From contig NC_088941.1 of the NCBI RefSeq assembly GCF_033473495.1, positions 1-64,000 of the forward strand: a stretch of DNA of 64,000 nt. Reading direction: 5' to 3'. Source of the stretch: Cercospora beticola. Its lineage: Eukaryota; Ascomycota; Dothideomycetes; Mycosphaerellales; Mycosphaerellaceae. The position numbers and the translations under genes were made by a program. The notes below the pieces were generated by a model. The model was not told where the DNA came from. It saw only the letters and a program-made list of their open reading frames with translations, and did not search any database. Numbering within the stretch: position 1 is the first letter of the stretch; each line of letters begins with the position of its first letter. Positions 1 through 64,000 of the stretch are shown piece by piece.

Positions 1-180
1 ACCCTAACCCTAACCCTAACCCTAACCCTAACCCTAACCCTAACCCTAACCCTAACCCTAACCCTAACCCTAACCCTAACCCTAACCCTAACCCTAACCC
101 TAACCCTAACCCTAACCCTAACCCTAACCCTAACCCTAACCCTAACCCTAACCCTAACCCTAACCCTAACCCTAACCCTA
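1..180. repeat. Telomere, (CCCTAA)n
   Basis: Thirty uninterrupted hexamers of CCCTAA (TTAGGG on the other strand) run from the first base, so the window begins at a physical chromosome end. The array stops abruptly at position 181 without degenerate telomere variants. TTAGGG is the usual repeat of filamentous ascomycetes. Confidence 0.98.
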
Positions 181-1345
181 AAACTAACTCTTACTACTTA
201 GAGCTTCTTTATAAACTTAAGCTTATAACCTATTAAATTATATTCTTATAAGTACTTATTAAATAGATATAATATAGTAGAAGTAGAAATAATAAGAAGG
301 AACTAACTAAGTTAATTATATTAGTTAGTTATAAGTTATATTTTACTTCTAAAATAAATATTAGCTACGTTATATAACCTAGTATTATATAACTTATATT
401 ACCTAATTCTAATCTCTAAAGTATCTCTTAGAATATCTAACTAGACTATACTTTCTAATATATATTAATATATAGTATAAGAACTTTTATAAGCTTATAT
501 TTATACTTAAGAACTTTAGAGTAGAAAAGTACTACTAGATTTATACTTAGAAGTAAAAGTATAGCTTCTATAGATATAGCTCTAAATTAAATAGTAATAA
601 AGACTTAAATTAGTATAAGCTTATATATCTAGATTATAGTTTATAGTTTAGAGCTTAATATATTTTAGAAGTATAAAATCTCTATTCGATACTATTATAA
701 GCTTAAATACTTAAATATTAGTTTTTAGCTATAGTAAGTAGATAGAGACTAGCTAATATACTATAAAATTAGTTAGAAATAGTACCGATCCGGACTTATA
801 ATTAGTACTAGTTATACTTTATACTCTAGAAACTACTTAGACTTTATAACTTCGATAGTACTTATATAGTATATTACTAGTTATATATTAACTATAGTAA
901 GACTTCTAGAACTAGACTCTTCTACTACTCGAGTATATAGTAGTATAACTATTTTATTTATACTAAACTAATATAGCGAAAGAATAACTATAATAAAGAA
1001 AGAATCTAATATTACTACTATATATTTTAGATATTTCTAGCCTCTACTAGATACTATAGTACTATAACTAAGTTAGTATATATATACGTCTATACTATAG
1101 CCGTTCGGAAATTAAGAAGTATAGACCTCGATATAGGCTAGGAGCATTTCGAGCTCTTATCTAGCTTACGTCCTTTTAGCTCCCTACCGAATATAATAGA
1201 AAGTAGACCTTCTCGCCCTATAGTACGAGTTCTCGAGGCGCCTAACCGTAGGATTATTATAAGAGTTACGCGCAGGATAGCTAGGCCCGGTACGAATAAT
1301 TAAGGTCGAAAGCTACGAATATTAAGCAGTTAGTATAGTTTTATA
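181..1345. repeat. AT-rich RIP-like subtelomeric relic
   Basis: This stretch is extremely rich in TA, TTA and CTA steps, poor in CA and TG, and has no usable open frame. That composition is the mark of repeat-induced point mutation (C to T, mainly at CpA) on an old repeat. GC content rises in steps after about 1090 and becomes ordinary near 1345. I cannot recognise the parent element; a telomere-linked helicase or a retroelement are both possible. Confidence 0.75.
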
Positions 1346-1664
1346 AAGTGCTACGTGCGCCTCCAAAACAGCAGCTGCGGCGGCACACTGTCTCGTAACA
1401 AGATTCGGTAGACTTAGTAAACAAAGCTCTAAGCGCAGACGACACGGAGGACGACGTTTCGAGGGTTAACCCACTTTCGTTACGCGACGTCTGTCAGCCT
1501 TGCTTCGACGCACCAACACACAACATCGCCCTTGTGCGCCGATACAACCACCTAGCGGATGACCCCTGCGATCCATTGATTTGTCGGTGTTCGCATCTTC
1601 GCTCATCTCGCCTATTCCTGGTCTCTTGAACCGAGACGATGCTCCTAAGGTCATGAGAACGAAG
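1346..1664. other. Gene-free stretch beside the subtelomere
   Basis: Normal-GC sequence between the RIP-like relic and the 3' end of the first gene. I see no gene here; short open frames on both strands have no recognisable content. Confidence 0.5.
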
Positions 1665-2867
1665 TCAACACGACGAAGACTTATCAATAGCGCTGTGTTC
1701 GCTCTCAAGACCGGCAAGATTGTCTTCAATGTTCCACCGCATTCGCATTTTTGCCTCCTCCGACAAGCACCCATCGATGGCTCGAAGCAGTAGCTGCGGC
1801 CAGCTTCCGACCCACCAGCGATCGCGGCATATTGCCAGCACATGGCTGTACTGCGCCAGCACGTCGAGCGAATCCGGAGTCCGTTGCTTTAGCTCCTCCA
1901 CGAACTCATCCGAGCACAAAGATGGCCAGCTAGACAACAGTCTGAGGTCGACACCCGATTTGTAAGCCCATGACTGGCTGAGCATCAGGCCTTCCAGCGA
2001 CGCCCGGATGACGGGACGATCTTGACGAGCCATGCAGCCATTCATGCTGCCCTCTGCTGTTGTGGAGAATCGATGCGTAGCTCGCGAATCTTCTGCGAAT
2101 ATGACGCCTTGCGTGGATTGTTCACGCCATGGATCGCGGGATGATTGATACAGCTCATATCCTCCACGACAGAGTTGAAAGACCATGAGCACATCCTCAA
2201 TCGAAACACTGCTTTCCTCGTCGGTGAGTGGTATAGCGAATGCCGAAATGATCAACATGCAGTTGAATCGCAGCAAGCACGGCATTTGCTCCTGATTCAC
2301 CTCGAGCTTACTATCCAAAGCTCTGTGGAACTGCCTGAGTCCTTTATGCCGATGGACCAACGCGCGAACTCGATACTTGTTGCTGAGCTTCCGTCCAGCA
2401 CTCCCAACAGGGTTTGCCCCAGGCGTCATGTACTTGATGGCCAAATGCATGCCAGCCAGCGCCAGGATCCCGTGGAACAAGAGAGGATAGGCGTGTGCTT
2501 GCCTTGGCACGATGTCCTGCCAGACAGTATAGGCTTGCTTGGGTCCCACCAAGTCCAAAGATATACACGTAATGTAATGGTGCAACAGGAGCAGATCCAG
2601 TGAGTCGAAAGAGCCAGCGGCTGGGAGATCCGCGAGCTCGTTCATCTGTATCCAAGCCGAGTCGTTGCCTGCGGAGGGCTGATAACTGCATTCCTTACCA
2701 CATTGCCTGCATCGTTCGCAAACAGGTCTGGTCTCGTCGCACTACCGTCATCGCTTAGCTTGGCCTTCCGAAGCGTACATCACTGACTTCCTTACCTTTA
2801 CCTTTCGAGCTTTGCATCTCTCGCAACCTGTTCGGCTCTTTGACTGATGTCGTCCTGTGCCCATCAT
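1665..2867 (-). CDS. Zn2Cys6 fungal transcription factor (Upc2-like)
   Basis: Probable nuclear DNA-binding regulator of 382 aa. Two exons (2867..2796 and 2741..1665) are separated by a 54-nt intron with GTAAGG donor and TAG acceptor. The intron falls inside the zinc cluster, after the third-Cys-proximal Lys, which is common in this family. The spliced cluster has Cys at residues 15, 18, 25, 32, 35 and 42, the exact C-x2-C-x6-C-x6-C-x2-C-x6-C spacing. The remainder resembles the alpha-helical fungal-specific region of sterol-uptake-control-like regulators, including a LLHHY motif near residue 60-70. The start is the first of two tandem ATGs. Target genes are unknown. It is the most telomere-proximal gene and faces the telomere. 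Confidence 0.85.
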
Positions 2868-4698
2868 GTGGACCAAAATGTGCATCAGGACTCAGTTCCG
2901 GCATTCTTTGACTGTTATATGCCGCTGCTCGAGATACCCTGACTTGCTAACAGAGTCCATAGTGGCTCGTCACGCGGAGCGAGCTCTAGACTCATTCCTG
3001 GCTTACCGAGTGGGCTTGGCAAGTCCATTCGTCCCTAGCTGCTACAACATTCCTCACGCAGGCTGCTTCAGTCCGCCTCGTGGTTATGAGCCTCGCAGGG
3101 ATAATACGACGTCCGAGCAGAGCCGCTTGACCCGACATCCTAGCGACGAACTTTGCTCTGCCGACCATTCGCTTCGATGCTTGGTGCATTGTCAAGCTGC
3201 ATGCATATGGTCCTTTCGACTGCCTTATGATCGGATAGGCCCTTGAGACGTACCCGCATAATCATACCATTGTTCTGTCATGAGCATCGAGCCAGCATGG
3301 AGTCGACGAGAGTATTGAAGATGCAAGCCGGTGGTCGGTGTCCTAGCGATCCAGTGTGAGCTGTGAGTATGGGAAGAGTAGAGACGGTTCAAAATGAATA
3401 GATCGACTAATCGAGCGTCCTTTGTGTTTCACCAGAGCAAAGTTCAGACAATGTCTCTACTGGCAGCCTCTTCTAGAGCAATCTAACGCTGATCGACGAT
3501 TTGGTATCACCCAACGGCGTAGGGCCATCTAGATTTTCGTCCACATGGACGGAATCGAAGACGGGCATGCTGGGTCATATTGCACAGGAGCGTGCAGGCA
3601 TCGCAACAGAGAGCCAGACGCTGATGCTTGTCGACATTCCACTGTTCTGGCAACGAGCACAACTCTCTTAGGAACGGTGCATTATGCCCGTTGTCTGAAG
3701 CTAGCGTGCAGAAATCTGCCCGGGAGACTGAATATGGTTCAACTGAGTTTCGGCATGCTTGCCCCCGGGCTTCCAGGATGTGAACGTGGGCTGCAGCGTC
3801 GGCAGTCCACTGAGACTTAGACCACTGCGCCTCCTGAGAGATCAGTGGAGCTCAAGTCACCGTTGCTTTGACGAATGTTGTTCGTGTGGTGCAGCTTCGA
3901 GAGATCAGATGTAGCTTGTAATGAATGAAGAGCAAGGTAAATCAGAAGTGAAAGCAGTTCCCTCGGCTGGCCGGCCGGCACGAATGAAGTTTTGGTCGAC
4001 TTCGGCGTTTGTCGCGTCCTCAACATCTGCATTCGGTGCTTTGATCATGGTGTCAAAGCCCAGTTTCAAGGGTATGCTTGTGCTAAAATGTTGAGCATGA
4101 CCTCAGCAACCATGATGCTTATCAAGACTTCCCTGGCAGATTTCTTCACAGAACGTGGGGGCATCATTCGCAAGAAAGTTGGCAGGGTAGCACTCGACAG
4201 AGATGGTGTTGGCCCAAGAAGCTTAACGCACCTCATGGGACCTGGGCTCGAGACATCGATCGAAGGTCGGCAGGCGGGCTTAACACGTGTCGTATGTATG
4301 CGAGCGTCCCAACATGAAAACTAACCTGCTATCCAGAGGCCTTGTGCACTTGCCGCTCGTATAAACCGGACGACAGCGGTTGCCTAAGCAGTCAGTTAGT
4401 GGCGAAAGTTTAAGTAAAGCTCAAGGGATCAATGGTGTCGCTCGTAGCTCCGGGCATAAGGAATACCCTATCGAGAGTCCCAAGCAACAGACAATTGCTC
4501 CTGTCGCCGAAATAGGTCGTCCGACGTCTGGCCAAGTATTGCTCGATGCTTGTGTCACGCGAGGTCTCGCGGTGACCCAACGCTCTCACCGGCAAGACAG
4601 AGTTGCTACCCCACATGCCACTTCGCCATCCCGCTCCCGACCTCACACTCAACTCCCAATTTCGCTGCAAGGCTACAGGATACCACAATCTCGACGAA
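2868..4698. other. Long gene-free stretch
   Basis: About 1.8 kb of ordinary base composition with only short open frames (for example 2857-3246, 3545-3820 and 3992-4324 on the plus strand). None shows a domain, a signal peptide or a splice pattern I can support. It includes the promoter of the regulator on its left. Confidence 0.5.
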
Positions 4699-5253
4699 AT
4701 GAGCGCCTCCGACGCTGCTCAATGCCATGCGCTTCGCAAAAGCCTTCTGAACCTCCCACAAGAACTCCACGATCGAATATACGATCTGACCTTCACCACC
4801 GCTCCCAAGATCCGCATCTACAAACCTGGACACGGCGACCTGGTTCGCCAGGTCCTTGCCGAGCTGCACGAGAAGTCTCCCTCGAACATCGTGGTGTTTG
4901 ACGAGCGACTGCCCCATCTGCTCCACGTGTCGCGAGCGAGCCGCGAGCTCTTTGCGAAGTCGTATTTCGGCGGCGACGGCGCAGTTTTCGTCTTCTATGC
5001 GCCCGTCAAAATCTGGAGAGTACCTATCGAGAAATGTCATTGGGAGCTCATCAAGGATGCTCGAGTTGCGTTCACGAATTCTCACTATTTGGTGAACTGG
5101 GAGAGCAGACAGTTCAAGAACGAGAGAGCGTTCAATTATCCAGGCAAAGACGTAGTGGACAGGATACCAATCCAGTGGCATCATCACATCGAGCGATTGA
5201 TCAAGCGGAGGATGGAAGCCGCCGGACTTGAGCAGTTGAGACCTTCAGATTAG
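4699..5253 (+). CDS. F-box/2EXR-like protein
   Basis: Single-exon gene of 184 aa. Near the N terminus, residues about 14-30, it has a leucine-rich LLNLPQELHDRIYDL segment. This is the signature of the large fungal family of F-box-like/2EXR proteins, which are lineage-expanded in Dothideomycetes and mostly uncharacterised. No signal peptide or membrane segment is seen. The open frame extends upstream to 4603, but the ATG at 4699 places the conserved segment near the N terminus as in relatives. Two longer members of the same broad class lie at 24428 and 54433. Function unknown. Confidence 0.6.
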   Translation: MSASDAAQCHALRKSLLNLPQELHDRIYDLTFTTAPKIRIYKPGHGDLVRQVLAELHEKSPSNIVVFDERLPHLLHVSRASRELFAKSYFGGDGAVFVFYAPVKIWRVPIEKCHWELIKDARVAFTNSHYLVNWESRQFKNERAFNYPGKDVVDRIPIQWHHHIERLIKRRMEAAGLEQLRPSD

Positions 5254-6081
5254 CTCGTCAACCGGTTCTGAACATAGTGAAGAAAAGCACTTCCTCACTC
5301 GGGATGAATCGCTTCATCCGGTATCAGCGCATGTCCCACGCAGACGGGGTTTCGGGCTTTCTCAAAAGTCCCGCGACAAAGTAAAACGATCCTAGCTGCC
5401 AGTCACAAGCCTGGCGTTCTTGTAGACGATGCTGATTCTGGAGCATACTTCAGAACTCGCGGGCATCTTCATTTGCAGCCATGTCTGTCTCGATGGCAGA
5501 TGACAAGGCTGTCATTAATTATAGCAGACGGCCTGCTCCTGTCAAGACAGAAAGCGGCGTAGCTTGCACCAACAGACCAACAGAATCGTAACAAAAGCCG
5601 ACATCCAGAACTTACACAGCACTAGAAATCGAGGTCCAAAGTGCATCTTTTCCCAGAGATCACTACTCGCCCTAGCCATGTCGGAAGTGGTAGGAGGTTT
5701 GGGCTTGTCAAACCCTCAAAGACAAGTGGGCACTCTGTTGCGCGCGGGATTGAGCCTCAACAACAAGACCTGAAACATATTGCGACAACATTTCTGCGCG
5801 AGGGACAAGGCTCTCGGTGGCCGGGAATATACTGTCCCCCGCCGCTGGATACACGAGACCCTTCACACGTTCTAATCTTGGAAGACGAACTATGTTGGCA
5901 GCATGGAGCAGAAATGGCCGCAGCGTGGGTATAGCGGTCTCGCCTAAACGAGTAGTCTGGAGAATCCTGTGCAGAGGGAGATGTTATATAGTCCTCGGGT
6001 ATGCTCTCCGGGACCGCTCACTCATCAGAACTCGCCGGTTTCTCCAGAATATCTGCTACACTAAATTCACGACGAGCAGAG
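5254..6081. other. Gene-free stretch and promoter of the Cys-rich gene
   Basis: No supported gene. A TATA-like TTATATAG lies about 95 bases before the ATG at 6082 and could be the core promoter of the small secreted protein. Confidence 0.4.
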
Positions 6082-6618
6082 ATGTCTTCGATCAAATCAA
6101 CTCTACTGCTTGTTGGCATCAGTGCCGCAAGACTTGCCCGCGCGCAGGACGCCTCCTACTTCGACGGAGGCTGTTCGTTCTTTCCTGAGAAATGCCAGCC
6201 ATGCTTTGGCATCAACGAGGTGCGTCGCCAAAAACGTCCACACTTGATGCTTTCGCTGACGACGAGATGTGGTTTCCAGTTCAACTTTCTGACGTGGGGC
6301 TGGTGTCACACCAAGACAGCGGAGCAAGGAGGCGGATGGCAATGCAGAGGCGCCGAAGGTTGCACCAATCCGAGTCCGCCACCAATAGACCATGACCCGG
6401 GAACTTGCGATCGATCACCCTATATCTGCAAGCGGTGCTACACTACGGTGAGCGATCAGTTCGTCCTAAGTGGACACCGCCGTTGGTCGAAAGAGATGCT
6501 GATGATATGGCCACAGTATGCCGTTACATTTGGAAACCCGGACGGATGGTGCCATACGTCGAACGGCCAGACTATCAATGGGTTCGAGTGTCGTGGCGCG
6601 GAAGGCTGCACGAACTGA
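6082..6618 (+). CDS. Secreted Cys-rich protein with two duplicated modules
   Basis: Small secreted protein of 135 aa. Residues 1-21 form a signal peptide ending ARA. Three exons: 6082-6219, 6280-6447, 6517-6618. Both introns (60 and 69 nt) are multiples of three, so the genomic frame stays open, but GTGCGT/TTCCAG and GTGAGC/CCACAG sites mark them. After splicing the protein consists of two modules, each with six Cys in the pattern C-x6-C-x2-C-x13/14-C-x12-C-x5-C and each ending CRGAEGCTN. Each module is cut by a phase-0 intron shortly after its CxxC, so the duplication copied the intron. Size, cysteine content and secretion are effector-like. I do not recognise the family. Confidence 0.75.
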   Translation: MSSIKSTLLLVGISAARLARAQDASYFDGGCSFFPEKCQPCFGINEVRRQKRPHLMLSLTTRCGFQFNFLTWGWCHTKTAEQGGGWQCRGAEGCTNPSPPPIDHDPGTCDRSPYICKRCYTTVSDQFVLSGHRRWSKEMLMIWPQYAVTFGNPDGWCHTSNGQTINGFECRGAEGCTN

Positions 6619-7058
6619 ATGGACAGAGCTCCATACATCGGCTTGGAGCAGCAATACTGCCGGGGTTGTGAAGCGTCCCATAGAATGCTTTCGACTCAGG
6701 ACTCGCCGTCTACTCACGTTAGCCCATACATTTCTGCAAAATCGACCAAGATTGCGCTGCGAATTCCCGAGCTAGGACAATTTCATTGCAACGAATTTGC
6801 GGCGTCGCAGATGAGGCACATGGCACGCTATACCATTGCGCGATCGCTCCCTCTCCCGGTACCACGTCAGAGACTCAAGTGTTCGTGATCGTTCCGCAAA
6901 TATCTTGCTTCAGGCGTTAGAATGGTAAGCCATGTCACCAGGGGCGAGAGACCGAAAGCACAATTTGAGCGTTGAATGATATGAGCGAGCGGCCCCAGCC
7001 TAGAAATATAGCTTCTCTCGAGGAGGAAGCGAGGAATGCAAACGAAGAGGACACTTGT
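6619..7058. other. Gene-free stretch with a possible degenerate third module
   Basis: Directly after the stop of the Cys-rich gene, the same frame stays open to 6888. It reads DRAPYI then CRGC, similar to DRSPYICKRC in module 2, and later GQFHC. This may be the remnant of a third module cut off by the stop. Otherwise no gene is seen. Confidence 0.35.
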
Positions 7059-8726
7059 CTAGCTCGAGACGTTTCCCGCTTGGCACTGTACGTAGCCTTC
7101 TCGCTCGGCTGCGCGTATGAGCTCTTCCCTTTCCTCTAGACTCAGCTCACTCGTCGCTCTTGGGACGTCGCCATATAATGCCATGACCAACAGACTTATG
7201 GCCGCTGCACCCACGCCGAACCAAAATGTGTTCTTGTAACTTTGTCGAAGCCCATCTTTGTCCACTGTCGCCGATTGTAAGATGTCAGTCAATCCAAGTG
7301 TCAGTGCAACACCAAGTTGGAGTACGGAGTTCAAGATGCCGCCAGCAAGACCCTGCTGCGCCAAAGGCAACTTGGTCGTGATGAACACAGTCAGCAGGAT
7401 CGTAGAGAGGTCGATGCCGATAGTACTGAGGATGGTGGCTGGGAAGATCCAGGCCCAGTAGCTCCAGCCCTCGACCTGCAGCAAAGCAAGTAGTAGCTGC
7501 GGACCAACTGATCCGATGCCCGGGATGATGAGCAGCACGCGTCCAGGTACCAAGTGCAGTATCATGCCCTCCATGATGCTGAAAAGTAGCCCCGCGACTC
7601 CAAGAGGTACATACCACAGCGCAATCTGAAGTGGCTGGGTGTTCAGAATGTTTTGAAAATAGAGCGTCCCGTAGACGGAAAATATGCCCCAGCACCCGTA
7701 GAGAATGAGGACAGCAAAAAGCAGAGGGGTCAGAGACGGTACCAAGAGAACGTCCTTTGGTAGAAGTGGCTCGGATGCAAATCGTGCCTCGAAGACTGCA
7801 GCACAGAAGAGCAGGACGATTCCCAAGCAAAAGCATACGGGGATGTATGGGGTCCGCCAACCCGCAGGAGCATGGGCAGATTGCGTAATCGCGAACACGG
7901 TGAGGATCAAGCCCGCAACTATGAGCAGTCCACCTGTGTAGTCCATACTGACCTTCTCCGAGTCGTGATCGGCGACATTCGCCCGTGGGAGTGACCAAAT
8001 CGCATTAAGCAAGGTCACTCCGGAAAGTATTGCTCCAATCCAGAAGTAGAAGCCCCAACGCAGGAATTGCCCAACAACACCAGCGAGTACGATGCCGCCA
8101 AAGAACCCAAGGACAGCAGAAGTCCCGTAGATGGAGAACACCAGGTTCTTGCGAGGACCGGGACGATAGATTGAGCCCATCAGCAGAATTCCGCTCGGGA
8201 GAGTGGCAGCGGCACCGAGACCTTGAAGTGCCCTGCAGAAGTCCAGCATCAGAGCATTAACGCTAAAGCCTGCGATAATGCTCCATGCCAGCAGCCATAT
8301 GAGTCCCAGGAGAAAGACCAATCGTCCTCCGAACATGTCTGCCGTCCTGCCAAGGACCAAAAGGAAACTCGCAATGACGAGTGAGAATGCAGTAGCTGGC
8401 CATATTGCTGCTGCCTGTGGTATGTCCAACTCTTCGATCAAGGTAGGGAGGATGAGCGTGAAGTCAGAGACGAAATACTCGGTGAGGAATTGCGACATGG
8501 ATATGCAGAAGACAAACATGGCTTCGTGTAATGTGGTCTGGAAAATGGCGGGACGCTCGCGACCGAGTTCTTCGATGCGTCGCAGTAGGGCATCTTGGTC
8601 CGAATCTCCCAGCGACACGTCGTTGCAATCATGTCTTGCTCCAGACTCGATATCGTGTTGCGCCGTCCTCGAGTGCGGCAACGTAGCACCCTCCCTAGAT
8701 GCCTGGCTGCTTCGATACCATCCCAT
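7059..8726 (-). CDS. MFS multidrug transporter, DHA2 (14-TM) type
   Basis: Intronless gene of 555 aa encoding a plasma-membrane proton-antiporter-type exporter. After a hydrophilic N terminus of about 65 residues there are about 14 hydrophobic segments, the count of the DHA2 family. Loop 2-3 carries GRTADMFGGR, the MFS motif A region, and the following CRALQGLGAA is the DHA motif B region. Closest resemblance from memory is to ATR1/YOR378W-like fungal pumps for drugs, boron or amines. It is transcribed away from the Zn2Cys6 regulator at 9078, a common regulator-pump arrangement. Substrate cannot be read from sequence. Confidence 0.88.
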   Translation of the reverse strand: MGWYRSSQASREGATLPHSRTAQHDIESGARHDCNDVSLGDSDQDALLRRIEELGRERPAIFQTTLHEAMFVFCISMSQFLTEYFVSDFTLILPTLIEELDIPQAAAIWPATAFSLVIASFLLVLGRTADMFGGRLVFLLGLIWLLAWSIIAGFSVNALMLDFCRALQGLGAAATLPSGILLMGSIYRPGPRKNLVFSIYGTSAVLGFFGGIVLAGVVGQFLRWGFYFWIGAILSGVTLLNAIWSLPRANVADHDSEKVSMDYTGGLLIVAGLILTVFAITQSAHAPAGWRTPYIPVCFCLGIVLLFCAAVFEARFASEPLLPKDVLLVPSLTPLLFAVLILYGCWGIFSVYGTLYFQNILNTQPLQIALWYVPLGVAGLLFSIMEGMILHLVPGRVLLIIPGIGSVGPQLLLALLQVEGWSYWAWIFPATILSTIGIDLSTILLTVFITTKLPLAQQGLAGGILNSVLQLGVALTLGLTDILQSATVDKDGLRQSYKNTFWFGVGAAAISLLVMALYGDVPRATSELSLEEREELIRAAEREGYVQCQAGNVSS

Positions 8727-9077
8727 CTTCCTCCGGGGGCGATTGCGATTGGAAAGGCGTGACTGGAAATTTGCACATGGCTCGAAGAGACGACATTTTA
8801 TGATATGTTCAGCGACAAGAAGTTATGCTTAGAAATGTTCCGAGCGTCGTTGCCGCAAAACATCGTGTCTTCCCACGCCTGGGCAATGGCACGGCCCCAC
8901 CTGATTGCGCCTTGGCTGCCGTTTTGGGAATGGTGCCGCGCTCAGACCAGATGAGGTCCAGATGAATGATGCATGCGGGGAAACCAGATTGGTCATGCAT
9001 CGAAAACTTCGTTTGCGCATGCTCTTCTTGGTGCCTTTGCCATCGACCTTTTCGCACTTGGCCCCGGACCTCGCCGC
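8727..9077. promoter_or_regulatory. Divergent promoter, pump / regulator
   Basis: A 351-base intergenic region between the starts of the MFS pump (minus) and the Zn2Cys6 gene (plus). Co-regulation is inferred from position only; I did not identify a convincing binding site. Confidence 0.5.
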
Positions 9078-10680
9078 ATGGACGCCATGGCGTCAAGTCT
9101 AGCTCCACGACGTGCATGCCACAATTGTCGACGAGACCGGCGGAAATGCGACATGACAGTGCCTCACTGCCAAAAGTGCCAGCTGCGCCGTCAAGAGTGC
9201 CAAGGCTACCAGCTACTGTTCAGATGGGAGAAAGGAGTCGCGAGTCGCGGAAAGATGCGTGGCTTGACATTCGAAGAGGATCTTGCTCATGGGAAGCATG
9301 GCCTCAGGCGACAAATCCTGCAGCCTAAGCACGATCTTGTCCTGGTTCCCATTCCAAACCCCGTCGACCCGCTATACCAAGGCCTGAGTCCACAGACCAG
9401 ACTCTATCTCAATTACTGCATGTTCTCCCAGATTGCATCACTACTGTCCTGCGCCATTCTGACAGCTGTACAGTCGTGGAAAAGGTCTGCTCCGATCTAG
9501 TGCTGTAGGACGTACCGCATCGCAACCCCTTTCGCGATCTGGTTCCAATGGCTGCAGCGTACCCCAGTCTTCTGCACATCATGATTGCCAACGCAGCACT
9601 GCACATGTCGATGATGGGCAAGCGGGATCGCGTACCGGCTTTTACTGCCCATCATGTTGTCGCGCTTGCAGCGAAGCAGCATGCTCTAGAGGCACTGAAT
9701 GAGGCGCTGAGCCACATGAGCCTTGCAGATATCGATGCTATCCTTGGCATAGTTCTGCTGTTTGTTGAATTCGATCTCATCAGCTCTGGGAGTAATGACT
9801 GGCGACAACATGTCCATAGCACGTGTCCACTTGTCAAGATGATATATGAGCCTGGGAATTCTGGTACAACCATGACGCCGCTTCGTCGGTGCCTCGTGTC
9901 ACACTGCCTGGTGTACCCCTCTCCGATGCCCCACTGCGATTTGGTCGTCAGCTGATTCAAAGCGTCAGGTTCGGTATCCTCGGATGCACGCTCACGCACC
10001 CATCGAGCTTACGGCCAAGCACGACCATTCAAAGTGGGGCACTGTCTCTACTAGAGGATGCAGAGGGCAATCACTGTTCGTCCTTCCCGACCGAGCTGCT
10101 TGACCTCTTAGTAAGAGCCGCCCTCTTGTCGAAAGACAGTCTCCCTTCTGGCTCGGGCCATCGCCCATGGTCAATCAGCGTTGAGGCACAAATCATTCTG
10201 TCTGCAGCCAGGTCGTTCAAGGCGCGTGAATGGGCAGCAAATGTCCAGGCGCGTTCGCTGCAGCCAGATGTGGAGCATCGAATCAACGTCGCTTGTGCAC
10301 ATCAAGCTGCAACCTGTATCTATCTGGTCAGATTTCTATTCAGCCAGCGCGAGGCTGCGTCAATGCAACCCTTGCTGGATTCGTGGATCGAACAGGTCCA
10401 GTCGCGTTTGGCAGGAATATCAATAGAGCACAGACTGTTCGCTGCCACGGCCTGGCCTGCGTTCATTGCAGCAGCAGAATCGGGGGATGAAGCAGTGCAT
10501 GTTTGGGCACGACACCATTTTGAGAAGCTGTGGACTGTACAACCTTGGGGCCTGGTCCGAGGTGCTCTTTCTGTCCTGGAAGAGCTGTGGTCTGCTAAAG
10601 CGGCCGAGCAGGTTACTGATCAACACGCTGGGTGGATGGAGTTCATGAAACACAGCGAATCAGCTTGGTTGATTCTATGA
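9078..10680 (+). pseudogene. Zn2Cys6 transcription factor broken by one in-frame stop
   Basis: Three exons, 9078-9417, 9474-9912 and 9969-10680, would give 497 codons. The zinc cluster has Cys at residues 14, 17, 24, 31, 34 and 41 with perfect spacing. Exon 2 continues into the typical NPFRDLVP and HIMIANAALHMS region of fungal-specific regulators. Intron 1 (56 nt) keeps frame only if the donor is GC (T/GCATGT) with acceptor TACAG; intron 2 (56 nt) is GT-AG. Codon 125 (9506-9508) is TAG within the conserved stretch just before DVPHRNPF. Unless the stop is read through or is a sequence error, the product is only the DNA-binding part. Both reading frame and similarity continue cleanly after it. 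Confidence 0.8.
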
Positions 10681-11034
10681 TGGGGTCCTGCACACGAAGA
10701 ACACAGTCTGCCTCGACTCTCTTCCTGGACTGCATGGTAGCGACACTGTGTCACGTCTGGGGCGTTCAAGCCTCTAGAAGTGGCCTGCCTCTGAATTACC
10801 TCGCAAAGAATCCGAAGCACGTACACTTTCACCAGCCACACAAAGGGTGCTGCACCTTTGTGGCACCTGCAGAATACTGGAGAGATCACGAATACGGTCG
10901 ACGATCGCTTGCAGTGATACGGGAGGCAGCATGGAGCTCTCTATAACTTCGCACTGCGGCTTTGAGGTCGACACAGAGCGATGCATTTCCGTCATCGGAA
11001 ATCATTCCGAAGCCTGACTGACGAGTATCATTTT
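10681..11034. other. Gene-free stretch between convergent genes
   Basis: Lies between the 3' ends of the broken regulator and the broken phosphatase. No supported gene or element is seen. Confidence 0.5.
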
Positions 11035-11838
11035 CTACGCTACCAAATCCGGCCGCTGCAATCCTTGCTGGCCCCAGTATTCCATGGCATATTGCTTGAG
11101 TCGTCTCTGTTCCCTCGCATTTGGGGCGTCTGTGGTCAGACCGCGACGCCGGCGACTTTCCGCCAACTCAGCCATTTCTACATCATTCGATCCAAGCGTG
11201 GCGTGGCAAGAACGCATTTCGTATGATCGAATCTCGCAATTCTTCCAGCCCGTTGCAGGAAATCGACAGGCATCCTCCCAGTCGCTTGTGAAGTAGTGGA
11301 GGAATGTTCCATGTGTCACCAGCGCGATTTCGATTGTTGCCGATTTGTGCAGGTAATTCTTGGTGGCAAGATCGAATAGGAAGCGACGAAGTGCAAAGGC
11401 ACGATACGTGATAGCCTTGTCGCTTGGGCTATAACGACTTCCTAGATGTTTTTGATTCTATCCATTGCGGACCAACGAGAGATCTACAGCCAGACCTCTT
11501 TCATTGACGAACTCCCGTAATTGCTCAGGGTCTGAACCAGTATCACATGCATCGTCTGAAGTTTCCTGCGCATCAGGGAGCGCCAGGACTGTCTTCTTTG
11601 TCGAGTTCAATATTTCTTCTAATGCAAGACAGGCGGTCTGCAAAGTTCGTCGACTTGGTGATGCTGCGATCAGCAGATTGTCTTTCTTTTCCAGCTCCCC
11701 ACCAGGAAAGTGGATCTTCCATGCCAGTCTTGATCGCGCCTCGCCGTCCGGAGTCAGAAGAGGGTCATGCAACGTGTAGTCTTCCATCAGGTTGTGGACG
11801 CCTTGGCCATGGCGGATGCAATGGATGATGACAGTCAT
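11035..11838 (-). pseudogene. Histidine phosphatase (phosphoglycerate-mutase-like), one in-frame stop
   Basis: The frame of 268 codons encodes a cytosolic-type histidine phosphatase. The catalytic RHG motif sits at residues 9-11 (IRHGQGVHN). A SPSRRTLQTA segment carries the phosphate-binding Arg, CDTGSD follows, and the second catalytic His is in VTHGTFLHYF. Codon 127 (11458-11460) is TAG where the family has Trp in a GW(N/D) motif. TGG to TAG is a single G to A change, and the frame and similarity continue without shift on the far side, ending TGWKNCEIRSYE and a basic tail. Without the stop it would be full length, so it appears to be a recent pseudogene or a sequencing error. Confidence 0.8.
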
Positions 11839-12227
11839 GGCGTTGACACGCTCTTAGCGGCTCTCTGTCCACTTCTCGATCTACAGATAGAGCTTAGAAT
11901 TGGGCACACCATCGAGTGGTTGATATACAATCTAGCCATCGAAGGCATAACTCACAGCTCTGGGCGGCAGTATGTATTGATAATAGAACCTGTCATTATA
12001 ATCTGAGAGCGCACAAGAAATGGAAAATGTATACGAACTGAGCAGAGGCCCAGATTCAGTATCCTAGTTGATGTTAGGGCCACCCAGCTGCCGCTAGCTG
12101 CTTGGCTGCCTAATATGGCATAGTCGTGCATCACTCTGCCGACAGCACTGGAGGTTGCTTCGATAGCTGATCAGCTCATGACTTCAAAGAGCTTTTTTCG
12201 AATATGACGCAGGGCTGCCATGGTTCC
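11839..12227. other. Gene-free stretch
   Basis: A 389-base spacer holding the phosphatase promoter and the 3' side of the flavin monooxygenase. No gene seen. Confidence 0.5.
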
Positions 12228-13915
12228 CTACAGGCGCGCTTTTGCCGCACTACTCTCTAGGTTTGCCCTCGCTTCGGCGTTCAATCGTTTCCACGTTTGC
12301 TTTCGAAGCTCATGTCCATTCGTAAAATCCCGGAACCATTCCCTTCGGAATTTGGGCAATGGTCGCCCCTTGCCGTCCTTGACTTCTCCACTGAGACTTC
12401 GGAGACGTTCAAACGTGTCTTCGAAATCCGGATAAACCAACGCAAACTTCGGCCCATCTCCTTTCTTCTTGATGCGGTCCTCTTCCCAGGCCTTCATCTC
12501 TTCTCGGGACGGTAACGTTCCACGACCGGATAACAAAGACGCTGCATAAATAGCCTGCCACTCGAAGATCTTGAAGGTCAGACCGGCGTTGACAGCACCT
12601 ACAAAGAGTAAAGTAGGATCATGCTGCCACACGACATGCTCATACAAGTCCGGAATTCGATTGTTGCGTGTCGCCACTTGAGGTAGGAACGGAATCGTCC
12701 ACGTGTAGCCGGTTCCGAAGATAATGTGGTCCACGTCGTCAATCACTGTGCCATCCTCTAGATGGACGGTTCGGCCAACGATTTGGGATATAGAAGGGTG
12801 GCGCTGGATCAAAGGATGATTGAACGCTTCGCCGCCGAAATAGACATTGAATTTGTGTCCAATGACGATTGCATGTACTGGAGCCACTGTGACGGACGTG
12901 AGATCGAAAGCTATGTCTGCAGCTGAGACCGAAGCACCAACCACAACTACACGCTGGATCAATTGAGCAACATCGTTCACGTAAAGCTGAGATCGAGCCA
13001 ACTCACCTTATCTTTGTACAAATCTCTGCCACGGAAATGCTTGCTATGGATCACGCTGCCAGGTCGGTCTTTCTCGAACTCGTCCAGACCTTTGAAGTTG
13101 CATGTTAGCCGATTTCGCGCTATACATGTATATCTCGTACACGACAGAGACTGTTACAGTCTCCAGTCTCACTCGACTTCACCGATTCTGAGCTATCATG
13201 CAGCAAGACTTACCCGGAATTGCAGGAATGTAAGGCACGTTGTAATGCCCACTGGCAACAATAACGGCATCGAATTCTTCTGTCCACCAGTAATCATGTT
13301 CCTGTCCTGGATTCCGGAGCGTCACTTGCCATACCGATCCAACCTTTTCAGCTCGCTCGACGCTCGTGTTGTACGAGACGAAGTCCTCATACCCATTCCG
13401 TTTTACCAGAGATTGAATGTATTGACGCATCACCTTCCAATGTCGGTACGGAGATTTGGGCCCGTATAACCTTTTGGAGTACCCGCTCACTACTCCGGGT
13501 ATAGGCTCCTGGCTGAATTGCATCGCTTCCGCGACAACATTGGTTTCGAGGTAAGGGTATGCTGTAGCTTCATCGAATCTCTGCTGATGTGTCTTCGGAC
13601 GTATCGTTGGTGACTGCTCCGGTATTGTCAAAGGTGGGTCTGCAGTCCGGTCACCTAGCTGTGATATATTGGAAATGGTTGGTGGCAGGCCTTCATCACC
13701 GCTCCTGGAAGGCACTCGCTATGAGTATCACTTTCGTAGGCACGCTCGATGCAACATGAGGACGCAATTGCTTACCAGCATCCTCCAGCCTCACGTCTTC
13801 TTTCGAAGACGCGGATTAGATCGAAAGCCTTTTCCTGCGCGAGTGCATCGATGACAATGGCACCAGCAGGCCCAGCACCAACGACTGCGACTCTCTTGAT
13901 TGAATTCCCACTCAT
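12228..13915 (-). CDS. Flavin-containing monooxygenase (FMO)
   Basis: Predicted NADPH- and FAD-dependent monooxygenase of 479 aa acting on soft nucleophiles (N or S) or in secondary metabolism. Four exons: 13915-13776, 13704-13214, 13089-13007, 12953-12228; introns of 71, 124, 53 nt. The N terminus carries the FAD fingerprint VAVVGAGPAGA and FERRREAGGCW. The middle has an FRGRD motif followed, across intron 3, by the NADPH fingerprint VVVVGASVSAADI. A FGTGY segment follows about 80 residues later. The start is the ATG giving about 7 residues before the Rossmann strand. It is divergent from the DAL5-type transporter and could be co-regulated with it. Substrate unknown. Confidence 0.88.
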
Positions 13916-14388
13916 TCTTGCATTAGCTTCACGGTCCTCCTTTGACTGGTGTCGACTCTGGATGGGGGCGTTCAATCCTCGAAATATGCTGCCGTCGAAA
14001 GCGCACTGACGACACCGATTCCATGCAATGTACCTGAACTCGACGTCGAGCTGGAGAAGTGAAGTCCAGAGCTTCAAAATGTCGTGCTTTGCTCTGCGAC
14101 TGACGACACGCGACGCATCCTTGCTTCCAAGCTGTCCATGGCTCACCATATGGACATGATTGGCCTCAGCCAGGGTTATCTGAGCCCTAGCCTGGGGAAA
14201 GATGGCGTTTGTCAAGGGTTTCTCTGGGCACCTCTGAGCAACACAACACTCAAGAAGAGATCATGAAGCGAATACGTTGAGATAATGCTGTGCTCTTGAT
14301 GGAGACCTTATAACTTGCGTCAGACACTCGAAGGAAACACACCCCTATCGCAAGACATATTCTTTATACCAGTCGATAATTATTGAGA
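13916..14388. promoter_or_regulatory. Divergent promoter, FMO / transporter
   Basis: A 473-base region between the FMO (minus) and the DAL5-type transporter (plus). A TATA-like CTTTATACC lies about 25 bases upstream of the transporter ATG. No gene is seen inside it. Confidence 0.5.
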
Positions 14389-16232
14389 ATGGCACCGAGA
14401 GAGGTCTCAGTAGCTAAGAAGGACTGGCCGAATGCCGAGGATCTGGTTGTGGATGAACTCGAAACAAGTAGGAAAACTTCTGGCAGCTCAGCTGAATCTG
14501 CAAGGCCTGCTGTTCGAGATTGTGCAAGGCCTTCAGAAGGAGATCGTGAGAAAGTGGGAATAAGAGAGGAGCTCGATTCGGAGCTGCAGGATGTGGCGAA
14601 GGCGAAGACAAAGTGAGTAGAATGCTTTCGCAGTTGTTCTCCCACAACCTCATGCAGTCTAGTAACCACCAACTGAACCATCTGCTCTAGGGTCGATTTC
14701 TTAGTGCTGTTGATTTTGGTGTTTGGACTCCTTGTCTTCCAACTTGATCGCATGAACCTCGCATCAGCCCTCACCGGCGGTTTTGCTGAAGACATTAGGG
14801 TCGGCCAGAACACCATAAATCTTGGAAACCAACTCATGTTCATGGGTATTGTTGTTCTCGAGATTCCTGCGAACATGATGCTGCAACGCCTTGGTCCGAG
14901 GATCTGGATATCGACACAAGTATGCGTCTTCGGTCTGATAGCAACCCTGCAGGTTTTCGTGAAGGATCGCACAGGCTTTCTAATGGCAAGATTGATGCTG
15001 GGATTTGCCGAAGCGGGCTACATTCCTTGTGCGGCATACACCTTGAGTAACTGGTATACAAGACGCGAACCGGCGAAGAGGATGAGTGTATTCTTTTTCG
15101 GCATGTTTGGAGGCAATGCGATCAGTCCACTTCTGGCCTCCGGAATCCTGCAGCTAGATGGCCAGAGAGGGTTGAAGGGATGGCAATGGCTGTTTCTGTG
15201 TATGCCACACCACTGTCCCCCTCAATGACCTTGTGTGCTGACGAACTGGTACAGTGGAAGGCGTTCTCACTATCCTGATCGGTGTCCTTATGTTCTTCTG
15301 CCTTCCGGGTAGCCCGGACGATCCCAAAGCCGCTAATCGGCTCAGGCTATATGAGATTCACCACGAATGATCGAGAAGTTCTCACAGTACGCTTGGAGAA
15401 GGACGACCCGGAACGACACTTCTCACAAGGAATAAACTTGCGTCTAGTGTGGAGCACAGTCTCCTACTGGCGACGATGGCCACATTACGTCTCGACTTTT
15501 GCTGTCTTCTCGACTTGGTCACCGTTGACCACTTACACGCCTTCCATCATCATGTTAGTCTGCGTGGCAGTATTCTGATAAGTCAAGATCTTGCTAACAT
15601 CTACAGGACTCTCGGCTTCGAACGAGTGCCAGCTAATGCGCTCGCAGCAGTTGGTGGATGTCTTGCCCTCCTTGTCGTCTTTATGATGGGTTACATAAGC
15701 GATCGAACGAACCAGAGGGGTGCCACAGTGATCGCTGCTCAGCTGTGCTACCTCACTGTGTTGATTACAGCTCGTCAGGTTTATCCACATGTTGGAAAAT
15801 GGTCAAGATTTGTTTTGTGGACGGCGGTGAACAGTTTCGCTGTTGGCTACCATCCAGTGCACAATTCTTGGGTTCAGTTGAACTGCCATGAGGCACGAGA
15901 AAGAAGCATCGCTATCGCGTACGTCTCCCCTGCACTGTATACCGAGCTGAAGTTTCCTGACCTGATTCTAGAATGTGGGTAATGTCGGCGATCAGCGGAT
16001 TGATGGTGGGAACACAGTACTTCCGCGCGAGCGACAGGCCATTGTAGGTGAAAAACTCCCTTCCACGAAAACTTCTCTAACGAAAGTTAGCTACGACACT
16101 GGCCTTCGAACGATGATTATTATGGTCTCAATCAGTGTAGTATTTGCTGCAATCCAGATCATCATATACGTAGCGTATAATCAGCGAGCGAGAAGAGGAG
16201 GTCAGACAGGACAATCCTTCTATATAACATAA
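14389..16232 (+). pseudogene. DAL5-type MFS transporter with a 1-nt frameshift
   Basis: Anion:cation symporter family (allantoate/vitamin/organic-acid permeases), about 12 membrane segments. Six exons: 14389-14612, 14691-15199, 15255-15553, 15607-15918, 15972-16043, 16091-16232; all introns are GT-AG and 47-78 nt. Recognisable parts include DRMNLASAL in TM1, GFAEAGYIPC, FSTWSPLTTYTPSII, and WTAVNSFAVGYHPVHN. The exons sum to 1558 nt, one more than a multiple of three. The frame changes inside exon 3 at CCCAAAGCC (15323-15331): an extra A at 15326-15328 would explain it, turning the expected SPDDPKPL reading. No intron repairs it. The gene is thus probably inactive, or there is a homopolymer error. 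Divergent from the FMO. Confidence 0.8.
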
Positions 16233-16637
16233 TTATAGAGAAGAGTCTGAGGTTGCGACTGTCACTAAGGTCCAACATGAAGCCCAGACTACACTTGAGT
16301 GGCTATCAAGCAGAGACAAAATATGGCCTTCCACGCGTTGATGCATTCTGAGCTGGATACTCCCGACTATTCATATGGACTTCGACTTCAACTTCATCAA
16401 GAAGCAGTGAATTCAAACGCTGACGGATCAGGCCATCGCAAATGTCAACGACATCTTGGGAGAATGATCATAGCCCACTGTGCGGAAGCATGTGGGGTCG
16501 GAAGACAGTGGGTGGTGGTCAATGTGGGCATCCGGGGGCCTGATCATCGTTCCAACATTAGACAACGGCTGAAGCAACTTTGAACTGTTTTGCTCACCTG
16601 GCAGTCTCAGCAGCACTCCCCGTGCTATTGGACAGCC
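16233..16637. other. Gene-free stretch
   Basis: A 405-base spacer upstream of the FAD monooxygenase fusion. A minus-strand open frame (16428-16811) overlaps the next gene and has no recognisable domain; I read it as a shadow. Confidence 0.45.
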
Positions 16638-18858
16638 ATGGTGCGACAGGGCGGCGTTGAGGCGTGTGCTCATGGGAGCACCGACCATCGTAATGAAGGG
16701 TATTCCAATGCCGCTCAAGGATCTACAACTTCTGGACCTCTGTCGGTTATCATTGTTGGAGGAGGAATTGGAGGACTTTCGGCTGCCATCGCATTGCGAA
16801 GAGCAGGTCACAATGTGATCGTCCTAGAGCAAGGAATTGCTGAGGCCCAGACTGGTGCTCCAATCCATTTGCAACCCAATTCGAATGGCATCGTGAGACG
16901 GCTTGGACTGACGCCTGAGCTGTTCGGCGCGAAGGAGGTGACTCGAGTGACTGAATATGTACCCAACGGCTCCCTGGTACGATCTTTCGATATGGTCGAA
17001 TCCAACAAAAAGTGGCAGCATCCATGGCAGCTTGTCCCTTCTGACAAATTTCACGCAGAGCTCCGCAAGACGGCCACATTGAAGCAAGGACAAGGTCAGC
17101 CGGTCGATATACGGCATTCCTCTTCCGTGGTGTCGACAGACAATCAGAATGCTTGGGCAACACTATCAACTGGAGAGGTTGTGCAAGGTGATGTGCTCAT
17201 CGGTGCAGATGGAGTATGTTCGGGGACGAGGAAGACACTTCCAGCGGCAGCAGACATTACACCCTCATTCTCTGGTCACAGCGCTCTACACTTCCTTGTA
17301 AGCAAGAAAGAGGCGTTGGGAGACCCCGCAACCGAGAAGTTCGTACCGAAAGACGGTGAAATCGTTACGTGGCTTGGAGATCACGGTAGACTCGTTGCTT
17401 ACCCGTGCCGGAGTGATGGGCTGTTGGAATTTGTCTGCATTCACCCTGGCGAGAAACAAGGTAACGCTCTCGACGACTCTGATACGAAAAGCAGGGACAC
17501 TCTGCTGTACATGAGCGATGATCTTGGGGATGCGTTCCGAGCACTGCTTGCGAAAGCCAATAAGCAGCAGTCATCCACGCACTGGCCGCTGTTCGACATG
17601 GCGAAGCTTCCTACATGGACCAACAAGAAGCTGGCCCTTCTGGGTGAAGCTGCCCATACCTTTCATCCCCATCATGAATTTGGAGCTGGACAGGCGATTG
17701 AGGATGCCGCTGCTATCGCTGTCGTCTTGCCTTTGGGAACCGCGTTGGAAGAAGTCGAAGAGCGACTGAAGCTATACGAGACGTGCCGGTATGAGCGTGC
17801 ACACTGGGTTCGGGAGTACGCACACATGGCGGAGGGCCACAGAGGAGGAGACGAGGCGATGCACGGTAGGGTCTCGCTTCGATCGTGAGACTTGATCGTC
17901 GATTGACTGACTGACTGCGCTATGTTCAGAATTTACCAATTACCATTTGTGTCACGACGAGTTCGACAGCGCCACCAAGAAGTTCGATGAATGGAAATGG
18001 GCAAAGAATCCAAGATTGTACTGGCGAATGCCCGTCGCCTTTGGACCGACACCTGGGCCTCGACAGGCCTTGTACACGGATCAACCTCAGCCTGCTCGCC
18101 ACTCAACATTCACAACCGCCTCTATAAGCTTCAAGACCTCACGCACATTTCTCCAGAATTTGTTCCCCACCAGCTCTTTCACATTCAAAGATCCAGGCAC
18201 CATCGCTTATGCTAGTCTCTCGCAAACTACACTTGACAGAATGGAGTGGCTTGGTGGTTCAGGATACAAACATTTTGGTCTCTACATCCATGGTGTGCGC
18301 TATACAAAGCAAGACGGAAGTACGATCAACGGAACATATCTACCATTGCTTTTCGAAAACCTGACCGATCCCATCATCAGTGGTCGTGACGAGCTCGGCT
18401 TTCCCAAGGTCTACTGCGCCATTGATGTCCGCCGAAGAAAAGACTCTTACCACGTACGCACATCCTGGCAGGAGGCTACGTTCGGAAAGTTCAATCTCGA
18501 CGATCTAGAGTCTTCTGATCCAGGCACTACGGCAAAGCCTGCTAGTGATGGATCCAACTATGGCACATTAACATACAAGTACATTCCTGCAGTGGGAGAG
18601 CCTGGAAAAGCAGATGTAGCGTATGCAGTGGTTGTGCCGCACGAAGAAACGGCGAAACAAATGCCAAGTGAAGTAACGAGAGTCTGGGAGAGTACGAGGC
18701 CAAGCTTCGAGTTTGATGATCTGACACCGACGGACGTACCGACCTTGCATCACATTGTGTCAACGTTGAAACGAATGCCAGTCTACGAGTATGTTAGTGG
18801 TAGGATAGTGGAGGGCCTCGGAGTGCCAGATGTCTCTTCGGCGAGAAGGATTGAGTAG
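16638..18858 (+). CDS. FAD monooxygenase fused to acetoacetate-decarboxylase-like domain
   Basis: Predicted 718-aa bifunctional enzyme from two exons, 16638-17865 and 17930-18858, joined by a 64-nt intron (GTAGGG...TTCAG) that keeps frame across the domain junction. Residues about 36-410 are a salicylate-hydroxylase-like flavoprotein hydroxylase: GGGIGG (FAD), GADGVCSGTR (DG motif) and GEAAHTFHPHHEFGAGQ (second FAD contact). Residues about 430-700 resemble the acetoacetate decarboxylase fold, with GRDELGFPK supplying the Schiff-base Lys position. An oxidative decarboxylation or decarboxylation after hydroxylation of an aromatic or beta-keto acid is a reasonable guess. The start ATG is uncertain; the flavin fold begins about 35 residues in. 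It lies in the block with the FMO and transporter. Confidence 0.82.
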
Positions 18859-19140
18859 TGACAGTGAAAACGCCCATTGCATATGCCCAACTTTCTGGGC
18901 CATCTAGAATAGTCGATGTCCTGCCCTTCAATGTCTTCACAATTAAAATACATCGCCTGGGCTAGGTTGGAATATGATAGCCTCGCAGGCAGCATGTCTG
19001 GGTTGACGGCAGGATCGATAGACAGATGCTACAATCCAAGGAATAGCAAATGCAATTCATCGGAGTAAAAAGCACCATGTCCAGAGGCTTTGAGCGGCCG
19101 CAATATGTGAGGTCTTTGTAGCTCAGCCAGCTTCTTCACC

Positions 19141-19987
19141 TCAATCACCGCCTCCGTGCGCCAAGTCCAAATTGCTGGGGTCTAACTCTTTTTTCTCTTC
19201 TTCTGTCAACTTGACGCCGTACTTGTCCTGTAACTTCCGCAACTTATCCGCCGATCGACATTGCCGAACGTCGGTGACGCCTGAAATGTTTTCCGTCCCG
19301 AGAGTACCATTGTTGTATCTCGGGAGCTCAATCGTGCCATCGGCATTGCAGAGAATGGCTTGACGCAGATACCAGAAACAGTGAGCAAAGTGCGGTGCTT
19401 CGGTCTGGTCGATACCGATATGTCCGCCGTAGTGTGCTCGTTGCATGGCTCTTCGCATCATGCCCAGGCAGTGCAGGCTGTGGAACCTGTTCAAAGCATG
19501 TTAGCTACGAAGCAAGGTATTCTTGTCAGTCCCGATGTGCTCACATTCCAATTAAGCCCCACTCAGTCAAGTCTGCAGGACCCAGGCTATTGTCTTTTGG
19601 CAGCCTGATGCTACCTTGCGCTGGGGCAATATCGTCTGCCCACAGATAGTCATACTTGTAGTCCAGACTCATGTACCTCGGATCACTTCCATAAGTCAAC
19701 TGCACATCGCCGATTTCACCACTTGTGGAGCGATGTGTGCCACGAAAGTATGCATCGCTGAGATTCAGAGCCACAAGAACGATAACGAAGGGTACCAAGA
19801 TCCGTAGCAGGATGTACGGGAGGACCGTCCACAGCTGTAGGATTCGTCTTCGGTGTTTTGTTTGTCCCGCAAATGGATCGATCCACTCCCCGTGTGGTGT
19901 TAACGGCGTCTCTGCACCAATCTCGAGCGAAGCCTGTGAGCGCTGTCGGAGGTGGCCGCTTTCGTGGTTCAGCTTCTGATACTCCAT
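19141..19987 (-). CDS. UstYa-family (DUF3328) oxidase-like protein
   Basis: 262 aa from two exons, 19987-19545 and 19486-19141, with a 58-nt intron (GTGAGC...AACAG) cutting just before the first motif. The N-terminal 50 residues are hydrophilic, followed by one membrane helix (about residues 55-75, LPYILLRILVPFVIVLVAL). The luminal part contains both family motifs: HSLHC and HFAHC, the latter followed by WYLRQ and C-N-A-D. These HxxHC pairs are the proposed metal site of UstYa-type enzymes, which perform oxidative cyclisation or halogenation in ribosomal peptide and other pathways. It sits next to the FAD monooxygenase fusion (convergent), about 23 kb from the RiPP precursor and the two other UstYa genes. 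Confidence 0.85.
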
Positions 19988-20634
19988 GGCGTCGACAGCA
20001 TGTTCGGAGGAACAATACTAAGAGGCGACTTCGAAGTCATAATGCGAGTCATCAATGCAGCGCTACACCTGATTGAGACCCGTTTAGGGAAGACGCTGAG
20101 CTGGAAGGCGATTTAGACAAAGAGAGCCTCGATGTTGCTCCTTTGTTACCACTCTCGCGAAACATCAGCAGGACGGAATGTCGGCTGAGAACAAAGAGCA
20201 CTGGAATGTGGGCACTCTGGCGGCAGCTCTGCGACAGAAGAGTGTTGCAAGACGAACGCCGTAGTTTTGTGCTGATAGATACTAAGCTTGCCATCCTTTG
20301 CTCGCCTGCAGGTCTTGACATATCTCTGCATCAAGGTCGCTGCGAGAACCATCCAATACGTGACTTCACCCGAGTGGGCTCAGCGGGCTCGGCAAACGTT
20401 TGTGGCGATGTCTTGGACATGGAGACCCAGCTTGCCCCATCGTCGACGGCGGGCCGCCACTTCCTTAAAAGTAGAGCCTCCGTATCCATGGCTGCGCTCA
20501 CGCACAGCACCGGTCCTCGATTCATCTCGTTGCCAATTACACTCTTCCGCGTGGGCAAGGCTCTCAACGTCCCACCTGTGCCTGAAGTCCAGTTTTCGCA
20601 TCGGCCATATTATGACACGCTTTGCAAGAGCCAT
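19988..20634. other. Gene-free stretch
   Basis: A 647-base region holding the UstYa promoter and the 3' side of the amine oxidase. Open frames across it on the plus strand are antisense extensions of the amine oxidase. No gene is supported. Confidence 0.5.
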
Positions 20635-22941
20635 TTACACAGCAGCACTTTCCCCGTTTTGACAGGCTGCAGGCTCAGATTCAGGCTGACCAAATGTTTC
20701 GATACCACTCACTCGGTCGCCATCGTAGTTGACCCTTATCCTGTTGATAGTCTGCCGACTTTGTCCAGCCGAGAACAAATCATGCGGAAGAAATTTAATA
20801 CTCGAGCGGCCGACAGAAGTAAGCGTGTTCGGAAGGTCCGAGGTTGTCGGAATGTGATGCATACCAAGGTTGAACCAAACGACAAGATCATTTTGTTCAA
20901 GCGGTTCGCCATTAAAGAACTCTTCAAAGTCCACCGGAGGGTTGTAAACATCGAAAGCATTGAGAAAGTGTGCAGACCGTGGCTCGGAGTCGTGCTGCGC
21001 TGTGACGTGGACATCGTGTTTCGCCCAGTGCACGGCATTTGCTACGACAGGGCTGTCGCTGATCGTTAGATGGGAAGCACCAGCGCCTTTGTGGATCCTC
21101 CAGCCTCTGTACTCCCCGAAGTCGTTCTTTTCGTCTTGGTTGAGCACCACAAGCATAGTTTGATCATTAGCGTCCCAATTCAGACTGCTATTATCCTCTG
21201 ATCGAACCATGGACCGTTCTAGTCGCATTGAATTCCGCTGCTCTCCTCCAGACCAGGAGTATGCCTTGACAGCCGGTGCCACCTTTGTGAGCTGAATAGT
21301 ATTCGCCCGTCCAAGGACGTCAAAATCGGCTTTGAAATTGAAAATGTGATCGTGCATGGATCCCACGAGATGGTCATGAATCCGATAGCCATAATCCTCG
21401 TTGTGAGCAGAGTGCGCGGCAAAGATAGATCCAGACGCATGAACTTCAACCTCAACAGTGCCGTCCATGGAGAAGCTGTAAGTAAACACGAAATCATAAT
21501 TGCCGACTGTGCTGCACCAGCGAATCTTCAGATGGCTGTTTCTGGTCACGGTCGTATATTGGGGAGCCGCATGCCGCTGAAGTGGCACATCAGCAGCTTG
21601 CTCAAATATGCATATGGAATTAGGCCTCGTGATCAAGTTGCCATATGTGAACATGGTCGTGTTCAGATAGGTGGCATGCGCTGGGCAATCGTAGTCGGCA
21701 ATAAGTGGCGTAGCAGAACTGCCGACGCCGTTGGTCGAGTCTAATGCAGCAAAGTTGGCCTGGTAAGGGTCGTTCCCTAATTGTGTTCGTTAGCATCTTC
21801 TAACATCTGTCCTGATCAAGCATGTATACCAGCATAGTGAGCCAATGACTCTTGTAGACTCAGCTCATACAAGACTGTAGTATTCTTGTACCGAACGTCA
21901 AACAGTCCGAGCCCAGTCTCTGCGTTGAAGCTCAAGAAGAAAGTGAATCCCATCCAAGAAAGCGAGCCTTGATCTTTATCATACAGGTATCGAGGCTCAA
22001 TCGTGCTTGAACTAATAGGTGGTGGCAGATGTTCCATGGGTAAAGGCGCTCCTTGCTGATCTGTACTCGTCCAATTTCCGTCAAAATTCATACCCAGTCT
22101 CTCGAATTCAGGTGCGAAACATGCTTCTCGTAGTTCGTCGGCCGTTGGGTAGGATTTGTCGTCGTACACCCATTGCAGGATCTCCCAGTGTTCCGAGTTT
22201 CTGTTTGTAATGTCTGCTTGAAATGACAACGCTGATGGGAGGAGCGTTCCAGAGTCGAAGCCCGTGGAGCTTTTGGCTTTGAAATTGAACCAAGTCACCA
22301 GACGGCCGTCTTTCTCTTGTCCGTAGGGATTGCTTTGTATGATCTGCAGAGTATCGTTGCCACTCCCAGTCACCACGCCCCCCAGCAAGAACAATGTCAC
22401 GTCAGCGACCGATCGCCCGATGCGATATTTCCATGCTTCGAGACTCGAGCCGATACCATAAAGGTCACGGACCTTCGCTCCTGTCTTTCGAGTTAAGGGA
22501 TACTCCAGCGGAGTAATAATCGTTCTGTCTGATATAGGAAGGGGACCGACCAACAATTCGGCAAGATATGGCCCCTCAGCGTCTTGATACCCAAGAACCG
22601 CCCGAGCATAACGCGATGGTGCGGGACGGCCGTTTTGCAAGAAATCCAAAACGTCAGATTTGTTCGGATGTTGCAATGCGATAGAGAAACTGAGGAATCC
22701 TTATTCATTAGAACTCATGGCAATCCGAGTGTCGTGCTCATATTACTGACATGCCGTTCGACGAAACACTTGGTGGTCCTGATGTGTTCAATTCTGGATC
22801 TGGCTGCTCTCGCAACCAAGAAGCGATGCTTTGCAACTCCTCCGGGCTCAATGGATTCCAAAGATTTCGTGCAGGGTATTGGGTCGAGCGTTGAGCTTGA
22901 ACCAGAGTAAGACAGCTCAAAGCATGGATAAAGTACCGCAT
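20635..22941 (-). CDS. Secreted copper amine oxidase (topaquinone type)
   Basis: Predicted 730-aa primary-amine oxidase that converts RCH2NH2 to aldehyde, H2O2 and ammonia. Three exons: 22941-22751, 22689-21830, 21776-20635; introns 61 and 53 nt. Residues 1-17 (MRYFIHALSCLTLVQAQ) form a signal peptide, so it is extracellular or vacuolar. The catalytic Asp lies in NFAALDSTNGVGS. The topaquinone precursor Tyr is in TVGNYDF. Copper ligands are HDH (in GSMHDHIFNF) and the His in WFNLGMHHIP. All key residues are present and the length fits the family. It could act on extracellular amines as a nitrogen source. Intron 1 was set by the acceptor CTCAG, which preserves the NGIFSIAL stretch. Confidence 0.9.
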
Positions 22942-24427
22942 GGTGACGATTGTACTGCCTAGGGAGAGTGAGAAAATGCAGAATTGGTCGAAATAGTTGA
23001 CAGTATCAGGTACGCTTGCTCTGAAGGTGGTGGACTCACAGCCGTAATCTCATAGACTTTGGTAAAAGCTGGGGTCGCAGGCATGTGTCAGGCAGGGGAA
23101 GGTAGCATACGCTAAATTTTGTGACCGGACATTATGCTTCGTGATATTCACCCGAATCTGAATTGATACAAGTCCCAAGATGCCGACAATATCTTCGAAT
23201 GGTGTGCCTGCCACCTGCACAACACAATTGGGCTTTCCAAGACTGTGACACGAGCCTACGTATGCAGAGGACCGCGAAGATCTGAATATCTAGATTGAAC
23301 AGGCCGTGGACTGTGCCGTATACTGCGAGGAAGGCATTTTTCGAGCTGGTCAAGAGTTTGTGTCGGTCGTTCGAAGAAGGATCGATCAGCCTTCATTTGA
23401 GGTGAAATCAAGAAAGCGCCGGACGTGGGTGGATCTATTCCCCAAAATGGAGGCTCTCACCTTCATGTATCCGTTTGAGAGAGTACGAGAGCAACTTAAA
23501 AATCTCACTGGACTGGGCGCACATCTCGGAGAAATCGCAGGTTCAAGATCATTCTGAAGCTCATTGCCTAACCTCGGCATTGAGCGTCGAGCCTCCTTTG
23601 CCAGGATTTACATAATCGGCGCAATGTTGAACATGGAATTTTGCTGCAAGTTGCGCTGATTGACGTGAGACCAGTCTTGAGATTGCAGCGCAGTCGTGAT
23701 CAGTGAGCCTCGCTAGGACACTGAGGATAAGAAGTCGGCTCTTGAAAGTTGAGTGAAACACCTTGAGCAGTCAATAATTAATCTTCCCATAGATGGTGTT
23801 TTCCTGGAAATCCTTACAGCCTCGCGCTGTGTGGATAATGCATCTCAAATGCGAGAGATATCCATTCTGAAGGTCAGATCAACGCTAGTGGAGTCTCTGC
23901 CCGTCACGACTGCTCCAGAAGGGATTTTGCGTTGCTGGTTCGGAATATACCAAGAGAAACGTAGCGGAAGATGAAGTGATGGACAAGAAGACGGTGGTCG
24001 CGCGAAGCCTTTGTGCTCGAGTGGACCTCAGGCTGACGCATGCCCTACCCCTTTAGGCAGCGACGTTCGTGACCAGAGAAGGAGAGAGAGACATGCCAAA
24101 GAGCGGGACTGACTCGATGAATGTACAACATCATGTGCTTCACGATGTGACGATGACGCTGCCGCGGAAGCCTCCCTCTTTTCCACCGACTGTGCGCCGA
24201 CGTAAGCTCGACAGAACACCGTTTGCCCCTGCCAAAGTCGACAGCGCGCTGCAGGTGAATCAATGTGTTTGTCGCGGCGTTGAGATTCACTCAAGACCCC
24301 TCCTGTCTTGGCGACTTTCTTGACTGCAGGCAGAGCGCCACGACAGACTTACTTCCTTCTCGCTCACTCTGCTTCTTTCATCGCACCGCCTCACCATCGA
24401 CCAGCCTTCACTCAGTCTGCAAGCCCA
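22942..24427. other. Long gene-free stretch
   Basis: About 1.5 kb between divergent genes. Open frames on both strands (for example 23306-23557 plus) lack recognisable features. It contains both promoters; I see no element or RNA gene. Confidence 0.5.
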
Positions 24428-25099
24428 ATGGCTGCCCGTCGCCGCAAGCACAAGACCAACAGCGGCAGCGCGCCTGTAAAGCGCCGCGCTCGCGGTCGAA
24501 AATCCACCTCTGCCAACAAACAGGCTTCGAACACCGCCGACTCGACGACAAGCACGGTCGATCAACCCGAAGAGAAAGCGTTTCGATTCCTGGACCTCCC
24601 AACGGAGATCAGACTTCTCGTGTACGAGCACCTGCTGGTTGCGAATACATCGTTGAAGCTGCGGCCCCCAACCAAAGTTTGGAAAAATGTCTCGGGCGGG
24701 AAGTACGATCTGCATCCCAGTATCATCGCTACTTGCCAACTTGTTTACCTCGAAGCGGTTCCCATCCTGTACGGCTGTAATGAGTTCGAAATGACGGATA
24801 TTTTCGATATCTTGGGGCTCTCACCCCTCTTAAACCGCTACAGAGAACACGCCAGTCGCGTTACTGCGATCCACGTCGACTATGATGTCGGCAAGTGGAG
24901 TATTAGGGAGATTCTCTCGCTACTGAAGGGGTGCAAAGCTTTATCAAAACTCACGATCGGCCGAGCCGTGTGGTCATATTACGAAGACGCCCAAGCATTT
25001 GCCAAAGCCTTTGGCCCGTTGGCCCGTATGCTCCACAAGAATCAGCAAAAGAAGCAGGATGTGAAGCCTCGCGACGTCCTCGATGGGCTGCACTTGTAA
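24428..25099 (+). CDS. 2EXR-like protein, C-terminally truncated by a stop
   Basis: Single exon, 223 aa. A basic, low-complexity N terminus (about 45 residues) precedes FRFLDLPTEIRLLVYEHLL, the signature of 2EXR/F-box-like fungal proteins, and IIATCQLVYLEAVPILYGCNEF. It ends KPRDVLDGLHL then TAA (25097-25099). The same frame stays open for 39 more codons to a TGA at 25217-25219. There it reads FADKVKTLLRSTFK, which matches FGEEVKGLLRATFK at the equivalent place of the paralog at 53609-54433. The ancestral gene was therefore longer, and the present stop is probably a nonsense mutation. Function of the family is unknown. Confidence 0.7.
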   Translation: MAARRRKHKTNSGSAPVKRRARGRKSTSANKQASNTADSTTSTVDQPEEKAFRFLDLPTEIRLLVYEHLLVANTSLKLRPPTKVWKNVSGGKYDLHPSIIATCQLVYLEAVPILYGCNEFEMTDIFDILGLSPLLNRYREHASRVTAIHVDYDVGKWSIREILSLLKGCKALSKLTIGRAVWSYYEDAQAFAKAFGPLARMLHKNQQKKQDVKPRDVLDGLHL

Positions 25100-25219
25100 G
25101 GATGGACTTTTCTGAGAACCGGCACCAAAGAGTCGCCTACGCTCAGGGACGTTGACGACAGAGAAACAGCCGATTTTGCAGACAAAGTGAAGACTCTGCT
25201 CCGCTCAACTTTCAAGTGA

Positions 25220-26383
25220 TTGGCGGCTAAATAGAGACACTCTCATACACATAATCTGAGCGAAGAAGGTCAGCTGCGTCTCCGTATCCGAACTGTAGAG
25301 AGTTTGTAGTCCTGTGCAAAGGCTAACTCGCTGGCAGAGGAAACACTATGCAGGTATGCGACGGTAAATATGACACACTGCCAGTGGAACCTCGTAATGG
25401 CGAACGATTGAGTGCGATCAATGTACAAGAACGAGAAGGGGACGGGCGTTGAAGAGAAAGTTGGCTACAGGGACATGGAAAAACGAACCACCTCTCTGGC
25501 GAGCAATTGCATTGTGTCGATGGCATGCAAGCCAGCCAGGGACTTGCTCAACATCAGCAGTAAGAGCGATACCACAAAGCGAACAGAGCTGCGTCTTGGT
25601 CTTCTTTACACAGTTCGGGGATTGTACGCTTTCAATAGGTCAACACTCATTCTTCATCATTATGAACGACGCAAATTGTGCCAGGAATTGTTGCTCTATC
25701 CACAGATTTTGGACGCTTCCTCTTTCCCAGAGCTTCACTAACCATCCACTCCTCAACTTGCGCTTCGACTTCTGAGCGCAGATGGAATCCCCCAGTCCCC
25801 TTTCCTCTTGGGCTACACTTCTAGACTTTTGACCTCCTCCCGTCACTACTCCTCACTCTCACCAAAATCGACGCTGAAAAACAACTGCAACGACCCAGCA
25901 TCCTCTACGGGTCCTCGTATATTTAATGTACGAACGTAGCCAGTTGCTTCACCGGCCATACGATGCAAGCCACTGCTGTATGCAGTTGCACTCCAGGACC
26001 AACATATACGCAGAATCGACAATCAACTCAGAAACTGGAAGAATCACAAATGCTCGCATTACAGTAAAAACTAATTGTTGCTCGCTTGAAGAACTTAACA
26101 AATGCTGCTTCAACTCAATCAAATCGCATCGCACGCGCATCGCACTCGCATCGTCTGTCGCTATGTATCCAAACGCAAAAAGAGAAGAAAAACATAACAA
26201 GCACAAATCCATCATCACTCGCATCATTGCCATCGTGTAAATTTTCCCTCATTGTTTCTCAAGCTCGTATCACCACCTGTTCTGTAAGTCCTGCCTGCCT
26301 ATATGTCTCTTGTGTCATCCTGCGCCGACCAGACCCCAAGTTCGTAATGTCGTATCGCATCTTTCGACAAGTCGTTGTCTTGA
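25220..26383. other. Gene-free stretch between convergent genes
   Basis: About 1.2 kb, including the likely 3' untranslated region of the SLM1-like gene. AT-richer patches occur at 25950-26250. No gene is supported. Confidence 0.5.
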
Positions 26384-29300
26384 TCACTTGAACTCGCCCG
26401 GCACGTGCAGTTTGCTGATACTCAAGTTCGTATCATGCCGGATCACACGTGGAAAGAGCTGACCCGTTTCGTGCGCGCCCTGAGCTTCGTTGCCGCTCAG
26501 AGGAGGACTGGCCGGACCACTGAGAGAATCGGTCGTGAGCTCTGAGGCGATGGCGGAAGCTGTAGGCAGGGGAGCAGACTTCTCGGTGGACCCGGCAGCG
26601 GCAGGACTGGCGGCAGGTACAACCGCAGGGACGACCTCGGCATGCAGCGGGGTCGTGGATTCGAGGGTCGGTTGAGTTGGGTTGGGAATAGCTGTGGGAG
26701 AGACAGCAGCAGGTGGCGATGAAGGAGGCGAGATGGGTTCGTTGCCTAAAGCAATAGCGGCGATACTATTACCGATGGGCGAGGCACGAACAGATCGTTC
26801 GCGCGAGATAGTGCTCACGTTGCTAGGAGTGTGAGACAAATGCACCTGGTCCGGAGTTGTGTCGATAGGCGACACGTTCTTGTCTTCGATGCTGGGAACA
26901 ACAGAATCCTGCTGGCGGCGTCGATATGCTTCTGCACCCACAACCCCAGCTCCAACACCTGCAACACCGGCTGCGGCGGGAGCGATGAAGGTGCTCGGCT
27001 CGCTGTTGGACTGAGCCAGCGGAACTTGTGACCCAGACTGAGCAGAGGAAGCCGCCGGCTCATTGCCTAAAAAAGGCTGTTTGAGCTTTTCATCGCTGAG
27101 TGGTGCTGCCAAAGGCGTTACGGGAGCCTGATGCTGAGACGCTGGCAGCTGCTGAGTGCCTGAAAGTGCATACGTCTGAGTCTGCAGGGGCTGCTGAGCT
27201 GGCACTGGCTGGGCGGGTGCGACTGGCGATTGCTGGACTGGAACTGGCTGCGCAGGAGCGACTTGCGACTGCTGCAAAATGGCATTCTCCTTGTCTTGCT
27301 GCTGACGACTGTATGCTGCAGCGCCGACTGCACCAGCACCAACGCCCGCTGTGGCAGCAACAAGCTCGTCCTGATGCGGCGGGGTATATGCGCGACTGAC
27401 AAAAGGCTCTTCATGAGCAGTTCCGGCATCAACATTGTCCATGCGATACGGGTCTTTACCACCGTAATCATAGCTTGGGCCACGGAAATGGTTTTGGGAG
27501 GAGCCAGGCACGGCGCCAGCTGCGGCAATGATATTCGCATCATCGTCATCCGTGTCATCGTCGACGGCGCCATCAGCGGCTGGAGTGTAAGCGCCGGCCT
27601 TTCGAATAACCATATCAGACGGGAACCGACCGCCTAAGGTCATCAGTGACTGCAATACCAAATGCGATTGTGAGAACGAGGCAAGACAAACGCAAGGTAT
27701 TCAGGGATACGCACTCACTCACCTGGCTGTGGTCTCTTTGGTCTGTCGTCCACAACGGGATGTTGCTCGGCCAAGCTGGTAACATCGGCCGAATAAGGCG
27801 CCTGATCAGCTTCATCATCTTCGAGGCCATCGCTGCTCACGGTGCCTTTGTCGCTAGTGCCAGACACGCTCCTAGCATGTTTGCGCACAAAGGCTTGACG
27901 CTGCTCGCCGGTGCCCTCAGTGAGCATTCGAATGTCCTGGAACCAGGCCATCATGGTATCGTAGCTCTCAGCGCGGAAGACCCAGTTGTGCCCCTTGTGC
28001 ATGCCGCCAGACTGCTTCCCCTTGAGCATGAACTTGTGACTGGAAGAACCACGTTCCGAGTGCGACCCAAGCTTCTGGTCGAACAAGTACAGCGACATGA
28101 CTGGCGGCTGCGAGTAGATCTTATCCGCCGATTTGAACTCGTGGAGGTGCGTTGGCGACAGCACGTACCAGCCCGGTGTGTAGGACTTGAGATATTTGCT
28201 CTTGCGTTCCAGCATGCCGGCACGGATCTCGCTGGCTGCGGGTGCGTGCTTGCCTGGGTACTCAATGTCCTCGATGCGGCGGAGAGGCAAGCTGGGGTCG
28301 ACGAAGTGAGGATCGTGAGTAACGAATTGATACCATTCCTGGTCCTTTGGCATGGAGATCGGGCCACCTCGGAGGCTCTCAACAGCACTGTATGCGTCAT
28401 CGGCCTCGCGTTTGAGAATGCCCGCGAGTGCATTGTAAGCCTTTTGGATTTCGCCAACGACGATGGACTCGAGCTCACGTCCCGAGCTTTCGAGATTGAG
28501 ATATGCCTGTAGCAGATTAGTATAGCTTCCCAGCAAGACCTCTGCCTGAGCTCACCCTGTGCAAGTAATTCTCCTCGTCGACCTGTCTCTCAATCTGCCT
28601 GTCGACTCCGAGACGGACCACGTATGGATCGTTCTTGCCAATTGCGTTGCCGTCCTCATGCGCAGCGTGTTGGAGCGCCTCCTGCAGCTTCTCAACCTCT
28701 TGTCTGGTAGCAGCCTTCTCCTTCTCGACGGAATTCTTAAAATCGCCGCTCAGGCTCTTGATCTCTTTGATCTTCTGCCCCAAATCACTTCGCAGACCAG
28801 TCAACGCGCCAATTACATCATTCTCGATTTCTCTCGATTTCGCTGCTTCGGCGATCGATCGCTTGTGGTAGCCGTCAAGGATGCGAGTTGCTTCGCTAAG
28901 ACCATCGTTGCTCATGAACACTGCAGGGTGAGTAATGTTAGAAATGGTATTCTGCACCTTGTGCAATGCTTTGCCGCGAGCTTCATAGGAGTTTTGGATT
29001 TCGCGAAAGTAGGCGATCAGCGACTTCAGTAACTGTCTCCACGCCTGGAAGCGATTGGCGAGCACTTCGGTCGGTGTTCCAGTGGTCGGCACGGGCGTGA
29101 AAGCATAGCTGTGGAAGTCCTCGCTGTCGGCGTCGACGACACCCTTGATGCTGCCGGCTCTCAAGCTCCTCTTGCTGCTGCTACGTCGCAGACTGCCGCT
29201 CCTCTTCACGCTGCTCTTCTTCTTCAGTGTGTTGCTGCGACTGACTCCACCGGTGCCTGAAGTGCTGGCGCGCGAGACCGATCGCTGGGGGCCGTCGATT

Positions 29301-29485
29301 ATGGAGGAGCCTCGCTGGCTCGCGTCGAAGTCCTCGTGGAAGACGCCGCCGCGCTCGACGGACTGAGCCAATGGCGAGCTCATGGCGGGATTGCCTGAGG
29401 TCGCGAAGTCGGTCTGCGAGGTGCCGTAGCCTCGCGCGGCGTGAGAATCGCTCAGCGGAGGGATGGAGGAGTAGCTGTTCGACAT
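26384..29485 (-). CDS. SLM1/SLM2-like PH-domain protein
   Basis: 987 aa from three exons, 29485-28556, 28506-27723 and 27633-26384; introns of 49 and 89 nt. Order: Ser-rich basic N terminus (residues about 45-110), a helical F-BAR-like region (about 150-390), a PH domain (about 405-515; LERKSKYLKSYTPGWYVLS to WVFRAESYDTMMAWFQDI), then a long Pro/Ala/Gln-rich disordered tail. Yeast Slm1/2 bind PI(4,5)P2 at eisosomes and feed TORC2 signalling; the PQPG-GRFPSD segment after the PH domain is also typical. The intron 2 acceptor TTAG was chosen because it joins that segment in frame. The tail is much longer than in yeast, as in other filamentous fungi. A core gene, probably intact. Confidence 0.85.
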
Positions 29486-31152
29486 GGCCGTGGCTGGGTT
29501 GTGTTCCCAGGTATGATGCTTGTTCGCCCCAGATTCCGTGCCGCAGGTGATGTACAGTGGCAGCTCCCCGGAACGGCGGCGGAGGGGGGAAAGAGGTCTG
29601 CAGAAGCGCAGAATCTGCGTCGACGGGTCGAAGCAGTGCAGGCGGGCGGCGTCAGACAATTGCGTGGTATGTATGTTGAGGTGCTGCCTCTTCGTGTCTC
29701 TCTCGTTGCGCGGAACTCGGCCACAAGCCACACGCTGCCGCTAGTTCTACGTCACCACACACGTTCGCGGTGCATCCGGTGAAAGCTTGTCCCAAGCAAT
29801 TTCACAAGAACTCTCGCCAACCTCCACGCAGCCTGCTCGTACAGCCGTCGAATACGAATGGCGGTGATGATGGAGGAAGCGTCGAATGGTGAGTAGTCAG
29901 TCGTCCTCGAGGCCGCAATCACACACCTCCTGAGCGTGGACTCGTCGATCCACAGGAGAGACAGAAACACCAGAATCCCTCTCGCCCCAAACCGATGAAA
30001 TGAACGCGTCCGAGCGCAAGTTCATCACCGACGTCAGCTCGCAGCGCAGAAGCCGAGAAGTGGCAGTGGCTAAACTCTCCCGCCAAGCTCTCGACAGCAG
30101 TCACACGAACAAACATCTGCCAACTGTCCGTCATCACCTTATTCTTGTTTGCATAACCATTCCGCGGGAGCCGAACTTGTGCAGCAGTACTGATGACTCG
30201 TCACCATTCGACACCTTCACGATGACGACGACAGAAGATTGGCAGCAGAGCGAGATGAACAGCAGCTCCCCTGCTCGTTTCGCTACGGTATCTGCTGAGC
30301 CACAATTGGGCCCAGGCGCTAAAGCATCCCAGCGATCATCCTAATTACCGGATCGGAAAGGTTGGCCTGTCGCTGCTGTCAACATGTGACATGCCGTGTG
30401 GCTCACCCGTGCGACTTCAGCAGCAAGCACAAGCACGTCTTGCAACATGAAACCCGAGTCGGGAACGGGTGGGGAGGCATTTCGAGAGCGAGAGCTCCAT
30501 TGGCACTATCGAAACTGTAATCGAGACACCTCACCTGCCAGTATGATGACGGCTCTACGGTATGATCGTACACGTGCAGGCTGTCAGTCAAGCTCCAGTT
30601 CTTCACCACCCCCTCCCTCCCGATCTAGCCCCGCGACAACCGGGTTGGAGCATTTCCTGAACTTGTTGTCTCTCAACCACGTCTTCACAGAAACCTGGAA
30701 ACGTTCGAGCACGAGAGAATGAAATCTGGGAATGCTGCACTCGAGAAGCATGTCTCGACCCAAGTTCCAGGTTCAAGCCTTGCCTTCTTCCTCACCAGTT
30801 TCTGGCGCAACAAGAAGTTTGGTACAGCTGCATTAGTGGGCAATGCCATCCTCGTATTCGTGCACATGCCCCTCGGTCATAGACAAGGACGAAGGTAGAA
30901 TGGTCGAACTGGGGACAGAGGAAACATACTCATTCCGTAGTATTGAGATGAAATGAAATGAAATGTTGATCTGAGCAGCGCTTTGCCTTGCTTTGCTCTG
31001 CCTTGACTGTGATTACTGTTGTTACACTTTTCGCAAAGTAGTCCCTCGAGAGATGAGACTTTGCTCCCCCACTCCCGTTTTGATGTATGCCATGCAATGA
31101 AACGCTCAGAACGCTGCAAAATGCCTTCAAAAAGTCGCCCCTCACCTCCGTT
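29486..31152. other. Long gene-free stretch
   Basis: About 1.7 kb holding the SLM1-like promoter on its left and the 3' side of the carrier gene on its right. Plus-strand open frames at 30000-30344 and 30396-30722 are Ser/Thr-rich and could be pieces of an unrecognised spliced gene, but I cannot build a convincing model. Confidence 0.4.
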
Positions 31153-32483
31153 TTATTCTGGATTGATCAATCCATGCTTCGCTTCGCGCTCTTCTTCTTT
31201 CTTTCTATTCGCTGCCACGGCCAACTTCTTCCCAACCTCATAGCTGGAGATCATGATAGCACAAGCAGGTGCAACCTTCATGGTTCGAGCGGCCCAGCCC
31301 TTGAAGAGTCCAGACCAGCCTTCGGTGCGGTAGATATGGTAGAGAAATTTGGGCATCGCTTTGCCTTCTGGTAAGGATGCACGCTTCTCAGCAGACATGC
31401 TCGAGTCCATGACAGTCTGCTGCCGTGTCTTGCCGACATCGAATGGCGTCGTGACGAATGCTGCAATCGCACCAGATCCAGCTCCAGCCAAGAATGAATC
31501 GTAGAGGAGTTGAGTGCTCGATAGCTGGGCGTTCGATGATGGTCCGGTCAGTGGAGTGTTGATTGCCCGGCTCTCATCCAGCTTCTTTCGGCCCCATTCA
31601 TAGCCCCACCAGTAAAATGCTGAAAAGGGCACATCTCTCCAGAAGGTCAAAGTGATGCCTCGCCAGAGGGTATGCACTCCTTGGTCCCGCACCATATCGG
31701 AGAGTCCGCCAATTGTTGCCCGCATCACGCCTCTTCCGCCTGTTCCCTCTGACTGTACTGCCTGCATTCGTGTCCGCAACATTTCGATTGGACTGACCAC
31801 GCCTGCCGCAAGTACACGGGCAATCGCTCCATCCACCAGCGGCGCCATGTCCTCGCTCACTCTGCTCTTCATCGGACTATTCGGATTCCATCGTAACCAA
31901 TCGTATCCTGCGAAGTATATGACATTGGCAGGGATCGCCATGGCGAGTGTCGGACTCAGTCCTCGCCATAATGTGGAGATACCCTCATTCCTCGCAATCT
32001 TTCGGAGTCCATCGAATGTGGAATTAATCGTCCTCTTTTGAGTCTCTGCTGCAGCACAGTCAGAGATCACTGGTTCTACGACGGCGGCTTGGGACGGTGC
32101 CGCAACGCAGAATTGTGATTGATTTTGCACCCAGAACACCTCCCGACAACACGCCGTCACGCCGAGGTTGGGAGGAAGCTGCAGGAAGGAGGGAAGTTTC
32201 GCGGTGGGAGACGGACTTTTCTGTGCTTGCAGTCGTACGCGGACCACATCGAGCGGTGTGACTGTGATCTAAGTTAGCTTCAATCACCAACAGTCTGGCA
32301 AGAGATGTGCATACCAACTAAGGAGGTCATTACAGAGCCGACGACTGCAGACATCAGCTTTTGCGACAGGGAGCTTTCTGGATCTGCCGTACGCAGCGCC
32401 GGTGAGGGCGGTGTCCGCTGTGGTGTCGCATCATCGCCTATTCGGTCGTGCCGTTGGCCTTGTGTGTGTGTCCTCGCCGCCAT
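31153..32483 (-). CDS. Mitochondrial carrier, Mtm1/SLC25A39-40-like
   Basis: 425 aa, two exons (32483-32315 and 32261-31153) with a 53-nt intron. Three carrier repeats are visible with PxD signatures: TPLDVVRVRLQAQ, SPIEMLRTRM and TPFDVGKTRQQ. Each is followed by a W/F-R/K-G segment (LWRGLSP, LWRGITL, LFKGWAAR). The first repeat has a long insertion with several Cys between PxD and the second helix, a feature of the Mtm1/SLC25A39 branch, which is linked to mitochondrial glutathione import and manganese/iron homeostasis. The intron splits the first PxD motif region in frame. Inner mitochondrial membrane. Divergent from the F-box gene. Confidence 0.87.
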
Positions 32484-32904
32484 CGTGTTCGTGTGTGCTC
32501 GTGTTCGTCGGTACTCGCGTGTGCTGTTGTCGCTCAATCGCGTCGCAATGCGCGGCGCTGGAAAATTGTCGCCACCACTACTTCTCCAAAGAGAAGATGT
32601 CCTTCACCCAATGTTTATCTCTCCTCCCAAACCCCTTTGTCCCCGGCTGCAGTCCCGCGACACAAGAATGTCGTCAGGGCGATGGCGGTGATCGATGGCG
32701 GACAATGATGATTCCATGACCTTCTTAACCTTCCCGCCCTGTGCATGCTTCTGTCCGATCGCGGAGATAGGCGACCTCTTCCGTCGATAGCCGTCGCGCC
32801 ACTTTCTCGGTGACTCGTTTTGGAATGCCTCAGGAACAAAACAACCACACCTTCCGTCATCACCTCCGACTTCACTCCCATCATTCCCTAAGAACACCGA
32901 CACG
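32484..32904. promoter_or_regulatory. Divergent promoter, carrier / F-box gene
   Basis: A 421-base region between divergent starts. It contains a CT-rich run upstream of the F-box ATG. No gene is supported inside it. Confidence 0.5.
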
Positions 32905-34606
32905 ATGAGCACCAATGACAGGACTCTCAGCAACGATGCCGCTCCGGAAACGGAGGCTGAGTTGGAGGCATTTCGACAGCAATGGCGGGAAGAAGTGTCA
33001 GCTAGGAACAAGCAGTCCAAGGCGGGACCTTCGAGGCCCAATCCGGTAGACACAACCAAGTCGAAGCAGACTCCAGCCGGACCGTCGCAACCAGTTGCGT
33101 CTGGGTCAGCTCTTCGCAACGAACGCTTTCACGAAGAGACTGCGCCCAAGGCGTACCATGATCTACCGGACAAGGAGGAGCAGCTGAGATTAGGTGAGGA
33201 AGGCCAGGAGCTTAGTAGGAACGTCGTCGCAGAACCAACGTCAGCACTCGAGCACTATGAGAGAGCAGTAGAGAAAGAGACTCAAGGCCATCTGAGCGAG
33301 AGCATGAGACACTACAGGAAAGCATTCAAAGTCCGACTTCTCCCATTTCCACTTTCATGTCCACATATACTGAGGTAAGTCGCAGCTCGACGATGGCGTG
33401 CACGAAGCCTACAAACGGAAGCATTTCCCTGCGTCGTCCTTCCAAAAGCCCAAGCCAGCAAATCCCAACCCTTCAAATGCATCCTCCACAGTGCCACGCA
33501 CCGATCATCACTCCCTGCATGGCAGTGCTGTCGGCGAAGGACTTCCAGCCACACTCAAGCAGATGGTGGAACAGTTCTCGGCTATGCGCATCGAGCCGCC
33601 AGAACCCGAAACAAGCCTTTCGCCGAATGAGAGATGCCCCCTCGCCGAGTTGCCAGAGGAGCTGCTTACGCATATTCTCATGGACCTGGCTATCGATGAC
33701 GTTGCTTCTTTCGCTCGACTTGCACAAGTCTGCAAGAGGCTGGCTTACTTGGTGTTGACAGAAGACTCGATCTGGAGGCAAGTGGCTATGAGTTCAAAGT
33801 ATGGCTTCCCATCGATGCATTACGATTTCCCTGTTGAGATCGACGGCTCACCTGTGGACCAAAACGAGCAACTCGCCAAATACATGGCGTCGAACGCTGA
33901 AGATGCAGACGAGGAGATTCCAATGCCACCGACTCCTGAAGAACGCGCAGTCGCCTTCTCTGCGCTCACCGATAGTTTGCTCGTATCGCACTACTCCTCC
34001 TCCTGGCGCCAGATGTTCAGATCGCGTCCGCGAATACGCTTCAACGGCTGCTACATCTCCACCGTAAACTACACTCGCGCAGGAGCAACTTCGACTAACA
34101 CTCTCACCTGGGGCGCTCCCGTACACGTGGTTACATACTTCCGCTACCTCCGCTTCCTTCGCGATGGGTCCTGCATTTCCCTACTCACGACCGCCGAACC
34201 CGCCGATGTAGTTCACCATCTCACGCCTGAGAATCTCCACTCCGAACACTACGGAAACGTCCAATATGTCCCTTCAGCAGTGATGAAAGATGCTCTTCGC
34301 GGCCGCTGGCGTCTTTCCGGACCAGCATCAAGCCAAGCGAGTCATTACGACCCTACCACAGGCAGGTTCGAAGACGAGGAAGTCGAGGGCGATGTTTTGA
34401 TTGAGACAGAAGGCGTGGTGCCGAAGTATACGTACCACATGTTCCTCGGTCTGGCGCACGCGGGCAAGGGAGCCAGAAACAACAAGCTCGCCTGGAAAGG
34501 ATTCTGGAGCTGGAATCGATTGACAGATGATTGGGCGAGGTTTGAGCTGAGGAATGATAAGGCTTTCTATTGGAGCAGAGTAAAGAGCTATGGGGATGGA
34601 GTGTAG
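32905..34606 (+). CDS. F-box protein, Pof7/Hrt3-like
   Basis: 548 aa from two exons, 32905-33330 and 33386-34606, with a 55-nt intron. The N-terminal half contains a tetratricopeptide-like helical pair (ALEHYERAVEKETQGHLSES, MRHYRKAF). It is followed by an F-box (CPLAELPEELLTHILMDLA ... FARLAQVCKRLAYL) at about residues 225-275. The C-terminal region has the YFRYLRFLRDGSC and GRWRLSG features of the fungal Pof7/Hrt3 group. It should act as substrate adaptor of an SCF ubiquitin ligase. A core gene with no sign of damage. Confidence 0.87.
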
Positions 34607-34790
34607 ATGATGCTTTGATGGGACGAGATCCGTGAGGTTCGCATCTGCGATACTTGTCGTGAGGGAAGAGTAGATTTTTGTCCTACGGATTTATTACGCT
34701 ATTGCTAATTCAGAACGAAGTACGTTGAGTGTGGAACAGTCCTGGAAACACAGTCAAACATCGCCACAAAGCCAGTCACTTTTCCCCTCG

Positions 34791-37305
34791 TCAATCATCA
34801 ACATCACTCTCAGTCCCGGGCGCGCTAAAGTCAAACGCCTGCAAAGTCCTTGCAACCTCCAAAATACTGTCCGTACTCAGAACCTTTCCCTCCTTACCTC
34901 CAGCCAAAGTCATAGCAATGCTGACAGCATTCTTGATCTGTCGTCCATTATAGTCCAAATCCGCAAGCTCACTCAAACCAGCGCCATCGACGTTCACTCT
35001 GTCAGCACCCAACGAGATTTCAGCTTTCTCAATGAATTGCAGCCAGACTTGCCGGCGAGCTCGCCAGTCGAGTGCTGGGTAGCGGTAGCAAAAGTGAATG
35101 CGGCCTATCAGGAAGAAAGTCCTTGTCAGCACGTCATGTACAATGTGTGTTGCATGGTGTGTGAACTCACTTTGAAAAGCCGCATCAATAATCTCCGGCT
35201 GATTCGTCGTCAAGATCATGATGCCCGGATAATACTCCAATTCTCTCAAAAACACACTAACAATGGCATTCCGTTCCAAATCATAGATGTTTCTCTTTGC
35301 AAGAAAAACATCCGCTTCATCAAGCAATAGAACAGCCTGCCAATGCGCGCAAAGATTCATGATTTGGCGGAGATTGGTGTTGATATCACTCGCAGCAGAA
35401 CCCAAAGCACCAGAAGAGATGGAATACAATGGTTTCTCAGCTGTCTCCGCGATCGCTTCGGCCGTGAAAGTCTTCCCTAATCCTGGCTGGCCTGAGAAGA
35501 GACCGATAAGACCTTGACCTTTTCCGGGGACGAAATCGTCGAATGGAGCGCGGGAGCTGTGGGATTGGATCAATTGACGCATGGAAGTTAGGACGGGAGC
35601 GGAGATGACGAGGGAGGAGAGCATGTCTTTTCTCCAGGTTATGTTGGAGACGTCTGATGTGGAGAAGGCCGCCCAGCGGGCATCGGTGAGACTGAAGCCA
35701 AAGAGGAGGCCGGAGAAGAGTGTTTTGTCTGTATCTCGTAGAGAGGACAGGATGGCTTCGAGTTCTTGCTCGCTGAGGGGTTGATTGCTGCTTTGGAGGT
35801 CGCCAGTGTGGAAGTTGAGGAATGGTGGTGGCGGCGGCGGAGGGAGGCTCAGGCTAGCGAATGGATCGAATATAAGGTCGGGATCCTCTTGAATAGGGCT
35901 TTGAATGTCTTCTGCATCGATGGCAGCTTTTCTTGGAAGTAGTTCGCTGCCTAGACGGGCCTATCGAGCGTTAGAGGCCGTCCAATATCAGTCACAGCCA
36001 GGATGTTGCGCCATACCGCTCTACCATCTGGGTTGACCATCGAGATTGCTTCATGGGAAAACTCGCGGAAGCGGGATATCTGAGGTATCAGTGGCGCTTG
36101 TTCCACAGCTCTGTACTTGACTGGATCAATCATGACACGTCCACGGAACTGCCGGCGAGGATCAGTCCAAACTCGTCAATGGTGCATCGCATACTCACAT
36201 AAAAGCGCCGCGGTTCTTTCTGCTCCCAGGAGGTTGTGTCTGGGGTACCAAAAACCACGCCTTCGCCCTCATGCTCCTGGATCTTGCAAGAGGACCGCAA
36301 GAACGACAGCTGCTTGTCCGCTCTCGCCAGAAGTGCATTCCAGATCTGTTCACGTTGCGGCAGTAAGTGCAAAGGCCTGTAAGCAAGTGTACTGATCGAC
36401 ACACTGCCCTCATAGACCGGCATCGTCAGAATCGTAGAGACCAAGCCAACATTGTAGCCATCCGCCTCAGAATATTCCGCTTCGATTCTGAATTCTCGTT
36501 GGCCGTCTTGTTTACATTCGCTGGCAGCTTTGATGACACGCCATACACGTTCTTGCTCAAGGGGATCTTTGCCGTAGATGAGTGTGTTAGGCGCATATAT
36601 GGCCCACAATTCATGATACGAGATCATCGTTGTGATCGAGAGCTGGCTAAGCTCTGCGAGTATGATGGGGTGATGTTGTGCGATGAATAGCAAACCAGCT
36701 TCGATCTCGAAGAGGCCGTCATCCCCAACATCTCGGCAGTGTGCTGCAACATTTTGGAGATCGTTCAGCGCCCAGAAGAACCATTCGGGCTTCAGCTGTG
36801 GGGGTATCAGAACCTTGGTTTCGAGAATACACTTCTAGAGACCTAACATACGGTACGCTTCCTGGCCGTCAGTGGGAATCCTGGACTATCGCGGAAAATG
36901 TTGATGAGAGTGCCCCGAAGAACAGGTCCATTCACATCGACTTCTGTGTGTGTCGGATTCATGTTCTTGTCGAAGACTCTGCGCACTAGTAATACGTGCG
37001 GCTGAAGCTGATCGTTGCTCTTCAATTCTAGCTTCGGTTCGACCAGCTTCCAGCACATGTCTTTCCTACGAATCGTAAGCTGCCATCGCCTTACCTGATT
37101 CGGAGGGCATACTTGTCCCAGCTAGAAGCCGTTAGTAGCGAGATCCAATCTCGATCTGGTGATGGGAGAACACTCACTATTCATCACGTTGGATGATCTG
37201 TTGTGGAGGCACGAGGATCAATTCGTCGACATTGATGTAGTCATTCTCGGAGGAATTGTCCTGAACACTGGCCTGCCCGGCCACGGTCTCATCGGTCGGC
37301 GTCAT
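34791..37305 (-). CDS. DUF7025-type AAA+ ATPase
   Basis: Multi-exon ATPase of about 717-733 aa. Exons: 37305-37178, 37121-37095, then 37017-36852 (or 37065-36852), 36795-36199, 36148-36017, 35960-35171, 35104-34791. The N-terminal half matches the fungal DUF7025 region (LLVRRVFDKN, EWFFWALNDL, YHELWAIYAP, RRFY-FRGRVMID). A Pro-rich linker follows. The AAA core has Walker A GQPGLGKT, Walker B AVLLLDEADVFL, and an arginine-rich RIHFCYRYPALDWRARR segment split by a 66-nt intron. Such proteins are common in filamentous fungi and uncharacterised. The third exon start is uncertain: one acceptor gives an implausibly short 29-nt intron, the other a 77-nt intron and loses 16 residues. Confidence 0.78.
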
Positions 37306-37699
37306 TTCGTCGTTGATCCTGAAGAACTCTGTGCACTGAAGGGATCTGCAACAGGAGCAGAGGATGAATGCAATGTGAATGACGAGGATACGGTGGTGGT
37401 ACTTGTACCGTATAGCTCGAAAGCTCAGACATGCATAGTATCAGGCAGCTCTGGTAGCTGTACACCGGTTGTGCTGCACGGAACGACCAGTCAGATTGCA
37501 CGCCCTGTCTATTGTGCATGCTGCCGGTCCAGTCAGCGTGGAACAAGCTGCGGTCCAAATTTCTGTGCGAGACGTGGGCAGCGCCGTGGGAGGCCGCCCA
37601 CGACCAGATGCAGTGCGGCCATCTCGTGCTTGCCGAAGTGGGTCAGACTGAGTCGAGAGGTATGCTCCTCGAGGTTCATGCGCTTGGCATGGCACAAAA
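37306..37699. other. Gene-free stretch upstream of the AAA gene
   Basis: Sequence between the AAA gene start and the decayed GTPase. Frames are open in short runs on both strands but show nothing recognisable. Confidence 0.4.
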
Positions 37700-38257
37700 A
37701 AGACGAGAGATTGTGGTCACGATTCTGGAAGGAGGAGATTGGGCTTTGCATCGCTCCAGCAATGCCCGCGAGATTGATGCCCGTGCAATCTCACTCGCGC
37801 ACGAAACTAACCACGAGTGCCATGGCTCATTCGTGATCGTTGCGAAGTCGCGCCATCGGCCCCAGCTTCCTTCCCCACGAGTCTTGCATCAATCTAAGCC
37901 ACTCTTTTTCGCGATTGCAGCCTACGTCAACCGCGACCGCGTCCCAAAATGTAGTAGCAAACTTTATACGCAGATCCAGTGAGGCGATCGATTCAGCCGG
38001 CAGGCGGCTACCTAGAAGATAAGCGCCTCCGAAACTATCTGTGGCGATGCTGTTGAGGTAGATGATGCCGTCCACGGTTACACGTTCTCCGTGAGCGTGA
38101 CCTAGCCATTCAAGGATGGTTATCCAAGCAGCAAGACCTTGCAAATCATCGCCTTCGCGGCTGGTCGTCCCTGTACCTGGAGTGTCGATTAGCCACACAG
38201 CAGTCTTCGAGGAATACTGGCAGCGGTAGAGCGCGATGTTGGGACTCTTTTCTGGCT
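37700..38257 (-). pseudogene. Decayed GTPase (AIG1/G-domain type), P-loop missing
   Basis: From 38257 the frame reads IALYRCQ and VWLIDTPG, the switch-II DxxG element of fungal AIG1-like GTPases. GIIYLNSI and FATTFWDAV follow, the equivalents of later G-motifs. The N-terminal part with the GxxGxGKS P-loop is absent; a HET domain occupies that place. The frame stops at 37827, yet the next two in-frame segments, cut by TGA codons, continue with the plausible family text AMALVVSFV. I read this as a non-functional relic, perhaps joined to the HET exon through a splice site with an incompatible phase. Confidence 0.6.
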
Positions 38258-38267
38258 GTTCGTTAGC

Positions 38268-38690
38268 TCAATATATCGCCATTTTACATCGCATGTACCT
38301 GATTCTGAACCATTCGCTCTGGCAGAACTGTGGCCTCCAGTAGGCGTGATGGCTGTCGACATTGTGCAAATATGCCAGACATACAGTAGCGTTCCGGTAG
38401 AACCTGTACATGGAGGTGATTGCTTCTTGCAGCTCTACAGCATTCGTCTTATCGATGCAGACACTATCGATCCAGATCCAGTCGACCCGAAAAGTGAGCA
38501 TTCGCTGAACGATGAATTGACAGAAACCTATGATCTTCTCGAAGCTTGGGGTGTCGCGCTTTTCTCCGTTCACAAGTTGGCGAAGATCTACCTCTTCCCT
38601 GAGCCATCGGTGCGAAGCGATCGCGTAAGGCGGGACCTGGTCAGAAATAAATTCTTGCACTTGCAACGAGCGGACGTTCAGTAGGCGCAT
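38268..38690 (-). CDS. HET-domain protein, truncated
   Basis: Begins MRLLNVRSL, a normal HET start. It carries the first two conserved blocks of the heterokaryon-incompatibility domain, YAIASHRW and VDWIWIDSVCIDK, then AITSMYRFYRNA and CLAYLHNV. After QSEWF the family normally continues with a GWTLQEL block, which is missing; the frame ends at 38268. A GTACAT donor and GAACAG acceptor could splice it toward the GTPase relic, but the phase does not match. HET proteins trigger cell death on non-self recognition. This copy is probably non-functional or encodes only a small HET protein. Confidence 0.65.
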   Translation of the reverse strand: MRLLNVRSLQVQEFISDQVPPYAIASHRWLREEVDLRQLVNGEKRDTPSFEKIIGFCQFIVQRMLTFRVDWIWIDSVCIDKTNAVELQEAITSMYRFYRNATVCLAYLHNVDSHHAYWRPQFCQSEWFRIRYMRCKMAIY

Positions 38691-39458
38691 GGTGTTACTG
38701 CCAGCTGTACGAGGCGATAGGGGTGCCCCCAGTGGTGAAGTGCGGCTGATGAGGCGTTCCACAATGGTGGGGCAAACATGCTGCGTCTGCTAAGGGCTCA
38801 TGCCGCCTGTCAGCAGATGGAGTGAGGCAAGCTCGTTCTCTGCCAGCTGTGACGTCTCATGCATAGGCTCTTGGCGTGTCGTGTAGGCCACGACTATCAG
38901 CTTTGTGAACGACATGTGCCATGCAAGCAAGGAACTGATTGCCATGCCATGCAGAGAGCCTCCTTGTTCACCATTCTGAGGTCCAGCCAAGATTTTGTCG
39001 TCGTCTCAACATCCCAGGCTTGAACTTCAGAGCACTATGTCTTGCATGGCCAGTGACGGTGAGAACCATGGAGTATGAAGGCCACTGGGTTTGTCCCAAA
39101 CGTAGTCACCGTCGCCGCTGCGGTCCGCGAACCGTGCCGCGCCGCTCCGTCCTGCCAAGCCGAGCCACGGCTCGGCTTGGCTCATCTCATCTCCGAGGGC
39201 GCGCGGTCCTTCCTCCTCTACTCACAATAATGAATATTATCCAGCTCACGTGCATGTATTCCCGGCTCTGAGAGCGACACTTCGTGTCTAGATTGCGGAA
39301 CGTCCCACACCTTAGGATGGACATGATTTCAAGATCGAGAGCAAGACCACAACGGCTTTTGATTGGAAGCTTTGAGCCTCAACAGTAATTATTCAGCACG
39401 CGTTTCATTCAGAAATATCTGCACGGCAGCTCTATGGGATCCAAAATGGAGTCATATC
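38691..39458. other. Gene-free stretch between the HET relic and the peroxidase
   Basis: A 768-base spacer. Apart from a GC-rich perfect inverted repeat (listed separately) I see no gene. Confidence 0.5.
39154..39181. repeat. Perfect 13-bp inverted repeat, 2-nt spacer
   Basis: Arms GCCAAGCCGAGCC and GGCTCGGCTTGGC flank AC. On RNA it could form a tight hairpin; on DNA it could be a dimeric binding site. It lies 278 bases from the 3' end of the peroxidase gene in an otherwise unstructured spacer. Confidence 0.8.
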
Positions 39459-41151
39459 TCAGGGCGAGCCATCGTTATGGTTCACCGGGCAACCAAAGTT
39501 CGATGCGAAAGGAGCCAATCTGTCCGTGATCTGGTTCAAGACACTGATTGGCAAATTGATAGCCTCACCAAAGGTCGCTGGGAAACCTGAGGCGATGGCT
39601 TGGTAGATCAAGCAAGCTGCTGCACCAGGGGCCGTGTTTACAAGAGTCCCGTTCCGAATCGCCTCTCCCGAGTTGAGTCCATTGAAGTTATTTGGGCCAA
39701 TGTTACCGCCAAAGAGGACAGGCTGTATTACCGGTCAGTCACGACACTCAACTTCAGAAACCTGAAACAACTCACATTGAGGAGATACATCTGGAGGATC
39801 TCGCTGGTGACCTCGCTATCGTAGGATTCGACTCTTGGGCGCCAGTTCGGCGGCACGCGCTCGCCACTGTTCTGGACGTAATTTCCATTGGCATCTTTCG
39901 AGATGGCGAAGAAGGACATCATGGTCTGCACTGTCGTCAGCGGGAGCCACAAGATCGGCGAAGCTGTCTCACTTACCGCCTCATCTGGAGAACCACCCTC
40001 GCCCGGGAACAGCTCGTACAGGAAGGTTGCAGCTCCATAGAGGAGCAGACTGCCTGGGCCGCTGCGAAATGTCAGCGGACACGATATCGCAAGCATGAAT
40101 TAGGACCTGGACTTACAAGAAGAAGTTGCCATTCTCCCTCATGCTCTGCTGCCAGCGCTGCTCACGATAGATGGACAGCTCTTCTCGGCCACAGTTGCCT
40201 TGGCAGGTGTCCATCATGAAACCGAAGAGCTATCGGGATTTGTCAGTATATACTGCTGATTCTTGCGCCGTGGTATACGAACCGTAGTGTTGACTCTGAA
40301 GTTGTCGTTGCCTGGTCCGGTGAAGAAGTCATTTCTGTAAGGTTATCAGCGCGAATGTCCTTTGAGTCGGATGCCAAGATTTCATAGCGTACCGGGTGAG
40401 ACTGGAGTCTGCCTCGAATTTGTTGTGCCCATTCAATCCAGGCTGGCTAGCAAGAAGACTCAAAGGAGAGCGAGTGCGAGATGTCGCATCACATCCGAGG
40501 GAAACTTTGTTGCTGATCAAATCTCCATCCTGGTCGTAGCATCAGCATAGCCTTCCGACATCTCAAAACCAGTCAACTTACAAGTCCGACACCTGCAATG
40601 GCGAGGATGTTGGCAAGTGTGAAGCCGACATTGTACATATTCTGCTGAGCGTCCACGAGCTCGGCGTCTGGAGGCACAATTAGCAACTTCGGACGGCAAG
40701 ACAAGTCCGCGCATCATACAGGTAACTATGCCGTCTCTTGCGAGGAATCCATGATTGGCTGCGGCGTTCAACTGAATGACAGTCAGTCAAAGATTGTTCT
40801 CCAAAGCATCTGGACGTGGTTCTACCAACTTACACCAGGACAAGGGCCACGAATGTCGATACCAGGGCGAGGAGCGCGGAACTCGTGCGCTGTATCGCCA
40901 GGCGCGGGCACAGGATAGCCACCTCGCTGGTTGCCTCGTGCGGGAAAGCGGGCATTATTGTAGGGAAATTGGGCTGTCAGTGGAGCGGCCGGCTCGTGAT
41001 TGGGGTTGAACGGGCAGTTTGGATCATCCCTTCGATAAGCACCACTCTTGAGGATGGAAGAGTCAACGCCGGGAGCACTTGCTACCCATGGGTAAGCAAG
41101 GACGCCTTGGATGGCGACGAGCGGAAGAACTGCGAGAGCTTTCAACGACAT
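39459..41151 (-). CDS. Secreted heme-thiolate peroxidase (chloroperoxidase/UPO-like)
   Basis: 418 aa from nine exons: 41151-40834, 40771-40720, 40667-40582, 40529-40393, 40334-40283, 40229-40117, 40061-39977, 39925-39776, 39722-39459. All introns are GT-AG, 51-62 nt, and all phases agree. Residues 1-19 are a signal peptide (MSLKALAVLPLVAIQGVLA). The heme-ligand Cys is in PCPGLNAAANHGF, split by intron 1, and the acid-base Glu in EADSSLTR, the E-x-D-x-S element of unspecific peroxygenases and chloroperoxidase. Such enzymes use H2O2 to halogenate, epoxidise or hydroxylate. It ends 1.2 kb from the RiPP precursor, so a tailoring role is possible but unproven; an independent extracellular role is equally likely. 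Confidence 0.9.
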
Positions 41152-42390
41152 TCTGAGGCTTGGATATGTGGCGACGATGCCTTCACACTCTGGCAGGCTG
41201 GTCGCAGCAATTTATATCGCAGCTGCCGGACCAGCGATATCCTGATGCCTGCCATCTTTGTATGGCAAGATACATCGTGCCTCGGGATTATATTGTCGTG
41301 CACTGGATTGGCTGGCGAGTCGCGTTGCCAAAAGCATGAAGTCGACCACGCGCAGCGCTAATATCCAAAATGGGCGCTGTCAGTCTGCTAAGGCTTTTGG
41401 GAGTATCTTGGACGTAGCCCTGAGGTCGAAAGTTGACATGTCTAGCCGGTCTGTGAGGCTAAGGGTCAGCTGGCTCCTGCACGAGCTGCGCGTCGATCGC
41501 GGAAAGCTTATACATCGCGGTGATTGAAATGATAGCTACGAGTTGTCGAGCACTTGGGCCGAGGAAGTACGGTCGCACTCTCTGCAAGTTCGAAGTCAAG
41601 AAGAGGGCTATTTTGAAATCGCATGCACACTCTGTTGTCCGCCCAGTAATCAGAGCCGACACAGCCCACGACACGCTTGCCCTTCTCGCGCGGCATGCAA
41701 ATGACCTACCTAATTCGGTAAGTGTTGCGACCAGTACTTGGCGACAGACTCATCTTGTCGAAGGGAGAGAAGGACACGATGACCATCACTGCTGCCCTGG
41801 GAATTGGCTTGGTTCTTATTGCATCGCTGCGACCAGATACAGTGTTCTCGAAGCACAATGCACACGTGTGAGCCACGTTTCCCGAGCGGCGTTTGCCTGA
41901 TTGCTCACAGGGTGAATCGCAGCTAGTCTGGCATTGGTCGTGGCCAAGACCGGCTATCGAAGCCACGCGGCCGCGGCGCTGGTCTCCATGCTTATTCAGT
42001 CTGCACGCCTTCAGTAACTGTTGCGACCAAGCTGCAGATGGCACGTTGCGCTTACTACTGAGGTGCATAGGACGGACTGGTCACCAGACGTCGATGGGCG
42101 ACGAAATGCGATGCGGCACGTGGGGACTGGAATATGCTGGACAGCTGTTGTAACCAAGAACGATTAGGCCATGGCAGGAAATGTCACGCGAACAACATCA
42201 ATTTGAAGTCTATTCAACAACCAAAGCCAAGTCCACCCATCACAGCATAACTGGCAAACAACCGAGGCAGTATACCAGCAGCCTGGTGTCACCCATTCGT
42301 AACTCGTTACCATTGCAGCTTCTTGTCCCTCATGATCACTCATACCCGGTCGATCTCGGAACAACCTTGCAAGCTTGGTCGTTCTGGTGC
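41152..42390. other. Gene-free stretch between peroxidase and RiPP precursor
   Basis: About 1.2 kb containing the peroxidase promoter and the precursor 3' side. Open frames on both strands are short and unrecognised. Confidence 0.5.
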
Positions 42391-43358
42391 TTACTCTTCG
42401 TCTCCGTGGGCCTCGCGCTTCTCCTCCTCGGCACTGACGCCGTAGACGGGGTAGAACTGCGCATCACGCTTCTCCTCTTCGCCGTTCACGCCATAAACTG
42501 GGTAGAACTGCGCATCACGCTTCTCCTCTTCGCCGTTCACGCCATAAACTGGGTAGAACTGCGCATCACGCTTCTCCTCCTCGCCGTTCACGCCATAAAC
42601 TGGGTAGAACTGGGCATCGCGCTTCTCTTCGCCATTCGCGCCATAAACTGGGTAGAACTGAGCGTCACGCTTCTCCTCTTCGCCGTTCACGCCATACACT
42701 GGGTAGAACTGCGCATCACGCTTCTCCTCGCCATTGGCACCATAGACTGGGTAGAACTGCGCGTCACGCTTCTCCTCGCCATTCGCACCATAGACCGGAT
42801 AGAATTGAGCATCACGCTTCTTCTCCTCGCCGTTGGCGCCGTAGACTGGATAGAACTGGGCATCGCGCTTCTCCTCCCCACCATTGACTCCATATACTGG
42901 GTAGAATTGGGGCTCTCTCTTCTCGTTGGAGTTGACTCCATAAACTGGGTAGAACTGAGGCTCTCTCTTCTCGTTAGAGTTGACCCCATACACCGGGTAG
43001 AACTGAGCGTCGCGCTTCTCGTTGGAGTTGACTCCATACACGGGGTAGAATTGAGCGTCTCGCTTCTCGTTCGAGTTCACGCCATACACTGGGTAGAACT
43101 GGGCATCCCGCTTCTCGTTGGAGTTCACGCCGTACACCGGGTAGAACTGGGCGTTACGCTTCTCGTTGGAGTTGACTCCGTACACGGGGTAGAACTGGCG
43201 CTTGCCAACCACCTTCACGTACTTGGCATCTGCATTTGCAACTGGTGCCTAGTGATGATCAGCTTTGCCCATTGATCCGCAATGTGGGACATGCATACAG
43301 CTCCAGCCAAGTTGGCGGCTCCAAGAGCGAGGACGGCAGCGGAGGTGGAGAACTTCAT
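42391..43358 (-). CDS. RiPP precursor: secreted, 16 Kex2-bounded QFYPVYG repeats
   Basis: 305 aa from two exons, 43358-43299 and 43248-42391; the 50-nt intron lies exactly at the end of the signal peptide (residues 1-20, ending LAGA). A short spacer ending VVGKR follows. Then come 16 tandem units of about 15-17 residues, each starting with Lys-Arg, with the core QFYPVYG identical in all 16. A final KREAHGDEE closes the protein. Kex2 in the Golgi would cut after every KR. The design is that of ustiloxin, phomopsin and asperipin (dikaritin) precursors, whose Tyr/Phe-containing cores are cyclised by UstYa-type oxidases; two such genes lie next door. I do not recognise this core. An alpha-pheromone-like precursor is the main alternative. 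Confidence 0.88.
42435..43217 (-). repeat. Tandem 45-51-bp coding repeats (RiPP cores)
   Basis: Sixteen direct repeats within the precursor gene. The N-terminal six units end VNSNE, the others end V/A-N-G-E-E(E/K) or close variants. This shows two blocks of local duplication. Core codons vary only at synonymous sites, whereas spacer residues vary in length and sequence. Confidence 0.9.
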
Positions 43359-44532
43359 TTTTGCTGTGGAAGAGGTGTGGAGAGATGTTGCGGATTGGAG
43401 TGTGAGCGTCGAAGAGAAGTTATATGCCTCTGGTCACCAGTCTTCGCGCCACTCCGCCCGCTCTTCGGCCTTCCTCCACTTTCCACGAGGCACTTGAGGT
43501 GCTCGAACTAGTTTCCACGCAATTCTGGGATCTGAGACTCGCCCACATCTCAAGCGTGGACTTTTCCTGGTATGGAAGACTGGCGGCGGTACAAGGCTCG
43601 TATCGCTTCTTGCTAGGGCAGTACTATGCCATGAAGTACCGCAATGGCTGAGCTCACATCCTCACTCGTCTGTCCAGGATGACTTTGTCTCCGCCTAGCT
43701 CTAGGACGACCGACAGCTCAGGGGACGTGCATTGGCGTCCAAAGGTGCGCATCGGAGGTGCAGGAGACATCACCATAGCTTCGCAGCCGTTCTCGAGGCG
43801 TCATCACGAATGCAGGAGCTCAGCTGTCGATACCAAAGGAAGATGCTCGGCACACAATTGGAGCGTCTCATCGTGAGACTATTGCTCGATCGAGGCCGGA
43901 AGTCGTGCTTCCTGAGAGTTGCACCACTTGACTGTACTGTGGAGCTCGACTTTCTGGTCATCTGCAACTCCGTGGCCGGCTGTTGCTCTGGACTTCGGAT
44001 CCACCGACACCTCGATTGCAAAGCGAAGATACTCCATCGATGGCATAGCAACGACGTCACCCAGAGCGGCTCTGATCTATGCCGATAGACAGACCGCTTC
44101 AACTCTCATGGACCTTGAGAAATGCCGTGCCATGTGGAGGCCCCTCGGGGTCGTGCATTTATCGTATCGTCTCTAGCATTCTGCCCGGCAGTGACGTAGA
44201 CCTTTGCATGCTCACTTGACCGATGCGTCTGGTCTTTAGTCGGCAAGTGAAGGACCTTTCTTGAAGACATGCATTAGCCTCTTCTAGGGCTCTGCGCGCC
44301 CACCTTAAGCGTGCTTATAGCTGCTGAGACAATACGGTGCAATTGTGGGGTAGGCCCGAAGACCTGGCGTATGCCCGACTTGCGCTAACGCACTAGCTTG
44401 GGACCAGTGTATCCGTCCATCGCTCGCGCAACAAACCGCGGGACCAACGTTGAATGTGCAGTTGACATTGCCGTCGCTCGTTAGTAATTGCTACTCCTCT
44501 GAGGTTTCTGCATTTACAATTCATCGTTCACC
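43359..44532. promoter_or_regulatory. Divergent spacer, RiPP precursor / UstYa gene
   Basis: A 1.17-kb intergenic region from which the precursor (minus) and the first UstYa gene (plus) are transcribed in opposite directions, a natural site for shared control. No open frame in it is recognisable, and I could not single out a regulator site. Confidence 0.45.
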
Positions 44533-45461
44533 ATGGTGGCGTTTCCGACAGTCTCAAAGCAATACGAGCGCCTTCGCCATAGCGGCGATAGTCAAGAAGC
44601 GCTTCTGGAGAAAGATGGCGAGCCACAACGGACGAGCAGATGGAGCAAAGAACGAATCATTATCGCAGTTGAGACCACTGTGATAGCGATATTATTGGCT
44701 GTGGTGGCGGTACAGAGTGTTCGAATCGGACGAGGACAAATATGGAAGCGTGGCTTTTCCACAGACTATGGTATGCTGCGCGCTTGCTCTGGTGAGATTA
44801 CTTGCTGACTGGCTTCAGGCAATATCGGAGACATCATACCCTTTAAGAAGCAAGTTTTTATCAATCCTTTGCGACCCACAGAAGACTATTCGGCTCTCAA
44901 GATGGAGTGGAAAGAGGGTGAACCACATTACACGGGCGAGCCAGGTCCGGAGATGGATGAAGCCTGGGATAAATTGTTGTCAAGTGAGTGTGCTTCTAGA
45001 CTCTATCGAAGCACTGCTGACAAATCCTCAAGTGACCACCTTCAACATCACCGGTGAGGCGGCAAAGCCAGCGATCGGTAAAACGTACTCGTATGAAGAA
45101 GGAACATACGCCATGGGTTTTGAGGTCTTCCATGCCCTGCATTGCATTAACAACATCCGAATGATGATGTATCCGGACAATTACATCTTGAGGGAGCCTC
45201 CGGAGGAGACTGAGATGCATAAAGGTATGGCAATGGAGTGATCGTTTTCCGAATTACGCTGACTCGCACTCAGCTCACTGCCTCGATTATCTGCGACAAT
45301 ATGTCCAGTGCAACGCGGACTTGACACCATTCTGGGGCGACTGGGTTCCAAAGTATCGGCTGGTACTCCGGCCGTATACACCTCACACTTGTCGAGACTT
45401 TAGCCAACTTCAGAATTGGATCACCGAGAACTCTGCAAGCACAGAGGCGCTCTCGTCGTAG
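44533..45461 (+). CDS. UstYa-family oxidase, copy A
   Basis: 260 aa from four exons: 44533-44770, 44819-44983, 45033-45224, 45274-45461; introns 48, 49 and 49 nt, phases consistent. About 43 hydrophilic residues are followed by one membrane helix (IIIAVETTVIAILLAVVAV, about 42-62), then the lumenal domain. Both family motifs are intact: HALHC (after VF) and HKAHC, the latter formed across intron 3 and followed by LDYLRQ and C-N-A-D. UstYa/UstYb-type proteins catalyse oxidative macrocyclisation of Tyr-containing RiPP cores. It is the first gene beyond the precursor's promoter and probably belongs to the same pathway. Confidence 0.87.
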
Positions 45462-46473
45462 TAGCCCATTCGCGGTTGGCCGGGTCCAGGTTGCAATGAA
45501 CACGAATTATGTCCTTCAACTCCACCTTCATCATTCCTACACTTAGGCTCTGCAGCTCTGCACCATAGCTTCACCGGCGTTGTACAGTCAGCGTGGGGCC
45601 GCGACCTGTTGCCTGAGACTAGCCTGGTCTCTGGTACTCATCGGAATCTCGTAGAATGTGGGAGCGCGATTTACCGCACTTTCAACTGTCAGGCGATGAT
45701 TAGTATAGAGCACTGCGGTCAATTGATGTCTCCACGTCTTTTCCAGCCTAAAAGACGTGCTAGATAAAGGCCGGGGAAAAAGCGGGCCACGGCCCCCGCT
45801 AAGATCCATGTCCCACATGCTTGACTGCACCGGCACATGCACATTTTTCTCACTACGAGATGCCGACTTCTTCAGCGAAACGACGGGAGTCCTACCAATG
45901 CCGGCAGTCGTCCACCGGCTGTATGTCAGACTTTTCGCTCTCAATGCCTCGAGTACGGCCGATGGCGTCCTGGATCACGATCACACAATCGGCCAACCTT
46001 GCTCGTGGTCGAGATCTGTCCGAGTGAAGCGTTGGCGGCTGGCTAGTCTTTCATGACCGCAGGGACAGCTTCTTCTCGGCCGCAACGACTGTGTGGAGCC
46101 TCCATACCGCTATTCTGCTGAGTGGAGACTACACAAGTGCATAAACGATACCCACCGGCTTCTCCATCGGACACAGACGATGGTCAGCCCTATAAGCTAT
46201 CCTGATGGCGTAGTCACAATGGAAAAACCGGATGTATCTTGAGTATGCACATCCTATGCTACCACTGTGTGAAACATGCAGCAGTCTCTCACAGTCGGGC
46301 GACGACTACTGCAACTAGTGTGTAGTTTCGACGTCGTACGTATCCACATGCACCGAGGAGCTTGTTGAGCTATGTAGCTCCCCGAGTTGAGCAGCATCGA
46401 TCAGTGTCCCATTGTCAATCGCAAACTGCTTGTCTCTCACTCCATTGTGCAGAAGGTTCGACCAACTCCCACA
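45462..46473. other. Gene-free stretch between the two UstYa genes
   Basis: About 1 kb holding the promoter of UstYa copy B. Overlapping short frames at 45588-46056 on both strands have no recognisable content. Confidence 0.5.
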
Positions 46474-47494
46474 ATGTCACGAGTCAATATCCGAGATGGT
46501 GACGGCGATGACATCGAGAAGGAACCTATGCTGGAATGGCAGTCTGTCACCAAGACACGATGGCAAAAGTACAAACGTTCGATATTGATCGTGAGCTCAA
46601 CACTTGTGCTATGCATAGCGGGGTTCACATTGCTATACCACACATTCAACAAAGATCAACCAGTACCATCTCGAACTGGTAGCAAATTGTTGGCTGGGGA
46701 AGTCAATGGCCTCGTGCCTGAATGTACGTGTCCATCGTATTACTCTCTTGAGATCCACCGCTGACAGATGTACAGTCTCAGTAACACCGCAAGTGTGGTA
46801 CAACAATTCACTCTATGGCCCAGAGGAAGACATCCGGGATCTGCCACAAGAAGAGGTGCAACAATTGATGAAGCGATGGCACGCACTTATGCCCCGTGAG
46901 TAGCACATGTTTGCGACCGAGATCACATCAACTCTGACACTTGCCAGGTGGTTATGGGTTCGTGCCTGTCCATGAACCCGAACAGTACGAATTGGCGCCG
47001 CCATTGCAATATGATGGGCTGCCGCCTCCAGACTACTACTACTCCATCACGGTCTTCCACCAACTTCACTGCTTGGTATGTAGCACCATTTCTTAGTCCA
47101 AACGAAGTGCTGACAACGCTTCAGAACGCCATCTTGAAGACCTTCGTCGAAGACCGCACGGGTTACTCAGTGGGCGGACATGCAAAACGGCAAGAGCACT
47201 TTCACCACAGCCGACATATCTTGCACTGTTTCGACTACCTCCGCCAATGTAAGACTAGAGCTTGCCTTCCAACCTTGCTTTTGCTAACACTGTCTTCCAG
47301 CTATCCAATGCTACGCTGACACTGCCCTCGAGGGAGCTGACGAATTCTCGATCGCAGAAGGAAGAGACAAAGTATTGGTCGGCACATCTGGCATTGGAAC
47401 GACGCACATGTGCAAGAATTACGATCAGATCAAGAAGTATGCGGAAGACAATGCGAACCCCAAGTGGAAGAGACCATTGGAGAAAGAACACTAG
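46474..47494 (+). CDS. UstYa-family oxidase, copy B
   Basis: 271 aa from five exons: 46474-46723, 46776-46895, 46948-47075, 47125-47248, 47301-47494; introns 49-52 nt, all phases consistent. One membrane helix (about residues 36-56, ILIVSSTLVLCIAGFTLLY) follows a hydrophilic N terminus. The motifs are HQLHC and HILHC, the second followed by FDYLRQ and, across intron 4, S-I-Q-C-Y-A-D. The start is the ATG at 46474, which gives the usual length before the helix. It differs clearly from copy A in exon number and sequence, so the pair is not a recent duplicate. Two dissimilar UstYa proteins also serve ustiloxin synthesis (UstYa and UstYb). Confidence 0.87.
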
Positions 47495-48714
47495 GATGTC
47501 TGTATTATGATGTGTTGGCCCCAGAACGTAGAGCCGAATATCAACGAGGTAATGAACCACTTCATTCTTGCGACATGATCGTTGGGCGCATTTTGCATCT
47601 GCGAGCTCCTCTTCGACGCAAAGCAGGTCGAGATACGGTTAGACGCGTTGCATGAATCTTGCATGAAGATCGCTCGTGTTTCCTGATCATCGTCTCATCT
47701 CAATTCTGATCGTCTGTCGACATCAGGATTCAGCCACATAGTCCAATCAAGCTATCCATGACCACACGCAACGGGAACAAACCAGAAATTTTCACACAGT
47801 TGCTTACAAACAGTATCCGACTACAATGTTCTGGAATCAACAGCTTCAACAGCTTCCGGCCGCGAGTACAATGCTCCGAGGAAGTCACTCATCGATTCTG
47901 ACAGCATGCGCAGTCTTCTCGGCAGATTACTGTTCCGCAATGGCCACTGAACTACTAGTCTGCTACTGCCGCTGCGAAGCCCGAGTGCTAGAGTAATGCA
48001 ATCGATCGATGATTCGTCCAAATCGACTAAGCCATGCGTTAGTAACCCTAACTAGTACTCTAGCCCGCTCCTCCACACTCCACATATACCGAGTGTTTCG
48101 AGAAAAGCCAAGCGCAATACGCGTGGGATCTAACGTCCATCCCGGCTCGTCAAGTCTTGTTTTGAGGTCTCGTGGTCTGCACAGATACGAGTAAAGTGAA
48201 GATTTTGAGGCTGGACTGCCCTTGCGTTGCACTAATTGACTTTCACGTAGGCAGCGAAATACGGCATCGATCACCGGCTTTGATGTGTGTGTCCTGCTTC
48301 TCCAATACTCGAGATGACGAACAGACGTCTGATCGATCGTACTGCTGCTCATTCTCGAGACACGGCCAACGAATTCCCCTCTCGCCAAAACGATGAGCCA
48401 CGATGATGCGTGATCATCAGATGAGGCTTCGTAGATCCTATGCTATGGCACCTGCATGTGCGCTGTACGATCTCTGGTCGTTCACCTTTCCATCTTCCAC
48501 AGCGTGAACCTGCTACATTGTCCGCCAAAATTGCAGATCGGTGGACGCAGTGTGGTTCGATTATGACCTCTGATAAACCTTCAACTAATGGCTCAAGGAT
48601 GCCAATATGCCAGGCATCGAGAGATTGAAGTGACTTTTCTTGTTTGCATCGAGTAGCATGGAAGACACTTCCCTGACATCTATCAAGATTTACGAATCTC
48701 TGCGAACCAACCCA
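47495..48714. other. Gene-free stretch
   Basis: About 1.2 kb between convergent genes. A 141-aa minus-strand frame at 47963-48388 has no recognisable domain and I do not call it. Confidence 0.45.
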
Positions 48715-50432
48715 TCAACTCTGATGGTGATACCTCTTAACAAAGTGATACCTCTCCCATCCATCCACACTATCATACGTCGTCTCCCGATCCAACGTAT
48801 ACCTCCCAATCCTCGGCAGAATCTGCACCCACACCAGGTAATACACTCCACCAGCACCAATAATTCCCCATCCAATCACCACGTGCAGCCAGTAAGGCAG
48901 CTCAAGGTAAACCGTCCTACCACCAGTCGGCGGAATAAGTGGGGCGATCACGAGATAGACATTTGCCAGGCCAAAGAAAAGAGCCACTGGCCAGGAACAC
49001 TTGAATGGTGGGTTCCATTCCCGGCGGAAGAAGTATAAGTAGACGAGACCTAGGCCGACGAAAGTGTTGACTGCGTTCAAAGGGTAGGAGACCATGTTGA
49101 GGATGAGGGAGTAGGCATCACCCGGAGGAGGAGCGAGAATGATGACTGAGGTGGTGAGCCATTGCCAGAAGAGGCCTGCGGCGGGGGCGTTGAAAGGGCG
49201 GTTCGAGGAGAAGAAGCGGTGGAAGGGAGTAATTCCTTCGCGGCCTTCGGTCGAAATGAGTCAGTACGTGTAATTCTTTGGCAGGATGGGAATGAGCTCA
49301 CCAAGTTCTTGGACAATGCGAGCTTGCGAGAACACCACACTCAACACGTTGCCAAAGGCTGACAGCGCGACGAAGACAGAGAGTGCTCGTGCTGCTGGGC
49401 CGCCCATGACATTGCGGAAGAAGTTTGCGGAGACCGCACTGCCGCTGGTGAGCAGCTGTTCGCGAGGTACACCGGCGAAGTAGGCGATGTTGCAGAACTA
49501 GAAGAAGGTGTCAGAAATGATTTCCAGCTTAATATTGCCGAGACGTACCATGTAAATGATAGAGATGCCCGCCAAAGCCGTAGGCGCAGCAATCTTCAAT
49601 GTTTTGACAGGGTCTTTGGTCTCCCGAAGTGCGTAGTTGGCATTAGAGTAGCCAATGAAGGACCAAATAACAGAGTAAAGTGCTGCAACGATTGCATTGG
49701 CATCGCTGGTAGTTCCGGCAAAAGCATTGGTAAAGTTGTCCGGCTTTGTCTCCAACTTTGTGACTCCAGCGAGTGCTGCCCATCCTGCAATGACAATGAT
49801 GAGAACGATCAGCACCTTGATGAAGCCCAGGGCGTTCTGGAGTTTGAGCCCCAGCTTGACATTCGTGGCGTGGATAGCGCATGCTGTAGTCACGCAGGCC
49901 ATGGCAATGCCTCTTTGATTCCAGCGAGTAACCTCAACTTCAGCTGCGAGAAGGATGTATTGCCCAAAGATGACGGAGTTACCACCTGCCCAGCCAAGCA
50001 GCATGATGTAGGGAGTGTAGAAAGCTGTGGCGATGAATTTGGGGTGTCGGTAAATGTATTCGAGGTAGTTCTTCTCTCCGCCGTTCCTGAAATTGGTCAG
50101 CAGTAGCTCAAGCGCAAGGGTGCAGAGTCTCACTTGGGGATGCCTGTGCCAAACTCGAGATATACTGCCATACCAGCACTCGCAATGCAGATGCCAATCA
50201 CCCACAACATGAGAGCCATTCCTGTCGAGCCTGCAAGTCTGTAGATCGTGGCTGGAGTCGCAAAAATACCAGTACCGACGACGCGGTTGAAGATCAGGAA
50301 AGCTGCTGAGAAGGTGCCGATAGTTCGCTTTTCATCTTGAAGTCTTTCAACCTCAGAAGGAGTGCTGCTCTGAGAGATCTCATCAGTTCGCTCGCTGCCA
50401 TTGTAGGCGTGCGCATCGTATTTTTCCGACAT
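48715..50432 (-). CDS. Amino-acid permease, APC family (Mup1-like)
   Basis: 520 aa from four exons: 50432-50134, 50086-49549, 49497-49302, 49244-48715; introns 47, 51 and 57 nt. About 12 membrane segments are visible. The first carries FNRVVGTGIFATP, the unwound TM1 of APC transporters that contacts the substrate amino group. A long middle portion includes IWSFIGYSNANYALRETKDP. This matches fungal high-affinity methionine permease-like proteins, plasma membrane. It borders the RiPP block, and dikaritin clusters often include a transporter, but an amino-acid importer of general use is just as likely. Confidence 0.87.
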
Positions 50433-52788
<2,356 letters not shown>

Positions 52789-53608
52789 GACGAGTCGAGC
52801 TGCGTGGTAGACACAGAAAGAATTTGGGGTTTGCACGGGACATGACAGAGGGGCTGGAATACCAAGGGGTAATCAAGAGATCTTCCATACACTGGGCAAG
52901 GTAGTCCAGCAAAGAGCCGGGACGGCATAATGAGAGACGATAGACGTGCAATGCGAGGACATTTCATGCAAGCCAGTCTGTAGATGAGAAACACCACCCG
53001 ACTGAGCAAAGCTTTTCCGAAGACTGGACAATTCCGAACCGAAACAGCTGATTCAAAATCCAACGGACCTTCCACAGTCGCTCGGAGAGATCGCTAGCAA
53101 CCTCTGGTGGAGACCCGACTCGACATGGACTGGACCTCTGGCGCTCGAATGAAAATAAGTTTCACTTGCGCTCAGATGTCGGAGCATTGGTTGAAAGGCG
53201 AACGGTGGAGCGGAGCTGCAGGTTGAAATATTCAGGCTCGTGAAGGAAGCAATAGAATCAGTGGCATTTTTGGTACACCTTTCTCTGCAGAATATGAAGA
53301 ATCGCGGACTGGAGCCTGATCGCAGCGTAGATTGGTTTCCGCTAGTCGAGCCGAGGAACAAAGCTTGATGACCTTTCGTCGTGAGGACTATCCCATCAGA
53401 GCAACCCTCTGAAATTTTGATAACCCTTTTATCTGCACTCGGTCGATTTCGAATCGGGCCTGATAAGCCGTCTCGGACATCTGGCTCAGGCTCTACCCAG
53501 ACGTTGATGTTCGCTTCGGGTTCTCTTCTGTGGTCTTGTAAACATTTGTAGACTTGTGGAGCAGCCTCATCTGTCATCATGTTAGCCTTTGGGCTGGACC
53601 TAGCGATC
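52789..53608. other. Gene-free stretch between convergent genes
   Basis: An 820-base region. A 197-aa minus-strand frame (53053-53646) overlaps the end of the 2EXR-like gene in another frame and has no recognisable domain; I read it as chance. Confidence 0.45.
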
Positions 53609-54433
53609 TCACTCGCTTGGGTACATCGCACGTGGATTACCTCCAAGTTTGATTTGCTTCAGTGGCTCTTCACAGGGCGTGCCCCCCTGCCAAGCCATCG
53701 ATCGTTTGAAAGTTGCGCGAAGGAGACCTTTGACCTCTTCTCCAAACGCAGCTGCTTCTTCCGCCGATCTGTTTCGATGTGCCACTAAAGTCCGGTCGGT
53801 TGGGCGCGTGCGAGCCGCGAAGTGCAAGCCATCTAGCACGTCGCGAGGTTTTTGATCTTGCTTCTTCTTCTGATTTCGATGAAGCATCCGTACGAGCGGG
53901 CCGACATCTTTTGCCAACTCGCCAGCATTGTTGTACAACAAGAATAGGTCTTGGGATATCGCCAGCTTCGACAGTGCTTTGCAGACTTTCAGCAGCCTGA
54001 AGATTTTCATCAGGCTCGTCCTCGATCTGCACAGACCCTGGACGTGAAAGGCATTGAGGTACTGTGTAGACTCTCCGATGTCAATCACAAACCACGAAAA
54101 GGAACCGAAGTCAAAGTACGGCTGAAGCACGAACTCATTGCAGCCATACAATACCGGAGTGGCTTCTTCGCGAACAAGCTGGCACGTCGCGATGATGTTG
54201 GGCTGCAGCTTTGGCTTGTAGCTATAGCGTGGCCAAAAAGTCCACGGTCTGTCACCGACCAGCAGGTGCTCGTATACGAGTAGTCTGAGCTCAGCTGGAA
54301 GGTCCAGGAATGGAAAGTGCTTCTTCGTGTCCACGCGGTGTAGCTTGCTGGTGCTTGCCGTCAATTCAGCGGCTGGTGGAGGTTGATGTTGGCTGGCTAA
54401 AAGCGCCGAGACAGGGGCGCTGTCGCTCGCCAT
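53609..54433 (-). CDS. 2EXR-like protein, full-length paralog
   Basis: Single exon, 274 aa. It contains FPFLDLPAELRLLVYEHLL (about residues 40-60) and NIIATCQLVREEATPVLYGC. The tract KKKQDQKPRDVLDGLHF is almost identical to the gene at 24428, so the two are paralogs from one duplication. Unlike that copy it continues through FGEEVKGLLRATFK and about 30 further residues. The start ATG at 54433 (MASDSAPV) is the first in frame; the open frame upstream begins without ATG. Function unknown; the family is thought to be F-box-like. Confidence 0.75.
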   Translation of the reverse strand: MASDSAPVSALLASQHQPPPAAELTASTSKLHRVDTKKHFPFLDLPAELRLLVYEHLLVGDRPWTFWPRYSYKPKLQPNIIATCQLVREEATPVLYGCNEFVLQPYFDFGSFSWFVIDIGESTQYLNAFHVQGLCRSRTSLMKIFRLLKVCKALSKLAISQDLFLLYNNAGELAKDVGPLVRMLHRNQKKKQDQKPRDVLDGLHFAARTRPTDRTLVAHRNRSAEEAAAFGEEVKGLLRATFKRSMAWQGGTPCEEPLKQIKLGGNPRAMYPSE

Positions 54434-55353
54434 GCCGTTCTGATGTTGGTCTTCGTTCACCACAGCTGCAAGTTGCACACGTGATCAACGCCGGGGCGAT
54501 TATGGTCTTATGGTGTTGCGGTCAAAGTTTTGATGAGATGGGAAGTTGTCTGAACGGGGGCACGACAATATGGTCGCAACAGGGAGCCGTGAGTAAAGTG
54601 AAGTGAAAGTGAAGCGGGGACCGCCCAGCGGTCTGGCGAGCACACTGCTTCACATGGAGCTCAGCATCAGTTATAGAAGCTACAAACGGGCGTCAGCGCG
54701 CAGTCGCGAAAGAAGAGCGACCTCCCCACTTGCGGGCCTTCCACTGCATTGCGAAGCACCTGATAGTCTGCTTCCAGCGACCTGTCGTCCTTCCTCCATG
54801 CCCGCCTCCTTCTCTGTCGCTTTGTCAACGGAGACGAAAATGGATCAGCTCTCCAGAGCGATCACGGCGAGTAGAGAAAAGCAGGAGACATGTTGTTAGG
54901 GGCCACTACGTCTTGACTACATGAGCAGTTCCGTGCACCTACAAAGAGCCAATATTCTACCAGAGATCGAGCGAACGAATCGGACACGACAGCGCTGAGA
55001 TCTGAAGCCGAGCTGCACTTGAACCAGCTCGATTCCTAGCAAGCTTCATGGTGCAAGCAAGGACAACACTCGCGAGGAACGTCAATAAAGGTTGATATAC
55101 TTCTACGCCTGCCATAAATCCATGCCGTCCAAGGCAAAGGAATGCTTCCTCGGGATGTTCGCCAGAACCTGGCAGTCGCTTCTCCAAGCTCTTTACTCGT
55201 TGTGGACGATGGCATATCCAAGCTCATCAATCTCAACCACAACCAGCCACAACGAGTCCCCCGGACCCAAGCACGCGCTCGGCCAAAGGACCAGCCTCTC
55301 CCACGTTCATCTTTCTTATCGTCACCCTTCCCAGATAATGCTTCGCACAACTC
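54434..55353. other. Gene-free stretch
   Basis: A 920-base spacer with short GTGAA-type direct repeats at about 54592-54615. No gene is supported. Confidence 0.45.
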
Positions 55354-56145
55354 TCAAGCTTGAGACTTCCCCCAGTGCGGGTTCTCCGCGGATTCGTCAT
55401 GAGTATTCTTCCAATATGGATTCTCATTCGCAGTCTCGTTCTCGGCACGCTTGTCGGCGAGACTCACAGGTCCACTTGCCTCCTTCCAATATGGGTTCTG
55501 TTTGGAGCCCGCATGCGTGTCATTCCAGTACCGATTACCGGTTTTACCACCATCCTCTCGCGAAATGAGCATTACCGGGGGCGACTTCCAATATGGGTTC
55601 TCCGTGGAGCCCGCGTGTGTATCATTCCAGTAGCGATTTCCAGCCTTACCGCCATCGTTTCGCGAAATGGGCATCACAGGAGGCGACTTCCAGTACGGAT
55701 TTTCCTTCGAGCCAGCATGTGTATCATTCCAATAACCATTGCCAGTCTCATTGCTTTCCCCTCGCGGAATGAGAACCACGGGCGGTGATTTCCAGTATGG
55801 ATTCTCTTCCGAGTCAGCATGTGTATCATTCCAGTATCGAGTGTCCGAAGACGAATTCGCCTTGTCCTCCTCACGTGTGATCAGAATCATAGGTTTGTTT
55901 CCAGATTTCCAGTACGGATTGCCTTTCAATCCTTCGTGCGTATTGTTCCAGTAGGGATTGGAAGACGCAGTTTTGTCGTCATCGGAACGAGTGACGAGCA
56001 CGACTGGTTGACTGGCAGCCTTCCAGTATGGATTCTCCTTTGATCCAATATGAGTATTGTTCCAGTACGTGTTGTTTCGCCAATAAGGAGCAGCAAAAAC
56101 GCTGATGGCGCTCGTGCTGAGCAATGTGAAGGTTGTGAACTTCAT
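55354..56145 (-). CDS. Secreted tandem-repeat protein rich in YWN-T sequons
   Basis: Intronless, 263 aa. Residues 1-18 are a signal peptide (MKFTTFTLLSTSAISVFA). The rest is seven imperfect units of about 34-39 residues. Each has the consensus YWN(N/D)TH-x-G-S-x-E-NPYWK, and the central ones add PPV(M/V)LI(S/P)R followed by an Asp/Gly-rich spacer. Every unit carries an N-x-T glycosylation sequon at YWN-x-T. Trp and Tyr are strikingly frequent and there are no Cys. Only one KR dibasic site is present, near the C terminus, so a Kex2-processed precursor is less likely than a glycosylated wall or matrix protein. I recognise no family. A damaged paralog lies at 58545-59008. Confidence 0.75.
   Translation of the reverse strand: MKFTTFTLLSTSAISVFAAPYWRNNTYWNNTHIGSKENPYWKAASQPVVLVTRSDDDKTASSNPYWNNTHEGLKGNPYWKSGNKPMILITREEDKANSSSDTRYWNDTHADSEENPYWKSPPVVLIPRGESNETGNGYWNDTHAGSKENPYWKSPPVMPISRNDGGKAGNRYWNDTHAGSTENPYWKSPPVMLISREDGGKTGNRYWNDTHAGSKQNPYWKEASGPVSLADKRAENETANENPYWKNTHDESAENPHWGKSQA
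55390..56085 (-). repeat. Tandem ~102-bp coding repeats
   Basis: Direct repeats underlying the seven protein units of the secreted repeat protein. The three central units are nearly identical at the protein level; the outer units are more diverged, as expected from unequal exchange in the middle of the array. Confidence 0.8.
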
Positions 56146-58544
56146 GGTTGATGATCGAAGGGAGTGTTGGTATGTTGCGGTCGACCTGCGACGCACTGGA
56201 TAAGACTGAGAAGTGAAAGTGGCCTTGACTGACTTGAAGTGGAAGCAGTCGAGCTCGTATTCGAGCTATATACCCTTTCCACGTTTCGACGACGCATTCT
56301 ACACTATGCAGAGATGAGCCACTCGAAACAGATCTGAAGTCTCCGACTGCATTTCGGTGTCTCTATTTGCTCTTCCTGAATGGACTACGTCCTATAATGT
56401 CTCATTGTGCCTATCAGAACACCACGTCGAAAAGACCGATATGAGGTCTATCGCAGCGCATAGACAATTGAGCGGTAGGACGTTACCACACCATTGGCAT
56501 CTATCCCAGAGATCACACAAAGCTGGCCCGCTAGGCTGATCGTCCAGAAGCAGAGTCCTACAGTTCGGAGAGATGCTATCTACTTTGATGTCACCTAGCT
56601 TCCAGGATCAGCTTCTGCTCCCAATGATGATTGCCAAACAGCACACGCATGTTTTGATTGGGTTGATGGGATCGCACCGGCATTGTCTTCTGCGCACGCT
56701 ATGAAATCATGTCTTGCAGAGTTCGGAACATTCCGATACCAACCGTAGTCCACTGATGCCCGTCTACGAAACTCCTGCTCACTCAACATGGGCTTGAGAT
56801 GTCAAATAGCGTTTAATGCCTTACAAGATGCCCACCATCGTTGAATGACAATTGTTTGTGGCACTTCTCAGAGCCCCATAAACCATGTGTCCATTTGACC
56901 CCTAATCATTGGCCTGTCGAAAAGGACCGATCAACAAAACTCTCAAAAGTCCGAACGCAAGCATCTACGGTTCCGTCATTGGTGTTAACTAGTTGTCGTG
57001 CTTCGGGAGGACACTCGCGGTGACCTTTCGGCCAAATGTCCGAGCACTAAAGAACCTGGCCTCCAGTGTCACAGATAGTCAAGACAGTTACGGTTCCCCA
57101 GCCACGTGTAGGTACACCTTGGTTCCATAGGACACACTCTCACATCGACGGGCTTGCAGCAGTAGGAATTTTGTGGTCTCACACATGCTTCGTAGCGTAG
57201 AAGAATGAGCGCACGGTTGTTTATTGCTTTGTATAGGTTTTGTTCGACTCGGATTTATTGTTCTGTTCAAAGTCTTACCTGACGTGCACGATCGTATTCT
57301 TCGCAGCCACGAGTCGCATTTGCAGACGTTGTATGCTGCCAGTGTTTCGCTAGCTGTTAATACCCGTCTAGGCATACGATGATAAGTCTCATATAATCAA
57401 TTTGTGGCGGCTGAACGCTTGTGAAATGATCGAGCAGTCCTCTGTATTAGAAACCTTTGCGAACCAGCATTTTCTGAAACTAGTAAGCGATTCTTCAAAA
57501 CTATGCCTTTCGTCTCGCCCGCCAGCATAGAATTCAAAGAGCAAAGTGTCTAAGCGAACCACCACATAATGTGAGAGGCTACTAAACGAGTCCTGTTAGT
57601 TGAATCATCATAGATATAAAATATCGGCTACTAAGCTGGCTTAGTCTCTAGATCAGGCTAGGACAGAAGTCGTCCAGCAAGCAATATCCCGGTGTTTTCA
57701 GGAGAGCTTATAGGACGAAGCGACCCTTGCATATGTTCCAAGAGCCAAAGCCCAGGGGACGACACTAATGTAGCGGGACTTTCCATGTCCTTGACGTAGC
57801 TTTATAGGTCCCTGAAGTACTACATGTATGCAGTGGAAACAAGCTACCAGTCATTGCTTGTCTTGTCTTTGCTATCCGCAGGGAGCTCTTACGCCAACAA
57901 GACATGGTCAGACTCTTAACTGCTCAACCTATTCGCTGGATTGATCGAATGTCGGCAAGACACCGATTCTTATCGATGTAGGCAGGATTTGCGCATCCTC
58001 TACACCAAGTTCGACCCACGATCTTGTCGCACTCAGTGCGAGGTGCGGCCATTCGAATGTGGAAATCATCTAGCAGGCCTATGCTCCAGTAGATAGAGTC
58101 CCCGGCCGCGTTTCTGAACGAACAATGTCGGTCCGATGTTGTGCCTTGGGATTGATTTAATGGCATTTTAGAATTTCGTCATATCTGTGAACTGGGCGGA
58201 GTTCTACCTATTGTACATCAACCACATCCTGCCCAGAGATTTCATGCTTTCTCCAAGCCATTTTTCTACCGACAGCTTGTCTATGAACGTAGCGTAGGAA
58301 TGTCCTGGCTCGAGAACAACGAATAGCAACTTTCGACAGGAATCAGTCAACTTCCTCGTCTGTCCAACACATACATCGTCGCATTAGCAACATCTATCAT
58401 TATACACAACCGCGCCGAACCGTCGCTATTCCAAACTCATGCGCCTTCTTCTCCTTGCTTCATGAAGCGCACTGCGTCTCTCCACCAACATCACTCCCCC
58501 GTCAACCAATCATATCATCCCTCATTCCACAACAACGCTTCCCT
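56146..58544. other. Longest gene-free stretch (2.4 kb)
   Basis: Open frames are few and short on both strands, and base composition is a little AT-richer than in the gene blocks. I see no transposase, reverse transcriptase, terminal repeat or RNA gene. It separates the two related repeat-protein genes. Confidence 0.5.
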
Positions 58545-59008
58545 CTAGAAACGTTCTCGCGTAGCATTCGTCACAGTCCCATTCCACAGCGAGCCATGTC
58601 CGTGTCCGCCACCGCTTCGCCTCTCAAACTTCAAACTCGGTTTCTTCGTCGCTTTCCAGAACGAAGTCCCATCTGAGCCAGCACGCGTATCGTTCCAGAA
58701 CGGGTTGCCAGTTCCATTGCCATCATGTCGAGCAAACAAAAGAAAGAAGGAGAGGTAGAGTTCCAAGGCCCTCCGTTTGTGTTGTTCCAGTGCCCGGAAG
58801 CATGCTTATTCTTATCGTTGGAGCGAGTGAAGAGCATTACTGGTTTCAGCGCAGGGTCTGCTTGTGGGTTGCCATTGGTGCTGTTCCAGTCGGTGGTGGT
58901 GTTTGAGTGAGAAGTTTCGTTCGAGTGGCGTTCATGAAGGTTCTGGTAAGGAGCAGCAGAGACGCTGACAGCGCTCAAGCCCAAAAAGGCGACGATGCTG
59001 ATCTTCAT
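58545..59008 (-). pseudogene. Frameshifted paralog of the secreted repeat protein
   Basis: Starts MKISIVAFLGLSAVSVSA, a signal peptide. Units of the same style follow: DWNSTNG, LKPVMLFTRS, GHWNNTNG, and NPFWNDTRAGS, which matches YWNDTHAGS of the gene at 55354-56145. The first frame is open to 58631, but family similarity switches frame between about 58766 and 58735, in a CTTCTTTCTTTTG run. The second frame reads FLLFARHDG onward and ends at 58545. A single-base loss in that run explains it. N-x-T sequons are abundant in both frames' conserved parts. Either a recent pseudogene or a homopolymer error. Confidence 0.65.
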
Positions 59009-59731
59009 GGTGTGGGAATTGCTGTGAATGCCGTGCCTTCGGGGTCGTGCGTGCCATTCACTTTAGGCTACGCGGGAACGTGGTGGTTGAATGGTAATGA
59101 AAGCGATCGATCAAGGTGCTGGGCGCATTGTTCTTATACACTGTCCTTATCATCGAGGTCCCGTTGGGTATGGTGGAATCTTTCGCCATTTGCAGACCCA
59201 ATTCGAACTCCTCTCTGGTCCCATCTCGGTCGTTCTCCGCCTATCCATCTCGCACGTTCGATCTCCTGTAGTAAGACATCTCCATCGCACACCGAATAGT
59301 AGAGATGGAGACAGAGCACCACGTTCAAATCTCGGTCTTGGAAAGACATGCAAACAGTGTCTCCTGCCAGAGAAGAAACACGGCGAATGGTAGGTAGTGT
59401 CGATGTCCAATCAGTGTCCTTGCTCAAGTGCTATCAGTTCGTCGTGAAGCAGCGTGCGAGGGCTTGGAAGCAAAAAAGTTGCCATTGAGGTGATGTTCCA
59501 CCATTTCCCTTTTCGAGGTCTGTTGTTGGTTGCAGTCGCTCCAACAGGCGCTGGCGTAACTTCGGAACTGACCACTTGAGTATGATCGGCATTGCCCCGA
59601 GCACTGGAGGTATAGCGCCGTTGTGGGGAAGAAACCTATTGTGACGACACTGATATCTCTCGCATGGTGAAGGTGAGGCATCCGATTGGACAATTGCACT
59701 TCGTCGAAGTGGCAGCACCTACTTAGCGATG
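59009..59731. other. Gene-free stretch
   Basis: Upstream region of the damaged repeat gene. Open frames on both strands overlap each other and show no recognisable feature. Confidence 0.45.
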
Positions 59732-60181
59732 TTAGCAAGAACTGATGACAGTGTTGAGACACAAACTACCGATAAGCCAGCATTGTAGCAGTGGCCCCGA
59801 GGTCGTGTCGGTCGTGTTGCACTTGCTTCTAATTGCTTGACTCGTGGCTTGTCGTGCTTGTGCGAATATGTTTGCAACGATGTCGGCTGCGGTGGAGTGT
59901 TCGGCCCTCGATTCGAAGCGCAACTTCTTGCTTGAGAACTCGTACCATTTATCTCGAAAGCGTGCAATTTCGCTGATTGTGAAGGCAGTCAGGCTGGCAC
60001 ATTCTTGGCCTCGGAAACGCCTGGAGGGTGAAGTGCATTTGAAAAGGACTTGCAGTGCTCGTATGTCTGGATGTTTCTCTGCGGATGTAGACGACGACAG
60101 CAATCGCTTTCCAGCAAGCCCCAGAGAAGCAGCCGAGGGCTGTGCTGGCACGCCAGCGCTGGTGTCAGTGTGAATATGTTC
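59732..60181 (-). CDS. Possible exon of an unrecognised protein
   Basis: A frame open for about 150 codons with a coding-like, charged helical composition (for example ISEIARFRDKWYEF and ADIVANIFAQARQA). It begins after a TTTTTGCAG that would serve as acceptor and ends at a TAA. There is no in-frame ATG near its start, so it would need an upstream exon, perhaps MVRHSATRQ near 60237. No domain is recognised. It may equally be chance. Confidence 0.25.
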   Translation of the reverse strand, partial: EHIHTDTSAGVPAQPSAASLGLAGKRLLSSSTSAEKHPDIRALQVLFKCTSPSRRFRGQECASLTAFTISEIARFRDKWYEFSSKKLRFESRAEHSTAADIVANIFAQARQATSQAIRSKCNTTDTTSGPLLQCWLIGSLCLNTVISSC

Positions 60182-60816
60182 TGCAAAAATCGTGTGTTCC
60201 TGGTAGTTCTTTGTCGGGTTGCAGAGTGCCGAACCATCGGAATATCAGTTGAGGACCAGCTCATTCACTGTGTGAAGGATTCAGGGACCTTGAAAGACTC
60301 TTGTGTTGAGCAGTCACAGAAGGAAATTCCACATGATACGTGTACACAGCCAGAACGATCTTTTGGACGGAGGCCTTCAAGGCAAAGCCGATTCAGAATG
60401 CAGTATCATCGCAATGGCAGCTTCCACTTTGGTGACTTTCGCATGATCACTGCAGGTGTCTCTGAGCTCGCAACAACGGCCTGAAACGGAGACCATTGTG
60501 TTCAAGCAGCAAATCGGGTGACGCGCATCAGTCCTGGGTAATAGCAGACTCCTTTGCAAACAGTTCCGCGCCAGCGAAATCCTTCGAAGCCGCAGCTCAT
60601 GAGATCGTTTAGCATTGCCATTTCCTCGATCATTACTGTGAGCGTTGTGCAGCGCTTCGTTGAAATGTGATCACCGATGAGAGTTGCATGCCAGTTTGGA
60701 TAGCGGTCAAGGCATTGGGGTAATGTATCGTCAAGTCTATGATCACATCAATTCCGCAATTGTCGCGGCCTTTTGAAAGCCAGCCTCAAGACAGGTTCCG
60801 CGGGCGCAGACTGTTT
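60182..60816. other. Gene-free stretch
   Basis: A 635-base spacer with only short unrecognised frames. Confidence 0.45.
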
Positions 60817-61767
60817 CTACCTTCCCTTGAACTCCGGCTTTCTCTTCTCCCCAAATGCTTTCAATGCCTCTGTCCTGTCAGTCGTCGGGAGCACGAGATC
60901 ATAGGCAGCATTCTCGCTGGCCTCGCCGTTCTCCCATCCACTCACAGCCTGCATGGCAGCACGAATAGCGACTGGTCCACCTTCGCAGATTGTCGTGGCC
61001 ATTTCCACTGCTTGTTCAAAGACCTTCCCACGTGCAACTCCTGCACCGTTCTTGATCTCATCTTCTGTGATCTGTACAATCCTGTCTGCCAGCCCGATGA
61101 AATATGCCTCCTCGCCCGAGATGCGTCTTCCGGTTAGAATCATGTCTCGCGCTCTGCTGGCTCCAATGATTGCAGGAAGACGGTAGGTCCCTCCTGCACC
61201 GGGGATGATGGCCAAGCGCGTCTCTGGCAGGCCGACCATTGCCGTCGAAGCCATGACGCGGAAGTTGGTGCACAGAGCAAGCTCGAGACCTCCGCCGAAG
61301 GCGGTGCTGCTGATGGCGGAGATGGTGGGGATGGGGAGGGTGGAGAGGCGGGAGAAGGTGTTTCGGAGAGTGGAGAGGAAATGGCGGGTGCTGCATTGGT
61401 GAGTTCTACAGATCTATGTCGTCTGCTCTGCATGCGGGACATACTCTTCCTCGGTGAAGGTGAGGCGTTCCTTCAAGTCGGCGCCGGCACAGAACGCATC
61501 GTCGCTCTCCGAGGTCAGAATGAGCGCTCTCGTCGAGCCCTTCGCGCCCTCGCTGTGCACCTGATCCACGACGCCCTTCAGCTCGGCGAGCAGCTGGCGA
61601 GAGATGGCATTGCGCGCCTTGGGCCGGTTCAGCGACACGACGGTGATTTCGCCCGTGTGCGGGGCGGCGATGGAGGAGATTTTGACGGGCGACGCCAGGG
61701 AGCTGTACCTCCGACGACTACATGACAGCAGACGTTGGCATGGCCTCGCGGAGATGGCAAAGGACAT
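60817..61767 (-). CDS. Mitochondrial enoyl-CoA hydratase/isomerase (AUH-like)
   Basis: 298 aa from two exons, 61767-61445 and 61390-60817, with a 54-nt intron. The N terminus is an Arg/Ser-rich mitochondrial presequence (ARPCQRLLSCSRRRYSS). Crotonase landmarks follow: LNRPKARNAIS, the oxyanion-hole strand FCAGADLKER, then SSTAFGGGLELAL, and ETRLAIIPGAGGTYRLP with the catalytic Glu. It best resembles the AUH/methylglutaconyl-CoA hydratase branch of leucine degradation, though other enoyl-CoA hydratases cannot be excluded. Intact. Confidence 0.87.
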
Positions 61768-62212
61768 GGCGGGTGGGAATGAATGATAGGAAGCTCTCCA
61801 GCTGCTTCACTTCGGCCATGGCATGTCCACACAAGCCCTGCCAATCCCGCGACGCAGGAACGAACCGAGCCGGCGGAGATCGACAAGTCTTATCTCCAAC
61901 TCCATCCAATCACTCACGCACGCCTCCCTGCTCCGCGCGTGCAAGGGACCGCGAAACATGGCGTCGGATGACTGTTGCCGCGCCGACTGACGATGACTGG
62001 ATGACCTCGTGCCTCGGACTGCATCAACGGTGATCGAAATGCACATTACTGCGAGCCGATGCAACCGACCGACGCCAGCAGCAGCAATCTAGGAGAGCTA
62101 CGACGGACGCTGCTACCGAACAGGAAGGTTGCTCAGGCTCTGCTGCAGCATGGAAAGCGTATATGATGGCCTGGCTGGCCACCTCGATGAGCTGAAGGCC
62201 ATTGCCGACAAG
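61768..62212. promoter_or_regulatory. Divergent promoter, hydratase / RNase T2
   Basis: A 445-base region between divergent starts. An upstream in-frame ATG at 62150 could lengthen the RNase. No other gene is seen. Confidence 0.45.
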
Positions 62213-63549
62213 ATGCCTTCCATTCGCACTGCCTCGCGAGTGGCGCTCTCCGGTGTTGCTGCTGCTCAGTCTGTGCTGGGCTTTATGCAGAGTCCAGTGG
62301 AGAGACAAGATGTGTTTGCAGCTTCCGCCACTTGCAACAACCCGCAGCTCTCGTGCCAGAATACCACAGCACAGAATGATCTTTGCTGTTTCAATTCTCC
62401 AGGCGGCGCTCTGCTCTTGACACAGTTTTGGGATACGGATCCGGTTGTTGGGCCTGCTGATAGTTGGACTGTGAGTGTTGGATGTGGAGTCGTGTGGAGG
62501 GCAACGCTGACGACGCATACAGATCCATGGACTATGGCCTGACAACTGCGATGGCACATATGAAGCCAACTGCGATGATCGTCGCGCTTACACCAACATT
62601 ACGCAGATCTTGCAAGCAGCTGGAAAGCAGGATCTGGTTGATTACATGAACACCTACTGGCAAAGCAACTCAGGATCTGCCGAGACATTCTGGGAGCATG
62701 AGTGGGGAAAGCATGGTATGGAAAACGGAATTTGAGAAATGTTCACATGCTGATGATCTTTCAGGCACCTGCATCTCTACACTAGAACCGGATTGCTACA
62801 CCGACTACAAACCAACTGAAGAAGTCCCAGAGTTCTTCCAAAAAGTGGTCGATGTTTTCAAGACTCTGCCTACCTACCAATGGCTTGGAGATGCTGGCGT
62901 CACACCCTCAACAAGCGCCACATACAGCCTATCACAAATCCAGCAAGCACTCGCCAAAAGCCACGGTGGCAAAACGCCATACATTGGCTGCCGATCTGGA
63001 GCTGTCAACGAAGTCTGGTACTTCTACAACATCCGGGGCTCAGTCCAGACTGGCGAGTTTGTTCCCATCGATACTCTCACCAAGTCCAACTGCCCGAGCA
63101 GTGGTATCAAGTACAAGCTGAAGGGAGGAAGTGGAGGCTCGCCTACTTCGACTACAACCGGTGGAGGAACCCAGCCCACCTCATCTCCCGGTACTCCTTT
63201 TGCGGGCTCGGGATTTCTCAACGTCGTCACTGGAGGCAGCCAAAAAGGTTGCATCATCTCTGCTGGAACTTGGTTCACAAGTGGCACATGCGCGACCTTC
63301 ACAGCTGCAGCTTCAGGAGATGGGTTTACTCTGAAGTCATCGAAGGGAAGCTGCGGCATCTCGTCGGGAGTCTTCAGCTGTGGATCAGGCGTGCCGAGCA
63401 CCATATTCACTGCAGATGGGAACACCTTGCAAGCAAGCGGATCTGGTGACTTCTCGGCGGATTCTGTGCCTAGCGGGAGCACGCAAGTGAAGGTGTATAC
63501 CGGCACAGATCACTCTGTGGATGTGACGATACAGTGGCAGGGGAAGTAG
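62213..63549 (+). CDS. Secreted ribonuclease T2 with C-terminal domain
   Basis: 411 aa from three exons, 62213-62470, 62523-62715 and 62765-63549; introns 52 and 49 nt. The signal peptide (MPSIRTASRVALSGVAAAQS) favours this ATG over 62150. The catalytic CAS1 motif SWTIHGLWPD is formed across intron 1, and CAS2 is FWEHEWGKHGTC, across intron 2. Both catalytic His and the Glu are present. After a Ser/Thr/Gly-rich linker (about residues 280-300) a roughly 110-residue C-terminal domain follows, as in Rny1-type fungal RNase T2, where it is thought to bind substrate or wall. Likely extracellular or vacuolar RNA degradation. Confidence 0.9.
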
Positions 63550-63617
63550 AGAATCGCTGCATAGAACTAATTGACAGACCATGCCTTTGGGTACATCTGA
63601 GAAGCTAGAATCTTGTA

Positions 63618-64000
63618 TCACAATGGTTCGCCAATCCTGCCGCCGGATTCGCTGATGAGGACCTCTTGACGACCTCCTTCAGGTCGAGGCCGCAACGAAC
63701 CACGTGTTTGCTCTGCGATGAAACTCCGATAGAGTGCTAGGACTGCTCTTCGAGCAGCGAAAGAGTGCTGGCCTACCTGCTCGAATGCATTCGCAGCACC
63801 GTCGCTGTTCTGAGATCTTCTCCCAAGACACAAGCTTGACGAAAGCCACATAGGGTCTACTTCCCAACTTACTGGAAGTCAGACAGCGCGAGCATACCCT
63901 GGTCTCCGCAACCTGAGTATCCACTTCTCTGGCAGTAGATATTTTAGTGGTGGTCATAGAGTCCCATTCGATAACATTTTCCTCGCTCTGGAAGTCGATA
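63618..64000 (-). CDS. Partial hypothetical gene running off the window
   Basis: On the minus strand the frame is open from the window edge (64000) to 63898. It then shows an AGG/GTATGC donor, an 88-nt intron with a TCTGAC branch-like site and TCTCAG acceptor, and continues in frame from 63809 to a TAA/TGA stop at 63618. The visible text is hydrophilic and coding-like (for example EENVIEWDSM and FAARRAVLALY). There is no recognised domain. An internal ATG at 63957 could be a start, but the frame continues upstream of it. Confidence 0.4.

What the first reader, a model, noticed from the sequence alone, without database searches (positions are those of the whole stretch)
39459..50432. Candidate dikaritin-type RiPP cluster with an unfamiliar core peptide
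Seen: a signal-peptide precursor with 16 KR-bounded copies of QFYPVYG lies next to two distinct genes that each carry both HxxHC motifs of the UstYa family, flanked by a heme-thiolate peroxidase and an APC permease. Known: in ustiloxin, phomopsin and asperipin biosynthesis, Kex2-cut repeats with Tyr/Phe cores are oxidatively cyclised by UstYa-type proteins. Inferred: this locus makes a cyclic peptide from QFYPVYG, with the two Tyr and the Phe as likely cross-link sites. I do not recognise the core from any characterised product.
Basis: partly seen in the sequence, partly recalled or inferred. Interest (0 to 1): 0.92.

Follow-up and report, generated by a model that had tools for sequence, protein, structure and literature searches.

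The report
Fungal cyclic-peptide gene cluster, unknown product
A leaf-spot fungus carries a gene encoding sixteen copies of one short tyrosine-rich peptide, beside two genes for copper enzymes that probably cross-link it; the peptide is not one we found described, but the kind of system is known and common in fungi.

Summary
A spliced gene (43358..42391, minus) encodes a 305-residue secretory-type protein with 16 copies of QFYPVYG in Kex2-type (KR) units. Two UstYa/DUF3328 genes lie beside it (44533-45461, 46474-47494, plus), each with both HxxHC motifs. All codon differences among the cores are synonymous. A homologous precursor with the same core exists in Pseudocercospora eumusae, whose UstYa-B orthologue lists a contig of the same length. 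Septoria linicola's UstYa-A and -B share one contig length. The host is Cercospora beticola or a very close relative.

Best reading: a UstYa-type fungal RiPP locus (dikaritin in the broad, DUF3328-defined sense) making an unknown, probably cross-linked peptide; nearest architecture asperipin-2a. No tyrosinase or S41 peptidase lies near, so the strict five-gene dikaritin definition is not met. Membership of peroxidase and permease is unproven.

Two points are added. An X-Ala/X-Pro dipeptide follows KR in 15 of 16 units (a Ste13 signature, usual in alpha-pheromones); with P. eumusae this points to Gln as mature N-terminus. Tyr3-Pro4-Val5 has the Tyr-x-(beta-branched) spacing cross-linked in ustiloxins and phomopsins. 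Product and function are untested.

The parts
42391..43358 (-). Precursor (Kex2-processed repeat protein), 305 aa, intron 43249-43298, 16 copies of QFYPVYG
   Evidence: homologue P0001 E=1.8e-33
42435..43197 (-). Tandem repeat array (48/99-nt periods) encoding the cores and linkers
44533..45461 (+). UstYa-A (DUF3328), exons 44533-44770, 44819-44983, 45033-45224, 45274-45461, 260 aa, HxxHC at 168 and 197
   Evidence: (P0003, Cercospora beticola, 259 of 260 residues identical)
46474..47494 (+). UstYa-B (DUF3328), exons 46474-46723, 46776-46895, 46948-47075, 47125-47248, 47301-47494, 271 aa, HxxHC at 161 and 197
   Evidence: (P0021, C. berteroae, 97%)
43359..44532 (.). 1,174-bp divergent intergenic region between precursor and UstYa-A, a possible shared promoter
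   Evidence: gene coordinates; sharing is inference
39459..41151 (-). Heme-thiolate peroxidase (family 2), 9 exons, 418 aa; membership of the cluster unproven
   Evidence: PF01328 6.4e-44
48715..50432 (-). APC-type amino acid permease; membership of the cluster unproven, exon limits not refined
   Evidence: PF13520 in three ORFs

Best explanation
The locus is a UstYa (DUF3328)-type fungal RiPP cluster. The precursor enters the secretory pathway by its signal peptide (inferred from sequence). The two membrane-anchored UstYa copper oxidases act in the lumen on the QFYPVYG cores, most likely forming one or two ether cross-links from a Tyr phenol oxygen to the beta-carbon of another core residue. 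The best-precedented site is Tyr3 to Val5 (i to i+2), with Tyr6 to Phe2 as an alternative (inferred). Kex2 cuts after KR. A Ste13-type dipeptidyl aminopeptidase removes the X-Ala/X-Pro dipeptide, leaving N-terminal Gln, which may become pyroglutamate. Carboxypeptidases trim the tail (inferred). The released peptide is exported as a small extracellular compound of unknown activity. Everything chemical is inferred.
For: 16 identical cores with 12 distinct nucleotide encodings and at least 11 codon changes, all synonymous (350 synonymous and 0 non-synonymous differing pairs), while the four codons after the core show 121 synonymous and 201 non-synonymous. P. eumusae precursor AC578_2971 has an alignable leader, 4 intact QFYPVYG, one QFYPVDG and one truncated copy, each directly after KR. 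P. eumusae UstYa-B AC578_2986 (53%) lists a contig of the same length, 211,020 nt. S. linicola UstYa-A (77%) and UstYa-B (72%) both list a contig of 1,954,546 nt. All six HxxHC ligands, plus two further Cys, are invariant in 16 aligned proteins (the two window proteins and 14 of the 54 hits). AlphaFold2 of P0003 puts a TM-like helix at 39-67 and one HxxHC on each of helices 165-179 and 191-212, the arrangement reported for the binuclear copper enzyme CctR (abstract and passages of PMC12435403). One Kex2-type and several DPPIV-type matches exist in the genome. Two further UstYa loci of the same genome also carry Tyr-containing dibasic-bounded repeat precursors.
Against: No expression or mass data. 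No tyrosinase or S41 peptidase near, whereas ustiloxin- and phomopsin-type cyclisation needs a tyrosinase (passages of PMC7329392); asperipin-2a has none in its four-gene cluster (passages of PMC6514808). No P. eumusae UstYa-A was returned. AC578_2971 and AC578_2986 are 15 tag numbers apart, so linkage there may be loose, and a second P. eumusae relative of UstYa-B (AC578_7071, 48% over 63%) lists a contig of another length, 140,085 nt. The X-A/X-P signature is typical of linear alpha-pheromones (passages of PMC6339444).
Confidence: 0.8

Rival explanations
1. A linear, pheromone-like signalling peptide: Kex2, Ste13 and Kex1 release unmodified (perhaps pyroglutamyl) QFYPVYG peptides, and the two UstYa enzymes next door serve another substrate.
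For: X-A/X-P dipeptide after KR in 15 of 16 units, a signature said to be generally confined to alpha-pheromones in Ascomycota (passages of PMC6339444). UstYa genes are common here: 63 exon matches.
Against: Two UstYa genes within about 4 kb of the precursor; contig-length linkage of B with the precursor in P. eumusae and of A with B in S. linicola. No Pfam pheromone match for the repeat ORF. Pheromone-type KEP genes are almost never beside DUF3328 genes (passages of PMC7329392). Tyr-rich core.
Confidence: 0.12
2. UstYa-modified but not cyclised: the enzymes hydroxylate, halogenate or otherwise oxidise the core rather than forming a ring.
For: The family is reported to do halogenation, hydroxylation and other reactions besides macrocyclisation (passages of PMC12435403).
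Against: The three characterised products from Tyr-containing Kex2-repeat precursors named in the passages seen are ethers (PMC7329392).
Confidence: 0.07

Closest known systems
Asperipin-2a cluster (Aspergillus flavus)
   Same: Kex2-repeat precursor, UstYa-type oxidase, no tyrosinase in its four-gene cluster; a core starting F-Y and ending in Tyr, with ethers from Tyr side chains to beta-carbons (passages of PMC6514808).
   Different: One UstYa homologue there and two here; a reductase and a transporter there, none of that kind recognised here (an amino acid permease lies near); core length and sequence differ; X-A/X-P spacers here (not compared with the asperipin precursor, whose full sequence I did not see).
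Ustiloxin and phomopsin clusters (dikaritins in the strict sense)
   Same: Repeat precursor plus two or more DUF3328 genes; Tyr-x-(beta-branched) spacing (passages of PMC7329392).
   Different: No tyrosinase or S41 peptidase here; the core is otherwise unlike.
Alpha-pheromone precursors of ascomycetes
   Same: Signal peptide, repeats, KR followed by X-A/X-P dipeptides (passages of PMC6339444).
   Different: No Pfam pheromone match; beside UstYa genes.
CctR, copper-dependent DUF3328 hydroxylase
   Same: HxxHC(x)nHxxHC, N-terminal TM helix, one motif on each of two helices.
   Different: CctR hydroxylates a cyclic peptide, cyclochlorotine; here a ribosomal precursor is the presumed substrate.

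Membership tests
Kex2-processed repeat protein (KEP) | Signal peptide followed by repeats separated by KR/RR/KK | tested here: met
   the signal peptide was judged by eye, no predictor run
Dikaritin, broad sense (DUF3328 as class-defining enzyme, as cited in PMC12048977, passages) | DUF3328 gene beside a repeat precursor gene | tested here: met
Dikaritin, strict five-gene sense (cited in PMC12048977, passages) | Tyrosinase in the cluster | tested here: not met
   25 PF00264 matches in the genome, none on contig C7
Dikaritin, strict five-gene sense | Methyltransferase in the cluster | tested here: inconclusive
   none among Pfam scans of all 34 stop-to-stop ORFs of 100 aa or more that one search lists between 38.2 and 50.6 kb; shorter exons were not scanned and no genome search for methyltransferases was made
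Dikaritin, strict five-gene sense | Transporter or peptidase | tested here: inconclusive
   APC permease present but unproven; the two S41 matches of the genome lie on C2 and C3
Dikaritin, either sense | Oxidatively cross-linked peptide product | not testable with these tools
   needs LC-MS/MS
UstYa/DUF3328 copper oxidase | HxxHC(x)nHxxHC and a membrane helix | tested here: met
   motifs in both; helices in A, modelled through P0003 (mean pLDDT 71.9, pTM 0.57); B was not modelled; copper binding not testable
Ascomycete alpha-pheromone | Ste13 X-A/X-P signature after KR | tested here: met
   15 of 16 units, also after the last KR; 0 of 6 copies in P. eumusae
Ascomycete alpha-pheromone | Pheromone domain | tested here: not met
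   no pheromone family for the repeat ORF at E 0.1; similarity to pheromone peptides was not searched

The most novel reading that the evidence does not exclude
A UstYa-cross-linked peptide that borrows the mating-pheromone maturation route (Kex2, then Ste13-type trimming, then Kex1) and is kept by Cercospora and Pseudocercospora leaf pathogens as an extracellular signal or host-directed compound. It would be an intermediate between linear pheromones and cyclic dikaritins, with X-A/X-P spacers in Cercospora and none in Pseudocercospora.
Probability: 0.13. Interest if true: 0.65.

Novelty: new member of a known kind. Interest (0 to 1): 0.45.

Why it matters
It names a concrete, testable peptide: core letters, N-terminus and expected masses. 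The core was not found in the paper library, and no annotated Cercospora precursor was returned (a capped candidate list), so the gene may be missed by automatic annotation. Cyclic peptides of this kind include a known host-selective toxin (victorin) and are proposed as fungal effectors (passages of PMC9632046). Clusters of this kind are numerous, however: 1758 of 7878 repeat precursors had a DUF3328 gene within 15 genes in a 2020 survey (passages of PMC7329392).

Tried and rejected
Rejected: Pfam matches of the repeat ORF to Connexin50 (above its cut-off, 26.1 against 25 bits), FolB and SAP25, taken as repeat artefacts. Rejected: P0002 (E 0.039, PF01420), sharing a short word with the repeat. 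Rejected: L011 on C8, a match at E 0.6. Sub-threshold Pfam matches of gap ORFs (Conotoxin_I2, CX, HV_small_capsid, Mhr1, DUF501; E 0.013 to 0.1, all below cut-off) were set aside. Led nowhere: PDB sequence search with UstYa-A (best E 0.52); Foldseek of the UstYa-A model against PDB (0 of 82 matches at E 0.001 or better); single-sequence AlphaFold2 (pLDDT 38.4), which I should have run with an alignment at once.

Paper searches. Core (FYPVYG, YPVYG, FYPIYG, FYPVY): one lubricin work, held twice. Cercospora with UstYa: 2 papers; Cercospora with Kex2 and repeat: 4; these six were seen as listings only. Cercospora beticola with RiPP terms: 15 listed of 1,653, of which two were opened at passages for this question; one counts a single fungal-RiPP cluster in C. 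kikuchii without details in the passages seen (PMC8496228). None of the titles or passages seen describes this locus; supplements could not be read.

The script is crude and misses intron-split genes.

A correction to my own notes: an earlier count said 5 intact cores in P. eumusae; the count is 4 intact, 1 altered, 1 truncated.
Full report
WHAT IS THERE. The window is the telomeric start of contig C7 (3,002,656 nt) of a 36.07-Mb, 10-contig fungal genome. UstYa-A differs at one of 260 residues from a Cercospora beticola protein, so the host is C. beticola or a very close relative. On the minus strand at 43358..42391 a two-exon gene encodes a 305-residue protein: a signal-peptide-like start, a short pro-region, then 16 identical QFYPVYG cores separated by mostly acidic linkers and KR. 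In the genome search with it (E up to 1) the other matches are its own first exon and one at E 0.6. Divergently, 1,174 bp away, lies UstYa-A (44533-45461), followed by UstYa-B (46474-47494), both with complete spliced models. Pfam UstYa scores are 127.9 bits (P0003, for A) and 112.7 bits (B) against a cut-off of 25. A family-2 peroxidase (41151..39459; 6.4e-44) and an APC permease (about 50432..48715) flank them. Beyond lie HET-domain and AMMECR1 matches. All 34 stop-to-stop ORFs of 100 aa or more listed between 38.2 and 50.6 kb were scanned; only the HET, UstYa and permease ORFs, and the repeat ORF with its artefact Connexin50, reached a Pfam cut-off. The peroxidase passes its cut-off only as the spliced model.

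THE CORE IS UNDER SELECTION. The 16 cores use 12 different 21-nt sequences. At least 11 codon changes are needed across the seven columns and none changes a residue, although 79% of random single changes would. In the four codons that follow, 201 of 322 differing pairs are non-synonymous. Copies of a repeat are not independent, so I give no P value.

RELATIVES. A search of 5.8 billion proteins, in which only the 7,998 candidates sharing most words were scored, gave two proteins at E up to 1: one true precursor homologue, Pseudocercospora eumusae AC578_2971 (E 1.8e-33), and one chance match. The homologue has an alignable leader, four intact QFYPVYG, one QFYPVDG and one truncated copy, all directly after KR, then an unlike tail. 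P. eumusae UstYa-B (AC578_2986, 53%) lists a contig of the same length, 211,020 nt; a second, weaker relative (AC578_7071) lists another, 140,085 nt. Septoria linicola has A (77%) and B (72%), both listing a contig of 1,954,546 nt. These are linkage inferences from contig length; I could not fetch the contigs. Against: the two P. eumusae tags are 15 apart, and no protein named as P. eumusae was among the 18 hits of UstYa-A. No precursor was returned from Septoria, P. musae, P. fuligena or any Cercospora.

PROCESSING. In 15 of 16 units KR is followed by NA, DA or EP, and the last KR by EA; the first copy has none. X-Ala/X-Pro after KR is the Ste13 signature of alpha-pheromones, said to be generally confined to them in Ascomycota (passages of PMC6339444). 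A partial precedent weakens its oddity: of 76 KEPs resembling Ste13-type basidiomycete candidates, 17 had a DUF3328 gene near (passages of PMC7329392). Because P. eumusae puts Gln directly after KR and the first Cercospora copy does too, both routes give the same N-terminus, Gln. The genome holds one Kex2-type P-domain match and five DPPIV_N matches, two of them strong.

ENZYMES. CctR, a DUF3328 protein, was shown in 2025 to be a dimeric, binuclear copper enzyme using HxxHC(x)nHxxHC, with a TM helix (abstract and passages of PMC12435403). All six ligands are invariant in the 16 proteins I aligned, the two of the window and 14 of the 54 hits; in a wider set of 39 of the 54, fragments included, no column is invariant but the six are at 90% or more. 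The AlphaFold2 model of P0003, standing for UstYa-A (39 sequences, mean pLDDT 71.9, pTM 0.57), has a helix at 39-67 and one HxxHC on each of helices 165-179 and 191-212, as reported for CctR. No solved relative was found by sequence or by fold.

CHEMISTRY (INFERENCE). In ustiloxins and phomopsins a Tyr is joined to an Ile two residues on, and in asperipin-2a Tyr side chains are joined to beta-carbons (passages of PMC7329392, and PMC6514808). QFYPVYG offers Tyr3 with Val5 two residues on, and Tyr6 with Phe2. I rank Tyr3-Val5 first; this is not tested. With no tyrosinase or S41 peptidase near, asperipin-2a is the nearest architecture.

MEMBERSHIP AND NOVELTY. It meets the broad definition (DUF3328 as the class-defining enzyme) and fails the tyrosinase item of the strict five-gene one (both as cited in PMC12048977, passages). 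I file it as a new member of a known kind: UstYa-type fungal RiPPs, of which 1758 precursor candidates were counted in 2020 (passages of PMC7329392). In the same genome two other UstYa loci, of 19 examined out of 34, also have repeat precursors, at C9 near 90.5 kb and 621 kb. The core was not found in the paper library. The unusual point is the pheromone-type spacer in a UstYa-linked ascomycete precursor.

FUNCTION. Unknown. Dikaritins include the host-selective toxin victorin and are proposed as effectors or antimicrobials (passages of PMC9632046). Three deletions elsewhere (epichloecyclin precursor, ustiloxin cluster, asperipin precursor) are reported to have given no visible phenotype (passages of PMC7329392). 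I would not assume virulence.

Noticed in passing
window 55354-56265 (-): Secretory-looking ORF with a 102-nt tandem repeat (units like YWNDTHAGSKENPYWK, single Arg sites), about 8 kb from UstYa-B; one weak paralogue piece at 58542-58739 (38% identity), no other match in the genome at E 0.001. Possibly a second repeat-peptide precursor.
   Followed up: partly
window 14677-22700: A further UstYa gene (ORFs 19141-19500 and 19541-20017, minus; Pfam match at 19234-19494) among what look by eye like an MFS transporter, an FAD monooxygenase and a copper amine oxidase; probably a separate biosynthetic cluster.
   Followed up: no
L003 571-975 (+), genome C9 near 621 kb: Repeat precursor with KR-bounded units like EVPYEVGLTYADYGREG beside a UstYa gene.
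   Followed up: partly
L032 8530-9030 (-), genome C9 near 90.5 kb: Small secretory-looking precursor with DVAKPDYQYLV units bounded by KK/RK beside a UstYa gene.
   Followed up: partly
window 39459-41151 (-): The peroxidase carries PCP but EAD where I recall EGD or EHD in characterised family-2 peroxidases (motifs from memory).
   Followed up: no
window 1-181: Thirty copies of ACCCTA: the window starts at a telomere, so the locus is subtelomeric, about 40 kb in.
   Followed up: no
P0001 (Pseudocercospora eumusae AC578_2971): The last repeats are altered or truncated and the tail reads unlike the rest, so the annotated gene may be mis-modelled or decaying.
   Followed up: no
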